In this document: in pieces, positions 1 to 64,000 of the stretch
Numbering within the stretch: position 1 is the first letter of the stretch
How the letters are laid out: the number at the start of each line of letters is the position of its first letter
Assembly (NCBI GenBank): GCA_904066235.2
Contig: CAJFCV020000005.1
Location: 1-64,000, forward strand
Direction: 5' to 3'
DNA length: 64,000 nt
From: Bursaphelenchus xylophilus
Lineage: Eukaryota; Nematoda; Chromadorea; Rhabditida; Aphelenchoididae
Program-made: the position numbers and the translations under genes
The notes under the pieces: generated by a model
The model's database searches: none
The model's input: only the letters and a program-made list of their open reading frames with translations
What the model was told of the DNA's origin: nothing

Positions 1-298
1 TATATTCCTTTGCTTATACGCAAGTTTTGAATTTTACCTTGGTCCCCCCTTACCGTATTTTTTTTGCCATGCCCCGGCTGGGCGGGGTAGGGGTGGGGGA
101 GACCCCATACCTACCCCAAATTACTATAACTACCTTTCCCAACAATTTAGAATGTAAAAATCCACATATTTTACCTTGGTCCCCCCTTGCCGTATTTCGT
201 TTGCCATGCCCTGGCAGGGCGGGGGGAGACCCCATACCTACCCCAAATTACTATAACTACCTTTTCCAACATTTTACAATGTAAAAATCCACAGCTTA
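1..298. repeat. End of intergenic spacer, G-rich repeats
   Basis: This is the last part of the spacer before unit 1. It begins with one TTGCTTATACGCAAG motif and then holds two degenerate repeats, each with ACCTTGGTCCCCCCTT, a TTTGCCATGCC stretch, a G-rich run and TACCCCAAATTACTATAAC. The same block recurs before units 2 and 3. No gene is visible; short reading frames here are low-complexity. Confidence 0.85.
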
Positions 299-630
299 TG
301 GTTACGACCAGTACTGGACAAAATAGACAATCCGTTCCCACCGTGCAAATGGGAGAGTCGAAAAGGCGAAATTCCGAGCGAACGCGCCTCTAACGACCCT
401 CGCTTTTACTGGCGACGAACAGCTCAAACGCTGCTTTTGTCGTTTTTGAGAGCGGTGATTTCATATAAGTGAATGAAAGGTGGTGAACAGTGAATGCGAA
501 AGTGTTTGTTGATGAATGTGGTTACTGATAAGACCCTTTGTGGGTTCTGACGTTAATGGCGTGAGTGTATTGAGATATTTTCATATTGAAAATTTCATGA
601 TATATTCGAATACTGATTCCATCTCGATGG
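299..630 (+). other. Probable 5' external transcribed spacer / Pol I promoter region
   Basis: Unique sequence between the G-rich repeats and 18S, unchanged before all three units. It should contain the Pol I start and 5' ETS. A CTCAAACG...CGTTTTTGAG inverted pair lies near 421-451. No Pol I promoter motif can be recognised by eye. Confidence 0.6.
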
Positions 631-1736
631 TAATCTGGTTGATCCTGGCTGAACTGATATGTTTCTTTCAAAGATTTAGCCATGCATGTCTAAGTGGAGT
701 ATTATATAGCGAAACTGCGAACGGCTCATTACAACAGATATAATTTACTAGTTCTTGTTTCTATATGGATAACTGCGGTAATTCTGGAGCCAATACATGC
801 ATCAAGCCCTGGCCGCTCGGTTAGGGTGCAATTATTGGAGCAAAACCAGTCTCGTACTGTTTGCTAACTCAGGATAATTCTGCATATCGCATGGTCTTGT
901 ACCGGCGAAGTTTCTTTCAAGTATCTGCTTTATCAACTATCGTTGGTAGTTTATTGGTCTACCATGGTGTTGACGGGTAACGGAGAATCAGGGTTTGACT
1001 CCGGAGAGGGAGCCTTAGAAACGGCTACCATGTCTAAGGATAGCAGCAGGCGCGAAAATTACCCAATATCAAAACGATGAGGTAGTGACGAGAAATAACA
1101 AGATCGTTCTCTTTGAGATCGATTATTGGAATGAGTACAATCCAGAAATTTTAACGAGTACCTACGAGAGGGCAAGTCTGGTGCCAGCAGCCGCGGTAAT
1201 TCCAGCTCTCGTAATGTATAGAATTATTGTTGCGATTAAAAAGTTCGTAGTTGGATTGCAACGCAGGTATGGGTCCACCCTCTGGGTGCGTACTCAATGC
1301 TTGCATTTTGCATGTTTTTGTGGCGTCGCTTCGGTGGCGTTCATGATGCATGCAGGATTACTTTGAACGGCTCAAGTGCTTAAAGCAAGTCTTATGACTG
1401 AATACCGGTGCATGGAATAATGGAACAAGGTTGTGGCTGAGTTTTATTGGTTTTGTCGGCTAAAACAATGGTTAACAGGAACAGCCGGGGGCATTCGTAT
1501 CGCTGCGCGAGAGGTGAAATTCGTGGACCGTAGCGAGACGTCCTACAGCGAAGGCATTTGCCAAGAGTGTTTTCATTAATCAAGAACGAAAGTCAGAGGT
1601 TCGAAGGCGATTAGATACCGCTCTAGTTCTGACCGTAAACGATGCCAACTGTCGATCCGCTTGTGGATTTTATTCATGAGCGGGGAGATTTCCGGAAACG
1701 AAAGTTTTTCGGTTTCGGGGGAAGTATGGTTGCAAA

Positions 1737-1783
<47 letters not shown>

Positions 1784-2223
1784 TTGCGGCTTAATTTGAC
1801 TCAACACGGGAAATCTCACCCGGCCAGTACATCGTAAGGATTGACAGACTGACAGCTCTTTCATGATTCGGTGAATGGTGGTGCATGGCCGTTCTTAGTT
1901 CGTGGATTGATTTGTCTGGTTTATTCCGATAACGAACGAGACTTTAACTATTAAATAGTGCGCATGTTGCTTCGGCTGCGTGTGATCACTTCTTAAAGGA
2001 ATTTGTGGTTTTCAACCTCAAGAAATTGAGCAATAACAGGTCTGTGATGCCCTTAGATGTTCGGGGCCGCACGCGTGCTACAATGGTGGTAACAGCGTGA
2101 TTGTCCTTTTCCGACAGGAATTGGCAAACAGTTGAGATATTATTATGGCTGGAATTGAGTGTTGAAATTTTCTCTCATGAACGAGGAATTCCAAGTAAAT
2201 GTGAGTCATTAACTTGCATTGAT

Positions 2224-2258
<35 letters not shown>

Positions 2259-2410
2259 GCCCGGGACTGAGTTACTTCGAGAAAACTAGGGATCGCTGGA
2301 GTTCGATGTTTCGGCATTGTCTTTGGTGAGAACTAGTTTAATCGCAGTGGCTTGAACCGGGCAAAAGTCGTAACAAGGTAGCCGTAGGTGAACCTTCGGC
2401 TGGATCATTA
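631..2410 (+). rRNA. 18S rRNA, unit 1
   Basis: Small-subunit rRNA of the cytosolic ribosome. The 5' end is set at TAATCTGGTTGATCCTGG and the 3' end at GGCTGGATCATTA. Universal blocks in between include GCCAGCAGCCGCGGTAATTC (near 1182), the AAACTTAAAGGAATTGACGG block (near 1740) and GTACACACCGCCCGTCGC (near 2240). The length of about 1,780 nt is normal for an animal. The region after GATCCTGG departs from the usual CCAGTAGTCATATG, as in many nematodes. It is the first gene of a Pol I transcript with 5.8S and 28S. Confidence 0.97.
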
Positions 2411-2719
2411 CCGATCCTATGACACATTTATTCGTGCTCGTCACGATGATGCGATTGGTGACTTCGGTTGCCGCGCATGATGGCGGTTCGATTCGCGTCG
2501 TTCCGCCTACTGATGGTTCGCATGGAAGCCGAGAGGCGACCGTGCAACGGTGAAGTCTGGGTTTCTACGTGCTGTTGTTGAGTTGGCGTTTTACCGTGCC
2601 GACAGATGAGACCAGCCAGCTGCTTGCCGATTCGTTCTGGCGAGCGTAGGATTGAAAAGCCCGAGAGGCTGCCCTGACAAAACATTCATTTTACATTTAT
2701 TTTGTTGGAAAAGAGCTTT
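2411..2719 (+). other. ITS1, unit 1
   Basis: Internal transcribed spacer between the 18S 3' end and 5.8S, about 309 nt, removed during pre-rRNA processing. No gene in it. Confidence 0.9.
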
Positions 2720-2872
2720 AAGTTACTCCGGTGGATCACTTGGCTCGCGGGTCGATGAAGAACGCAGTGAATTGCGATAATAAGTACGAATTACAGATAT
2801 TATGAGTACCATGTTTTTGAATGCATATTGCGCTCTTGGGCTTTGCTCTTGAGCATATTCGATTCAGGGTGT
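2720..2872 (+). rRNA. 5.8S rRNA, unit 1
   Basis: Recognised by CGATGAAGAACGCAGTGAAT (near 2753) and the GAATGCATATTGCGCTC block (near 2819). Length is about 153 nt; ends are good to a few bases. In the ribosome it pairs with the 28S 5' end. Confidence 0.93.
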
Positions 2873-3196
2873 GTTTTTAAACTCGAGCAGAAACGCCGAC
2901 TTGTTTTTTTCAAGTTTCTGCACGTTGTGACAGTCGTCTCGCATTGTTCGCGCAATGTTAGGCACCATCTGTTTTACGCGGTTTGTTCCGCGACCAATAT
3001 CTTCTACGCACTGTTTGTCCGTGCGGGGCGAGAGGGCTTCGTGCTCGATTGTCGTGCGCGGCTAAACCGTTTGGTGATGTTGTTTCAACGGCGCGGCCGT
3101 CAGGGACGTTCGGATGAGAATGTTTGGAGTCCTGGCTGCGGTTTGTTGAGCTTCGTCGTGAAGCCTTGCGGGCAGTGTTGTCGGAATTGGTTGAAA
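2873..3196 (+). other. ITS2, unit 1
   Basis: Spacer between 5.8S and 28S, about 324 nt. Reading frames on both strands here are shadows of structured RNA. Confidence 0.9.
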
Positions 3197-4631
3197 CCAC
3201 CTGAGTTGGGTATGACTACCTGCTGAACTTAAGCATATCAGTAAGCAGAGGAAAAGAAACAAACATGGATTCCCTGAGTAACTGCGAGTGAAACGGGAAG
3301 AGCCCAGCGCTAAAGGTTGTTGGCTTCTGGCTGATGACCGGTGTAGCGTATAGAACCTTCGTTCGGCTTGTTCAGGCTGGCTTAAGTCTCGTTGGAACGC
3401 GGCGGCTAAGACGGTTTTACCCCGGTAAACCTGGCTGGACTTGGTGAGTGTTGGTTCTGGGAGTCGGGTTGTTTGGAAACGCAGCCCAAAGTTGGTGGTA
3501 AACTTCACCTAAGGCTAAATACGACCGCGAGACCGATAGAAAACAAGTACCGTGAGGGAAAGTTGAAAAGTACTTTGAAAAGAGAGTGCAAGAGAACGTG
3601 AAACCGGTGTAATGGAAGCGAATGGAGCCGACGTATCTAGTGCGTATTCAGCCTTCTGGGCGCGTGATTGGTGTTTGTGCATTGCCGCAAGGTGTGCCTG
3701 GCGCTATTGTCGCGTGTTCGGTTGGTGCATTTGCGTACGGAGTGCGCCGGGTTGTGTGGTGTTGTCGGACGATGCGCGTTTAGAGGACCCGGGCTTCGGC
3801 GCTGGGAACCCTGGGCGTGTGGAGTTCGGTTGGCGCTGCGCAGCTTTGTGGAGACGTGGGTTTTTCGCGTGCCGCGGTGTCGACAGGCTCGGTTCGGGTG
3901 GTACACATGTGTGCAGCCCTTATGGGGTCGGTCGGTGTTGTGGTGTGCTCTGCGTTCTTCCCGGTGTTCAGTCGGTGACCCATTCGACCCGTCTTGAAAC
4001 ACGGACCAAGGAGTTTATGGTATGCGCAAGTCATTGGGTTTGTCGAAGCCTAAAGGCGTAATGAAAGTGAGACATTACTTGTCTGAACGTGACTGGGTGC
4101 GGCATTCGTGCGGCCCAAGCAACGTTGCCCCGTTTCGAGGACTTGTCCTGATGCGGAGGTTGAGCGTATGCTATGAGACCCGAAAGATGGTGAACTATGC
4201 CTGAACAGGACGAAGCCAGAGGAAACTCTGGTGGAAGTCCGAAGCGGTTCTGACGTGCAAATCGATCGTCTGATTTTGGTATAGGGGCGCAAGACTAATC
4301 GAACCATCTGGTAGCTGGTTTCCTCCGAAGTTTCCCTCAGGATAGCTGGTGCACATTCAAACAGATATACTCGGTAAAGCGAACGATTAGAGTTCTTGGG
4401 ATGTATTATTCTCAGACTATTCTCAAACTCTAAATGGTTATGATGTTGGTGTTGCTTAATTGAACACTGACTTTGATTGTTGTGCTCCAAGTGGGCCATT
4501 TTTGGTAAGCAGAACTGGCGATGTGGGATGAACCAAACGCGGAGTTACGGTGCCTAACTATTCGCTCATGAGACCCCATGAAAGGTGTTGGTTGATATAG
4601 ACAGCAGGACGGTGGCCATGGAAGTCGGAAT

Positions 4632-4665
<34 letters not shown>

Positions 4666-5673
4666 TCAACTAGCCCTGAAAATGGATGGCGCTCGAGCGA
4701 ATGACCTATACTCTGCCGTCGTTGAGACCCGAGCAATCTCTCGACGAGTAGGAGGTACGTTGTAATGGCGTTGAAGTTGTTGGGCGTGAGCCCGAATGGA
4801 GCCGTTATGAGTGCAGATCTTGGTTGTAGTAGCAAATATTCAAGTGAGATCCTTGAAGACTGAAGTGGAGAAGGGTTCCGCGTGCACAGTGATTGTACGT
4901 GGGTTAGCCGATCCTAAGGCACAGGCTAATGCTGGATTTGAAGTTGTGGCGTTAAATTCACTTGTGGATTGCGCTGCATTCGCCGAAAGGGAAGCGGGTT
5001 AATATTCCCGCGTCGTGACGAGGAGATTGGCTTCACTTCGGTGTTGTCGAAGCGCGGTAACGCAAATGAACTTGCCGACGCTGCTTGGAGTCCGGGCTAG
5101 AGATCTCTTTTCTAGTTTAAGCTTTCATGACCATGGAATCGGTTCATCCGGAGATATGGTTGCTGAGGCTGTAGAGCACTGCGGTTGCTGCGGTGTCCCG
5201 TGCACTCCATGTGGCCCTTGAAAAGGTAAGGGAAGCTTAATGAATTTCTCGCACGATCGTACCAATATCCGCAGCAGGTCTCCAAGGTGTGCAGCCTCTA
5301 GTTGATGGAATAATGTAGATAAGGGAAGTCGGCAAATTAGATTCGTAACTTCGGGAAAAGAATTGGCTCTAGAGATTGGGCTAGTCGGGTTGTTACGTGA
5401 TGCTTATGGGCTGCGTTCGTGACTGGGCGGCGAGCTTCGGTGAGCTGTTCGGGCTAGTAGCGTGGCCCGTAGGTGGATCGTTTCAGCTTGGTCTGCGTTC
5501 GTTTCGGCGTGCGTAGTCTTCGGCTAGCGCTTAACAATCGAATCTAGAACTGGTACGGACTGGGGGAATCCGACTGTCTAATTAAAACAGAGGAGACAGA
5601 TGGTCTCTGAAAGACGTTGACTGTCTCTGATTTCTGCCCAGTGCTCTGAATGTTAATTTAAGGAAATTTGAGT

Positions 5674-5734
<61 letters not shown>

Positions 5735-5757
5735 TTAATTAGTGACGCGTATGAATG
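3197..5757 (+). rRNA. 28S rRNA, 5' part, unit 1 (interrupted by element A1)
   Basis: Large-subunit rRNA from the ITS2 boundary (ACCTGCTGAACTTAAGCATA near 3219) to the insertion point. Landmarks: GAGTGAAACGGGAAGAGCCC (near 3288), the ACACGGACCAAGGAG block (near 4000) and ATGACTCTCTTAAGGTAGCC, the R2 target region, at 5701-5720. The gene stops at GTGACGCGTATGAATG and continues after 6.3 kb of retrotransposon. A unit split like this is not expected to give functional 28S rRNA (known for R1/R2-inserted genes; inferred here). Confidence 0.95.
5742..5757 (+). repeat. Target-site duplication, 5' copy (A1)
   Basis: GTGACGCGTATGAATG, part of 28S. The same 16 nt follow the element at 12051-12066 and occur once, uninterrupted, in unit 2 at 19405-19420. 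Confidence 0.93.
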
Positions 5758-5759
5758 CT

Positions 5760-5837
5760 GGTCTGGGAGATCAGCTCGGCATACTTATGATAACACGGAC
5801 CAAACTGCGGCAGACAGCAGCCGCGAAATATGCGAGC
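5760..5837 (+). ncRNA. Candidate HDV-like self-cleaving ribozyme, A1
   Basis: Two bases inside the element, GGTCTG (5760-5765) can pair with CGGACC (5796-5801) as P1. GCTCGGCATA (5774-5783) can pair with TATGCGAGC (5829-5837) with one bulged G as P2. GCGGC (5807-5811) pairs with GCCGC (5820-5824) as P4. The P4-P2 linker reads C-GAAA, like the catalytic J4/2 of HDV ribozymes. This nesting is the HDV double pseudoknot, known to release R2 and related RNAs from rRNA co-transcripts. P3 and P1.1 are not convincing, so the assignment is provisional. Confidence 0.55.
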
Positions 5838-5872
5838 CGAATGGTAAGCATATATGCCTTGACTACGTGTCA

Positions 5873-6126
5873 TTGCAGCCTTTACCCCTTTCATGACCTT
5901 GCAGGTTGGTTTAATTACTGGCTTGTTGTCGAATCCATACGATTGTGTGTGGTTGAATGTCGGGGTGTTACTTTGGACGGATAGCCTTGCTGTTTGTGAG
6001 GTGTTCAGAGTAAATGGGGAGTATGCTGAGTTTTGGGGACAGAAACTTGCGTAAGAGCAAAGCAGTTTCCCCGGACTTAGAATATTTTTCGAAGTTCGAG
6101 GGTACAAACTTGCGTAAAAGCAAAGG
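5873..6126 (+). repeat. 28S 3'-flank-like block inside A1
   Basis: From TTGCAGCCTTTACCC onward this closely matches the sequence just after 28S at 12971-13283, including GGTTTAATTACTGGCTTGTT and GTCGAATCCATACGA. Two motifs follow in the same order as in the spacer: ACTTGCGTAAGAGCAAAG (6045-6062) and ACTTGCGTAAAAGCAAAG (6108-6125). It looks like captured rDNA 3' flank, possibly with Pol I terminator function (inference). Confidence 0.8.
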
Positions 6127-6961
6127 ATCTTCCCCAACCTCCTTGGGCCTTAGTCCCACAGAGTTACCTCCACGTGGTGACCGGCGGGCGATGTAACAAT
6201 CGGCTAAAACTCTGAAAACTAACAAGCCTCTATTACTCTAACGCGAGCCAAAAGGTATGCCGGAGATCATGATAAATCGGCGCTAGGCGACTTACACGAC
6301 TATAGTCTGGTAAGTAACGTTCGACAATGATGGTTCACTAATGATCGTGGTGTCATACCTTAATGCAAGTGTTAGAATTGAAGGAGGAGGAATGTTGGAG
6401 ATTACTAACCGGGGGTAGCCAGCGATGCTACAGGTTAGATAAACCCAACAGATGATCCGACTTCATAACCTACTGTCGCTAACTTGAAAATCACTACTGC
6501 GCACAAGTACGCGCCCAGGAAAAGTGCAATGTAAAAACTGCGCCTACTACTGGGTTGCACCGGTGTTATAGCAGGTTAGATGAAATAGCTTCAGCGGGTA
6601 GCCTCTTGTCGTGAAAGTACCGAGAAATGTCGAGAAGTGCATCCGGGGTTAATGCACGAACGGTGATTGATGTCAAGTCGGGGTTTGCTTGCATCAAAGT
6701 AAGAGTCCAAGACGGGACGAAGTGGGAGATAACGCATGTATGGAACTGCTGCTGAAAGACAAGCCTCTTGAGGACCTGTGAAGGTCGGGGGGTCAAACCC
6801 TAAAACCAAGTCAAGAGGCCAATGGGCATGGAAGCGTGTGCAGTGAAGTACTTGTAGTAGAGGTAAAATGCATCGTGTCGGGTGGTCATATAAAGAGGAA
6901 AAATTTTATTTATTTTTCTTTTTTTTTTTGATAACAACCTTACATGACAGGATTATATTTT
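6127..6961. other. A1 5' untranslated / antisense 3' region
   Basis: No gene is supported here. It contains CCACAGAGTTACCTCC followed by the CCACGTGG palindrome near 6158-6178, also present in the B elements, and a run of T near 6913-6930 that is the A-rich tail of the antisense 3' UTR. A2 lacks 6127-6494. Confidence 0.6.
6905..6914 (-). terminator. Poly(A) signals of the antisense gene, A1
   Basis: Read on the minus strand, two overlapping AATAAA hexamers lie about 50 nt after the antisense stop. The surrounding AATAAATAAAATTTTTCC is identical in the B elements although flanking sequence differs. Confidence 0.6.
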
Positions 6962-7540
6962 CTACTTGGAAGATGATCCTGCGCTGGACTTGGACTTGGG
7001 CTTTCCTCTGGTTTTGACTCCACTGGCACGTGGCGGCTCTTCTTGAGGGAGTTCATCCTCCTCGTCATTGCCTCCTACCTCCATCTCACCAACCACCTCC
7101 TCATTCACTTGACGATTGCGTCTTGCCTGGCGTTTTGCGCGGGTGGATTGGCAGAATGAGTCAATGCTGGCTTCGGCGGCTTGGGCATCAGCTGGATGCT
7201 GTCGGCTGTATGCATCCCAGAGGTGGTCGATCTTGAGCAGCTTGGCTTTGACATGGTTTTTCTTCCACGACTCCATCACCTGCATACGAGAGTTGAGTTG
7301 AATGATAGACGTGATGGAAGAGTTGATATTGGGGGTATTACTGGTACAATCCTGCTTGGCCCGGCATAACCCATGTAATAGCTTGTAGGCTTCAGGGGTG
7401 AGCTCTTTGTCGTTCGCACCCTGGGCGGTCAAGGCAGCGGCTATAGTCGAAATTACGCCGACCTTGGAGCGGGTGGCAGGCTTGGACTTGGTGATTTTCT
7501 TGGTGGCGGTGGTTTTTGAACTGCCTGCACGCTCGGACAT
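6962..7540 (-). CDS. Antisense basic protein of A1 (192 aa), function unknown
   Basis: Not a family I recognise. The protein starts MSERAGSS and has a Lys/Thr-rich basic N-terminus (residues 9-30), a helical-looking middle (about 31-125) and a tail that is acidic (about 150-170) then Lys/Ser-rich. The middle aligns with the B antisense protein: STI..AL near 31, Y.LLH..C.....C, then HPADAQ near 122 against HPAEAQ in B. A C-X5-C pair is shared. The ATG has AAA before it and lies 8 nt after a TTTCAG acceptor; AATAAA follows the stop. The gene diverges from the RT gene and is separated from it by a tRNA-like and a promoter-like module. Charge suggests a nucleic-acid-binding partner such as an ORF1-like protein (inference only). 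Conserved architecture in two diverged families argues that it is real. Confidence 0.72.
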   Translation of the reverse strand: MSERAGSSKTTATKKITKSKPATRSKVGVISTIAAALTAQGANDKELTPEAYKLLHGLCRAKQDCTSNTPNINSSITSIIQLNSRMQVMESWKKNHVKAKLLKIDHLWDAYSRQHPADAQAAEASIDSFCQSTRAKRQARRNRQVNEEVVGEMEVGGNDEEDELPQEEPPRASGVKTRGKPKSKSSAGSSSK

Positions 7541-7548
7541 TTTCTTGG

Positions 7549-7560
7549 CTGAAAGTAAAG
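7549..7560 (-). promoter_or_regulatory. Splice-acceptor-like site of the antisense gene, A1
   Basis: On the minus strand CTTTACTTTCAG ends 8 nt before the ATG, matching the nematode 3' splice consensus TTTCAG. No donor is evident nearby, so trans-splicing of a spliced leader onto an outron is the simplest reading (inference). Confidence 0.5.
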
Positions 7561-7575
7561 ATCGTTAGAAATATG

Positions 7576-7651
7576 GCCCGGGCACCGGGAATCGAACTCG
7601 GGAGATCACGAATACAAGGCCGCCGTGTAACCAATTAGGCTACACGGTGAC
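7576..7651 (-). other. tRNA-like sequence, A1
   Basis: On the minus strand there is a near-perfect A box TAGCCTAATTGG and B box GAGTTCGATTCCC at tRNA spacing, with CTTGTAT where an anticodon loop (TGT, Thr) would be. Stems are degenerate: the D arm becomes an extended GTGTA/TACAC hairpin and the anticodon stem does not pair well. It is probably tRNA-derived and could keep Pol III promoter activity or act as structured RNA. A working tRNA is unlikely. Confidence 0.6.
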
Positions 7652-7691
7652 GGGAGCTAAACGCTGAAAACTCGGAGACGAGCCAAAACTC

Positions 7692-7762
7692 GGGGAAAGG
7701 GGCGTGGCTTGTGGGCACAGCCACCCAATCAGCGCGCTCCCCCGGGTATTTGGGCGTGGCTA
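7692..7762. promoter_or_regulatory. Candidate bidirectional promoter module, A1
   Basis: GGGGCGTGGC (7699-7708), CCCAATCAGCG (7724-7734) and GGGCGTGGC (7752-7760) are grouped between the divergent genes. The B elements have the same order: GC box, CCAATCAGCG, GC box. CCAAT and GC/CACCC boxes are Pol II promoter elements. No TATA box is seen. Confidence 0.45.
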
Positions 7763-8001
7763 CTGAAATGCGTTGTAGAAGAGAGGCAAAATAGCCTATC
7801 AAAGACCTAAGAGATGGGTACTCTGCGGGGGGTCATAAAGCACCCACTTAAAATACCCTGGGATAATGGCTTTAGCCTGGCTATTACACCCAACATGAAT
7901 GGGCTCCAAGTAAGATAACGAGGCGTCCTTGCAGGGTCACGCGGACTTCCGCCGACTCAAGGGATCCGCGGCAGGATGCTGCAGATGAATGCCCCTTAGA
8001 T

Positions 8002-11000
8002 ATGATGTTACTTGAGTCGCAAGGCAACCTTGCTATCTCGACCGAGAGGAGAGGTAGTGAGTACGGGGTGCGGGAAGGTGAGGCTCCGGCCGATCCCAAC
8101 GCCCCCGGTGTCTCTGGCATACCGAGTGAGAGTCCCGAGAGGAACAATGGTAATGCTGAGGCTAACGAGCCGATGACGGTGGAAACACGGTCGGAAGCAC
8201 AATCTGCCAGGAATACTGGTAAACGGGCTTTCTGGTCTCAAGACGAGACAATCAGATTGATCCAGGAGGACAAAGCGCTAAGAGCTGTGGTTGATCCCAC
8301 CCGTCTACGGAGGCTCGGCGGAGACCAATATTGGATCCGCCTCGCAGAGCAGTACGAGAGGGTGAGGCTCTTAGTAAACCGAATATATCAGTTAGATCTA
8401 CCCCAACGGGAAGCGGGTGCTGTAAAAAGCAAACTAGTCAACCGACTCCCCGTTGAGCTGAAGAATTCAGATAGGCGTGTATGGCCTAGGGTGGGTTTAG
8501 CTGGAGTAGGTAGCGATGTCCACGAAAGCGAAATGCCTGAAACCAACGAGAGATCGGAGGAATTAGGGCAAAGTAGCGGCACACCTGCTGACGCTCCGGC
8601 GGAAGCAGAGAGAGTCCACGTAGTGGACGACACGGAAGCTAGCAGCCCGGAAGACGGTAGTGTTGTTGTCGAGGAGAGATTCCGTCAACAGTTCAACCAC
8701 TATCGTAAAGTCTTTATGGAAAGGAACTCCACGTGGCGAAAGCCCCTGAAGTTCCCCAGAAAAGTGCCGGGAACACTCTGGACACAAGCCAACTCCTTAA
8801 TTGGAGATGTGCTTAGATCGGGTGTTGCGATTTCGCTCCATGACCTTAACAAGCTTGCTTATGCCGCCGCATGTACTGTTCAGCATTTCTTGAAAGAGAA
8901 AGACAGGCTATGCCTGGAACGAGAGCGGAATTGGTTCGCAGCTAGAGAGGTGGAGACGAATAGCCTGTTGCGCTACCTCAACTGGATAGATGTGGAGCTG
9001 GCCCGTAGACGAGTCTCGGCCCGCCAGACTACCCATCAGCGTTGGTGTTCTCGTCAGCTTAAGACTAGATATGGCCGAGAGAGAATTGCCGACACTGGCA
9101 GACTGAAAGAGCTGCGATCCATGTTGAGGGATGCCCTAGCGGGGGTCAGGAAGAGCGTGGCTAAGCGGAAGGCTGATCGAGAGCGCAAGAGGGCAAAGTT
9201 TGTACCTCTAAGGCGATATCTTGAGAAGGGTCCGGAAGTGGAACCACAGCTGGATGCAAACCGAGTGAAAGAGTATTGGGCTGAATTGGTGGGGGCCGAC
9301 GACCGTTCCGACAGTCGTTCGATCACTGCTGATTGGGCTCATGACCTCGAAGTGCCGGTGCAAACTGCCACGCCTTCCAAGATCCAAGTATGGTGGAAGA
9401 TGGCACTGTCTAAGTGCAAACCAAACAAAGCTGCAGGCCCAGACGGCCTACCGGGGTGTGTATGGAAATGCCTCCCCAATGCGAGCAATTGGTTGTGCAC
9501 CTGGCTGATTAAGAAGTTAGCGTGTAGTCGAATAGATACGCCGAGATGGTTAAGTGAGGGTCGTGTCGTCCTTTTGATGAAGAAGGGTGACCCAAACGAC
9601 CCCGCTAATTATAGACCCATCGCGTGTTTAAACACATGCTATAAACTTATGACGTCGGTAATAGAACGTGCCATCAGAGAGCAAGTAACTGCTTGCCCTA
9701 CGTTAATCCCTAGCGAGCAAGTCGCAAACCGTAAAGGTGTATGGGGATGTACGCATGCAAGTATCGTTGACAGGCTGGTAACGGGAACGGCAGCGATGTC
9801 GAAAGGCCAGAACGCGGATCTAAGGGTCCTGTTCTACGACTGTAAGAAGGCCTTCGACTCGGTTAGTCGTGACCATATGTTCAGAGTATTAGATGTCGCG
9901 GGTGTAGACCGAAAGATCTACTACCTGTTGAAGTCTTTTACGATGAATTGGACTGTCCGATATGAGCTTAGACGATCCGGCCGTGTAGAAAGAAGCGCCC
10001 CGCTCCGAGTGAAGAGGGGATTGCTTCAGGGTGACTCCTTGTCCCCTACATGGTTCTGTTTATGCATAGCTCCCATATCCCACGCTCTGAGGTTGAGAAA
10101 CCCCGGACCTTGTATACGTCAAGTAGCAGGGCATAGCGATGGTGGGCAAGTACACGTCAGCCATTTGTTTTATATGGATGATTTAAAAGTGTATTGCACA
10201 GGTGAGGCAGCTCAGGTAAGAGCCGAAAGGTTAGTGCCTGAACTGTTCTCGCAGATAGGACTATGTGTAAACGAAAGCAAGAGTGCTGCAGCCGCCGGCC
10301 CATCAAGAACATTGAGGTCCTCGCTTCCTTTATTGGGAGTGAAAGATCAGTATAAGTACTTGGGTATCGAGAGCGGGTTTGTGGCAAATGAGGCTTCTGC
10401 CTATAGTCGAATGCAGACCACTATATTAGCAAAAGTACAGAGTATACTTGATGTAGAAGGTCATACAGTCGGCCAACGGCGGATAGCGATTCGTACAGTG
10501 GCGTTCCCGGGCGCGGCATTTATCCTCGGTAATATAATACTGGGTGATAAGCAGCCAAACTCGGCCAAAGCCGACATGTTGAAGCTAGACATGGTGATTC
10601 GAGAGAAGATCCGGAGAAAAGGTCTGCTTCATCATAGTTGTGCGAATCCGCGAATATACCTCAGCTGTAAACGAGGGGGTTTGGAGTGGCCTTCGATGTT
10701 TAGAACCTACTGTGCAGCAGTAGCGTACTCGTCGGCATATCTCCTTACCAGCGGAGACCCATGGGTCAAGAGGGCGCAAGAGCACTTTGTGTACGGCACC
10801 CTAGCCGCTAAAAACCAAGTTTACAAGCACTTGCTGTACGTTCTGGGTGAACTGGAGATTGGACGGCAGGTCATAGAACCGCCGTGGGGTAATGATCCTA
10901 AGGCTTTAGCGCGAAAGCTCGTACTAGCCATCGATACGAAAATCGAGGAAAATTACCTCCGTGACCTTCGGGCCATGCCAAGAGCCGGTCGCTTTGTGAA

Positions 11001-11793
11001 CGCGGAATCGTCTGCCATTGACCAGGAAAACTCCCATCTCTGGTTAGAGAAAGGCTGGATCAATGGTAAAGCGTACCAGCATATTAATAGTGTGATAGAG
11101 GGCACTCTCCTAGAGGGAGTAAACCCACATAATGTGCTGGAAAAGTGTAGGGCATGTGGTAATCGTAATGCCGACATTATCCATATCACGAGTGGCTGTG
11201 AAAGGCTCCGTGAGACAATAATGAAAACGAGGCATGACGGTGCAACTAGATGGTTGTACTCTGCTCTTACCGAGGTAGACGAAAGCCTACCAAGGTTCCA
11301 CTATACGCAACAGATCGATGGGTTGGCAATTGGAAACAGATTGGAGATAAGGTATGACATAGATGTCGTAACGCCGAATCGTCCAAAGCATTGCCGCCCC
11401 GATCTGGTCGTGTTTGACAAACAACGAAAGGAAATATTCATCGTTGAGGTCAGTGTGTCCTGGTTCACAATAGTGCAGAAAATGTACGAGAATAAGTACT
11501 GTCGATATGCTGTAAACTCGAATCACGAGTACAGCGAGCACTGCCCGTATCCACCAGGGGTGAATTTGGCGAATGAACTGCGAGTGATGTACCCGCAGTA
11601 CGTAAATGGTGTAAAAGTCTTACCTTTGGTCATTACACCAACAGGCCATATTCACAATGAGTTTGTTCCCCACCTGCGTATGCTGCTCCAACAGTCTAAT
11701 GTGTCAAAGATTGTTGAGAGGATACAGCGGTCAGTCGTGCTGGGAACAGACTACATTATTCGTACCTACTTTGCAATGCTGAGAAAACACTAG
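8002..11793 (+). CDS. Reverse transcriptase / restriction-like endonuclease, A1 (1263 aa)
   Basis: Element-encoded enzyme for target-primed reverse transcription: it nicks 28S DNA and copies the element RNA. Domains: Ser/Glu-rich N-terminus; Myb-like region about 75-145 (FWSQDETIRL...LPQREAGAVKSKL), probably target binding; RT with motif A F611-Y-D613, RGLLQGDSLSP at 672-682 and YMDD at 724-727; CCHC knuckle C1049-X2-C1052-X8-H1061-X4-C1066; restriction-like endonuclease with P1133-D1134 and E1149. No N-terminal C2H2 finger is visible, unlike classical R2. The frame is open upstream to 7876, just after a TTTAG acceptor-like site, and upstream residues resemble the B frame (RRPC.VT / RRPRAVT), so the true start may be earlier and non-AUG. 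Confidence 0.95.
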   Translation: MMLLESQGNLAISTERRGSEYGVREGEAPADPNAPGVSGIPSESPERNNGNAEANEPMTVETRSEAQSARNTGKRAFWSQDETIRLIQEDKALRAVVDPTRLRRLGGDQYWIRLAEQYERVRLLVNRIYQLDLPQREAGAVKSKLVNRLPVELKNSDRRVWPRVGLAGVGSDVHESEMPETNERSEELGQSSGTPADAPAEAERVHVVDDTEASSPEDGSVVVEERFRQQFNHYRKVFMERNSTWRKPLKFPRKVPGTLWTQANSLIGDVLRSGVAISLHDLNKLAYAAACTVQHFLKEKDRLCLERERNWFAAREVETNSLLRYLNWIDVELARRRVSARQTTHQRWCSRQLKTRYGRERIADTGRLKELRSMLRDALAGVRKSVAKRKADRERKRAKFVPLRRYLEKGPEVEPQLDANRVKEYWAELVGADDRSDSRSITADWAHDLEVPVQTATPSKIQVWWKMALSKCKPNKAAGPDGLPGCVWKCLPNASNWLCTWLIKKLACSRIDTPRWLSEGRVVLLMKKGDPNDPANYRPIACLNTCYKLMTSVIERAIREQVTACPTLIPSEQVANRKGVWGCTHASIVDRLVTGTAAMSKGQNADLRVLFYDCKKAFDSVSRDHMFRVLDVAGVDRKIYYLLKSFTMNWTVRYELRRSGRVERSAPLRVKRGLLQGDSLSPTWFCLCIAPISHALRLRNPGPCIRQVAGHSDGGQVHVSHLFYMDDLKVYCTGEAAQVRAERLVPELFSQIGLCVNESKSAAAAGPSRTLRSSLPLLGVKDQYKYLGIESGFVANEASAYSRMQTTILAKVQSILDVEGHTVGQRRIAIRTVAFPGAAFILGNIILGDKQPNSAKADMLKLDMVIREKIRRKGLLHHSCANPRIYLSCKRGGLEWPSMFRTYCAAVAYSSAYLLTSGDPWVKRAQEHFVYGTLAAKNQVYKHLLYVLGELEIGRQVIEPPWGNDPKALARKLVLAIDTKIEENYLRDLRAMPRAGRFVNAESSAIDQENSHLWLEKGWINGKAYQHINSVIEGTLLEGVNPHNVLEKCRACGNRNADIIHITSGCERLRETIMKTRHDGATRWLYSALTEVDESLPRFHYTQQIDGLAIGNRLEIRYDIDVVTPNRPKHCRPDLVVFDKQRKEIFIVEVSVSWFTIVQKMYENKYCRYAVNSNHEYSEHCPYPPGVNLANELRVMYPQYVNGVKVLPLVITPTGHIHNEFVPHLRMLLQQSNVSKIVERIQRSVVLGTDYIIRTYFAMLRKH

Positions 11794-12050
11794 TTGAGTA
11801 AGCAAATGACTAAAGGCCTATAAGGCACAGCCTAAAGTCAGCAAAGAGGTGGGCAAACCCTGGGTGAGTGGAACACAGTGAATATGATAGAGATATCAGC
11901 TGAAGACCACTGACCCAGGGGCGTCAATGTCAGTTCGCATATAATGAGATGGGATGTCTTCTTATCCATTCACCAGGGTAAAACCTGGAAGATGGGGCGG
12001 GTGCAACGTGAGAGGTTTGCACATTGTGCGGACGTTGCTGCGAAACTGAA
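11794..12050 (+). other. 3' UTR of A1
   Basis: 257 nt ending at the target copy without poly(A). The last half (GTTCGCATATAATG, GGGTGCAACGT, GCACATTGTGCGGACGTTGC) is conserved in the B elements and probably forms the RNA structure recognised by the RT, as known for R2. Confidence 0.7.
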
Positions 12051-12093
12051 GTGACGCGTATGAATGGATTAACGAGATTCCCACTGTCCCTAA

Positions 12094-12133
<40 letters not shown>

Positions 12134-12140
12134 CAAAGAC

Positions 12141-12178
<38 letters not shown>

Positions 12179-12549
12179 TGACTTTGTGAAGAATCATGCA
12201 TGGTGTAGTATAAGTGGGAGTGTTTCGGCACGTCAGTGAAATACCACTACTTTCATCGTTTCCTTACTTATTCGGTAATACGGGGAACGTTTTCTCTGAA
12301 AACTTGTGATTGATTTTAAGCCGGCGTACTTGGTGCGCCGGCGACCCGCGCCGATGACATTGTCAGGCGGGGAGTTTGACTGGGGCGGTACATCTATCAA
12401 ACAGTAACGTAGGTGTCCTAAGGTAAGCTCAGTAAGGACGGAAACCTTACGTAGAGTAAAAGGACAAAAGCTTACTTGATCTTGATTTTCAGTACGAATA
12501 CAGACCGCGAAAGCGTGGCCTATCGATCCTTTCGATTTGTAAAGTTTAC

Positions 12550-12596
<47 letters not shown>

Positions 12597-12619
12597 AGCC
12601 AAGCGTCCATAGCGACGTT

Positions 12620-12657
<38 letters not shown>

Positions 12658-12699
12658 CGTAGCAGAATGCGCAAAGCGTTGGATTGTTCACCCACTAAT

Positions 12700-12746
<47 letters not shown>

Positions 12747-12965
12747 TCCTACTGTCAAAGAGTTGTTGCAATAGTAATCTTGCTTAGTACGAGAGGAACA
12801 GCAGGTTCAGACAATTGGTTTATGGGCTCGTCCGATAGGACGATGGTCCGAAGCTACCATCTGCGGGATTATAACTGAATGCCTCTAAGTTAGAAGCCCG
12901 TCTAGTTAGGTAAACAATGTTTTGTACCCCGGCTTCGTGTGGTACGTTTATGCCTCGGCGCTCGC
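12051..12965 (+). rRNA. 28S rRNA, 3' part, unit 1
   Basis: 28S resumes with the second target copy (12051-12066) and GATTAACGAGATTCCCACTG. It includes the sarcin-ricin loop AGTACGAGAGGAACAG (near 12786). The 3' end is placed near 12965 after GGTACGTTTATGCC; the exact end is uncertain by about 20 nt. Confidence 0.92.
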
Positions 12966-12970
12966 CGCCG

Positions 12971-13283
12971 TTGCAGCCTTTACCCTATATTTGACCTTGC
13001 AGGTCGGTTTAATTACTGGCTTGTTGTCGAATCCATACGACTTTGTGTGGTTGATTGTCAGGGTGTAAGATCGCTTGTAGACGACTTGACTACTGGTCAG
13101 GGGGTTGTACGCAGCAGAGCAGTTATTACACTGCGATCTGTTGAGACTATCCTTTGATCGGATGTATCTGTTTCAAGGACGAAACTTGCGTAAGAGCAAA
13201 GGAATTTCCCCTACTATGACTCTCTTAACTATGACTTTCTTAAGTTCTCTCAAGTCTTCAGCGAAAAACTTGCGTAAAAGCAA
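12971..13283 (+). other. 28S 3' flank with ACTTGCGTAA motifs, spacer 1
   Basis: Immediate 3' flank of 28S: TTGCAGCCTTTACCC, then GGTTTAATTACTGGCTTGTT, then ACTTGCGTAAGAGCAAAG (13184-13201) and ACTTGCGTAAAAGCAA (13268-13283). It is homologous to the 5' block of A and B elements. Location suggests 3' ETS and Pol I termination (inference). Confidence 0.7.
13213..13244 (+). repeat. R2-target-like fragments in spacer 1
   Basis: ACTATGACTCTCTTAA (13213-13228) and the overlapping TAACTATGACTTTCTTAAG (13226-13244) copy the 28S sequence TAACTATGACTCTCTTAAG at 5696-5714; the second has a single mismatch. Confidence 0.75.
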
Positions 13284-13320
13284 CGCCGCGCGGGCCAACT
13301 TGCACTTTAGCCGGAGCCGA

Positions 13321-13528
13321 ACCTGCGTAAAAGCAAGACATTGCTTTGCTTATACGCAAGTTTGAAAACCTGCGTAAAAGCAAGACATTGCTTTGCTTAT
13401 ACGCAAGTTTGAAAAGCCGAAAAAAATACAAGTCCGACTTGCGTAAAAGCAAGACATTGCTTTGCTTATACGCAAGTTTGAAAACCTGCGTAAAAGCAAG
13501 ACATTGCTTTGCTTATACGCAAGTTTGA
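13321..13528. repeat. Palindromic spacer repeats, spacer 1 (4 hairpin units)
   Basis: Each unit is a CTGCGTAAAAGCAA arm, a short GACATTG loop, then TTGCTTATACGCAAG, an imperfect inverted repeat. Pairs of units form a 116-bp higher-order repeat joined by GAAAAGCCGAAAAAAATAC. Two such repeats are here and three in spacer 2. Confidence 0.9.
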
Positions 13529-13558
13529 AGTCCGAGGGAAATTCCTTTGCTTATACGC

Positions 13559-13961
13559 AAGTATGAATTTTGCCTTGGTCCCCCCTTACCGTATTTTTTG
13601 CCATGCCCCGGCTGGGCGGGGTGTTTATTTGTTATTATTATGATTATTAGTGATATTATTATTATATTCCTTTGCTTATACGCAAGTTTTGAATTTTACC
13701 TTGGTCCCCCCTTACCGTATTTTTTTTGCCATGCCCCGGCTGGGCGGGGTAGGGGTGGGGGGAGACCCCATACCTACCCCAAATTACTATAACTACCTTT
13801 CCCAACAATTTAGAATGTAAAAATCCACATATTTTACCTTGGTCCCCCCTTGCCGTATTTCGTTTGCCATGCCCTGGCAGGGCGGGGGGAGACCCCATAC
13901 CTACCCCAAATTACTATAACTACCTTTTCCAACATTTTACAATGTAAAAATCCACAGCTTA
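13559..13961. repeat. G-rich spacer repeats and TTA tract, spacer 1
   Basis: Three degenerate copies of the CCTTGGTCCCCCCTT / TTTGCCATGCC / G-run repeat, with an ATTATTATTATA-type tract at about 13621-13671 between the first two. Short frames are not genes. Confidence 0.85.
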
Positions 13962-14293
13962 TGGTTACGACCAGTACTGGACAAAATAGACAATCCGTTC
14001 CCACCGTGCAAATGGGAGAGTCGAAAAGGCGAAATTCCGAGCGAACGCGCCTCTAACGACCCTCGCTTTTACTGGCGACGAACAGCTCAAACGCTGCTTT
14101 TGTCGTTTTTGAGAGCGGTGATTTCATATAAGTGAATGAAAGGTGGTGAACAGTGAATGCGAAAGTGTTTGTTGATGAATGTGGTTACTGATAAGACCCT
14201 TTGTGGGTTCTGACGTTAATGGCGTGAGTGTATTGAGATATTTTCATATTGAAAATTTCATGATATATTCGAATACTGATTCCATCTCGATGG
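13962..14293 (+). other. Probable 5' ETS, unit 2
   Basis: Same sequence as 299-630; presumed Pol I start and leader of unit 2. Confidence 0.6.
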
Positions 14294-15399
14294 TAATCTG
14301 GTTGATCCTGGCTGAACTGATATGTTTCTTTCAAAGATTTAGCCATGCATGTCTAAGTGGAGTATTATATAGCGAAACTGCGAACGGCTCATTACAACAG
14401 ATATAATTTACTAGTTCTTGTTTCTATATGGATAACTGCGGTAATTCTGGAGCCAATACATGCATCAAGCCCTGGCCGCTCGGTTAGGGTGCAATTATTG
14501 GAGCAAAACCAGTCTCGTACTGTTTGCTAACTCAGGATAATTCTGCATATCGCATGGTCTTGTACCGGCGAAGTTTCTTTCAAGTATCTGCTTTATCAAC
14601 TATCGTTGGTAGTTTATTGGTCTACCATGGTGTTGACGGGTAACGGAGAATCAGGGTTTGACTCCGGAGAGGGAGCCTTAGAAACGGCTACCATGTCTAA
14701 GGATAGCAGCAGGCGCGAAAATTACCCAATATCAAAACGATGAGGTAGTGACGAGAAATAACAAGATCGTTCTCTTTGAGATCGATTATTGGAATGAGTA
14801 CAATCCAGAAATTTTAACGAGTACCTACGAGAGGGCAAGTCTGGTGCCAGCAGCCGCGGTAATTCCAGCTCTCGTAATGTATAGAATTATTGTTGCGATT
14901 AAAAAGTTCGTAGTTGGATTGCAACGCAGGTATGGGTCCACCCTCTGGGTGCGTACTCAATGCTTGCATTTTGCATGTTTTTGTGGCGTCGCTTCGGTGG
15001 CGTTCATGATGCATGCAGGATTACTTTGAACGGCTCAAGTGCTTAAAGCAAGTCTTATGACTGAATACCGGTGCATGGAATAATGGAACAAGGTTGTGGC
15101 TGAGTTTTATTGGTTTTGTCGGCTAAAACAATGGTTAACAGGAACAGCCGGGGGCATTCGTATCGCTGCGCGAGAGGTGAAATTCGTGGACCGTAGCGAG
15201 ACGTCCTACAGCGAAGGCATTTGCCAAGAGTGTTTTCATTAATCAAGAACGAAAGTCAGAGGTTCGAAGGCGATTAGATACCGCTCTAGTTCTGACCGTA
15301 AACGATGCCAACTGTCGATCCGCTTGTGGATTTTATTCATGAGCGGGGAGATTTCCGGAAACGAAAGTTTTTCGGTTTCGGGGGAAGTATGGTTGCAAA

Positions 15400-15446
<47 letters not shown>

Positions 15447-15886
15447 TTGCGGCTTAATTTGACTCAACACGGGAAATCTCACCCGGCCAGTACATCGTAA
15501 GGATTGACAGACTGACAGCTCTTTCATGATTCGGTGAATGGTGGTGCATGGCCGTTCTTAGTTCGTGGATTGATTTGTCTGGTTTATTCCGATAACGAAC
15601 GAGACTTTAACTATTAAATAGTGCGCATGTTGCTTCGGCTGCGTGTGATCACTTCTTAAAGGAATTTGTGGTTTTCAACCTCAAGAAATTGAGCAATAAC
15701 AGGTCTGTGATGCCCTTAGATGTTCGGGGCCGCACGCGTGCTACAATGGTGGTAACAGCGTGATTGTCCTTTTCCGACAGGAATTGGCAAACAGTTGAGA
15801 TATTATTATGGCTGGAATTGAGTGTTGAAATTTTCTCTCATGAACGAGGAATTCCAAGTAAATGTGAGTCATTAACTTGCATTGAT

Positions 15887-15921
<35 letters not shown>

Positions 15922-16073
15922 GCCCGGGACTGAGTTACTTCGAGAAAACTAGGGATCGCTGGAGTTCGATGTTTCGGCATTGTCTTTGGTGAGAACTAGT
16001 TTAATCGCAGTGGCTTGAACCGGGCAAAAGTCGTAACAAGGTAGCCGTAGGTGAACCTTCGGCTGGATCATTA
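14294..16073 (+). rRNA. 18S rRNA, unit 2
   Basis: Complete copy with the same ends and landmarks as unit 1; no difference was noticed by eye. Confidence 0.97.
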
Positions 16074-16382
16074 CCGATCCTATGACACATTTATTCGTGC
16101 TCGTCACGATGATGCGATTGGTGACTTCGGTTGCCGCGCATGATGGCGGTTCGATTCGCGTCGTTCCGCCTACTGATGGTTCGCATGGAAGCCGAGAGGC
16201 GACCGTGCAACGGTGAAGTCTGGGTTTCTACGTGCTGTTGTTGAGTTGGCGTTTTACCGTGCCGACAGATGAGACCAGCCAGCTGCTTGCCGATTCGTTC
16301 TGGCGAGCGTAGGATTGAAAAGCCCGAGAGGCTGCCCTGACAAAACATTCATTTTACATTTATTTTGTTGGAAAAGAGCTTT
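16074..16382 (+). other. ITS1, unit 2
   Basis: Spacer between 18S and 5.8S, same as unit 1. Confidence 0.9.
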
Positions 16383-16535
16383 AAGTTACTCCGGTGGATC
16401 ACTTGGCTCGCGGGTCGATGAAGAACGCAGTGAATTGCGATAATAAGTACGAATTACAGATATTATGAGTACCATGTTTTTGAATGCATATTGCGCTCTT
16501 GGGCTTTGCTCTTGAGCATATTCGATTCAGGGTGT
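16383..16535 (+). rRNA. 5.8S rRNA, unit 2
   Basis: Contains CGATGAAGAACGCAGTGAAT; same as unit 1. Confidence 0.93.
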
Positions 16536-16859
16536 GTTTTTAAACTCGAGCAGAAACGCCGACTTGTTTTTTTCAAGTTTCTGCACGTTGTGACAGTCGT
16601 CTCGCATTGTTCGCGCAATGTTAGGCACCATCTGTTTTACGCGGTTTGTTCCGCGACCAATATCTTCTACGCACTGTTTGTCCGTGCGGGGCGAGAGGGC
16701 TTCGTGCTCGATTGTCGTGCGCGGCTAAACCGTTTGGTGATGTTGTTTCAACGGCGCGGCCGTCAGGGACGTTCGGATGAGAATGTTTGGAGTCCTGGCT
16801 GCGGTTTGTTGAGCTTCGTCGTGAAGCCTTGCGGGCAGTGTTGTCGGAATTGGTTGAAA
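16536..16859 (+). other. ITS2, unit 2
   Basis: Spacer between 5.8S and 28S, same as unit 1. Confidence 0.9.
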
Positions 16860-18294
16860 CCACCTGAGTTGGGTATGACTACCTGCTGAACTTAAGCATA
16901 TCAGTAAGCAGAGGAAAAGAAACAAACATGGATTCCCTGAGTAACTGCGAGTGAAACGGGAAGAGCCCAGCGCTAAAGGTTGTTGGCTTCTGGCTGATGA
17001 CCGGTGTAGCGTATAGAACCTTCGTTCGGCTTGTTCAGGCTGGCTTAAGTCTCGTTGGAACGCGGCGGCTAAGACGGTTTTACCCCGGTAAACCTGGCTG
17101 GACTTGGTGAGTGTTGGTTCTGGGAGTCGGGTTGTTTGGAAACGCAGCCCAAAGTTGGTGGTAAACTTCACCTAAGGCTAAATACGACCGCGAGACCGAT
17201 AGAAAACAAGTACCGTGAGGGAAAGTTGAAAAGTACTTTGAAAAGAGAGTGCAAGAGAACGTGAAACCGGTGTAATGGAAGCGAATGGAGCCGACGTATC
17301 TAGTGCGTATTCAGCCTTCTGGGCGCGTGATTGGTGTTTGTGCATTGCCGCAAGGTGTGCCTGGCGCTATTGTCGCGTGTTCGGTTGGTGCATTTGCGTA
17401 CGGAGTGCGCCGGGTTGTGTGGTGTTGTCGGACGATGCGCGTTTAGAGGACCCGGGCTTCGGCGCTGGGAACCCTGGGCGTGTGGAGTTCGGTTGGCGCT
17501 GCGCAGCTTTGTGGAGACGTGGGTTTTTCGCGTGCCGCGGTGTCGACAGGCTCGGTTCGGGTGGTACACATGTGTGCAGCCCTTATGGGGTCGGTCGGTG
17601 TTGTGGTGTGCTCTGCGTTCTTCCCGGTGTTCAGTCGGTGACCCATTCGACCCGTCTTGAAACACGGACCAAGGAGTTTATGGTATGCGCAAGTCATTGG
17701 GTTTGTCGAAGCCTAAAGGCGTAATGAAAGTGAGACATTACTTGTCTGAACGTGACTGGGTGCGGCATTCGTGCGGCCCAAGCAACGTTGCCCCGTTTCG
17801 AGGACTTGTCCTGATGCGGAGGTTGAGCGTATGCTATGAGACCCGAAAGATGGTGAACTATGCCTGAACAGGACGAAGCCAGAGGAAACTCTGGTGGAAG
17901 TCCGAAGCGGTTCTGACGTGCAAATCGATCGTCTGATTTTGGTATAGGGGCGCAAGACTAATCGAACCATCTGGTAGCTGGTTTCCTCCGAAGTTTCCCT
18001 CAGGATAGCTGGTGCACATTCAAACAGATATACTCGGTAAAGCGAACGATTAGAGTTCTTGGGATGTATTATTCTCAGACTATTCTCAAACTCTAAATGG
18101 TTATGATGTTGGTGTTGCTTAATTGAACACTGACTTTGATTGTTGTGCTCCAAGTGGGCCATTTTTGGTAAGCAGAACTGGCGATGTGGGATGAACCAAA
18201 CGCGGAGTTACGGTGCCTAACTATTCGCTCATGAGACCCCATGAAAGGTGTTGGTTGATATAGACAGCAGGACGGTGGCCATGGAAGTCGGAAT

Positions 18295-18328
<34 letters not shown>

Positions 18329-19336
18329 TCAACTAGCCCTGAAAATGGATGGCGCTCGAGCGAATGACCTATACTCTGCCGTCGTTGAGACCCGAGCAAT
18401 CTCTCGACGAGTAGGAGGTACGTTGTAATGGCGTTGAAGTTGTTGGGCGTGAGCCCGAATGGAGCCGTTATGAGTGCAGATCTTGGTTGTAGTAGCAAAT
18501 ATTCAAGTGAGATCCTTGAAGACTGAAGTGGAGAAGGGTTCCGCGTGCACAGTGATTGTACGTGGGTTAGCCGATCCTAAGGCACAGGCTAATGCTGGAT
18601 TTGAAGTTGTGGCGTTAAATTCACTTGTGGATTGCGCTGCATTCGCCGAAAGGGAAGCGGGTTAATATTCCCGCGTCGTGACGAGGAGATTGGCTTCACT
18701 TCGGTGTTGTCGAAGCGCGGTAACGCAAATGAACTTGCCGACGCTGCTTGGAGTCCGGGCTAGAGATCTCTTTTCTAGTTTAAGCTTTCATGACCATGGA
18801 ATCGGTTCATCCGGAGATATGGTTGCTGAGGCTGTAGAGCACTGCGGTTGCTGCGGTGTCCCGTGCACTCCATGTGGCCCTTGAAAAGGTAAGGGAAGCT
18901 TAATGAATTTCTCGCACGATCGTACCAATATCCGCAGCAGGTCTCCAAGGTGTGCAGCCTCTAGTTGATGGAATAATGTAGATAAGGGAAGTCGGCAAAT
19001 TAGATTCGTAACTTCGGGAAAAGAATTGGCTCTAGAGATTGGGCTAGTCGGGTTGTTACGTGATGCTTATGGGCTGCGTTCGTGACTGGGCGGCGAGCTT
19101 CGGTGAGCTGTTCGGGCTAGTAGCGTGGCCCGTAGGTGGATCGTTTCAGCTTGGTCTGCGTTCGTTTCGGCGTGCGTAGTCTTCGGCTAGCGCTTAACAA
19201 TCGAATCTAGAACTGGTACGGACTGGGGGAATCCGACTGTCTAATTAAAACAGAGGAGACAGATGGTCTCTGAAAGACGTTGACTGTCTCTGATTTCTGC
19301 CCAGTGCTCTGAATGTTAATTTAAGGAAATTTGAGT

Positions 19337-19397
<61 letters not shown>

Positions 19398-19447
19398 TTA
19401 ATTAGTGACGCGTATGAATGGATTAACGAGATTCCCACTGTCCCTAA

Positions 19448-19487
<40 letters not shown>

Positions 19488-19494
19488 CAAAGAC

Positions 19495-19532
<38 letters not shown>

Positions 19533-19903
19533 TGACTTTGTGAAGAATCATGCATGGTGTAGTATAAGTGGGAGTGTTTCGGCACGTCAGTGAAATACCA
19601 CTACTTTCATCGTTTCCTTACTTATTCGGTAATACGGGGAACGTTTTCTCTGAAAACTTGTGATTGATTTTAAGCCGGCGTACTTGGTGCGCCGGCGACC
19701 CGCGCCGATGACATTGTCAGGCGGGGAGTTTGACTGGGGCGGTACATCTATCAAACAGTAACGTAGGTGTCCTAAGGTAAGCTCAGTAAGGACGGAAACC
19801 TTACGTAGAGTAAAAGGACAAAAGCTTACTTGATCTTGATTTTCAGTACGAATACAGACCGCGAAAGCGTGGCCTATCGATCCTTTCGATTTGTAAAGTT
19901 TAC

Positions 19904-19950
<47 letters not shown>

Positions 19951-19973
19951 AGCCAAGCGTCCATAGCGACGTT

Positions 19974-20011
<38 letters not shown>

Positions 20012-20053
20012 CGTAGCAGAATGCGCAAAGCGTTGGATTGTTCACCCACTAAT

Positions 20054-20100
<47 letters not shown>

Positions 20101-20319
20101 TCCTACTGTCAAAGAGTTGTTGCAATAGTAATCTTGCTTAGTACGAGAGGAACAGCAGGTTCAGACAATTGGTTTATGGGCTCGTCCGATAGGACGATGG
20201 TCCGAAGCTACCATCTGCGGGATTATAACTGAATGCCTCTAAGTTAGAAGCCCGTCTAGTTAGGTAAACAATGTTTTGTACCCCGGCTTCGTGTGGTACG
20301 TTTATGCCTCGGCGCTCGC
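16860..20319 (+). rRNA. 28S rRNA, unit 2, uninterrupted
   Basis: The only complete 28S gene in the window, about 3.46 kb. The target runs straight through (GTGACGCGTATGAATG then GATTAACGAG), so this is the empty allele that defines element ends and the 16-nt duplication. The R2 site (near 19381) and R1 site are also empty. The 3' end is approximate. Confidence 0.96.
19405..19420 (+). other. Empty insertion target in 28S
   Basis: GTGACGCGTATGAATG present once; reference for all filled sites. Confidence 0.93.
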
Positions 20320-20324
20320 CGCCG

Positions 20325-20637
20325 TTGCAGCCTTTACCCTATATTTGACCTTGCAGGTCGGTTTAATTACTGGCTTGTTGTCGAATCCATACGACTTTGT
20401 GTGGTTGATTGTCAGGGTGTAAGATCGCTTGTAGACGACTTGACTACTGGTCAGGGGGTTGTACGCAGCAGAGCAGTTATTACACTGCGATCTGTTGAGA
20501 CTATCCTTTGATCGGATGTATCTGTTTCAAGGACGAAACTTGCGTAAGAGCAAAGGAATTTCCCCTACTATGACTCTCTTAACTATGACTTTCTTAAGTT
20601 CTCTCAAGTCTTCAGCGAAAAACTTGCGTAAAAGCAA
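20325..20637 (+). other. 28S 3' flank with ACTTGCGTAA motifs, spacer 2
   Basis: Same block as 12971-13283, including the R2-target-like fragments at 20567-20598. Confidence 0.7.
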
Positions 20638-20674
20638 CGCCGCGCGGGCCAACTTGCACTTTAGCCGGAGCCGA

Positions 20675-20998
20675 ACCTGCGTAAAAGCAAGACATTGCTT
20701 TGCTTATACGCAAGTTTGAAAACCTGCGTAAAAGCAAGACATTGCTTTGCTTATACGCAAGTTTGAAAAGCCGAAAAAAATACAAGTCCGACTTGCGTAA
20801 AAGCAAGACATTGCTTTGCTTATACGCAAGTTTGAAAACCTGCGTAAAAGCAAGACATTGCTTTGCTTATACGCAAGTTTGAAAAGCCGAAAAAAATACA
20901 AGTCCGACTTGCGTAAAAGCAAGACATTGCTTTGCTTATACGCAAGTTTGAAAACCTGCGTAAAAGCAAGACATTGCTTTGCTTATACGCAAGTTTGA
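20675..20998. repeat. Palindromic spacer repeats, spacer 2 (6 hairpin units)
   Basis: Three 116-bp repeats against two in spacer 1, the main length difference between the two spacers. Confidence 0.9.
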
Positions 20999-21028
20999 AG
21001 TCCGAGGGAAATTCCTTTGCTTATACGC

Positions 21029-21431
21029 AAGTATGAATTTTGCCTTGGTCCCCCCTTACCGTATTTTTTGCCATGCCCCGGCTGGGCGGGGTGTTTATTT
21101 GTTATTATTATGATTATTAGTGATATTATTATTATATTCCTTTGCTTATACGCAAGTTTTGAATTTTACCTTGGTCCCCCCTTACCGTATTTTTTTTGCC
21201 ATGCCCCGGCTGGGCGGGGGTAGGGGTGGGGGAGACCCCATACCTACCCCAAATTACTATAACTACCTTTCCCAACAATTTAGAATGTAAAAATCCACAT
21301 ATTTTACCTTGGTCCCCCCTTGCCGTATTTCGTTTGCCATGCCCTGGCAGGGCGGGGGGAGACCCCATACCTACCCCAAATTACTATAACTACCTTTTCC
21401 AACATTTTACAATGTAAAAATCCACAGCTTA
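21029..21431. repeat. G-rich spacer repeats, spacer 2
   Basis: Three copies as in spacer 1, with one-base changes in the G runs near 21217-21232. Confidence 0.85.
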
Positions 21432-21763
21432 TGGTTACGACCAGTACTGGACAAAATAGACAATCCGTTCCCACCGTGCAAATGGGAGAGTCGAAAAGGC
21501 GAAATTCCGAGCGAACGCGCCTCTAACGACCCTCGCTTTTACTGGCGACGAACAGCTCAAACGCTGCTTTTGTCGTTTTTGAGAGCGGTGATTTCATATA
21601 AGTGAATGAAAGGTGGTGAACAGTGAATGCGAAAGTGTTTGTTGATGAATGTGGTTACTGATAAGACCCTTTGTGGGTTCTGACGTTAATGGCGTGAGTG
21701 TATTGAGATATTTTCATATTGAAAATTTCATGATATATTCGAATACTGATTCCATCTCGATGG
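21432..21763 (+). other. Probable 5' ETS, unit 3
   Basis: Same as 299-630. Confidence 0.6.
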
Positions 21764-22869
21764 TAATCTGGTTGATCCTGGCTGAACTGATATGTTTCTT
21801 TCAAAGATTTAGCCATGCATGTCTAAGTGGAGTATTATATAGCGAAACTGCGAACGGCTCATTACAACAGATATAATTTACTAGTTCTTGTTTCTATATG
21901 GATAACTGCGGTAATTCTGGAGCCAATACATGCATCAAGCCCTGGCCGCTCGGTTAGGGTGCAATTATTGGAGCAAAACCAGTCTCGTACTGTTTGCTAA
22001 CTCAGGATAATTCTGCATATCGCATGGTCTTGTACCGGCGAAGTTTCTTTCAAGTATCTGCTTTATCAACTATCGTTGGTAGTTTATTGGTCTACCATGG
22101 TGTTGACGGGTAACGGAGAATCAGGGTTTGACTCCGGAGAGGGAGCCTTAGAAACGGCTACCATGTCTAAGGATAGCAGCAGGCGCGAAAATTACCCAAT
22201 ATCAAAACGATGAGGTAGTGACGAGAAATAACAAGATCGTTCTCTTTGAGATCGATTATTGGAATGAGTACAATCCAGAAATTTTAACGAGTACCTACGA
22301 GAGGGCAAGTCTGGTGCCAGCAGCCGCGGTAATTCCAGCTCTCGTAATGTATAGAATTATTGTTGCGATTAAAAAGTTCGTAGTTGGATTGCAACGCAGG
22401 TATGGGTCCACCCTCTGGGTGCGTACTCAATGCTTGCATTTTGCATGTTTTTGTGGCGTCGCTTCGGTGGCGTTCATGATGCATGCAGGATTACTTTGAA
22501 CGGCTCAAGTGCTTAAAGCAAGTCTTATGACTGAATACCGGTGCATGGAATAATGGAACAAGGTTGTGGCTGAGTTTTATTGGTTTTGTCGGCTAAAACA
22601 ATGGTTAACAGGAACAGCCGGGGGCATTCGTATCGCTGCGCGAGAGGTGAAATTCGTGGACCGTAGCGAGACGTCCTACAGCGAAGGCATTTGCCAAGAG
22701 TGTTTTCATTAATCAAGAACGAAAGTCAGAGGTTCGAAGGCGATTAGATACCGCTCTAGTTCTGACCGTAAACGATGCCAACTGTCGATCCGCTTGTGGA
22801 TTTTATTCATGAGCGGGGAGATTTCCGGAAACGAAAGTTTTTCGGTTTCGGGGGAAGTATGGTTGCAAA

Positions 22870-22916
<47 letters not shown>

Positions 22917-23356
22917 TTGCGGCTTAATTTGACTCAACACGGGAAATCTCACCCGGCCAGTACATCGTAAGGATTGACAGACTGACAGCTCTTTCATGAT
23001 TCGGTGAATGGTGGTGCATGGCCGTTCTTAGTTCGTGGATTGATTTGTCTGGTTTATTCCGATAACGAACGAGACTTTAACTATTAAATAGTGCGCATGT
23101 TGCTTCGGCTGCGTGTGATCACTTCTTAAAGGAATTTGTGGTTTTCAACCTCAAGAAATTGAGCAATAACAGGTCTGTGATGCCCTTAGATGTTCGGGGC
23201 CGCACGCGTGCTACAATGGTGGTAACAGCGTGATTGTCCTTTTCCGACAGGAATTGGCAAACAGTTGAGATATTATTATGGCTGGAATTGAGTGTTGAAA
23301 TTTTCTCTCATGAACGAGGAATTCCAAGTAAATGTGAGTCATTAACTTGCATTGAT

Positions 23357-23391
<35 letters not shown>

Positions 23392-23543
23392 GCCCGGGAC
23401 TGAGTTACTTCGAGAAAACTAGGGATCGCTGGAGTTCGATGTTTCGGCATTGTCTTTGGTGAGAACTAGTTTAATCGCAGTGGCTTGAACCGGGCAAAAG
23501 TCGTAACAAGGTAGCCGTAGGTGAACCTTCGGCTGGATCATTA
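21764..23543 (+). rRNA. 18S rRNA, unit 3
   Basis: Complete copy with the same ends as units 1 and 2. Confidence 0.97.
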
Positions 23544-23852
23544 CCGATCCTATGACACATTTATTCGTGCTCGTCACGATGATGCGATTGGTGACTTCGG
23601 TTGCCGCGCATGATGGCGGTTCGATTCGCGTCGTTCCGCCTACTGATGGTTCGCATGGAAGCCGAGAGGCGACCGTGCAACGGTGAAGTCTGGGTTTCTA
23701 CGTGCTGTTGTTGAGTTGGCGTTTTACCGTGCCGACAGATGAGACCAGCCAGCTGCTTGCCGATTCGTTCTGGCGAGCGTAGGATTGAAAAGCCCGAGAG
23801 GCTGCCCTGACAAAACATTCATTTTACATTTATTTTGTTGGAAAAGAGCTTT
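23544..23852 (+). other. ITS1, unit 3
   Basis: Same as unit 1. Confidence 0.9.
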
Positions 23853-24005
23853 AAGTTACTCCGGTGGATCACTTGGCTCGCGGGTCGATGAAGAACGCAG
23901 TGAATTGCGATAATAAGTACGAATTACAGATATTATGAGTACCATGTTTTTGAATGCATATTGCGCTCTTGGGCTTTGCTCTTGAGCATATTCGATTCAG
24001 GGTGT
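23853..24005 (+). rRNA. 5.8S rRNA, unit 3
   Basis: Same as unit 1. Confidence 0.93.
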
Positions 24006-24329
24006 GTTTTTAAACTCGAGCAGAAACGCCGACTTGTTTTTTTCAAGTTTCTGCACGTTGTGACAGTCGTCTCGCATTGTTCGCGCAATGTTAGGCACCA
24101 TCTGTTTTACGCGGTTTGTTCCGCGACCAATATCTTCTACGCACTGTTTGTCCGTGCGGGGCGAGAGGGCTTCGTGCTCGATTGTCGTGCGCGGCTAAAC
24201 CGTTTGGTGATGTTGTTTCAACGGCGCGGCCGTCAGGGACGTTCGGATGAGAATGTTTGGAGTCCTGGCTGCGGTTTGTTGAGCTTCGTCGTGAAGCCTT
24301 GCGGGCAGTGTTGTCGGAATTGGTTGAAA
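24006..24329 (+). other. ITS2, unit 3
   Basis: Same as unit 1. Confidence 0.9.
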
Positions 24330-25764
24330 CCACCTGAGTTGGGTATGACTACCTGCTGAACTTAAGCATATCAGTAAGCAGAGGAAAAGAAACAAACATG
24401 GATTCCCTGAGTAACTGCGAGTGAAACGGGAAGAGCCCAGCGCTAAAGGTTGTTGGCTTCTGGCTGATGACCGGTGTAGCGTATAGAACCTTCGTTCGGC
24501 TTGTTCAGGCTGGCTTAAGTCTCGTTGGAACGCGGCGGCTAAGACGGTTTTACCCCGGTAAACCTGGCTGGACTTGGTGAGTGTTGGTTCTGGGAGTCGG
24601 GTTGTTTGGAAACGCAGCCCAAAGTTGGTGGTAAACTTCACCTAAGGCTAAATACGACCGCGAGACCGATAGAAAACAAGTACCGTGAGGGAAAGTTGAA
24701 AAGTACTTTGAAAAGAGAGTGCAAGAGAACGTGAAACCGGTGTAATGGAAGCGAATGGAGCCGACGTATCTAGTGCGTATTCAGCCTTCTGGGCGCGTGA
24801 TTGGTGTTTGTGCATTGCCGCAAGGTGTGCCTGGCGCTATTGTCGCGTGTTCGGTTGGTGCATTTGCGTACGGAGTGCGCCGGGTTGTGTGGTGTTGTCG
24901 GACGATGCGCGTTTAGAGGACCCGGGCTTCGGCGCTGGGAACCCTGGGCGTGTGGAGTTCGGTTGGCGCTGCGCAGCTTTGTGGAGACGTGGGTTTTTCG
25001 CGTGCCGCGGTGTCGACAGGCTCGGTTCGGGTGGTACACATGTGTGCAGCCCTTATGGGGTCGGTCGGTGTTGTGGTGTGCTCTGCGTTCTTCCCGGTGT
25101 TCAGTCGGTGACCCATTCGACCCGTCTTGAAACACGGACCAAGGAGTTTATGGTATGCGCAAGTCATTGGGTTTGTCGAAGCCTAAAGGCGTAATGAAAG
25201 TGAGACATTACTTGTCTGAACGTGACTGGGTGCGGCATTCGTGCGGCCCAAGCAACGTTGCCCCGTTTCGAGGACTTGTCCTGATGCGGAGGTTGAGCGT
25301 ATGCTATGAGACCCGAAAGATGGTGAACTATGCCTGAACAGGACGAAGCCAGAGGAAACTCTGGTGGAAGTCCGAAGCGGTTCTGACGTGCAAATCGATC
25401 GTCTGATTTTGGTATAGGGGCGCAAGACTAATCGAACCATCTGGTAGCTGGTTTCCTCCGAAGTTTCCCTCAGGATAGCTGGTGCACATTCAAACAGATA
25501 TACTCGGTAAAGCGAACGATTAGAGTTCTTGGGATGTATTATTCTCAGACTATTCTCAAACTCTAAATGGTTATGATGTTGGTGTTGCTTAATTGAACAC
25601 TGACTTTGATTGTTGTGCTCCAAGTGGGCCATTTTTGGTAAGCAGAACTGGCGATGTGGGATGAACCAAACGCGGAGTTACGGTGCCTAACTATTCGCTC
25701 ATGAGACCCCATGAAAGGTGTTGGTTGATATAGACAGCAGGACGGTGGCCATGGAAGTCGGAAT

Positions 25765-25798
<34 letters not shown>

Positions 25799-26806
25799 TC
25801 AACTAGCCCTGAAAATGGATGGCGCTCGAGCGAATGACCTATACTCTGCCGTCGTTGAGACCCGAGCAATCTCTCGACGAGTAGGAGGTACGTTGTAATG
25901 GCGTTGAAGTTGTTGGGCGTGAGCCCGAATGGAGCCGTTATGAGTGCAGATCTTGGTTGTAGTAGCAAATATTCAAGTGAGATCCTTGAAGACTGAAGTG
26001 GAGAAGGGTTCCGCGTGCACAGTGATTGTACGTGGGTTAGCCGATCCTAAGGCACAGGCTAATGCTGGATTTGAAGTTGTGGCGTTAAATTCACTTGTGG
26101 ATTGCGCTGCATTCGCCGAAAGGGAAGCGGGTTAATATTCCCGCGTCGTGACGAGGAGATTGGCTTCACTTCGGTGTTGTCGAAGCGCGGTAACGCAAAT
26201 GAACTTGCCGACGCTGCTTGGAGTCCGGGCTAGAGATCTCTTTTCTAGTTTAAGCTTTCATGACCATGGAATCGGTTCATCCGGAGATATGGTTGCTGAG
26301 GCTGTAGAGCACTGCGGTTGCTGCGGTGTCCCGTGCACTCCATGTGGCCCTTGAAAAGGTAAGGGAAGCTTAATGAATTTCTCGCACGATCGTACCAATA
26401 TCCGCAGCAGGTCTCCAAGGTGTGCAGCCTCTAGTTGATGGAATAATGTAGATAAGGGAAGTCGGCAAATTAGATTCGTAACTTCGGGAAAAGAATTGGC
26501 TCTAGAGATTGGGCTAGTCGGGTTGTTACGTGATGCTTATGGGCTGCGTTCGTGACTGGGCGGCGAGCTTCGGTGAGCTGTTCGGGCTAGTAGCGTGGCC
26601 CGTAGGTGGATCGTTTCAGCTTGGTCTGCGTTCGTTTCGGCGTGCGTAGTCTTCGGCTAGCGCTTAACAATCGAATCTAGAACTGGTACGGACTGGGGGA
26701 ATCCGACTGTCTAATTAAAACAGAGGAGACAGATGGTCTCTGAAAGACGTTGACTGTCTCTGATTTCTGCCCAGTGCTCTGAATGTTAATTTAAGGAAAT
26801 TTGAGT

Positions 26807-26867
<61 letters not shown>

Positions 26868-26890
26868 TTAATTAGTGACGCGTATGAATG
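24330..26890 (+). rRNA. 28S rRNA, 5' part, unit 3 (interrupted by element array)
   Basis: Runs to the target site, then more than 37 kb of retrotransposon follows; the 3' part of this 28S gene is not in the window. Confidence 0.95.
26875..26890 (+). repeat. Target copy before A2
   Basis: GTGACGCGTATGAATG in its native 28S context on the left and joined to A2 on the right. Confidence 0.93.
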
Positions 26891-26892
26891 CC

Positions 26893-26967
26893 GGTCTGGG
26901 AACTGGCGCAACGTATCTATAACACGGACCAACAGGGGCGGCGTGGGCAGCCGCTAGATATGCTGCG
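26893..26967 (+). ncRNA. Candidate HDV-like ribozyme, A2 (B-type head)
   Basis: P1 GGTCTG (26893-26898) with CGGACC (26925-26930). P2 CGCAACGTA (26907-26915) with TATGCTGCG (26959-26967), one mismatch and one G-U. P4 GCGGC/GCCGC (26938-26942, 26950-26954). The linker is C-TAGA. P2 sequence differs completely from A1 yet still pairs, which supports the fold. Confidence 0.55.
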
Positions 26968-27001
26968 GTTTCGTATGCATATATGCCTTGACTTCATGTC
27001 A

Positions 27002-27223
27002 TTGCAGCCTTTACCCCTTATATGACCTTGCAGGTTGGTTTAATTACTGGCTTGTTGTCTGATCCATACGTTGTATGGTTAATGTCGGGGTGTTGACTGG
27101 GTTTACTCAGCCATTGTGTGATACGTTGTGTATTGGTGAACAAAACCTGCGTAAGAGCAAAGGTTCTTCTCCGGACTTAGAAAATTTTTCAAAAGTTTGG
27201 GGCGAACTTGCGTAAAAGCAAAG
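27002..27223 (+). repeat. 28S 3'-flank-like block inside A2
   Basis: TTGCAGCCTTTACCCC to the second motif. Motifs: ACCTGCGTAAGAGCAAAG (27145-27162) and ACTTGCGTAAAAGCAAAG (27206-27223). More diverged from the spacer than the A1 block (GTCTGATCCATACG instead of GTCGAATCCATACG). Confidence 0.75.
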
Positions 27224-27635
27224 GATACTGCGCACAAGTACGCGCCCAGGAAAAGTGCAATGTAAAAACTGCGCCTACTACTGGGTTGCACCGGTGTTAT
27301 AGCAGGTTAGATGAAATAGCTTCAGCGGGTAGCCTCTTGTCGTGAAAGTACCGAGAAATGTCGAGAAGTGCATCCGGGGTTAATGCACGAACGGTGATTG
27401 ATGTCAAGTCGGGGTTTGCTTGCATCAAAGTAAGAGTCCAAGACGGGACGAAGTGGGAGATAACGCATGTATGGAACTGCTGCTGAAAGACAAGCCTCTT
27501 GAGGACCTGTGAAGGTCGGGGGGTCAAACCCTAAAACCAAGTCAAGAGGCCAATGGGCATGGAAGCGTGTGCAGTGAAGTACTTGTAGTAGAGGTAAAAT
27601 GCATCGTGTCGGGTGGTCATATAAAGAGGAAAAAT

Positions 27636-27645
27636 TTTATTTATT
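27636..27645 (-). terminator. Poly(A) signals of the antisense gene, A2
   Basis: Two overlapping AATAAA hexamers on the minus strand, as in A1. Confidence 0.6.
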
Positions 27646-27692
27646 TTTCTTTTTTTTTTTGATAACAACCTTACATGACAGGATTATATTTT

Positions 27693-28271
27693 CTACTTGG
27701 AAGATGATCCTGCGCTGGACTTGGACTTGGGCTTTCCTCTGGTTTTGACTCCACTGGCACGTGGCGGCTCTTCTTGAGGGAGTTCATCCTCCTCGTCATT
27801 GCCTCCTACCTCCATCTCACCAACCACCTCCTCATTCACTTGACGATTGCGTCTTGCCTGGCGTTTTGCGCGGGTGGATTGGCAGAATGAGTCAATGCTG
27901 GCTTCGGCGGCTTGGGCATCAGCTGGATGCTGTCGGCTGTATGCATCCCAGAGGTGGTCGATCTTGAGCAGCTTGGCTTTGACATGGTTTTTCTTCCACG
28001 ACTCCATCACCTGCATACGAGAGTTGAGTTGAATGATAGACGTGATGGAAGAGTTGATATTGGGGGTATTACTGGTACAATCCTGCTTGGCCCGGCATAA
28101 CCCATGTAATAGCTTGTAGGCTTCAGGGGTGAGCTCTTTGTCGTTCGCACCCTGGGCGGTCAAGGCAGCGGCTATAGTCGAAATTACGCCGACCTTGGAG
28201 CGGGTGGCAGGCTTGGACTTGGTGATTTTCTTGGTGGCGGTGGTTTTTGAACTGCCTGCACGCTCGGACAT
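27693..28271 (-). CDS. Antisense basic protein of A2 (192 aa)
   Basis: Identical protein to the A1 copy, intact from ATG to stop. The CTTTACTTTCAG acceptor lies at 28280-28291. Its survival next to a rearranged 5' UTR shows the gene lies inside the conserved body of family A. Confidence 0.72.
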   Translation of the reverse strand: MSERAGSSKTTATKKITKSKPATRSKVGVISTIAAALTAQGANDKELTPEAYKLLHGLCRAKQDCTSNTPNINSSITSIIQLNSRMQVMESWKKNHVKAKLLKIDHLWDAYSRQHPADAQAAEASIDSFCQSTRAKRQARRNRQVNEEVVGEMEVGGNDEEDELPQEEPPRASGVKTRGKPKSKSSAGSSSK

Positions 28272-28306
28272 TTTCTTGGCTGAAAGTAAAGATCGTTAGA
28301 AATATG

Positions 28307-28382
28307 GCCCGGGCACCGGGAATCGAACTCGGGAGATCACGAATACAAGGCCGCCGTGTAACCAATTAGGCTACACGGTGAC
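28307..28382 (-). other. tRNA-like sequence, A2
   Basis: Same as A1 7576-7651, with A box TAGCCTAATTGG and B box GAGTTCGATTCCC on the minus strand. Confidence 0.6.
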
Positions 28383-28422
28383 GGGAGCTAAACGCTGAAA
28401 ACTCGGAGACGAGCCAAAACTC

Positions 28423-28493
28423 GGGGAAAGGGGCGTGGCTTGTGGGCACAGCCACCCAATCAGCGCGCTCCCCCGGGTATTTGGGCGTGGCTA
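28423..28493. promoter_or_regulatory. Candidate bidirectional promoter module, A2
   Basis: GC box, CCCAATCAGCG, GC box, as in A1. Confidence 0.45.
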
Positions 28494-28732
28494 CTGAAAT
28501 GCGTTGTAGAAGAGAGGCAAAATAGCCTATCAAAGACCTAAGAGATGGGTACTCTGCGGGGGGTCATAAAGCACCCACTTAAAATACCCTGGGATAATGG
28601 CTTTAGCCTGGCTATTACACCCAACATGAATGGGCTCCAAGTAAGATAACGAGGCGTCCTTGCAGGGTCACGCGGACTTCCGCCGACTCAAGGGATCCGC
28701 GGCAGGATGCTGCAGATGAATGCCCCTTAGAT

Positions 28733-31700
28733 ATGATGTTACTTGAGTCGCAAGGCAACCTTGCTATCTCGACCGAGAGGAGAGGTAGTGAGTACGGGGT
28801 GCGGGAAGGTGAGGCTCCGGCCGATCCCAACGCCCCCGGTGTCTCTGGCATACCGAGTGAGAGTCCCGAGAGGAACAATGGTAATGCTGAGGCTAACGAG
28901 CCGATGACGGTGGAAACACGGTCGGAAGCACAATCTGCCAGGAATACTGGTAAACGGGCTTTCTGGTCTCAAGACGAGACAATCAGATTGATCCAGGAGG
29001 ACAAAGCGCTAAGAGCTGTGGTTGATCCCACCCGTCTACGGAGGCTCGGCGGAGACCAATATTGGATCCGCCTCGCAGAGCAGTACGAGAGGGTGAGGCT
29101 CTTAGTAAACCGAATATATCAGTTAGATCTACCCCAACGGGAAGCGGGTGCTGTAAAAAGCAAACTAGTCAACCGACTCCCCGTTGAGCTGAAGAATTCA
29201 GATAGGCGTGTATGGCCTAGGGTGGGTTTAGCTGGAGTAGGTAGCGATGTCCACGAAAGCGAAATGCCTGAAACCAACGAGAGATCGGAGGAATTAGGGC
29301 AAAGTAGCGGCACACCTGCTGACGCTCCGGCGGAAGCAGAGAGAGTCCACGTAGTGGACGACACGGAAGCTAGCAGCCCGGAAGACGGTAGTGTTGTTGT
29401 CGAGGAGAGATTCCGTCAACAGTTCAACCACTATCGTAAAGTCTTTATGGAAAGGAACTCCACGTGGCGAAAGCCCCTGAAGTTCCCCAGAAAAGTGCCG
29501 GGAACACTCTGGACACAAGCCAACTCCTTAATTGGAGATGTGCTTAGATCGGGTGTTGCGATTTCGCTCCATGACCTTAACAAGCTTGCTTATGCCGCCG
29601 CATGTACTGTTCAGCATTTCTTGAAAGAGAAAGACAGGCTATGCCTGGAACGAGAGCGGAATTGGTTCGCAGCTAGAGAGGTGGAGACGAATAGCCTGTT
29701 GCGCTACCTCAACTGGATAGATGTGGAGCTGGCCCGTAGACGAGTCTCGGCCCGCCAGACTACCCATCAGCGTTGGTGTTCTCGTCAGCTTAAGACTAGA
29801 TATGGCCGAGAGAGAATTGCCGACACTGGCAGACTGAAAGAGCTGCGATCCATGTTGAGGGATGCCCTAGCGGGGGTCAGGAAGAGCGTGGCTAAGCGGA
29901 AGGCTGATCGAGAGCGCAAGAGGGCAAAGTTTGTACCTCTAAGGCGATATCTTGAGAAGGGTCCGGAAGTGGAACCACAGCTGGATGCAAACCGAGTGAA
30001 AGAGTATTGGGCTGAATTGGTGGGGGCCGACGACCGTTCCGACAGTCGTTCGATCACTGCTGATTGGGCTCATGACCTCGAAGTGCCGGTGCAAACTGCC
30101 ACGCCTTCCAAGATCCAAGTATGGTGGAAGATGGCACTGTCTAAGTGCAAACCAAACAAAGCTGCAGGCCCAGACGGCCTACCGGGGTGTGTATGGAAAT
30201 GCCTCCCCAATGCGAGCAATTGGTTGTGCACCTGGCTGATTAAGAAGTTAGCGTGTAGTCGAATAGATACGCCGAGATGGTTAAGTGAGGGTCGTGTCGT
30301 CCTTTTGATGAAGAAGGGTGACCCAAACGACCCCGCTAATTATAGACCCATCGCGTGTTTAAACACATGCTATAAACTTATGACGTCGGTAATAGAACGT
30401 GCCATCAGAGAGCAAGTAACTGCTTGCCCTACGTTAATCCCTAGCGAGCAAGTCGCAAACCGTAAAGGTGTATGGGGATGTACGCATGCAAGTATCGTTG
30501 ACAGGCTGGTAACGGGAACGGCAGCGATGTCGAAAGGCCAGAACGCGGATCTAAGGGTCCTGTTCTACGACTGTAAGAAGGCCTTCGACTCGGTTAGTCG
30601 TGACCATATGTTCAGAGTATTAGATGTCGCGGGTGTAGACCGAAAGATCTACTACCTGTTGAAGTCTTTTACGATGAATTGGACTGTCCGATATGAGCTT
30701 AGACGATCCGGCCGTGTAGAAAGAAGCGCCCCGCTCCGAGTGAAGAGGGGATTGCTTCAGGGTGACTCCTTGTCCCCTACATGGTTCTGTTTATGCATAG
30801 CTCCCATATCCCACGCTCTGAGGTTGAGAAACCCCGGACCTTGTATACGTCAAGTAGCAGGGCATAGCGATGGTGGGCAAGTACACGTCAGCCATTTGTT
30901 TTATATGGATGATTTAAAAGTGTATTGCACAGGTGAGGCAGCTCAGGTAAGAGCCGAAAGGTTAGTGCCTGAACTGTTCTCGCAGATAGGACTATGTGTA
31001 AACGAAAGCAAGAGTGCTGCAGCCGCCGGCCCATCAAGAACATTGAGGTCCTCGCTTCCTTTATTGGGAGTGAAAGATCAGTATAAGTACTTGGGTATCG
31101 AGAGCGGGTTTGTGGCAAATGAGGCTTCTGCCTATAGTCGAATGCAGACCACTATATTAGCAAAAGTACAGAGTATACTTGATGTAGAAGGTCATACAGT
31201 CGGCCAACGGCGGATAGCGATTCGTACAGTGGCGTTCCCGGGCGCGGCATTTATCCTCGGTAATATAATACTGGGTGATAAGCAGCCAAACTCGGCCAAA
31301 GCCGACATGTTGAAGCTAGACATGGTGATTCGAGAGAAGATCCGGAGAAAAGGTCTGCTTCATCATAGTTGTGCGAATCCGCGAATATACCTCAGCTGTA
31401 AACGAGGGGGTTTGGAGTGGCCTTCGATGTTTAGAACCTACTGTGCAGCAGTAGCGTACTCGTCGGCATATCTCCTTACCAGCGGAGACCCATGGGTCAA
31501 GAGGGCGCAAGAGCACTTTGTGTACGGCACCCTAGCCGCTAAAAACCAAGTTTACAAGCACTTGCTGTACGTTCTGGGTGAACTGGAGATTGGACGGCAG
31601 GTCATAGAACCGCCGTGGGGTAATGATCCTAAGGCTTTAGCGCGAAAGCTCGTACTAGCCATCGATACGAAAATCGAGGAAAATTACCTCCGTGACCTTC

Positions 31701-32524
31701 GGGCCATGCCAAGAGCCGGTCGCTTTGTGAACGCGGAATCGTCTGCCATTGACCAGGAAAACTCCCATCTCTGGTTAGAGAAAGGCTGGATCAATGGTAA
31801 AGCGTACCAGCATATTAATAGTGTGATAGAGGGCACTCTCCTAGAGGGAGTAAACCCACATAATGTGCTGGAAAAGTGTAGGGCATGTGGTAATCGTAAT
31901 GCCGACATTATCCATATCACGAGTGGCTGTGAAAGGCTCCGTGAGACAATAATGAAAACGAGGCATGACGGTGCAACTAGATGGTTGTACTCTGCTCTTA
32001 CCGAGGTAGACGAAAGCCTACCAAGGTTCCACTATACGCAACAGATCGATGGGTTGGCAATTGGAAACAGATTGGAGATAAGGTATGACATAGATGTCGT
32101 AACGCCGAATCGTCCAAAGCATTGCCGCCCCGATCTGGTCGTGTTTGACAAACAACGAAAGGAAATATTCATCGTTGAGGTCAGTGTGTCCTGGTTCACA
32201 ATAGTGCAGAAAATGTACGAGAATAAGTACTGTCGATATGCTGTAAACTCGAATCACGAGTACAGCGAGCACTGCCCGTATCCACCAGGGGTGAATTTGG
32301 CGAATGAACTGCGAGTGATGTACCCGCAGTACGTAAATGGTGTAAAAGTCTTACCTTTGGTCATTACACCAACAGGCCATATTCACAATGAGTTTGTTCC
32401 CCACCTGCGTATGCTGCTCCAACAGTCTAATGTGTCAAAGATTGTTGAGAGGATACAGCGGTCAGTCGTGCTGGGAACAGACTACATTATTCGTACCTAC
32501 TTTGCAATGCTGAGAAAACACTAG
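28733..32524 (+). CDS. Reverse transcriptase / endonuclease, A2 (1263 aa)
   Basis: Same protein as A1 along its whole length, with YMDD, CCHC and the PD...E nuclease intact, so potentially active. The frame is open upstream of the annotated ATG as in A1. Confidence 0.95.
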   Translation: MMLLESQGNLAISTERRGSEYGVREGEAPADPNAPGVSGIPSESPERNNGNAEANEPMTVETRSEAQSARNTGKRAFWSQDETIRLIQEDKALRAVVDPTRLRRLGGDQYWIRLAEQYERVRLLVNRIYQLDLPQREAGAVKSKLVNRLPVELKNSDRRVWPRVGLAGVGSDVHESEMPETNERSEELGQSSGTPADAPAEAERVHVVDDTEASSPEDGSVVVEERFRQQFNHYRKVFMERNSTWRKPLKFPRKVPGTLWTQANSLIGDVLRSGVAISLHDLNKLAYAAACTVQHFLKEKDRLCLERERNWFAAREVETNSLLRYLNWIDVELARRRVSARQTTHQRWCSRQLKTRYGRERIADTGRLKELRSMLRDALAGVRKSVAKRKADRERKRAKFVPLRRYLEKGPEVEPQLDANRVKEYWAELVGADDRSDSRSITADWAHDLEVPVQTATPSKIQVWWKMALSKCKPNKAAGPDGLPGCVWKCLPNASNWLCTWLIKKLACSRIDTPRWLSEGRVVLLMKKGDPNDPANYRPIACLNTCYKLMTSVIERAIREQVTACPTLIPSEQVANRKGVWGCTHASIVDRLVTGTAAMSKGQNADLRVLFYDCKKAFDSVSRDHMFRVLDVAGVDRKIYYLLKSFTMNWTVRYELRRSGRVERSAPLRVKRGLLQGDSLSPTWFCLCIAPISHALRLRNPGPCIRQVAGHSDGGQVHVSHLFYMDDLKVYCTGEAAQVRAERLVPELFSQIGLCVNESKSAAAAGPSRTLRSSLPLLGVKDQYKYLGIESGFVANEASAYSRMQTTILAKVQSILDVEGHTVGQRRIAIRTVAFPGAAFILGNIILGDKQPNSAKADMLKLDMVIREKIRRKGLLHHSCANPRIYLSCKRGGLEWPSMFRTYCAAVAYSSAYLLTSGDPWVKRAQEHFVYGTLAAKNQVYKHLLYVLGELEIGRQVIEPPWGNDPKALARKLVLAIDTKIEENYLRDLRAMPRAGRFVNAESSAIDQENSHLWLEKGWINGKAYQHINSVIEGTLLEGVNPHNVLEKCRACGNRNADIIHITSGCERLRETIMKTRHDGATRWLYSALTEVDESLPRFHYTQQIDGLAIGNRLEIRYDIDVVTPNRPKHCRPDLVVFDKQRKEIFIVEVSVSWFTIVQKMYENKYCRYAVNSNHEYSEHCPYPPGVNLANELRVMYPQYVNGVKVLPLVITPTGHIHNEFVPHLRMLLQQSNVSKIVERIQRSVVLGTDYIIRTYFAMLRKH

Positions 32525-32781
32525 TTGAGTAAGCAAATGACTAAAGGCCTATAAGGCACAGCCTAAAGTCAGCAAAGAGGTGGGCAAACCCTGGGTGAGT
32601 GGAACACAGTGAATATGATAGAGATATCAGCTGAAGACCACTGACCCAGGGGCGTCAATGTCAGTTCGCATATAATGAGATGGGATGTCTTCTTATCCAT
32701 TCACCAGGGTAAAACCTGGAAGATGGGGCGGGTGCAACGTGAGAGGTTTGCACATTGTGCGGACGTTGCTGCGAAACTGAA
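32525..32781 (+). other. 3' UTR of A2
   Basis: Same as A1; runs directly into a target copy and the next element instead of 28S. Confidence 0.7.
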
Positions 32782-32797
32782 GTGACGCGTATGAATG
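32782..32797 (+). repeat. Target copy between A2 and the B/C chimera
   Basis: Single GTGACGCGTATGAATG; the next base starts a new element. Confidence 0.95.
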
Positions 32798-32799
32798 CC

Positions 32800-32874
32800 G
32801 GTCTGGGAACTGGCGCAACGTATCTATAACACGGACCAACAGGGGCGGCGTGGGCAGCCGCTAGATATGCTGCG
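32800..32874 (+). ncRNA. Candidate HDV-like ribozyme, chimera
   Basis: B-type head, same pairings as at A2. Confidence 0.5.
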
Positions 32875-32908
32875 GTTTCGTATGCATATATGCCTTGACT
32901 TCATGTCA

Positions 32909-33130
32909 TTGCAGCCTTTACCCCTTATATGACCTTGCAGGTTGGTTTAATTACTGGCTTGTTGTCTGATCCATACGTTGTATGGTTAATGTCAGGGTGT
33001 TGACTGGGTTTACTCAGCCATTGTGTGATACGTTGTGTATTGGTGAACAAAACCTGCGTAAGAGCAAAGGTTCTTCTCCGGACTTAGAAAATTTTTCAAA
33101 AGTTTGGGGCGAACTTGCGTAAAAGCAAAG
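32909..33130 (+). repeat. 28S 3'-flank-like block in chimera
   Basis: Same as the A2 block with one base change (GTCAGGGTG, as in the rDNA spacer, instead of GTCGGGGTG). Confidence 0.7.
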
Positions 33131-33992
33131 GAATTTTCACCAATATTTCCCTGGGTCCTTGGCCCCACAGAGTTACCTCCACGTGGTGACCGGTGGGCGA
33201 TGTAACAGTCGGCTAAACACTCTGAAAGCCAAGGAAAACCCTTTATGCCTGTTGTGTTGAGGTGAATGTGGTCTCAAGTAAGCGACTAACCTTACAGAAG
33301 TAGGGCATGAAGTGAAAGAGGCTACTTTTACTGAGCAGCAGGTTTGGTGTGAGAGATGAGTACCCCTCAAATCAAGATAACCAAATACCTCCCCTCGCTA
33401 AGTTACCGATCGAAAGCCAAGTACGGACAAAAGTTAGCCTTGAGCTATCGATTTGATGTCAAGTGCTGTAGAAAGGTTAGTGAGAAAGGAGGCTACAAAC
33501 CGAAGTGAAAAGTGATGAAGTATACGATACAGGCAGAGCCCAGCTGCCTCAGTGCCTATAGAAGCGTTGGGTTTTCGCTCTATATGGCAGCCATTGGTGA
33601 CAGGTCTATGATAGGGCGGCTGAAGGATGCACTGTTCGTGCGGTTCGTGAGAACCAAGGCACAGCCTATAATAAAAGCATGATCAGATAAGCATACGCGG
33701 AAGCGGAAGCTCTTGAATAGATAGAAGTACCCGAACTCAATTGATACTGGAGATGAAATCGCTACTCAGAGTGAGCGGCGGAAGGGTAAGCCATCTAGTG
33801 TGACCCGAGAGGGTCGAGCGTGGCTCAAAACCAATCGCTAGTGGATAATTGCCTCGGATGCATTAGCTACAGAGTGCGAGAGTAAAAGGTATCGGTTGTG
33901 GGAGGGGGAAGAGCGGAATTGTGTTATGAAAAAACAGGAAAAATTTTATTTATTTTTACCTGAATTGACATACAACAACCATAGAGATCTGT
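33131..33992. other. B-type UTR in chimera, no gene seen
   Basis: Same as B1 46675-47536. It includes the CCACGTGG segment near 33180, and TTTATTTATT near 33948-33957 (minus-strand AATAAATAAA) for the broken antisense gene. Confidence 0.6.
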
Positions 33993-34202
33993 TTACTTAG
34001 CTTGATCTTCCTCTGCACTTGACTTCTTCGACTTGGCCTTCTTGTCCTTGGAGGGGTTGTCCTTTACATTGGAGGCGCCGGGCTGGTCTTCAGGCTCTTG
34101 ATTATCCAATTCCATAAGCTCCTCTTCAACTTGTTGAGCTTCTGCAGGGTGGCGGTGCGAATAGTTGCGCCAGACAACGTCAAGTTTCCTCAAGGCTGGC
34201 AA
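33993..34202 (-). pseudogene. 3' fragment of B antisense gene
   Basis: Encodes only the last 68-69 residues of the B antisense protein (the W..YS.RHPAEAQ motif to the Lys/Ser-rich end). The N-terminal half, ATG and acceptor are gone, and an in-frame TGA lies just upstream of the break. Confidence 0.8.
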
Positions 34203-34227
34203 GAATCATAGTAGGGCATGAAGTGAA

Positions 34228-34520
34228 ATAACAAGCTCAACAGGTATGCAGTGAACAGTAATCACGAGTTCAGTGAGAGCATACCATATCCGCCTGGTGT
34301 GAACCTTGCTAACGAGATAAGGGTTTTGTATCCTCAGTTTACTGGGGGTGTGAAGGTATTCCCTATGATTATCTCGCCAACAGGGGAAGTACACATGCAA
34401 TTTGTGCCCCACCTTGCAGAGTTACTCGAAAATCCGAACATTCCTCGGATTCTAGAGAAAATTCAACGCTCGGTTGTGCTTGGTACAGATTACATTATCC
34501 GGTCATACTTCGCCATGTAA
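34228..34520 (+). pseudogene. 3' fragment of C RT/endonuclease gene
   Basis: Last 97 codons of the C protein (the part after the PD...E nuclease core, ending SYFAM) with the original stop. No RT, CCHC or catalytic PD motif is left. Confidence 0.85.
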
Positions 34521-34881
34521 TTAGGCAGTGCTCCTAGCGGAGTGCCGTGAAGTGGTGTCAGTACCCGTCGTGTGGAAAGCCCGGGAGGGTTAGTACCGGC
34601 AGTGGGAAACCCGCTGCACGCAACCTAAAGACATTTGCCCTTCGGGGGAGAGGTATGAGACCACACTAGTCATGGTTGCTTGCGCAAGCATGACTCATTC
34701 ATTGTAAGTTCGTATTATGAGGCCTCGCGGAATGCGAAAGTCCAAGAGCGCCAACTTGTCTCTTTGGGAGGTTCCTCCGGGTTCCTTAGGGTTGGCGTAC
34801 CATGCTTCGTGTGAGACCTAGGCCGCTTGGACCTAGAGTTAAGCTGTTGCATGTTTGAGGATGCCTTAGGCGGACGCCATG

Positions 34882-34897
34882 GTGACGCGTATGAATG
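34882..34897 (+). repeat. Target copy between chimera and C1
   Basis: GTGACGCGTATGAATG preceded by G, whereas A and B copies and 28S have A. This sets the duplication at 16 nt. Confidence 0.95.
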
Positions 34898-36297
34898 CCG
34901 GTCTGGGAACTGGGGTGCCAGCGGTGTTGATTAGGTCCAAGTTCTTTGGCCAAAGATCCGCCCTCGGTTTAGCAGTACCGAACGAGTATACCTTCAAGTG
35001 GTGGCACTGAATTAGACTGAATACTCTGAACTGTAGACTTTTGTGCAACTGTGTATGGTGTGGAAGACTTGTTTGTACCACTATCAGCTTTATTGGGGCT
35101 CGTTACTGTTTCATACAGGTAGATGTCCCCTTTAGAGATTTCCCTGCAGTTTGCGCTCCAAGTCGCTAGCCTCTTGCGTGTAGTCAAAGGAATACATTCG
35201 CCGTCGGTGACAGGGCTATACCCGGCGACTACGGACTTGTTTATTACGTAGTGCAGCCTCGTTTAAGACGAATGTAAAAAGAAGGTGTGATTACTAAGTG
35301 TTATGAGTCGGGTTATCTGGAAACTCCACCCCGCCGCAATGGCTTCAAGGGTCAAACTGCTAACATTTATAAACCAATATTTGGCAGCAGCAGACTATGA
35401 TGTCAGAGTGCCGGGGGTCTATCGATATAAGACTGAAAGCGATAGACGTGGAGTGAAAGGATTCCCTTTGTTAAGAGAATCGGTAGAATTCACTTTTTAC
35501 TTATTCAAGAACTTAACAACAACAAGCACTCGCCTGGATTACCGCCCCAGATTCGGTCGGCGGTACTTCAACTGCTTTCTTCCACTTTCGGAATCTGGCA
35601 TCCTGGCTTTCAGTGTGGTGACGGCCGGCTCGAGTTTCTTGAGTCGTGCGAGTGCCTCATCTGGGACGTCCGGACCGATTGATGGAGTTTGCAGTGGACG
35701 AGGACTTGATGGACCGTAACCATAGTATATCCCTCATGCGTCTTCTCGACTCGAGGGGGTAGCTTGCACTACCCACCCTTCTCTTCTCCGATTGGGATTT
35801 AGACCTAGCCCTCTGGTGTGTCTCGACCCGCGATATCAGATTCCTGAATCGACTGTGAGAAATGTCTACGCGCAAAGATCGACCCATTGCCACCCGGCTA
35901 TGTGGATCGGGCTCTTGACTGCTTATCTCCGGCTTTAATCGCTTGAGGAAAGGGGGTGTCGCCCGAAAGGGTTACGCGATCATCCGATTCCTACCGTAAA
36001 AACGTAGTTGAAGTAGGATTGAACCTGAGTACCAAGTGAAAAGAGTGGCTATGATGCTCCATGGTATACCCTAGGGATAACCGTGTCGAGCGCACTGCTC
36101 AATACCCTGATTTTGTTAGTGTAGGTATGTCTAGTGGCTGCCTAGGCAGATTCGCCTATTCACTACGAAAAATCTGGGTGAGTACCATAAGAACCTCCTG
36201 TAGGGCCAGGAGTCAAACTAGTCCAGGTTCGGTATGCTTCGGTATACTCTCTCACGGGCTAGTCACCTAAGAGTTAAGAACCGCCTTTTTCTGAACT
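34898..36297. other. C1 5' untranslated region
   Basis: 1.4 kb with no firm gene. Perfect palindromes CTTTGGCCAAAG (34944-34955) and CTGCCTAGGCAG (36138-36149) are present. A minus-strand frame at about 35539-35727 (GIYYGYGP... to ...RRPNLGR) looks protein-like but has no ATG and is frameshifted in C2. Substitutions and indels against C2 cluster here while the RT protein is identical. The A1-type ribozyme pairings could not be found. Confidence 0.55.
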
Positions 36298-39200
36298 GTG
36301 AATAGAAAAAGAAGGGCGGGAGAATATACGGGCGAGGTAAGCACGTCGGAACGGGGTGTGCCCAACTCGTACCGTACGCCCGGACAAGGACCATCTTTCG
36401 TACCCCGTTCACCCGGCACAAGTCCGATTGTCTCTCCCGAGAGGCGTCGGCGGAGGTTGGCTAACGCCGTCTCTCCAACCATCGGTTTGGGTTTAAGTAA
36501 CGCCCCAGTGGCCGGTAGCCAAACTGATGGAGGCAGAAATGCCGGTCCGTTGCTAAATGCGGGAACGGACCAAAACGCCGGTGTGGTGGATACAGGTGGA
36601 AGAGTCTTTTGGTCTACGCAAGAAAAGACCAGGCTCAAGTACGAATACGACCGTCTTCGTGAACGACGCCGTCGAGACAAAGTTCGAAATCCTACGGTCG
36701 ATAAGGCCATGGAAATCCTTTGGGAAGATCTCCGGTTGAAAATTGAAGATAGGTACGGTGTCACATTGCCGCAAAGAAGCGCAAGCTCTTTGAAAAACCA
36801 GTACCCCAAAGTTATTCTGCGGGGGCTCCCAGATTCGGGCCTGCCTTGGGCGGGGGTTCAGGTAAATGATACTGGACAAGTCGTAGTCGTAGACCATGCT
36901 GAGGCGGCTACCCTTCGGGGGTCCAGCCCAGCAGCGGTCGACGGGGAGGCCGAAGAACCGGTAGTACCCCCGTTACCCGCGGCAGAGGTCGTTGAATCGG
37001 CTGCTGACGCTGCGGTGCCCGATCCGCAAAGCGAGATCGTGGCTGACCAGGGTGTGGAGACACGCCCTGTCGAGAACCCCCCCGCTAATAGCCGGGAGAC
37101 TGAAACGGAACCCGTAGAGGTAGAGCCTTACCTCGAAGGGCAGTATAAATTCTTCGTTTCTAAGATCCTTGGGAAATCGATGTGGCGGAAGCCTATCAAA
37201 TACCCGAGGAGAGTCCCGGAAACCCTGTGGCGTCAAGCCAATGAGTTGATTGAGAGATCGATTCGACAGGGGGAAGTGTCGATTCAGAGCCTGAACTGCA
37301 TGGTTTATGCTGCTGGGTGCGCGGTTAAGTCTTCGCTGGACAAGAAGGATCAGGAAGCTAAGCGGCGTGAATCCGAGTGGTATGCGTGTAGGAAGGCCGA
37401 GATTAAGGCACTCGAGAGGTATCTCAATTTCATTGACCTGGAGTTAAAGCGTCGCTCTGCGTCGCGGCCGTTGACATCAAGGCAAAGGCAGAACTTGGGT
37501 GTGCTCATTACGAAGTATGGGCGTGCTCGGGTTAGGTCTGGTGTCCGGCTCTCGGAATTGCAGGCAATGTTACGAGACGCCTTAGTGGGAATCCGAAAGT
37601 GTATGGCGAAGCGCTCGGCAGACAAGAAACGGAAACAGGGCAAATTTGTTCCTATTCAACGTTACTTAGAGCCTAGCAGTGCGGAGCCTCGACTCTCTCC
37701 AGACACGGTTCGTGCATATTGGAATGACATTGTGGGATCTTCCCAACAGTCAACGTCAGATTCGACGATTCAAGACTGGTCTTCCAATTTAAGCGTTCCG
37801 AGTCAAGAGTTGAACGCAAGTAAGATCATGGGGTGGTGGAGAGCCGCCGTTTCGAAGAGCAAGCCCAACAAAGCTGCTGGTCCTGATGGTATTCCCGGGG
37901 TACTGTGGAAACGCTTCAGGTCGGCTAGTGAGTGGGTTTGTACCTGGTTATATCGCTTATTACAGAAGCGAAGGATAATCACGCCAAGATGGTTGTCTGT
38001 TGGTAGAGTCGTATTGTTACCAAAGAAAGGACCTCTCGAGGATCCCGCCAACTATAGACCCATCGCGTGCCTGAACACTGTATATAAGTTGATAACCTCG
38101 GTAGTAGAAATGGCAGTTCGAGAGCAGATCCAGGCTTGTCCTGGACTAGTCCCATACGAGCAGATAGCTAACCGTAAAGGCGTATGGGGCTGTACGCATG
38201 CGAGTATCGTAGACCGTATGATAACCGGTGCAAGCCGAGAAGGTAAGGGCGGTGGGTTTCCGGACCTACGCGTCCTATTTTACGATTGTAAAAAGGCCTT
38301 CGACAGCGTAAACCGAGATCATATGTTCGCTGTTTTGAGAGTAGCAAACGTGAACGTTAAGGTCGTGCATCTACTCCACACACTATCTCAGCAATGGTGT
38401 GTCCGATACGAGCTCCGTCGAAACAACCGTGTGGAGAGAAGTAGCCCGCTGAGGGTGAAAAGAGGACTGCTGCAAGGCGACACTCTCTCTCCTACATGGT
38501 TTTGCCTATGCATGGCTCCAATATCAGCCTCTATTAAAACCCTTAACCCTGGCCCAACCCTTCGGCCGAACATGGGGAATGGGCGAAATAGAGGGCAGGT
38601 GGCGATCCAAGTTAGTCATGTGTTCTACATGGATGACTTGAAAGTGTATTGCCCCCGCGTAGCCGATCAACGCAGAATGGAACAGAATATTCCACAGTTG
38701 TTCGGTGAAATTGGACTAAGCATAAATGCGAGTAAGAGCGCAGCAGCCGCAGCCGTGGGAAGATACGTTGAATCCGAGTTGCCAGTTCTTGGGACGAAGG
38801 ATGAGTACAAGTACCTGGGAATAGAAAGCGGTTTTGTTGTAAATGAGGTGGCCGCCCTTGACAGAATGCAGGCCGTTCTGCTAAACCGTGTAGAAGCGAT
38901 TCTATCGGTTAAAGAACATACTGTTGGTCAGAGGCGCGACGCTATACGAGCGAAAGCGATCCCTGGGGGGGCCTATATCCTGGGTCACATCATTTTGAGT
39001 GACTTGGACCCCAGGGGTGCTGCTGAGCGCATGCGTCGGTTGGATATCGAGATTCGGCGTTTAGTCAAATCAGCTGGTATTCTTCACGACAAGTGTAGTA
39101 CAGCGCGTATTCACCTTAGCTGTGAACAGGGAGGTCTAGCTTGGCCGTCGATGGAGAGAGCTTATTATGTAGCAGTTGCATATTCAGCCTCCTATCTTCT

Positions 39201-40242
39201 GACAAGTCAAGACGAAACTATCAGTCGTGCCAGAGACTACTTCGTCTCGGGTCGATTGAGTAACAAGTTTACTGTTTACAAGCACCTTACGAGCATCGTA
39301 GACTCCCTTGGTTTATCGGTAGAACTGCCGGATCCGAATGGACTTCCTACCGGTCAACCGTCCGTCCTGGCTAGAACTATTGCGAGAGCGATAGATGCCA
39401 AGTTGGAAGCGCAGTGGAAGGAAACTTTGCTAACTTACCAGCGCGCAGGGCGAGTCGAAAGGGCAGATCCGACGGTCGTGGACCATGCAAACTCATACCA
39501 TTGGTTGAGAAAAGCATGGATAAACGAGAAAGCGTACCAACATGCCGTGAGTGTTATGGAGGGAACTCTTTTGGAGGGAGTGAACCCTCACGGTGTGTTG
39601 ACCATGTGTAGAGCGTGTAAAGCTCCAAGTGCAAGCATTGCTCACATCATTACTGGCTGCGCCGAATTGCGCAAAAGCCATATGAAGGTGAGGCATGATG
39701 GAGTTACTCGCTGGCTATACAATGCTCTGACTGAGGTAGATGGTAGCCTACCGAAGTTCCACTATACGCAACAGATCCCGGCAGAGATGAGGGGTGAGCG
39801 ACTCACTGTCCGTTACGACTCGGACATAGTTACTCCCAATAAACCTCGTCACAACAGACCGGATCTTGTTGTCTTCGACTCTACTAGAAAGGTGATTTAT
39901 ATAGTAGAGGTCAGTGTAACGTGGTTGAGTGTGTTGCAAAAGCAATACGATAACAAGCTCAACAGGTATGCAGTGAACAGTAATCACGAGTTCAGTGAGA
40001 GCATACCATATCCGCCTGGTGTGAACCTTGCTAACGAGATAAGGGTTTTGTATCCTCAGTTTACTGGGGGTGTGAAGGTATTCCCTATGATTATCTCGCC
40101 AACAGGGGAAGTACACATGCAATTTGTGCCCCACCTTGCAGAGTTACTCGAAAATCCGAACATTCCTCGGATTCTAGAGAAAATTCAACGCTCGGTTGTG
40201 CTTGGTACAGATTACATTATCCGGTCATACTTCGCCATGTAA
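36298..40242 (+). CDS. Reverse transcriptase / endonuclease, C1 (1314 aa)
   Basis: Same enzyme type as in A and B but clearly more diverged. A basic N-terminus (NRKRRAG, then SPERRRRR) precedes a Myb-like region about 101-170 (VFWSTQEKTRL...LPQRSASSLKNQY). YMDD is at 777-780, CCHC starts at C1104, and the nuclease has P1188-D1189 and E1204. The start is uncertain: a TGA lies two codons before the GTG used here, and the first in-frame ATG is about residue 139, inside the Myb-like region. Translation must begin at a non-AUG codon or on a spliced RNA; R2 proteins are known for lacking a clear AUG. Confidence 0.93.
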   Translation: MNRKRRAGEYTGEVSTSERGVPNSYRTPGQGPSFVPRSPGTSPIVSPERRRRRLANAVSPTIGLGLSNAPVAGSQTDGGRNAGPLLNAGTDQNAGVVDTGGRVFWSTQEKTRLKYEYDRLRERRRRDKVRNPTVDKAMEILWEDLRLKIEDRYGVTLPQRSASSLKNQYPKVILRGLPDSGLPWAGVQVNDTGQVVVVDHAEAATLRGSSPAAVDGEAEEPVVPPLPAAEVVESAADAAVPDPQSEIVADQGVETRPVENPPANSRETETEPVEVEPYLEGQYKFFVSKILGKSMWRKPIKYPRRVPETLWRQANELIERSIRQGEVSIQSLNCMVYAAGCAVKSSLDKKDQEAKRRESEWYACRKAEIKALERYLNFIDLELKRRSASRPLTSRQRQNLGVLITKYGRARVRSGVRLSELQAMLRDALVGIRKCMAKRSADKKRKQGKFVPIQRYLEPSSAEPRLSPDTVRAYWNDIVGSSQQSTSDSTIQDWSSNLSVPSQELNASKIMGWWRAAVSKSKPNKAAGPDGIPGVLWKRFRSASEWVCTWLYRLLQKRRIITPRWLSVGRVVLLPKKGPLEDPANYRPIACLNTVYKLITSVVEMAVREQIQACPGLVPYEQIANRKGVWGCTHASIVDRMITGASREGKGGGFPDLRVLFYDCKKAFDSVNRDHMFAVLRVANVNVKVVHLLHTLSQQWCVRYELRRNNRVERSSPLRVKRGLLQGDTLSPTWFCLCMAPISASIKTLNPGPTLRPNMGNGRNRGQVAIQVSHVFYMDDLKVYCPRVADQRRMEQNIPQLFGEIGLSINASKSAAAAAVGRYVESELPVLGTKDEYKYLGIESGFVVNEVAALDRMQAVLLNRVEAILSVKEHTVGQRRDAIRAKAIPGGAYILGHIILSDLDPRGAAERMRRLDIEIRRLVKSAGILHDKCSTARIHLSCEQGGLAWPSMERAYYVAVAYSASYLLTSQDETISRARDYFVSGRLSNKFTVYKHLTSIVDSLGLSVELPDPNGLPTGQPSVLARTIARAIDAKLEAQWKETLLTYQRAGRVERADPTVVDHANSYHWLRKAWINEKAYQHAVSVMEGTLLEGVNPHGVLTMCRACKAPSASIAHIITGCAELRKSHMKVRHDGVTRWLYNALTEVDGSLPKFHYTQQIPAEMRGERLTVRYDSDIVTPNKPRHNRPDLVVFDSTRKVIYIVEVSVTWLSVLQKQYDNKLNRYAVNSNHEFSESIPYPPGVNLANEIRVLYPQFTGGVKVFPMIISPTGEVHMQFVPHLAELLENPNIPRILEKIQRSVVLGTDYIIRSYFAM

Positions 40243-40603
40243 TTAGGCAGTGCTCCTAGCGGAGTGCCGTGAAGTGGTGTCAGTACCCGTCGTGTGGAAA
40301 GCCCAGGAGGGTTAGTACCGACAGTGGGAAACCCGCTGCACGCAACCTAAAGACATTTGCCCTTCGGGGGAGAGGTATGAGACCACACTAGTCATGGTTG
40401 CTTGCGCAAGCATGACTCATTCATTGTAAGTTCGTATTATGAGGCCTCGCGGAATGCGAAAGTCCAAGAGCGCCAACTTGTCTCTTTGGGAGGTTCCTCC
40501 GGGTTCCTTAGGGTTGGCGTACCATGCTTCGTGTGAGACCTAGGCCGCTTGGACCTAGAGTTAAGCTGTTGCATGTTTGAGGATGCCTTAGGCGGACGCC
40601 ATG
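40243..40603 (+). other. 3' UTR of C1
   Basis: 361 nt, unlike the A/B 3' UTR. Structured: AGTGCTCCTAGCGGAGTG near the start and a perfect GCTTGCGCAAGC palindrome near 40400. It ends GGCGGACGCCAT before the target; no poly(A). Confidence 0.65.
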
Positions 40604-40619
40604 GTGACGCGTATGAATG
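40604..40619 (+). repeat. Target copy between C1 and C2
   Basis: Single GTGACGCGTATGAATG. Confidence 0.95.
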
Positions 40620-42019
40620 CCGGTCTGGGAACTGGGGTGCCAGCGGTGTTGATTAGGTCCAAGTTCTTTGGCCAAAGATCCGCCCTCGGTTTAGCAGTAC
40701 CGAACGAGTATACCTTCAAGTGGTGGCACTGAATTAGACTGAATACTCTGAACTGTAGACTTTTGTGCAACTGTGTATGGTGTGGAAGACTTGTTTGTAC
40801 CACTATCAGCTTTATTGGGGCTCGTTACTGTTTCATACAGGTAGATGTCCCCTTTAGAGATTTCCCTGCAGTTTGCGCTCCAAGTCGCTAGCCTCTTGCG
40901 TGTAGTCAAAGGAATACATTCGCCGTCGGTGACAGGGCTATACCCGGCGACTACGGACTTGTTTATTACGTAGTGCAGCCTCGTTTAAGACGAATGTGAA
41001 AAGAAGGTGTGATTACTAAGCGTTATGAGTCGGGTTATCTGGAAACTCCGCCCCGCCGCAATGGCTTCAAGGGTCAAACTGCTAACATTTTAAACCAATA
41101 TTTGGCAGCAGCAGACTATGATGTCAGAGTGCCGGGGGTCTATCGATATAAGACTGAAAGCGATAGACGTGGAGTGAAAGGATTCCCTTTGTTAAGAGAA
41201 TCGGTAGAATTCACTTTTTACTTATTCAAGAACTTAACAGCAACAAGCACTCGCGAGGATTACCGCCCCAGATTCGGTCGGCGGTACTTCACCTGCTTTC
41301 TTCCACTTTCGGAATCTGGCATCCTGGCTTTCAGTGTGGTGATGGCCGGCTTGAGTTTTCTTGAGTCGTGCGAGTGCCTCATCTGGGACGTCCGGACCGA
41401 TTGATGGAGTCTGCAGTGGACGAGGACTTGATGGACCGTAACCATAGTATATCCCTCATGCGTCTTCTCGACTCGAGGGGGTAGCTTGCACTACCCACCC
41501 TTCTCTTCTCCGATTGGGATTTAGACCTAGCCCTCTGGTGTGTCTCGACCCGCGATATCAGATTCCTGAATCGACTGTGAGAAATGTCTACGCGCAAAGA
41601 TCGACCCATTGCCACCCGGCTATGTGGATCGGGCTCTTGACTGCTTATCTCCGGCTTTAATCGCTTGAGGAAAGGGGGGTGTCGCCCGAAAGGGTTACGC
41701 GATCATCCGATTCCTACCGTAAAAACGTAGTTGAAGTAGGATTGAACCTGAGTACCAAGTGAAAAGAGTGGCTATAATGCTCCATGGTATACCCTAGGGA
41801 TAACCGTGTCGAGCGCACTGCTCAATACCCTGATTTGTTAGTGTAGGTATGTCTAGTGGCTGCCTAGGCAGATTCGCCTATTCACTACGTAAAATCTGGG
41901 TGAGTACCATAAGAACCTCCTGTAGGGCCAGGAGTCAAACTAGTCCAGGTTCGGTATGCTTCGGTATACTCTCTCACGGGCTAGTCACCTAAGAGTTAAG
42001 AACCGCCTTTTTCTGCACT
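40620..42019. other. C2 5' untranslated region
   Basis: As C1; the protein-like minus-strand frame is broken by a one-base insertion, so it is not maintained as a gene. Confidence 0.55.
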
Positions 42020-45000
42020 GTGAATAGAAAAAGAAGGGCGGGAGAATATACGGGCGAGGTAAGCACGTCGGAACGGGGTGTGCCCAACTCGTACCGTACG
42101 CCCGGACAAGGACCATCTTTCGTACCCCGTTCACCCGGCACAAGTCCGATTGTCTCTCCCGAGAGGCGTCGGCGGAGGTTGGCTAACGCCGTCTCTCCAA
42201 CCATCGGTTTGGGTTTAAGTAACGCCCCAGTGGCCGGTAGCCAAACTGATGGAGGCAGAAATGCCGGTCCGTTGCTAAATGCGGGAACGGACCAAAACGC
42301 CGGTGTGGTGGATACAGGTGGAAGAGTCTTTTGGTCTACGCAAGAAAAGACCAGGCTCAAGTACGAATACGACCGTCTTCGTGAACGACGCCGTCGAGAC
42401 AAAGTTCGAAATCCTACGGTCGATAAGGCCATGGAAATCCTTTGGGAAGATCTCCGGTTGAAAATTGAAGATAGGTACGGTGTCACATTGCCGCAAAGAA
42501 GCGCAAGCTCTTTGAAAAACCAGTACCCCAAAGTTATTCTGCGGGGGCTCCCAGATTCGGGCCTGCCTTGGGCGGGGGTTCAGGTAAATGATACTGGACA
42601 AGTCGTAGTCGTAGACCATGCTGAGGCGGCTACCCTTCGGGGGTCCAGCCCAGCAGCGGTCGACGGGGAGGCCGAAGAACCGGTAGTACCCCCGTTACCC
42701 GCGGCAGAGGTCGTTGAATCGGCTGCTGACGCTGCGGTGCCCGATCCGCAAAGCGAGATCGTGGCTGACCAGGGTGTGGAGACACGCCCTGTCGAGAACC
42801 CCCCCGCTAATAGCCGGGAGACTGAAACGGAACCCGTAGAGGTAGAGCCTTACCTCGAAGGGCAGTATAAATTCTTCGTTTCTAAGATCCTTGGGAAATC
42901 GATGTGGCGGAAGCCTATCAAATACCCGAGGAGAGTCCCGGAAACCCTGTGGCGTCAAGCCAATGAGTTGATTGAGAGATCGATTCGACAGGGGGAAGTG
43001 TCGATTCAGAGCCTGAACTGCATGGTTTATGCTGCTGGGTGCGCTGTTAAGTCTTCGCTGGACAAGAAGGATCAGGAAGCTAAGCGGCGTGAATCCGAGT
43101 GGTATGCGTGTAGGAAGGCCGAGATTAAGGCACTCGAGAGGTATCTCAATTTCATTGACCTGGAGTTAAAGCGTCGCTCTGCGTCGCGGCCGTTGACATC
43201 AAGGCAAAGGCAGAACTTGGGTGTGCTCATCACGAAGTATGGGCGTGCTCGGGTTAGGTCTGGTGTCCGGCTCTCGGAATTGCAGGCAATGTTACGAGAC
43301 GCCTTAGTGGGAATCCGAAAGTGTATGGCGAAGCGCTCGGCAGACAAGAAACGGAAACAGGGCAAATTTGTTCCTATTCAACGTTACTTAGAGCCTAGCA
43401 GTGCGGAGCCTCGACTCTCTCCAGACACGGTTCGTGCATATTGGAATGACATTGTGGGATCTTCCCAACAGTCAACGTCAGATTCGACGATTCAAGACTG
43501 GTCCTCCAATTTAAGCGTTCCGAGTCAAGAGTTGAACGCAAGTAAGATCATGGGGTGGTGGAGAGCCGCCGTTTCGAAGAGCAAGCCCAACAAAGCTGCT
43601 GGTCCTGATGGTATTCCCGGGGTACTGTGGAAACGCTTCAGGTCGGCTAGTGAGTGGGTTTGTACCTGGTTATATCGCTTATTACAGAAGCGAAGGATAA
43701 TCACGCCAAGATGGTTGTCTGTTGGTAGAGTCGTATTGTTACCAAAGAAAGGACCTCTCGAGGATCCCGCCAACTATAGACCCATCGCGTGCCTGAACAC
43801 TGTATATAAGTTGATAACCTCGGTAGTAGAAATGGCAGTTCGAGAGCAGATCCAGGCTTGTCCTGGACTAGTCCCATACGAGCAGATAGCTAACCGTAAA
43901 GGCGTATGGGGCTGTACGCATGCGAGTATCGTAGACCGTATGATAACCGGTGCAAGCCGAGAAGGTAAGGGCGGTGGGTTTCCGGACCTACGCGTCCTAT
44001 TTTACGATTGTAAAAAGGCCTTCGACAGCGTAAACCGAGATCATATGTTCGCTGTTTTGAGAGTAGCAAACGTGAACGTTAAGGTCGTGCATCTACTCCA
44101 CACACTATCTCAGCAATGGTGTGTCCGATACGAGCTCCGTCGAAACAACCGTGTGGAGAGAAGTAGCCCGCTGAGGGTGAAAAGAGGACTGCTGCAAGGC
44201 GACACTCTCTCTCCTACATGGTTTTGCCTATGCATGGCTCCAATATCAGCCTCTATTAAAACCCTTAACCCTGGCCCAACCCTTCGGCCGAACATGGGGA
44301 ATGGGCGAAATAGAGGGCAGGTGGCGATCCAAGTTAGTCATGTGTTCTACATGGATGACTTGAAAGTGTATTGCCCCCGCGTAGCCGATCAACGCAGAAT
44401 GGAACAGAATATTCCACAGTTGTTCGGTGAAATTGGACTAAGCATAAATGCGAGTAAGAGCGCAGCAGCCGCAGCCGTGGGAAGATACGTTGAATCCGAG
44501 TTGCCAGTTCTTGGGACGAAGGATGAGTACAAGTACCTGGGAATAGAAAGCGGTTTTGTTGTAAATGAGGTGGCCGCCCTTGACAGAATGCAGGCCGTTC
44601 TGCTAAACCGTGTAGAAGCGATTCTATCGGTTAAAGAACATACTGTTGGTCAGAGGCGCGACGCTATACGAGCGAAAGCGATCCCTGGGGGGGCCTATAT
44701 CCTGGGTCACATCATTTTGAGTGACTTGGACCCCAGGGGTGCTGCTGAGCGCATGCGTCGGTTGGATATCGAGATTCGGCGTTTAGTCAAATCAGCTGGT
44801 ATTCTTCACGACAAGTGTAGTACAGCGCGTATTCACCTTAGCTGTGAACAGGGAGGTCTAGCTTGGCCGTCGATGGAGAGAGCTTATTATGTAGCAGTTG
44901 CATATTCAGCCTCCTATCTTCTGACAAGTCAAGACGAAACTATCAGTCGTGCCAGAGACTACTTCGTCTCGGGTCGATTGAGTAACAAGTTTACTGTTTA

Positions 45001-45964
45001 CAAGCACCTTACGAGCATCGTAGACTCCCTTGGTTTATCGGTAGAACTGCCGGATCCGAATGGACTTCCTACCGGTCAACCGTCCGTCCTGGCTAGAACT
45101 ATTGCGAGAGCGATAGATGCCAAGTTGGAAGCGCAGTGGAAGGAAACTTTGCTAACTTACCAGCGCGCAGGGCGAGTCGAAAGGGCAGATCCGACGGTCG
45201 TGGACCATGCAAACTCATACCATTGGTTGAGAAAAGCATGGATAAACGAGAAAGCGTACCAACATGCCGTGAGTGTTATGGAGGGAACTCTTTTGGAGGG
45301 AGTGAACCCTCACGGTGTGTTGACCATGTGTAGAGCGTGTAAAGCTCCAAGTGCAAGCATTGCTCACATCATTACTGGCTGCGCCGAATTGCGCAAAAGC
45401 CATATGAAGGTGAGGCATGATGGAGTTACTCGCTGGCTATACAATGCTCTGACTGAGGTAGATGGTAGCCTACCGAAGTTCCACTATACGCAACAGATCC
45501 CGGCAGAGATGAGGGGTGAGCGACTCACTGTCCGTTACGACTCGGACATAGTTACTCCCAATAAACCTCGTCACAACAGACCGGATCTTGTTGTCTTCGA
45601 CTCTACTAGAAAGGTGATTTATATAGTAGAGGTCAGTGTAACGTGGTTGAGTGTGTTGCAAAAGCAATACGATAACAAGCTCAACAGGTATGCAGTGAAC
45701 AGTAATCACGAGTTCAGTGAGAGCATACCATATCCGCCTGGTGTGAACCTTGCTAACGAGATAAGGGTTTTGTATCCTCAGTTTACTGGGGGTGTGAAGG
45801 TATTCCCTATGATTATCTCGCCAACAGGGGAAGTACACATGCAATTTGTGCCCCACCTTGCAGAGTTACTCGAAAATCCGAACATTCCTCGGATTCTAGA
45901 GAAAATTCAACGCTCGGTTGTGCTTGGTACAGATTACATTATCCGGTCATACTTCGCCATGTAA
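42020..45964 (+). CDS. Reverse transcriptase / endonuclease, C2 (1314 aa)
   Basis: Same protein as C1 with only silent changes seen by eye (for example GCG to GCT near 43043). GTG used as nominal start, with the same missing-ATG problem. Confidence 0.93.
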   Translation: MNRKRRAGEYTGEVSTSERGVPNSYRTPGQGPSFVPRSPGTSPIVSPERRRRRLANAVSPTIGLGLSNAPVAGSQTDGGRNAGPLLNAGTDQNAGVVDTGGRVFWSTQEKTRLKYEYDRLRERRRRDKVRNPTVDKAMEILWEDLRLKIEDRYGVTLPQRSASSLKNQYPKVILRGLPDSGLPWAGVQVNDTGQVVVVDHAEAATLRGSSPAAVDGEAEEPVVPPLPAAEVVESAADAAVPDPQSEIVADQGVETRPVENPPANSRETETEPVEVEPYLEGQYKFFVSKILGKSMWRKPIKYPRRVPETLWRQANELIERSIRQGEVSIQSLNCMVYAAGCAVKSSLDKKDQEAKRRESEWYACRKAEIKALERYLNFIDLELKRRSASRPLTSRQRQNLGVLITKYGRARVRSGVRLSELQAMLRDALVGIRKCMAKRSADKKRKQGKFVPIQRYLEPSSAEPRLSPDTVRAYWNDIVGSSQQSTSDSTIQDWSSNLSVPSQELNASKIMGWWRAAVSKSKPNKAAGPDGIPGVLWKRFRSASEWVCTWLYRLLQKRRIITPRWLSVGRVVLLPKKGPLEDPANYRPIACLNTVYKLITSVVEMAVREQIQACPGLVPYEQIANRKGVWGCTHASIVDRMITGASREGKGGGFPDLRVLFYDCKKAFDSVNRDHMFAVLRVANVNVKVVHLLHTLSQQWCVRYELRRNNRVERSSPLRVKRGLLQGDTLSPTWFCLCMAPISASIKTLNPGPTLRPNMGNGRNRGQVAIQVSHVFYMDDLKVYCPRVADQRRMEQNIPQLFGEIGLSINASKSAAAAAVGRYVESELPVLGTKDEYKYLGIESGFVVNEVAALDRMQAVLLNRVEAILSVKEHTVGQRRDAIRAKAIPGGAYILGHIILSDLDPRGAAERMRRLDIEIRRLVKSAGILHDKCSTARIHLSCEQGGLAWPSMERAYYVAVAYSASYLLTSQDETISRARDYFVSGRLSNKFTVYKHLTSIVDSLGLSVELPDPNGLPTGQPSVLARTIARAIDAKLEAQWKETLLTYQRAGRVERADPTVVDHANSYHWLRKAWINEKAYQHAVSVMEGTLLEGVNPHGVLTMCRACKAPSASIAHIITGCAELRKSHMKVRHDGVTRWLYNALTEVDGSLPKFHYTQQIPAEMRGERLTVRYDSDIVTPNKPRHNRPDLVVFDSTRKVIYIVEVSVTWLSVLQKQYDNKLNRYAVNSNHEFSESIPYPPGVNLANEIRVLYPQFTGGVKVFPMIISPTGEVHMQFVPHLAELLENPNIPRILEKIQRSVVLGTDYIIRSYFAM

Positions 45965-46325
45965 TTAGGCAGTGCTCCTAGCGGAGTGCCGTGAAGTGGT
46001 GTCAGTACCCGTCGTGTGGAAAGCCCAGGAGGGTTAGTACCGACAGTGGGAAACCCGCTGCACGCAACCTAAAGACATTTGCCCTTCGGGGGAGAGGTAT
46101 GAGACCACACTAGTCATGGTTGCTTGCGCAAGCATGACTCATTCATTGTAAGTTCGTATTATGAGGCCTCGCGGAATGCGAAAGTCCAAGAGCGCCAACT
46201 TGTCTCTTTGGGAGGTTCCTCCGGGTTCCTTAGGGTTGGCGTACCATGCTTCGTGTGAGACCTAGGCCGCTTGGACCTAGAGTTAAGCTGTTGCATGTTT
46301 GAGGATGCCTTAGGCGGACGCCATG
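45965..46325 (+). other. 3' UTR of C2
   Basis: Same as C1. Confidence 0.65.
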
Positions 46326-46341
46326 GTGACGCGTATGAATG
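46326..46341 (+). repeat. Target copy between C2 and B1
   Basis: Single GTGACGCGTATGAATG. Confidence 0.95.
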
Positions 46342-46343
46342 CC

Positions 46344-46418
46344 GGTCTGGGAACTGGCGCAACGTATCTATAACACGGACCAACAGGGGCGGCGTGGGCA
46401 GCCGCTAGATATGCTGCG
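46344..46418 (+). ncRNA. Candidate HDV-like ribozyme, B1
   Basis: Same head and pairings as A2. Confidence 0.55.
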
Positions 46419-46452
46419 GTTTCGTATGCATATATGCCTTGACTTCATGTCA

Positions 46453-46674
46453 TTGCAGCCTTTACCCCTTATATGACCTTGCAGGTTGGTTTAATTACTG
46501 GCTTGTTGTCTGATCCATACGTTGTATGGTTAATGTCGGGGTGTTGACTGGGTTTACTCAGCCATTGTGTGATACGTTGTGTATTGGTGAACAAAACCTG
46601 CGTAAGAGCAAAGGTTCTTCTCCGGACTTAGAAAATTTTTCAAAAGTTTGGGGCGAACTTGCGTAAAAGCAAAG
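46453..46674 (+). repeat. 28S 3'-flank-like block inside B1
   Basis: Same as in A2, with the two ACTTGCGTAA-type motifs. Confidence 0.75.
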
Positions 46675-47536
46675 GAATTTTCACCAATATTTCCCTGGGT
46701 CCTTGGCCCCACAGAGTTACCTCCACGTGGTGACCGGTGGGCGATGTAACAGTCGGCTAAACACTCTGAAAGCCAAGGAAAACCCTTTATGCCTGTTGTG
46801 TTGAGGTGAATGTGGTCTCAAGTAAGCGACTAACCTTACAGAAGTAGGGCATGAAGTGAAAGAGGCTACTTTTACTGAGCAGCAGGTTTGGTGTGAGAGA
46901 TGAGTACCCCTCAAATCAAGATAACCAAATACCTCCCCTCGCTAAGTTACCGATCGAAAGCCAAGTACGGACAAAAGTTAGCCTTGAGCTATCGATTTGA
47001 TGTCAAGTGCTGTAGAAAGGTTAGTGAGAAAGGAGGCTACAAACCGAAGTGAAAAGTGATGAAGTATACGATACAGGCAGAGCCCAGCTGCCTCAGTGCC
47101 TATAGAAGCGTTGGGTTTTCGCTCTATATGGCAGCCATTGGTGACAGGTCTATGATAGGGCGGCTGAAGGATGCACTGTTCGTGCGGTTCGTGAGAACCA
47201 AGGCACAGCCTATAATAAAAGCATGATCAGATAAGCATACGCGGAAGCGGAAGCTCTTGAATAGATAGAAGTACCCGAACTCAATTGATACTGGAGATGA
47301 AATCGCTACTCAGAGTGAGCGGCGGAAGGGTAAGCCATCTAGTGTGACCCGAGAGGGTCGAGCGTGGCTCAAAACCAATCGCTAGTGGATAATTGCCTCG
47401 GATGCATTAGCTACAGAGTGCGAGAGTAAAAGGTATCGGTTGTGGGAGGGGGAAGAGCGGAATTGTGTTATGAAAAAACAGGAAAAATTTTATTTATTTT
47501 TACCTGAATTGACATACAACAACCATAGAGATCTGT
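46675..47536. other. B1 left UTR, no gene seen
   Basis: Contains the CCACAGAGTTACCTCC-CACGTGG segment shared with A1. A 65-codon minus-strand frame (46717-46914) has no support beyond being open. Confidence 0.6.
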
Positions 47537-47746
47537 TTACTTAGCTTGATCTTCCTCTGCACTTGACTTCTTCGACTTGGCCTTCTTGTCCTTGGAGGGG
47601 TTGTCCTTTACATTGGAGGCGCCGGGCTGGTCTTCAGGCTCTTGATTATCCAATTCCATAAGCTCCTCTTCAACTTGTTGAGCTTCTGCAGGGTGGCGGT
47701 GCGAATAGTTGCGCCAGACAACGTCAAGTTTCCTCAAGGCTGGCAA
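47537..47746 (-). pseudogene. Duplicated 3' fragment of the B antisense gene
   Basis: C-terminal 68-69 residues only, created by the duplication; no ATG or acceptor. Confidence 0.82.
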
Positions 47747-48399
47747 GAATCATAGTAGGGCATGAAGTGAAAGAGGCTACTTTTACTGAGCAGCAGGTTT
47801 GGTGTGAGAGATGAGTACCCCTCAAATCAAGATAACCAAATACCTCCCCTCGCTAAGTTACCGATCGAAAGCCAAGTACGGACAAAAGTTAGCCTTGAGC
47901 TATCGATTTGATGTCAAGTGCTGTAGAAAGGTTAGTGAGAAAGGAGGCTACAAACCGAAGTGAAAAGTGATGAAGTATACGATACAGGCAGAGCCCAGCT
48001 GCCTCAGTGCCTATAGAAGCGTTGGGTTTTCGCTCTATATGGCAGCCATTGGTGACAGGTCTATGATAGGGCGGCTGAAGGATGCACTGTTCGTGCGGTT
48101 CGTGAGAACCAAGGCACAGCCTATAATAAAAGCATGATCAGATAAGCATACGCGGAAGCGGAAGCTCTTGAATAGATAGAAGTACCCGAACTCAATTGAT
48201 ACTGGAGATGAAATCGCTACTCAGAGTGAGCGGCGGAAGGGTAAGCCATCTAGTGTGACCCGAGAGGGTCGAGCGTGGCTCAAAACCAATCGCTAGTGGA
48301 TAATTGCCTCGGATGCATTAGCTACAGAGTGCGAGAGTAAAAGGTATCGGTTGTGGGAGGGGGAAGAGCGGAATTGTGTTATGAAAAAACAGGAAAAAT

Positions 48400-48409
48400 T
48401 TTATTTATT
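48400..48409 (-). terminator. Poly(A) signals of the antisense gene, B1
   Basis: Overlapping AATAAA hexamers on the minus strand, about 40 nt after the stop. Confidence 0.6.
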
Positions 48410-48447
48410 TTTACCTGAATTGACATACAACAACCATAGAGATCTGT

Positions 48448-48960
48448 TTACTTAGCTTGATCTTCCTCTGCACTTGACTTCTTCGACTTGGCCTTCTTGT
48501 CCTTGGAGGGGTTGTCCTTTACATTGGAGGCGCCGGGCTGGTCTTCAGGCTCTTGGTTATCCAATTCCATAAGCTCCTCTTCAACTTGTTGAGCTTCTGC
48601 AGGGTGGCGGTGCGAATAGTTGCGCCAGACAACGTCAAGTTTCCTCAAGGCTGGCATCACCTTCTTCTTGTGGAACAGATCGTGTTTGGTAATACGATTT
48701 TGCATGCCAATGAGTTGGACACAATGGTCCCCGGTAGGGGTGCCTGAACAAGGCTTGTGATTTTGACAGACTTTATGAAGCAGGCCGTATACTTCATCGC
48801 TGATAGTTGGAGATTTTGAATCCATAAGTCCTAAGGCCTTCAGGATAGTTGAATAAGGGGTGGGTTTCGGCTTCGGCTTAGACACACCTGGCTTCTGCTG
48901 TTGGTCGCCGGGCTTTTTCTCCTCCTTCTTCTGTTCTCCTTGCTTTCTCGGGTTTGCCAT
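48448..48960 (-). CDS. Antisense basic protein of B1 (170 aa), function unknown
   Basis: Starts MANPRKQGEQ. A Lys/Gln/Pro-rich basic N-terminus (to about 35) is followed by a middle region (about 36-125) homologous to the A antisense protein (STILKAL, YGLLHKVCQNHKPC, VWRNYSHRHPAEAQ). The tail is acidic then Lys/Ser-rich (KDKKAKSKKSSAEEDQAK). The frame is open further upstream, but the ATG chosen is the first after CTTTCAG and has the same place as in A. Sequence differs from A at most positions while motif order, charge pattern and signals are kept, which suggests selection on the protein. Confidence 0.72.
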   Translation of the reverse strand: MANPRKQGEQKKEEKKPGDQQQKPGVSKPKPKPTPYSTILKALGLMDSKSPTISDEVYGLLHKVCQNHKPCSGTPTGDHCVQLIGMQNRITKHDLFHKKKVMPALRKLDVVWRNYSHRHPAEAQQVEEELMELDNQEPEDQPGASNVKDNPSKDKKAKSKKSSAEEDQAK

Positions 48961-48970
48961 ATCGGAAAAT

Positions 48971-48982
48971 CTGAAAGTAGAG
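48971..48982 (-). promoter_or_regulatory. Splice-acceptor-like site of the antisense gene, B1
   Basis: Minus strand CTCTACTTTCAG, 10 nt before the ATG. The ACTTTCAG core is identical to family A. Confidence 0.5.
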
Positions 48983-48992
48983 AGATTAGTGG

Positions 48993-49066
48993 GGGGTGGG
49001 GGGATTCGAACTCGCAAGGTTTCACGCACGAACCGCCCCCTTTGACCAGTAGGCCACAGGGGGACG
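48993..49066 (-). other. tRNA-like sequence, B1
   Basis: Minus strand A box TGGCCTACTGG and B box GAGTTCGAATCCC, with a GGTTC...AAACC hairpin at the anticodon-arm position. The acceptor strands do not pair with each other (both C-rich). It appears to derive from a different tRNA than the A copy, or has diverged far, but has the same place and strand. Confidence 0.58.
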
Positions 49067-49098
49067 GACGCTCGGCTCGAACTTTTCGAGTTTATCCT

Positions 49099-49165
49099 CG
49101 GAAAGGGGGCGTGTCCACTGCGCGGAAAGGCCTAACCAGCCAATCAGCGAAAGGGGGCGGGCTTA
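49099..49165. promoter_or_regulatory. Candidate bidirectional promoter module, B1
   Basis: GGGGGCGTG (49105-49113), GCCAATCAGCG (49139-49149), GGGGGCGGGC (49153-49162), the same order as in A. Confidence 0.45.
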
Positions 49166-49564
49166 CGAGCAGGGAAGTAAATGCTTGGTTCTTACGCAAG
49201 TTTGGATACTCTTTTTTGCCACGCACTGTGCAGCGTCTGGGAAAATCCTTGGGAAATTCCTTTGATGTTACGCAAGTTTGGTAATAAAAGCGGGCCATTA
49301 TTGCATAAGTATGAACACAAGTGTTACTTCCAGGGTGGTTTACGGTTTTACACCCGCCAACAGCTGCCAGAGTTGGGTACTCTAGGGGGGCAGGATAATA
49401 CAATACCAAATAAGGTCCCTAGGTTGGGCGCCCTAGCTAGGCGCCCCAGCCGAAATTTTACGGCTTTGAATCCTAAAAAGAGGCGTCCTCGCGCGGTCAC
49501 ACAGTCTTCTGGTGGCTCAGGGGAACTGTGGCGGGATGCTGCAGACCATTGCCCGTCAGATAGG
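49166..49564 (+). other. RT leader of B1
   Basis: Contains two inverted spacer-type motifs, TTCTTACGCAAGTTTGG (49191-49207) and GATGTTACGCAAGTTTGG (49264-49281). The RT frame is open through it, but a one-T difference near 49214 (B1 against B2) and a one-G difference in the tract at about 62020 (B3) change the frame, so its first part is probably not coding. Confidence 0.6.
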
Positions 49565-52500
49565 ATGTTACCTGAGCCGTCAAATCTCAGGTCTCCCCCC
49601 ACGAAGAGGGGGAGGACTGAGTCGGCGCCCACAGAAAGCGAACCGGGACCTTCCGGGGAACAATCGACGGGTGCTGGGGCCCCCGGCATACCAAATGAAA
49701 ACTCATCACGAGCAAACGGTAATGCTGGAGCCCAACCGTCTGAATCGGTGCTTGCACGGGTTCAGACACAACCAACCAGGGTGACTGGTAGGGTACAACG
49801 CCAGAACTGGTCAACTGACGAGTTGGCCAGGGTGTGTCAGGAGTACCGGGAACTAAAAGAAAGCACTGGTGGTGTTGAAGCGGGTGGACCGGCCGTTTGG
49901 TTCGGTAAACTTAGCGAACGCTACAACCGTGTGATCGAGTCAGTTAACAGAGCCTACGGGTTAAACTTGCCGGCTAGAAACTGGAGTTCGATTCGTTCGA
50001 AACTCCAGCGAGACAAGGCGGCCGATCGTATCTTTGACAAGGTCTGGGATAGGGTCGTTGTAAATCCTGATGGCGAAACGGTAATCCTGGATGATCCAGA
50101 GAACTCTTCGGAGCAGATCGAAGATCATCGAATCGGGGAAGCAGCTTCGGCTGCCGAACCAACGACTACAGCTAGCAGTCCGGATACGGAGTGGGTGATC
50201 GATGACGAGTTCAGAGAAAACTTTAACCACTTTGTAGCTACCTGGATGGGGAAAACAAGAAAGGTCCGAAAACCGATCAAATTCCCTAGAAAGGTGCCGG
50301 AGGTTCTGTGGAAACATGCTAACCACTTGGTGGCTGAGCATGTTGCCAACGGAACTATTCGAAGTCTCGCTGACCTAAACAGAACGGTTTATGCCGCTTC
50401 TTGCACCGTTGCGCATGTCCTCAAATTAGAAGACAAGAAATGCGCACAACGTGAGAAGGACTGGTTCGCCGCTAGGGAAGCAGAGATCAAGAATCTGTCG
50501 CGTTATCTTAACTGGATAGATGTGGAGTTGACCAGGCGGCGGCAGTCGCAAAGGTTAACCCCGCGTCAGAAACGACACGTGGTGGAGCTCAGACTTCGGT
50601 ATGGGCGAGACCGGGTGGCGGATACGACTAGGCTCATTGAGCTCAAGTCGATGTTAAGAGACGTTCTAGCAATGACACGGAGGTCAGTGATGCGACGCAG
50701 AGCGGATCGAGATCGTAAGAGGGGCAAGTTTGTCCCTCTGCGGAAATATCTCGAGTCTGGAGAATCGAGAGATGATCCGGCGCTTAGAGTCGACGAGATA
50801 CGTGAGTATTGGGCAGGGATAGTTGGTGAAAGCCAACGTTCTCAAAGCGACGCCATCACGGCGGAGTGGGCACAAGACTGTAACGTATCAGCTCAAGAGG
50901 TCACTGACGAGCAACTCCGAGTATGGTGGCGTATGGCTGTATCGAAGTGCAAGCCAAACAAAGCGCCTGGCCCAGACGGAATTCCTGGAGTTTCCTGGAA
51001 ACGTCTGCCGTGTGCCAGCGATTGGTTATGCACTTGGCTTATCAATGCACTGCGAAGTGTGCGCGTGAACACGCCTGGGTGGTTGGCACATGGGAGAGTC
51101 GTGCTACTCTACAAGAAGGGTGACGCAAGCGATCCCGCTAACTATAGGCCCATCGCGTGTCTCAATACGTGCTATAAATTGATAACGTCCGTAATCGAGA
51201 AGGCCATACGAGAGCAAGTATCCGCTTGCCCCCAACTGCTCCCACGCGAACAAATCGCGAACCGTAAAGGTGTATGGGGGTGTACGCACGCGAGTATCGT
51301 GGACAGGATGGTCACAGGTTCGGCCAGAGTCGATAAGGGAATTCCAGGCGGTCTCAGAGTCTTGTTTTATGACTGCCAGAAGGCCTTTGACTCGGTCCTA
51401 CGTGATCATATGTTCAAGGTCCTTGAAGTAGCTAAGATAGACAGGAAGCTCCTGCTTCTAATGAAATCTTTGACTATGAATTGGACCGTTAGATACGAGC
51501 TTCGACGATCCGGCCACACTGAACGGAGCAATCCGCTCAGGGTGAGAAGAGGCCTCCTGCAAGGAGACACCCTATCACCAACGTGGTTTTGTTTATGTAT
51601 CGCTCCGATATCCAAAGCTCTCAGGGATGCCAACCCTGGGCCCCAGTTTCGTCCGATTCCGGGGAGGCGCGATGGAGTCTCGGTATACGTTGGTCACATG
51701 TTTTACATGGATGACCTAAAAGTGTACTGCGCAGGGGAAAGAGCCCAGGTGGCTGCCGAAAGGTTAGTCCCAGAGCTCTTTTCTCGTATTGGAATGAACA
51801 TAAACGCAAGCAAGAGCGCTGCTGCCTCACTCTCTGGGGAAAATACGACGTCCTCACTACCCGTACTAGGAGTGAAAGACCAATATAAGTACCTGGGAAT
51901 AGAGAGTGGATTCGTAGCGCATGAGGTCGCTGCCTATGCCCGTATGGAAAAGGTAATCCTGGCCAAAGTATCTAGTATACTTCAGGTTACCCAACATACA
52001 GTTGGTCAGAGGCGGCACGCGATTAGAACAGTGGCGTTTCCAGGCGCAGCGTTCATACTCGCCAATATCATATTGGGAGATAAACGACCTGCCACGGCGG
52101 CGTCAGACATGGACAGAATGGACATGGAGATCCGAAAGTTGATACGATCTCGTGGCATTCTCCATGCTAAATGTGCTAATCCGCGTATGTACCTCAGCTG
52201 TGAACGAGGTGGGTTGGGATGGCCGTCGTTGAGGGCGACTTACTACCATTCGGTAGCGTACTCAGCGGCGTACCTCCTGACTTGTCAAGATCCCTGGGTA
52301 TGCAGGGCCAAGGACTATTTCCTGAGCGGGCGACTCAAAGGAAAGAACCAAGTTTACAAGCACTTGCTTTACATCTTCAAGGAACTCGGCATTGGCGAAG
52401 ATATTTTGAGTAATCCGGGCGAAAATTCGAGAGCGTTGGCGCAGAAGATTGCATTGGCAATTGATACCAAGCTCGAAGAAAAGTACCTTAGAGAACTCGC

Positions 52501-53320
52501 TCAAATGCCAAGAGCTGGGCGATGGGTTGATGCGGATTCGTCGGTCTTTGATCCGAAGTACTCCTACCTATGGTTGGAGAAGGCATGGGTCAACGATAAG
52601 GCGTACCAACACGTGAACAGCGTAATAGAGGGAACTCTGCTGGAAGGGGTAAACCCGCACAATGTGTTGGAGAAATGCAGGGCATGCGGCGAACAGAATG
52701 CCACAATTGCTCATATTACCAATGGGTGTAGGATCCTTCGGGAAACTACTATGAAGCAAAGGCATGACGGGGTAGCCAGGTGGCTATACTCTGCTCTGAC
52801 CGAGGTAGATTCAACACTACCCCGGTACCATTATACACAACCGATTGAAGGTCTGGTGAGAGGTGAAAGGCTAGAGGTGAGATATGACATAGATATCCCA
52901 ACACCTAACATGCCACGTCACTGCAGACCGGATGTAGTCATATTTGACCGCTTGAGGCAAGAAATATTAATTGCCGAGGTCAGCGTAACATGGCATTCAA
53001 GTGTGCAACTGGTGTATGAGAACAAATATAACCGGTACGCTGTAAACTCTAACCATGAGTACAGCGAAAGCACGCCGTATCCACCAGGGGTGAACTTGGC
53101 CAACGAGTTGAGAGCTATGTACCCGAACTTCGTGCGAGGAGTTAAGGTACTACCACTAGTAATCACTCCCACGGGCCACCTTCACCGTGAATTCGTTCCC
53201 CACATACAGCATATATTGCAGCAGACTAAAGTGAGTCGTCACATTGAAAGGATGCAGCGAGCTGTGGTACTGGGGACGGATTACATCATCCGAACCTACT
53301 TTGCCATGCCAAAGCGTTAG
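49565..53320 (+). CDS. Reverse transcriptase / endonuclease, B1 (1251 aa from this ATG)
   Basis: Closer to A than to C. Myb-like region about 75-145 (NWSTDELARV...LPARNWSSIRSKL). RT with FYDCQKAFD (motif A), RGLLQGDTLSP (motif B) and YMDD at 714-717; CCHC beginning C1038; nuclease P1122-D1123 and E1138. The ATG chosen aligns with the second Met of the A protein (DRMLPEP / DMMLLES) and is the first one conserved between families. Upstream residues RRPRAVT are also similar to A, so an earlier non-AUG start is possible. Confidence 0.93.
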   Translation: MLPEPSNLRSPPTKRGRTESAPTESEPGPSGEQSTGAGAPGIPNENSSRANGNAGAQPSESVLARVQTQPTRVTGRVQRQNWSTDELARVCQEYRELKESTGGVEAGGPAVWFGKLSERYNRVIESVNRAYGLNLPARNWSSIRSKLQRDKAADRIFDKVWDRVVVNPDGETVILDDPENSSEQIEDHRIGEAASAAEPTTTASSPDTEWVIDDEFRENFNHFVATWMGKTRKVRKPIKFPRKVPEVLWKHANHLVAEHVANGTIRSLADLNRTVYAASCTVAHVLKLEDKKCAQREKDWFAAREAEIKNLSRYLNWIDVELTRRRQSQRLTPRQKRHVVELRLRYGRDRVADTTRLIELKSMLRDVLAMTRRSVMRRRADRDRKRGKFVPLRKYLESGESRDDPALRVDEIREYWAGIVGESQRSQSDAITAEWAQDCNVSAQEVTDEQLRVWWRMAVSKCKPNKAPGPDGIPGVSWKRLPCASDWLCTWLINALRSVRVNTPGWLAHGRVVLLYKKGDASDPANYRPIACLNTCYKLITSVIEKAIREQVSACPQLLPREQIANRKGVWGCTHASIVDRMVTGSARVDKGIPGGLRVLFYDCQKAFDSVLRDHMFKVLEVAKIDRKLLLLMKSLTMNWTVRYELRRSGHTERSNPLRVRRGLLQGDTLSPTWFCLCIAPISKALRDANPGPQFRPIPGRRDGVSVYVGHMFYMDDLKVYCAGERAQVAAERLVPELFSRIGMNINASKSAAASLSGENTTSSLPVLGVKDQYKYLGIESGFVAHEVAAYARMEKVILAKVSSILQVTQHTVGQRRHAIRTVAFPGAAFILANIILGDKRPATAASDMDRMDMEIRKLIRSRGILHAKCANPRMYLSCERGGLGWPSLRATYYHSVAYSAAYLLTCQDPWVCRAKDYFLSGRLKGKNQVYKHLLYIFKELGIGEDILSNPGENSRALAQKIALAIDTKLEEKYLRELAQMPRAGRWVDADSSVFDPKYSYLWLEKAWVNDKAYQHVNSVIEGTLLEGVNPHNVLEKCRACGEQNATIAHITNGCRILRETTMKQRHDGVARWLYSALTEVDSTLPRYHYTQPIEGLVRGERLEVRYDIDIPTPNMPRHCRPDVVIFDRLRQEILIAEVSVTWHSSVQLVYENKYNRYAVNSNHEYSESTPYPPGVNLANELRAMYPNFVRGVKVLPLVITPTGHLHREFVPHIQHILQQTKVSRHIERMQRAVVLGTDYIIRTYFAMPKR

Positions 53321-53554
53321 CGATGCAAAATGGACTTGCGGCTGAGGGAGCGGAGTTCAGGCAAAGAAGGAGGTTGGGCGGTCGAACGCAAAGAAACAGC
53401 ACTAGTTGTTGAATTGGAGGGTTTGACTGACGCGTTTACTGTGAGTTCGCATATAATGGGGAGGGATTCTCGATCCATTACCGGGGAAACCCGTTATGGG
53501 TGGGTGCAACGTAAGTGGTTGTGCACATTGTGCGGACGTTGCTGCGACACTTTA
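53321..53554 (+). other. 3' UTR of B1
   Basis: 234 nt. The right half matches the A 3' UTR (GTTCGCATATAATG, GCACATTGTGCGGACGTTGC). Confidence 0.7.
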
Positions 53555-53570
53555 GTGACGCGTATGAATG
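53555..53570 (+). repeat. Target copy between B1 and B2
   Basis: Single GTGACGCGTATGAATG. Confidence 0.95.
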
Positions 53571-53572
53571 CC

Positions 53573-53647
53573 GGTCTGGGAACTGGCGCAACGTATCTAT
53601 AACACGGACCAACAGGGGCGGCGTGGGCAGCCGCTAGATATGCTGCG
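53573..53647 (+). ncRNA. Candidate HDV-like ribozyme, B2
   Basis: Same as A2 head. Confidence 0.55.
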
Positions 53648-53681
53648 GTTTCGTATGCATATATGCCTTGACTTCATGTCA

Positions 53682-53903
53682 TTGCAGCCTTTACCCCTTA
53701 TATGACCTTGCAGGTTGGTTTAATTACTGGCTTGTTGTCTGATCCATACGTTGTATGGTTAATGTCGGGGTGTTGACTGGGTTTACTCAGCCATTGGGTG
53801 ATACGTTGTGTATTGGTGAACAAAACCTGCGTAAGAGCAAAGGTTCTTCTCCGGACTTAGAAAATTTTTCAAAAGTTTGGGGCGAACTTGCGTAAAAGCA
53901 AAG
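53682..53903 (+). repeat. 28S 3'-flank-like block inside B2
   Basis: Same as in A2, one base different (CATTGGGTGATACG). Confidence 0.75.
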
Positions 53904-54764
53904 GAATTTTCACCAATATTTCCCTGGGTCCTTGGCCCCACAGAGTTACCTCCACGTGGTGACCGGTGGGCGATGTAACAGTCGGCTAAACACTCTGAAA
54001 GCCAAGGAAAACCCTTTATGCCTGTTGTGTTGAGGTGAATGTGGTCTCAAGTAAGCGACTAACCTTACAGAAGTAGGGCATGAAGTGAAAGAGGCTACTT
54101 TTACTGAGCAGCAGGTTTGGTGTGAGAGATGAGTACCCCTCAAATCAAGATAACCAAATACCTCCCCTCGCTAAGTTACCGATCGAAAGCCAAGTACGGA
54201 CAAAAGTTAGCCTTGAGCTATCGATTTGATGTCAAGTGCTGTAGAAAGGTTAGTGAGAAAGGAGGCTACAAACCGAAGTGAAAAGTGATGAAGTATACGA
54301 TACAGGCAGAGCCCAGCTGCCTCAGTGCCTATAGAAGCGTTGGGTTTTCGCTCTATATGGCAGCCATTGGTGACAGGTCTATGATAGGGCGGCTGAAGGA
54401 TGCACTGTTCGTGCGGTTCGTGAGAACCAAGGCACAGCCTATAATAAAAGCATGATCAGATAAGCATACGCGGAAGCGGAAGCTCTTGAATAGATAGAAG
54501 TACCCGAACTCAATTGATACTGGAGATGAAATCGCTACTCAGAGTGAGCGGCGGAAGGGTAAGCCATCTAGTGTGACCCGAGAGGGTCGAGCGTGGCTCA
54601 AAACCAATCGCTAGTGGATAATTGCCTCGGATGCATTAGCTACAGAGTGCGAGAGTAAAAGGTATCGGTTGTGGGAGGGGAAGAGCGGAATTGTGTTATG
54701 AAAAAACAGGAAAAATTTTATTTATTTTTACCTGAATTGACATACAACAACCATAGAGATCTGT
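53904..54764. other. B2 left UTR, no gene seen
   Basis: As in B1, in one copy. The minus-strand AATAAA pair is at 54717-54726. Confidence 0.6.
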
Positions 54765-55277
54765 TTACTTAGCTTGATCTTCCTCTGCACTTGACTTCTT
54801 CGACTTGGCCTTCTTGTCCTTGGAGGGGTTGTCCTTTACATTGGAGGCGCCGGGCTGGTCTTCAGGCTCTTGGTTATCCAATTCCATAAGCTCCTCTTCA
54901 ACTTGTTGAGCTTCTGCAGGGTGGCGGTGCGAATAGTTGCGCCAGACAACGTCAAGTTTCCTCAAGGCTGGCATCACCTTCTTCTTGTGGAACAGATCGT
55001 GTTTGGTAATACGATTTTGCATGCCAATGAGTTGGACACAATGGTCCCCGGTAGGGGTGCCTGAACAAGGCTTGTGATTTTGACAGACTTTATGAAGCAG
55101 GCCGTATACTTCATCGCTGATAGTTGGAGATTTTGAATCCATAAGTCCTAAGGCCTTCAGGATAGTTGAATAAGGGGTGGGTTTCGGCTTCGGCTTAGAC
55201 ACACCTGGCTTCTGCTGTTGGTCGCCGGGCTTTTTCTCCTCCTTCTTCTGTTCTCCTTGCTTTCTCGGGTTTGCCAT
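54765..55277 (-). CDS. Antisense basic protein of B2 (170 aa)
   Basis: Identical protein to B1, with the acceptor CTTTCAG at 55288-55294 and poly(A) signals in place. Confidence 0.72.
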   Translation of the reverse strand: MANPRKQGEQKKEEKKPGDQQQKPGVSKPKPKPTPYSTILKALGLMDSKSPTISDEVYGLLHKVCQNHKPCSGTPTGDHCVQLIGMQNRITKHDLFHKKKVMPALRKLDVVWRNYSHRHPAEAQQVEEELMELDNQEPEDQPGASNVKDNPSKDKKAKSKKSSAEEDQAK

Positions 55278-55309
55278 ATCGGAAAATCTGAAAGTAGAGA
55301 GATTAGTGG

Positions 55310-55383
55310 GGGGTGGGGGGATTCGAACTCGCAAGGTTTCACGCACGAACCGCCCCCTTTGACCAGTAGGCCACAGGGGGACG
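55310..55383 (-). other. tRNA-like sequence, B2
   Basis: Same as B1. Confidence 0.58.
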
Positions 55384-55415
55384 GACGCTCGGCTCGAACT
55401 TTTCGAGTTTATCCT

Positions 55416-55482
55416 CGGAAAGGGGGCGTGTCCACTGCGCGGAAAGGCCTAACCAGCCAATCAGCGAAAGGGGGCGGGCTTA
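55416..55482. promoter_or_regulatory. Candidate bidirectional promoter module, B2
   Basis: Same as B1. Confidence 0.45.
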
Positions 55483-55880
55483 CGAGCAGGGAAGTAAATG
55501 CTTGGTTCTTACGCAAGTTTGGATACTCTTTTTGCCACGCACTGTGCAGCGTCTGGGAAAATCCTTGGGAAATTCCTTTGATGTTACGCAAGTTTGGTAA
55601 TAAAAGCGGGCCATTATTGCATAAGTATGAACACAAGTGTTACTTCCAGGGTGGTTTACGGTTTTACACCCGCCAACAGCTGCCAGAGTTGGGTACTCTA
55701 GGGGGGCAGGATAATACAATACCAAATAAGGTCCCTAGGTTGGGCGCCCTAGCTAGGCGCCCCAGCCGAAATTTTACGGCTTTGAATCCTAAAAAGAGGC
55801 GTCCTCGCGCGGTCACACAGTCTTCTGGTGGCTCAGGGGAACTGTGGCGGGATGCTGCAGACCATTGCCCGTCAGATAGG

Positions 55881-58800
55881 ATGTTACCTGAGCCGTCAAA
55901 TCTCAGGTCTCCCCCCACGAAGAGGGGGAGGACTGAGTCGGCGCCCACAGAAAGCGAACCGGGACCTTCCGGGGAACAATCGACGGGTGCTGGGGCCCCC
56001 GGCATACCAAATGAAAACTCATCACGAGCAAACGGTAATGCTGGAGCCCAACCGTCTGAATCGGTGCTTGCACGGGTTCAGACACAACCAACCAGGGTGA
56101 CTGGTAGGGTACAACGCCAGAACTGGTCAACTGACGAGTTGGCCAGGGTGTGTCAGGAGTACCGGGAACTAAAAGAAAGCACTGGTGGTGTTGAAGCGGG
56201 TGGACCGGCCGTTTGGTTCGGTAAACTTAGCGAACGCTACAACCGTGTGATCGAGTCAGTTAACAGAGCCTACGGGTTAAACTTGCCGGCTAGAAACTGG
56301 AGTTCGATTCGTTCGAAACTCCAGCGAGACAAGGCGGCCGATCGTATCTTTGACAAGGTCTGGGATAGGGTCGTTGTAAATCCTGATGGCGAAACGGTAA
56401 TCCTGGATGATCCAGAGAACTCTTCGGAGCAGATCGAAGATCATCGAATCGGGGAAGCAGCTTCGGCTGCCGAACCAACGACTACAGCTAGCAGTCCGGA
56501 TACGGAGTGGGTGATCGATGACGAGTTCAGAGAAAACTTTAACCACTTTGTAGCTACCTGGATGGGGAAAACAAGAAAGGTCCGAAAACCGATCAAATTC
56601 CCTAGAAAGGTGCCGGAGGTTCTGTGGAAACATGCTAACCACTTGGTGGCTGAGCATGTTGCCAACGGAACTATTCGAAGTCTCGCTGACCTAAACAGAA
56701 CGGTTTATGCCGCTTCTTGCACCGTTGCGCATGTCCTCAAATTAGAAGACAAGAAATGCGCACAACGTGAGAAGGACTGGTTCGCCGCTAGGGAAGCAGA
56801 GATCAAGAATCTGTCGCGTTATCTTAACTGGATAGATGTGGAGTTGACCAGGCGGCGGCAGTCGCAAAGGTTAACCCCGCGTCAGAAACGACACGTGGTG
56901 GAGCTCAGACTTCGGTATGGGCGAGACCGGGTGGCGGATACGACTAGGCTCATTGAGCTCAAGTCGATGTTAAGAGACGTTCTAGCAATGACACGGAGGT
57001 CAGTGATGCGACGCAGAGCGGATCGAGATCGTAAGAGGGGCAAGTTTGTCCCTCTGCGGAAATATCTCGAGTCTGGAGAATCGAGAGATGATCCGGCGCT
57101 TAGAGTCGACGAGATACGTGAGTATTGGGCAGGGATAGTTGGTGAAAGCCAACGTTCTCAAAGCGACGCCATCACGGCGGAGTGGGCACAAGACTGTAAC
57201 GTATCAGCTCAAGAGGTCACTGACGAGCAACTCCGAGTATGGTGGCGTATGGCTGTATCGAAGTGCAAGCCAAACAAAGCGCCTGGCCCAGACGGAATTC
57301 CTGGAGTTTCCTGGAAACGTCTGCCGTGTGCCAGCGATTGGTTATGCACTTGGCTTATCAATGCACTGCGAAGTGTGCGCGTGAACACGCCTGGGTGGTT
57401 GGCACATGGGAGAGTCGTGCTACTCTACAAGAAGGGTGACGCAAGCGATCCCGCTAACTATAGGCCCATCGCGTGTCTCAATACGTGCTATAAATTGATA
57501 ACGTCCGTAATCGAGAAGGCCATACGAGAGCAAGTATCCGCTTGCCCCCAACTGCTCCCACGCGAACAAATCGCGAACCGTAAAGGTGTATGGGGGTGTA
57601 CGCACGCGAGTATCGTGGACAGGATGGTCACAGGTTCGGCCAGAGTCGATAAGGGAATTCCAGGCGGTCTCAGAGTCTTGTTTTATGACTGCCAGAAGGC
57701 CTTTGACTCGGTCCTACGTGATCATATGTTCAAGGTCCTTGAAGTAGCTAAGATAGACAGGAAGCTCCTGCTTCTAATGAAATCTTTGACTATGAATTGG
57801 ACCGTTAGATACGAGCTTCGACGATCCGGCCACACTGAACGGAGCAATCCGCTCAGGGTGAGAAGAGGCCTCCTGCAAGGAGACACCCTATCACCAACGT
57901 GGTTTTGTTTATGTATCGCTCCGATATCCAAAGCTCTCAGGGATGCCAACCCTGGGCCCCAGTTTCGTCCGATTCCGGGGAGGCGCGATGGAGTCTCGGT
58001 ATACGTTGGTCACATGTTTTACATGGATGACCTAAAAGTGTACTGCGCAGGGGAAAGAGCCCAGGTGGCTGCCGAAAGGTTAGTCCCAGAGCTCTTTTCT
58101 CGTATTGGAATGAACATAAACGCAAGCAAGAGCGCTGCTGCCTCACTCTCTGGGGAAAATACGACGTCCTCACTACCCGTACTAGGAGTGAAAGACCAAT
58201 ATAAGTACCTGGGAATAGAGAGTGGATTCGTAGCGCATGAGGTCGCTGCCTATGCCCGTATGGAAAAGGTAATCCTGGCCAAAGTATCTAGTATACTTCA
58301 GGTTACCCAACATACAGTTGGTCAGAGGCGGCACGCGATTAGAACAGTGGCGTTTCCAGGCGCAGCGTTCATACTCGCCAATATCATATTGGGAGATAAA
58401 CGACCTGCCACGGCGGCGTCAGACATGGACAGAATGGACATGGAGATCCGAAAGTTGATACGATCTCGTGGCATTCTCCATGCTAAATGTGCTAATCCGC
58501 GTATGTACCTCAGCTGTGAACGAGGTGGGTTGGGATGGCCGTCGTTGAGGGCGACTTACTACCATTCGGTAGCGTACTCAGCGGCGTACCTCCTGACTTG
58601 TCAAGATCCCTGGGTATGCAGGGCCAAGGACTATTTCCTGAGCGGGCGACTCAAAGGAAAGAACCAAGTTTACAAGCACTTGCTTTACATCTTCAAGGAA
58701 CTCGGCATTGGCGAAGATATTTTGAGTAATCCGGGCGAAAATTCGAGAGCGTTGGCGCAGAAGATTGCATTGGCAATTGATACCAAGCTCGAAGAAAAGT

Positions 58801-59636
58801 ACCTTAGAGAACTCGCTCAAATGCCAAGAGCTGGGCGATGGGTTGATGCGGATTCGTCGGTCTTTGATCCGAAGTACTCCTACCTATGGTTGGAGAAGGC
58901 ATGGGTCAACGATAAGGCGTACCAACACGTGAACAGCGTAATAGAGGGAACTCTGCTGGAAGGGGTAAACCCGCACAATGTGTTGGAGAAATGCAGGGCA
59001 TGCGGCGAACAGAATGCCACAATTGCTCATATTACCAATGGGTGTAGGATCCTTCGGGAAACTACTATGAAGCAAAGGCATGACGGGGTAGCCAGGTGGC
59101 TATACTCTGCTCTGACCGAGGTAGATTCAACACTACCCCGGTACCATTATACACAACCGATTGAAGGTCTGGTGAGAGGTGAAAGGCTAGAGGTGAGATA
59201 TGACATAGATATCCCAACACCTAACATGCCACGTCACTGCAGACCGGATGTAGTCATATTTGACCGCTTGAGGCAAGAAATATTAATTGCCGAGGTCAGC
59301 GTAACATGGCATTCAAGTGTGCAACTGGTGTATGAGAACAAATATAACCGGTACGCTGTAAACTCTAACCATGAGTACAGCGAAAGCACGCCGTATCCAC
59401 CAGGGGTGAACTTGGCCAACGAGTTGAGAGCTATGTACCCGAACTTCGTGCGAGGAGTTAAGGTACTACCACTAGTAATCACTCCCACGGGCCACCTTCA
59501 CCGTGAATTCGTTCCCCACATACAGCATATATTGCAGCAGACTAAAGTGAGTCGTCACATTGAAAGGATGCAGCGAGCTGTGGTACTGGGGACGGATTAC
59601 ATCATCCGAACCTACTTTGCCATGCCAAAGCGTTAG
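55881..59636 (+). CDS. Reverse transcriptase / endonuclease, B2 (1251 aa from this ATG)
   Basis: Same protein as B1. Here the frame is open all the way back to 55218 through the leader, tRNA-like and antisense N-terminal region. That is probably chance plus GC-rich sequence, since B1 and B3 do not keep it. Confidence 0.93.
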   Translation: MLPEPSNLRSPPTKRGRTESAPTESEPGPSGEQSTGAGAPGIPNENSSRANGNAGAQPSESVLARVQTQPTRVTGRVQRQNWSTDELARVCQEYRELKESTGGVEAGGPAVWFGKLSERYNRVIESVNRAYGLNLPARNWSSIRSKLQRDKAADRIFDKVWDRVVVNPDGETVILDDPENSSEQIEDHRIGEAASAAEPTTTASSPDTEWVIDDEFRENFNHFVATWMGKTRKVRKPIKFPRKVPEVLWKHANHLVAEHVANGTIRSLADLNRTVYAASCTVAHVLKLEDKKCAQREKDWFAAREAEIKNLSRYLNWIDVELTRRRQSQRLTPRQKRHVVELRLRYGRDRVADTTRLIELKSMLRDVLAMTRRSVMRRRADRDRKRGKFVPLRKYLESGESRDDPALRVDEIREYWAGIVGESQRSQSDAITAEWAQDCNVSAQEVTDEQLRVWWRMAVSKCKPNKAPGPDGIPGVSWKRLPCASDWLCTWLINALRSVRVNTPGWLAHGRVVLLYKKGDASDPANYRPIACLNTCYKLITSVIEKAIREQVSACPQLLPREQIANRKGVWGCTHASIVDRMVTGSARVDKGIPGGLRVLFYDCQKAFDSVLRDHMFKVLEVAKIDRKLLLLMKSLTMNWTVRYELRRSGHTERSNPLRVRRGLLQGDTLSPTWFCLCIAPISKALRDANPGPQFRPIPGRRDGVSVYVGHMFYMDDLKVYCAGERAQVAAERLVPELFSRIGMNINASKSAAASLSGENTTSSLPVLGVKDQYKYLGIESGFVAHEVAAYARMEKVILAKVSSILQVTQHTVGQRRHAIRTVAFPGAAFILANIILGDKRPATAASDMDRMDMEIRKLIRSRGILHAKCANPRMYLSCERGGLGWPSLRATYYHSVAYSAAYLLTCQDPWVCRAKDYFLSGRLKGKNQVYKHLLYIFKELGIGEDILSNPGENSRALAQKIALAIDTKLEEKYLRELAQMPRAGRWVDADSSVFDPKYSYLWLEKAWVNDKAYQHVNSVIEGTLLEGVNPHNVLEKCRACGEQNATIAHITNGCRILRETTMKQRHDGVARWLYSALTEVDSTLPRYHYTQPIEGLVRGERLEVRYDIDIPTPNMPRHCRPDVVIFDRLRQEILIAEVSVTWHSSVQLVYENKYNRYAVNSNHEYSESTPYPPGVNLANELRAMYPNFVRGVKVLPLVITPTGHLHREFVPHIQHILQQTKVSRHIERMQRAVVLGTDYIIRTYFAMPKR

Positions 59637-59870
59637 CGATGCAAAATGGACTTGCGGCTGAGGGAGCGGAGTTCAGGCAAAGAAGGAGGTTGGGCGGTCG
59701 AACGCAAAGAAACAGCACTAGTTGTTGAATTGGAGGGTTTGACTGACGCGTTTACTGTGAGTTCGCATATAATGGGGAGGGATTCTCGATCCATTACCGG
59801 GGAAACCCGTTATGGGTGGGTGCAACGTAAGTGGTTGTGCACATTGTGCGGACGTTGCTGCGACACTTTA
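59637..59870 (+). other. 3' UTR of B2
   Basis: Same as B1. Confidence 0.7.
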
Positions 59871-59886
59871 GTGACGCGTATGAATG
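59871..59886 (+). repeat. Target copy between B2 and B3
   Basis: Single GTGACGCGTATGAATG. Confidence 0.95.
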
Positions 59887-59888
59887 CC

Positions 59889-59963
59889 GGTCTGGGAACT
59901 GGCGCAACGTATCTATAACACGGACCAACAGGGGCGGCGTGGGCAGCCGCTAGATATGCTGCG
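59889..59963 (+). ncRNA. Candidate HDV-like ribozyme, B3
   Basis: Same as A2 head. Confidence 0.55.
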
Positions 59964-59997
59964 GTTTCGTATGCATATATGCCTTGACTTCATGTCA

Positions 59998-60219
59998 TTG
60001 CAGCCTTTACCCCTTATATGACCTTGCAGGTTGGTTTAATTACTGGCTTGTTGTCTGATCCATACGTTGTATGGTTAATGTCGGGGTGTTGACTGGGTTT
60101 ACTCAGCCATTGGGTGATACGTTGTGTATTGGTGAACAAAACCTGCGTAAGAGCAAAGGTTCTTCTCCGGACTTAGAAAATTTTTCAAAAGTTTGGGGCG
60201 AACTTGCGTAAAAGCAAAG
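59998..60219 (+). repeat. 28S 3'-flank-like block inside B3
   Basis: Same as in B2. Confidence 0.75.
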
Positions 60220-61081
60220 GAATTTTCACCAATATTTCCCTGGGTCCTTGGCCCCACAGAGTTACCTCCACGTGGTGACCGGTGGGCGATGTAACAGTCG
60301 GCTAAACACTCTGAAAGCCAAGGAAAACCCTTTATGCCTGTTGTGTTGAGGTGAATGTGGTCTCAAGTAAGCGACTAACCTTACAGAAGTAGGGCATGAA
60401 GTGAAAGAGGCTACTTTTACTGAGCAGCAGGTTTGGTGTGAGAGATGAGTACCCCTCAAATCAAGATAACCAAATACCTCCCCTCGCTAAGTTACCGATC
60501 GAAAGCCAAGTACGGACAAAAGTTAGCCTTGAGCTATCGATTTGATGTCAAGTGCTGTAGAAAGGTTAGTGAGAAAGGAGGCTACAAACCGAAGTGAAAA
60601 GTGATGAAGTATACGATACAGGCAGAGCCCAGCTGCCTCAGTGCCTATAGAAGCGTTGGGTTTTCGCTCTATATGGCAGCCATTGGTGACAGGTCTATGA
60701 TAGGGCGGCTGAAGGATGCACTGTTCGTGCGGTTCGTGAGAACCAAGGCACAGCCTATAATAAAAGCATGATCAGATAAGCATACGCGGAAGCGGAAGCT
60801 CTTGAATAGATAGAAGTACCCGAACTCAATTGATACTGGAGATGAAATCGCTACTCAGAGTGAGCGGCGGAAGGGTAAGCCATCTAGTGTGACCCGAGAG
60901 GGTCGAGCGTGGCTCAAAACCAATCGCTAGTGGATAATTGCCTCGGATGCATTAGCTACAGAGTGCGAGAGTAAAAGGTATCGGTTGTGGGAGGGGGAAG
61001 AGCGGAATTGTGTTATGAAAAAACAGGAAAAATTTTATTTATTTTTACCTGAATTGACATACAACAACCATAGAGATCTGT
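60220..61081. other. B3 left UTR, no gene seen
   Basis: As in B2; minus-strand AATAAA pair at 61034-61043. Confidence 0.6.
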
Positions 61082-61594
61082 TTACTTAGCTTGATCTTCC
61101 TCTGCACTTGACTTCTTCGACTTGGCCTTCTTGTCCTTGGAGGGGTTGTCCTTTACATTGGAGGCGCCGGGCTGGTCTTCAGGCTCTTGATTATCCAATT
61201 CCATAAGCTCCTCTTCAACTTGTTGAGCTTCTGCAGGGTGGCGGTGCGAATAGTTGCGCCAGACAACGTCAAGTTTCCTCAAGGCTGGCATCACCTTCTT
61301 CTTGTGGAACAGATCGTGTTTGGTAATACGATTTTGCATGCCAATGAGTTGGACACAATGGTCCCCGGTAGGGGTGCCTGAACAAGGCTTGTGATTTTGA
61401 CAGACTTTATGAAGCAGGCCGTATACTTCATCGCTGATAGTTGGAGATTTTGAATCCATAAGTCCTAAGGCCTTCAGGATAGTTGAATAAGGGGTGGGTT
61501 TCGGCTTCGGCTTAGACACACCTGGCTTCTGCTGTTGGTCGCCGGGCTTTTTCTCCTCCTTCTTCTGTTCTCCTTGCTTTCTCGGGTTTGCCAT
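61082..61594 (-). CDS. Antisense basic protein of B3 (170 aa)
   Basis: Same protein as B1 and B2; one silent change seen by eye. Acceptor at 61605-61611. Confidence 0.72.
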   Translation of the reverse strand: MANPRKQGEQKKEEKKPGDQQQKPGVSKPKPKPTPYSTILKALGLMDSKSPTISDEVYGLLHKVCQNHKPCSGTPTGDHCVQLIGMQNRITKHDLFHKKKVMPALRKLDVVWRNYSHRHPAEAQQVEEELMELDNQEPEDQPGASNVKDNPSKDKKAKSKKSSAEEDQAK

Positions 61595-61626
61595 ATCGGA
61601 AAATCTGAAAGTAGAGAGATTAGTGG

Positions 61627-61700
61627 GGGGTGGGGGGATTCGAACTCGCAAGGTTTCACGCACGAACCGCCCCCTTTGACCAGTAGGCCACAGGGGGACG
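61627..61700 (-). other. tRNA-like sequence, B3
   Basis: Same as B1. Confidence 0.58.
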
Positions 61701-61732
61701 GACGCTCGGCTCGAACTTTTCGAGTTTATCCT

Positions 61733-61799
61733 CGGAAAGGGGGCGTGTCCACTGCGCGGAAAGGCCTAACCAGCCAATCAGCGAAAGGGGGCGGGCTTA
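61733..61799. promoter_or_regulatory. Candidate bidirectional promoter module, B3
   Basis: Same as B1. Confidence 0.45.
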
Positions 61800-62198
61800 C
61801 GAGCAGGGAAGTAAATGCTTGGTTCTTACGCAAGTTTGGATACTCTTTTTGCCACGCACTGTGCAGCGTCTGGGAAAATCCTTGGGAAATTCCTTTGATG
61901 TTACGCAAGTTTGGTAATAAAAGCGGGCCATTATTGCATAAGTATGAACACAAGTGTTACTTCCAGGGTGGTTTACGGTTTTACACCCGCCAACAGCTGC
62001 CAGAGTTGGGTACTCTAGGGGGGGCAGGATAATACAATACCAAATAAGGTCCCTAGGTTGGGCGCCCTAGCTAGGCGCCCCAGCCGAAATTTTACGGCTT
62101 TGAATCCTAAAAAGAGGCGTCCTCGCGCGGTCACACAGTCTTCTGGTGGCTCAGGGGAACTGTGGCGGGATGCTGCAGACCATTGCCCGTCAGATAGG

Positions 62199-64000
62199 AT
62201 GTTACCTGAGCCGTCAAATCTCAGGTCTCCCCCCACGAAGAGGGGGAGGACTGAGTCGGCGCCCACAGAAAGCGAACCGGGACCTTCCGGGGAACAATCG
62301 ACGGGTGCTGGGGCCCCCGGCATACCAAATGAAAACTCATCACGAGCAAACGGTAATGCTGGAGCCCAACCGTCTGAATCGGTGCTTGCACGGGTTCAGA
62401 CACAACCAACCAGGGTGACTGGTAGGGTACAACGCCAGAACTGGTCAACTGACGAGTTGGCCAGGGTGTGTCAGGAGTACCGGGAACTAAAAGAAAGCAC
62501 TGGTGGTGTTGAAGCGGGTGGACCGGCCGTTTGGTTCGGTAAACTTAGCGAACGCTACAACCGTGTGATCGAGTCAGTTAACAGAGCCTACGGGTTAAAC
62601 TTGCCGGCTAGAAACTGGAGTTCGATTCGTTCGAAACTCCAGCGAGACAAGGCGGCCGATCGTATCTTTGACAAGGTCTGGGATAGGGTCGTTGTAAATC
62701 CTGATGGCGAAACGGTAATCCTGGATGATCCAGAGAACTCTTCGGAGCAGATCGAAGATCATCGAATCGGGGAAGCAGCTTCGGCTGCCGAACCAACGAC
62801 TACAGCTAGCAGTCCGGATACGGAGTGGGTGATCGATGACGAGTTCAGAGAAAACTTTAACCACTTTGTAGCTACCTGGATGGGGAAAACAAGAAAGGTC
62901 CGAAAACCGATCAAATTCCCTAGAAAGGTGCCGGAGGTTCTGTGGAAACATGCTAACCACTTGGTGGCTGAGCATGTTGCCAACGGAACTATTCGAAGTC
63001 TCGCTGACCTAAACAGAACGGTTTATGCCGCTTCTTGCACCGTTGCGCATGTCCTCAAATTAGAAGACAAGAAATGCGCACAACGTGAGAAGGACTGGTT
63101 CGCCGCTAGGGAAGCAGAGATCAAGAATCTGTCGCGTTATCTTAACTGGATAGATGTGGAGTTGACCAGGCGGCGGCAGTCGCAAAGGTTAACCCCGCGT
63201 CAGAAACGACACGTGGTGGAGCTCAGACTTCGGTATGGGCGAGACCGGGTGGCGGATACGACTAGGCTCATTGAGCTCAAGTCGATGTTAAGAGACGTTC
63301 TAGCAATGACACGGAGGTCAGTGATGCGACGCAGAGCGGATCGAGATCGTAAGAGGGGCAAGTTTGTCCCTCTGCGGAAATATCTCGAGTCTGGAGAATC
63401 GAGAGATGATCCGGCGCTTAGAGTCGACGAGATACGTGAGTATTGGGCAGGGATAGTTGGTGAAAGCCAACGTTCTCAAAGCGACGCCATCACGGCGGAG
63501 TGGGCACAAGACTGTAACGTATCAGCTCAAGAGGTCACTGACGAGCAACTCCGAGTATGGTGGCGTATGGCTGTATCGAAGTGCAAGCCAAACAAAGCGC
63601 CTGGCCCAGACGGAATTCCTGGAGTTTCCTGGAAACGTCTGCCGTGTGCCAGCGATTGGTTATGCACTTGGCTTATCAATGCACTGCGAAGTGTGCGCGT
63701 GAACACGCCTGGGTGGTTGGCACATGGGAGAGTCGTGCTACTCTACAAGAAGGGTGACGCAAGCGATCCCGCTAACTATAGGCCCATCGCGTGTCTCAAT
63801 ACGTGCTATAAATTGATAACGTCCGTAATCGAGAAGGCCATACGAGAGCAAGTATCCGCTTGCCCCCAACTGCTCCCACGCGAACAAATCGCGAACCGTA
63901 AAGGTGTATGGGGGTGTACGCACGCGAGTATCGTGGACAGGATGGTCACAGGTTCGGCCAGAGTCGATAAGGGAATTCCAGGCGGTCTCAGAGTCTTGTT
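62199..64000 (+). CDS. Reverse transcriptase / endonuclease, B3 (N-terminal 600 aa, partial)
   Basis: Same start and sequence as B1/B2 as far as visible; the window ends just before RT motif A. An extra G near 62020 closes the upstream frame at 62032 without affecting the frame from this ATG, which supports a start downstream of that point. Confidence 0.9.
   Translation, partial: MLPEPSNLRSPPTKRGRTESAPTESEPGPSGEQSTGAGAPGIPNENSSRANGNAGAQPSESVLARVQTQPTRVTGRVQRQNWSTDELARVCQEYRELKESTGGVEAGGPAVWFGKLSERYNRVIESVNRAYGLNLPARNWSSIRSKLQRDKAADRIFDKVWDRVVVNPDGETVILDDPENSSEQIEDHRIGEAASAAEPTTTASSPDTEWVIDDEFRENFNHFVATWMGKTRKVRKPIKFPRKVPEVLWKHANHLVAEHVANGTIRSLADLNRTVYAASCTVAHVLKLEDKKCAQREKDWFAAREAEIKNLSRYLNWIDVELTRRRQSQRLTPRQKRHVVELRLRYGRDRVADTTRLIELKSMLRDVLAMTRRSVMRRRADRDRKRGKFVPLRKYLESGESRDDPALRVDEIREYWAGIVGESQRSQSDAITAEWAQDCNVSAQEVTDEQLRVWWRMAVSKCKPNKAPGPDGIPGVSWKRLPCASDWLCTWLINALRSVRVNTPGWLAHGRVVLLYKKGDASDPANYRPIACLNTCYKLITSVIEKAIREQVSACPQLLPREQIANRKGVWGCTHASIVDRMVTGSARVDKGIPGGLRVL

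Follow-up and report, generated by a model that had tools for sequence, protein, structure and literature searches.

The minus-strand open reading frame (ORF) found upstream of the reverse transcriptase (RT) gene in two families of rDNA retrotransposons (A and B) of Bursaphelenchus xylophilus is a real protein-coding gene under purifying selection, and it occupies the same place in both families. On balance, we consider it rather probable that this is an antisense accessory gene with its own, probably trans-spliced mRNA, whose product acts in trans in retrotransposition, an organisation like that of primate L1 ORF0.

The window (the whole stretch of DNA analysed, 64 kb) is the rDNA end of a B. 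xylophilus contig, referred to below as C5, and comprises the first 64 kb of its 12.6 Mb; genome searches covered 78.25 Mb in 8 contigs. The first 27 kb of the window contain three copies of 18S, each followed by 5.8S and 28S, and two of the three 28S genes carry an inserted element. Arrays of rDNA and elements are hard regions to assemble, and the assembly was probably based on Nanopore reads (PMC7561696). Families A and B are R2-like RT retrotransposons inserted in 28S. Elements of family B are arranged in tandem with a period of approximately 6317 bp, and a third family, C, is likewise tandem (period 5722 bp). When the RT of element A was compared with PDB sequences, R2 was the best match (E 7e-14), and LINE-1 ORF2 also matched (3e-10). 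No Pfam match was obtained for a C-terminal CCHC or restriction-like endonuclease in element A; its translation contains CRAC...H....C and RPD...EVS, which we take to resemble the motifs of these domains.

The insertion site within 28S is fixed: both A elements, an RT-less copy just outside the window (A′) and the examined B units all begin directly after TGAATG, in the same 28S stretch or its 17-bp repeat. The intact 28S sequence around the insertion point (marked by a slash) reads ...TTAGTGACGCGTATGAATG/GATTAACG... The first A element begins after TGAATG and stops before the second copy of the repeat AGTGACGCGTATGAATG, and the same 17 bases are present at the examined ends of family B (53554-53570, 66188-66204). 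In the intact 28S, 42 nt separate the insertion point from the R2 cleavage point (TTAAGG/TAGCC) upstream of it. The insertion site of nematode R4 falls between the R2 and R1 sites.

Several further features of the array were recorded. One stretch of the 5′ leader of the elements resembles the 3′ part of 28S (20325-20420 and copies) at 86-90% identity; in the window this stretch is located at 5873-5968, 27002-27093, 32909-33000, 46453-46544, 53682-53773 and 59998-60089. It is followed by TTGCGTAA-AGCAA words, found also just downstream of 28S (20539, 20624), and the leader may borrow the 3′-end processing or termination signals of 28S. Families A (5758-5840) and B (53571-53650) begin with GGTCTG...CGGACC and GCGGC...GCCGC pairings, which could form a 5′-end structure in both; no HDV-like ribozyme was found above the Rfam cut-off. 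In the second A element the 5′ end is of B type (26872-27226, 99.7% to B) and the body, beyond a junction at 27225/27226, of A type; the element is either chimeric or an assembly join. A block of family C (34227-46357) is joined to B pieces cut within the antisense gene. In the third B copy, the ORF at the RT start (61535-62032) ends at 62032, whereas those of copies 1 and 2 remain open; this copy gives a gapped tblastn match to the B RT, and the early end is probably a frameshift, real or assembly-derived. A further, distant RT is located at C5:73967-77813 (tblastn pieces show 23-32% identity to A, B and C).

All five minus-strand ORFs reported in the initial annotation are present at the coordinates given there, and their products are small and basic, as it described (Table 1). 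The ORFs of family B are listed from an upstream GTG, the ATG sitting inside. A whole-genome search with each protein located at least nine loci, all less than 82 kb from the contig start: two A, three B, A′, a second copy just outside the window (B′) and two truncated B pieces; this number is a lower bound, since the best candidates were scored. The full frame is intact at six of the nine loci, so it is not broken in most copies. Copies of the same family, A or B, show little or no difference from each other, which leaves four distinct sequences as the basis of the evidence (A, A′, B and the broken B′). In A, A′ and B the gene lies between the 5′ leader and the RT, no copy outside these elements was found in the genome among the best candidates, and its assignment to the element is supported. 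In family C, whose RT is approximately 51% identical to that of A, no match to the antisense protein was found at E up to 1. A similar RT without a detectable antisense gene indicates that the protein is not essential to this element type.

Table 1. Coordinates of the antisense genes, RT genes and associated features. Positions are those of the window, unless preceded by C5.
Feature	Position	Strand	Details
Element A copy 1	5758..12049	+	17-bp repeat AGTGACGCGTATGAATG either side (5741-5757, 12050-12066), in 28S
Antisense gene, A copy 1	6962..7540	-	192 aa, pI 9.6; dN/dS 0.15 vs A′
Antisense gene, A copy 2	27693..28271	-	identical to A copy 1
Antisense gene, B copy 1	48448..48960	-	170 aa, pI 9.2
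Antisense gene, B copy 2	54765..55277	-	identical to B copy 1; dN/dS 0.12 vs B′
Antisense gene, B copy 3	61082..61594	-	one synonymous change
Truncated B antisense gene	33996..34208	-	C-terminal 71 codons, one TGA
Truncated B antisense gene	47540..47752	-	C-terminal 71 codons, one TGA
Antisense gene A′	C5:79138-79710		just outside window; intact, 190 aa
Antisense gene B′	C5:81410-81882		just outside window; broken, 37-bp deletion
RT gene, element A copy 1	8002..11793	+	Pfam RVT_1 1.4e-23; best PDB match R2
RT gene, element A copy 2	28733..32524	+	from ORF listing
RT gene, element B copy 1	49181..53320	+	mechanical ORF from first ATG; true start may be further in
RT gene, element B copy 2	55218..59636	+	mechanical ORF
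RT gene, family C	36298..40242	+	no antisense-gene relative found in family C
TTTCAG splice-acceptor-like site, A	7549..7554	-	8 nt upstream of ATG; conserved in A′
TTTCAG splice-acceptor-like site, B	48971..48976	-	10 nt upstream of ATG; conserved in B′
AAAAATAAATAAAATTTTTCCT, AATAAA signals and T5 run, A	6896..6917	-	44 nt after stop codon
Same 22-nt signal AAAAATAAATAAAATTTTTCCT, B	48391..48412	-	35 nt after stop codon
tRNA box A/box B-like stretch (TAGCCTAATTGG ... GAGTTCGATTCC), A	7588..7642	-	no tRNA recognised (ARAGORN default, Rfam)
tRNA box A/box B-like stretch (TGGCCTACTGGT ... GAGTTCGAATCC), B	49002..49056	-	consensus scan scores an overlapping box A, 36 nt ahead of box B; no tRNA recognised (ARAGORN default, Rfam)

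The coding capacity of the ORF is supported by comparisons between and within the families. The A and B proteins had been described as alignable despite diverged DNA, and this proved correct: they share 29% identity over 161 positions (E 8e-14 in a single comparison), with a Smith-Waterman score of 140 against 33.8 +/- 5.4 (maximum 72) in 1000 shuffles. This similarity is frame-specific, as the annotated pair scored 140 and each of the other 35 of the 36 A-B frame pairs 38 or less, while the alignment of the ORF DNA scored 14, within the range of 200 shuffles (mean 11.6, maximum 18). For A/A′ (190 codons), dN was 0.106 and dS 0.689 (ratio 0.153), and three other estimators gave dN 0.105-0.116, dS 0.53-0.72 and ratios of 0.15-0.22 (YN00 0.22). 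For B/B′ (157 codons), the corresponding values were 0.116, 0.995 and 0.117. The dN/dS check proposed with the original description thus returned values that are not near 1 in two pairs independent of each other. Changes at codon positions 1/2/3 numbered 29/13/61 (A/A′) and 26/13/56 (B/B′). The lowest omega in 5000 neutral simulations, performed for family A alone and set to the number and kinds of changes observed, was 0.327, and the frame stayed open in 5% of them. In the other five frames of A/A′ (first 140 codons) dN/dS was 0.25, 1.0, 1.0, 4.0 and 4.0; the frame with 0.25 contains stops (2 and 6) and was therefore rejected as a rival gene.

The acceptor, ATG and AATAAA lie at matching places in the two families, as initially annotated: TTTCAG and AATAAATAAAATTTTTCCT take corresponding positions in A and B, at the distances given in Table 1. 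The region of the 22-mer shares 13 10-mers between A and B, against a mean of 0.08 and a maximum of 5 in 1000 Markov pairs, with the caveat that the shared 22-mer is of low complexity. CCAAT/GC-box-like words further upstream (CGCTGATTGG, CACGCCCC) are weak promoter candidates, being at the chance level in the 10-mer test (one shared 10-mer, equalled or exceeded by 111 of 1000 Markov pairs).

A consensus scan for tRNA-type box A and box B, which the initial annotation does not mention, in 94 kb (both strands, without a shuffle control) gave 11 hits, of which six belonged to antisense genes (A 2, A′ 1, B 3), four in 18S copies and one elsewhere. No tRNA was recognised at the box-like stretches of A and B, either by ARAGORN with default settings or by Rfam, and the idea, prompted by box B, that the antisense ORF is preceded by a tRNA gene was rejected on these grounds. 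Loosened ARAGORN settings (-ps50, -ps30 -i) produced several mutually inconsistent tRNA models, which were discounted. Given the lack of a recognised tRNA and of a shuffle control for the scan, a possible internal Pol III-type promoter upstream of the antisense gene is retained as a lead only. Between the boxes and the 3′ signal there is no T run of four or more in A and A′; family B has one TTTT at 48969, which argues against transcription of the entire gene by Pol III in that family.

Spliced leaders are used in B. xylophilus. We propose that the common ancestor of A and B, a 28S-specific R2-like element, gained a minus-strand second gene in its long 5′ UTR before the families split. A minus-strand promoter in the intergenic stretch (461 nt in A) would yield a separate mRNA, which may be capped at the TTTCAG acceptor by spliced-leader trans-splicing and polyadenylated at AATAAA. 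With such a capped and polyadenylated mRNA, expression would be independent of rRNA read-through or of the RT mRNA. The product would most likely be a nuclear or nucleolar protein that binds nucleic acid and assists retrotransposition in trans, the role played in L1 by ORF0p and ORF1p.

A′ is an element-like copy (C5:77998 to about 80339) with both element ends and an intact antisense gene, from which the RT has been deleted. Its 5′ part reaches approximately 50 bases into the RT and then joins 3′ UTR sequence at C5:80226-80229, so that it resembles a non-autonomous derivative. Since its ORF is intact in the absence of nearly all of the RT, the open frame needs no RT in cis, and the survival of the gene fits action in trans.

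No recognised nucleic-acid-binding domain could be assigned to the antisense protein, as comparisons with Pfam, NCBIfam and PDB sequences gave sub-threshold, inconsistent matches. A search of approximately 5.8 billion proteins, which detects just relatives sharing exact 5-residue words and is thus of limited sensitivity, returned the window's own proteins and B. xylophilus entries corresponding to A′ and B′ alone; one B. xylophilus database entry is 79% identical to the family A antisense protein. Structure prediction with four sequences was poor (mean pLDDT 49.7, helices only), and the predicted layout consists of basic tails at the ends around a helical, Cys-containing core of approximately 95 residues. 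The intact ORF of A′, the basic tails and the low-confidence helical core together favour a nucleic-acid-binding accessory acting in trans. Counting against this reading are the poor model, the lack of a recognised binding domain, the apparent lack of the gene in family C, the broken state of B′ and two truncated pieces, and the weakness of the upstream promoter candidates.

In both pairs the coding block is ten- to twentyfold older, or faster at silent sites, than its surroundings: synonymous divergence of the ORF is 0.7–1.0, while the flanks differ by 3–4%. This ORF-confined divergence, seen in two pairs from one genome, is new in the present analysis. Across both A/A′ flanks, 46 differences were counted in 1366 aligned sites (3.4%); in the ORF, 133 synonymous sites carry 60 synonymous differences (Fisher p 7e-41 versus flanks). 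For B/B′, 44 of 1026 sites differ in the flank past the stop codon, compared with 55 of 100 synonymous sites in the ORF and 21 of 247 in two RT pieces (dS 0.113 and 0.049). Maximum-likelihood change points for A/A′ were placed at 7529-7544 on the gene-start side (ATG 7540) and at 6899-7024 on the gene-end side (stop 6962). For B/B′ the gene-end change point falls at 54780-54817, 15-52 nt inside the stop at 54765; that at the gene start, 55285-55296 (ATG 55277, acceptor about 55288), is a weak boundary, as the B′ deletion leaves approximately 27 nt of flank and the comparison extended no further than 33 nt. That the flanks owe their low divergence to strong constraint is disfavoured, because silent sites of the B/B′ RT are nearly as young as the flank, and because blastn of A against B gave no match of at least 100 bases in 6218-7916 (5739-6217 matched at 79% and 7917-8022 at 77%).

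One explanation, which we put forward tentatively as possible but doubtful, is that, if the pattern holds in populations, the antisense gene is an exchangeable module, each family holding two ancient versions of it in otherwise nearly identical backbones. Selection for frequency-dependent specificity, in a selfish element facing rivals or its host, would keep the old versions while recombination homogenised the rest. Block edges close to the gene ends in both pairs argue against simple random exchange. Chimeric elements in the array suggest module exchange; assembly errors could instead account for them. Another explanation for the ORF-confined divergence is a local mutation process.

It is unlikely that the gene is a passenger, derived from the host or a virus, that takes no part in transposition and benefits only its host or its own persistence. 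Its small size, lineage restriction, own signals and apparent absence from family C would suit such an origin, as would its retention in A′ without an RT. However, no free-standing copy was found among the best candidates in the genome, and the protein search, at its limited sensitivity, gave no homologue beyond the B. xylophilus entries.

Some transposable elements restrain themselves, Ty1 p22 being an example of copy-number control. An antisense gene encoding a repressor of its own family, protecting the essential rDNA array, strikes us as quite unlikely here. Elements bound to rDNA would pay directly for overgrowth, the gene is separate from the RT and kept in RT-less A′, and distinct ORF types in near-identical backbones are as expected if specificity matters. 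Against this, no target site or partner has been identified, many amino-acid replacements between A and A′ fall in the N- and C-terminal portions and not in the most conserved core stretches, and a pure repressor is harder to reconcile with purifying selection in a selfish lineage.

The gene is entirely antisense to the 5′ UTR of the RT gene, so the RNA itself might matter, with sense and minus-strand RNAs forming double-stranded RNA that leads to silencing; antisense RNA from an internal promoter is described for Dictyostelium TRE5-A (PMC5633606). Synonymous sites are nevertheless free to change and replacement sites constrained, and this selection on the protein makes RNA as the sole explanation very improbable. 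A chance open frame is refuted by the dN/dS values and the frame-specific A-B similarity and has next to no probability.

Like R2 and R4, the elements combine a 28S target with a sense RT gene, and R2 is the best match among solved structures. To our knowledge, R2 and R4 are known for a single sense ORF only, whereas A and B carry an added gene on the opposite strand. The accessory gene we favour is, like L1 ORF0, a small ORF in the 5′ UTR, antisense to the sense ORF. It differs in that an acceptor-like splice site accompanies it, whereas L1 ORF0 goes with a donor site; its product of 170-192 aa is longer than ORF0p, is known from sequence alone and shows purifying selection between families. 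With their R2-like RT and rDNA target, the present elements also belong to a different retrotransposon class. ORF0 of primates is an ORF expressed from the antisense promoter of the L1 5′ UTR, and ORF0p is nuclear and reported to stimulate L1 retrotransposition (PMC7746726). In TRE5-A, a C module contains the internal promoter for antisense transcripts, and the accessible part of that report makes no mention of an antisense protein (PMC5633606). Utopia/NeSL elements, found also in nematodes and assigned to the same broad class with restriction-like endonucleases, are described as having acquired an extra function, an N-terminal Ulp1-like protease, but this domain is within the sense ORF, unlike the gene of A and B (PMC4640811). 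The suggestion that a second protein from the opposite strand represents a new organisation therefore stands for rDNA-specific elements, as far as the literature search reaches, but not for non-LTR retrotransposons at large, where L1 ORF0 is a precedent (PMC7746726). That search, with most subscription journals outside its coverage, turned up no rDNA-specific element with a gene for an antisense protein.

R2-type rDNA elements serve as models for target-primed integration and are not known to use more than a single sense protein, whose gene is transcribed along with rRNA. If the accessory reading is true, some rDNA elements have a promoter of their own for a second protein, uncoupled from the transcription of rRNA, much as L1 has for ORF0. 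The restriction of the divergence to coding sequence suggests that, within the element, selection for difference is directed at the antisense protein. The protein would thus offer a defined handle on how rDNA elements help or limit themselves in an essential gene array.
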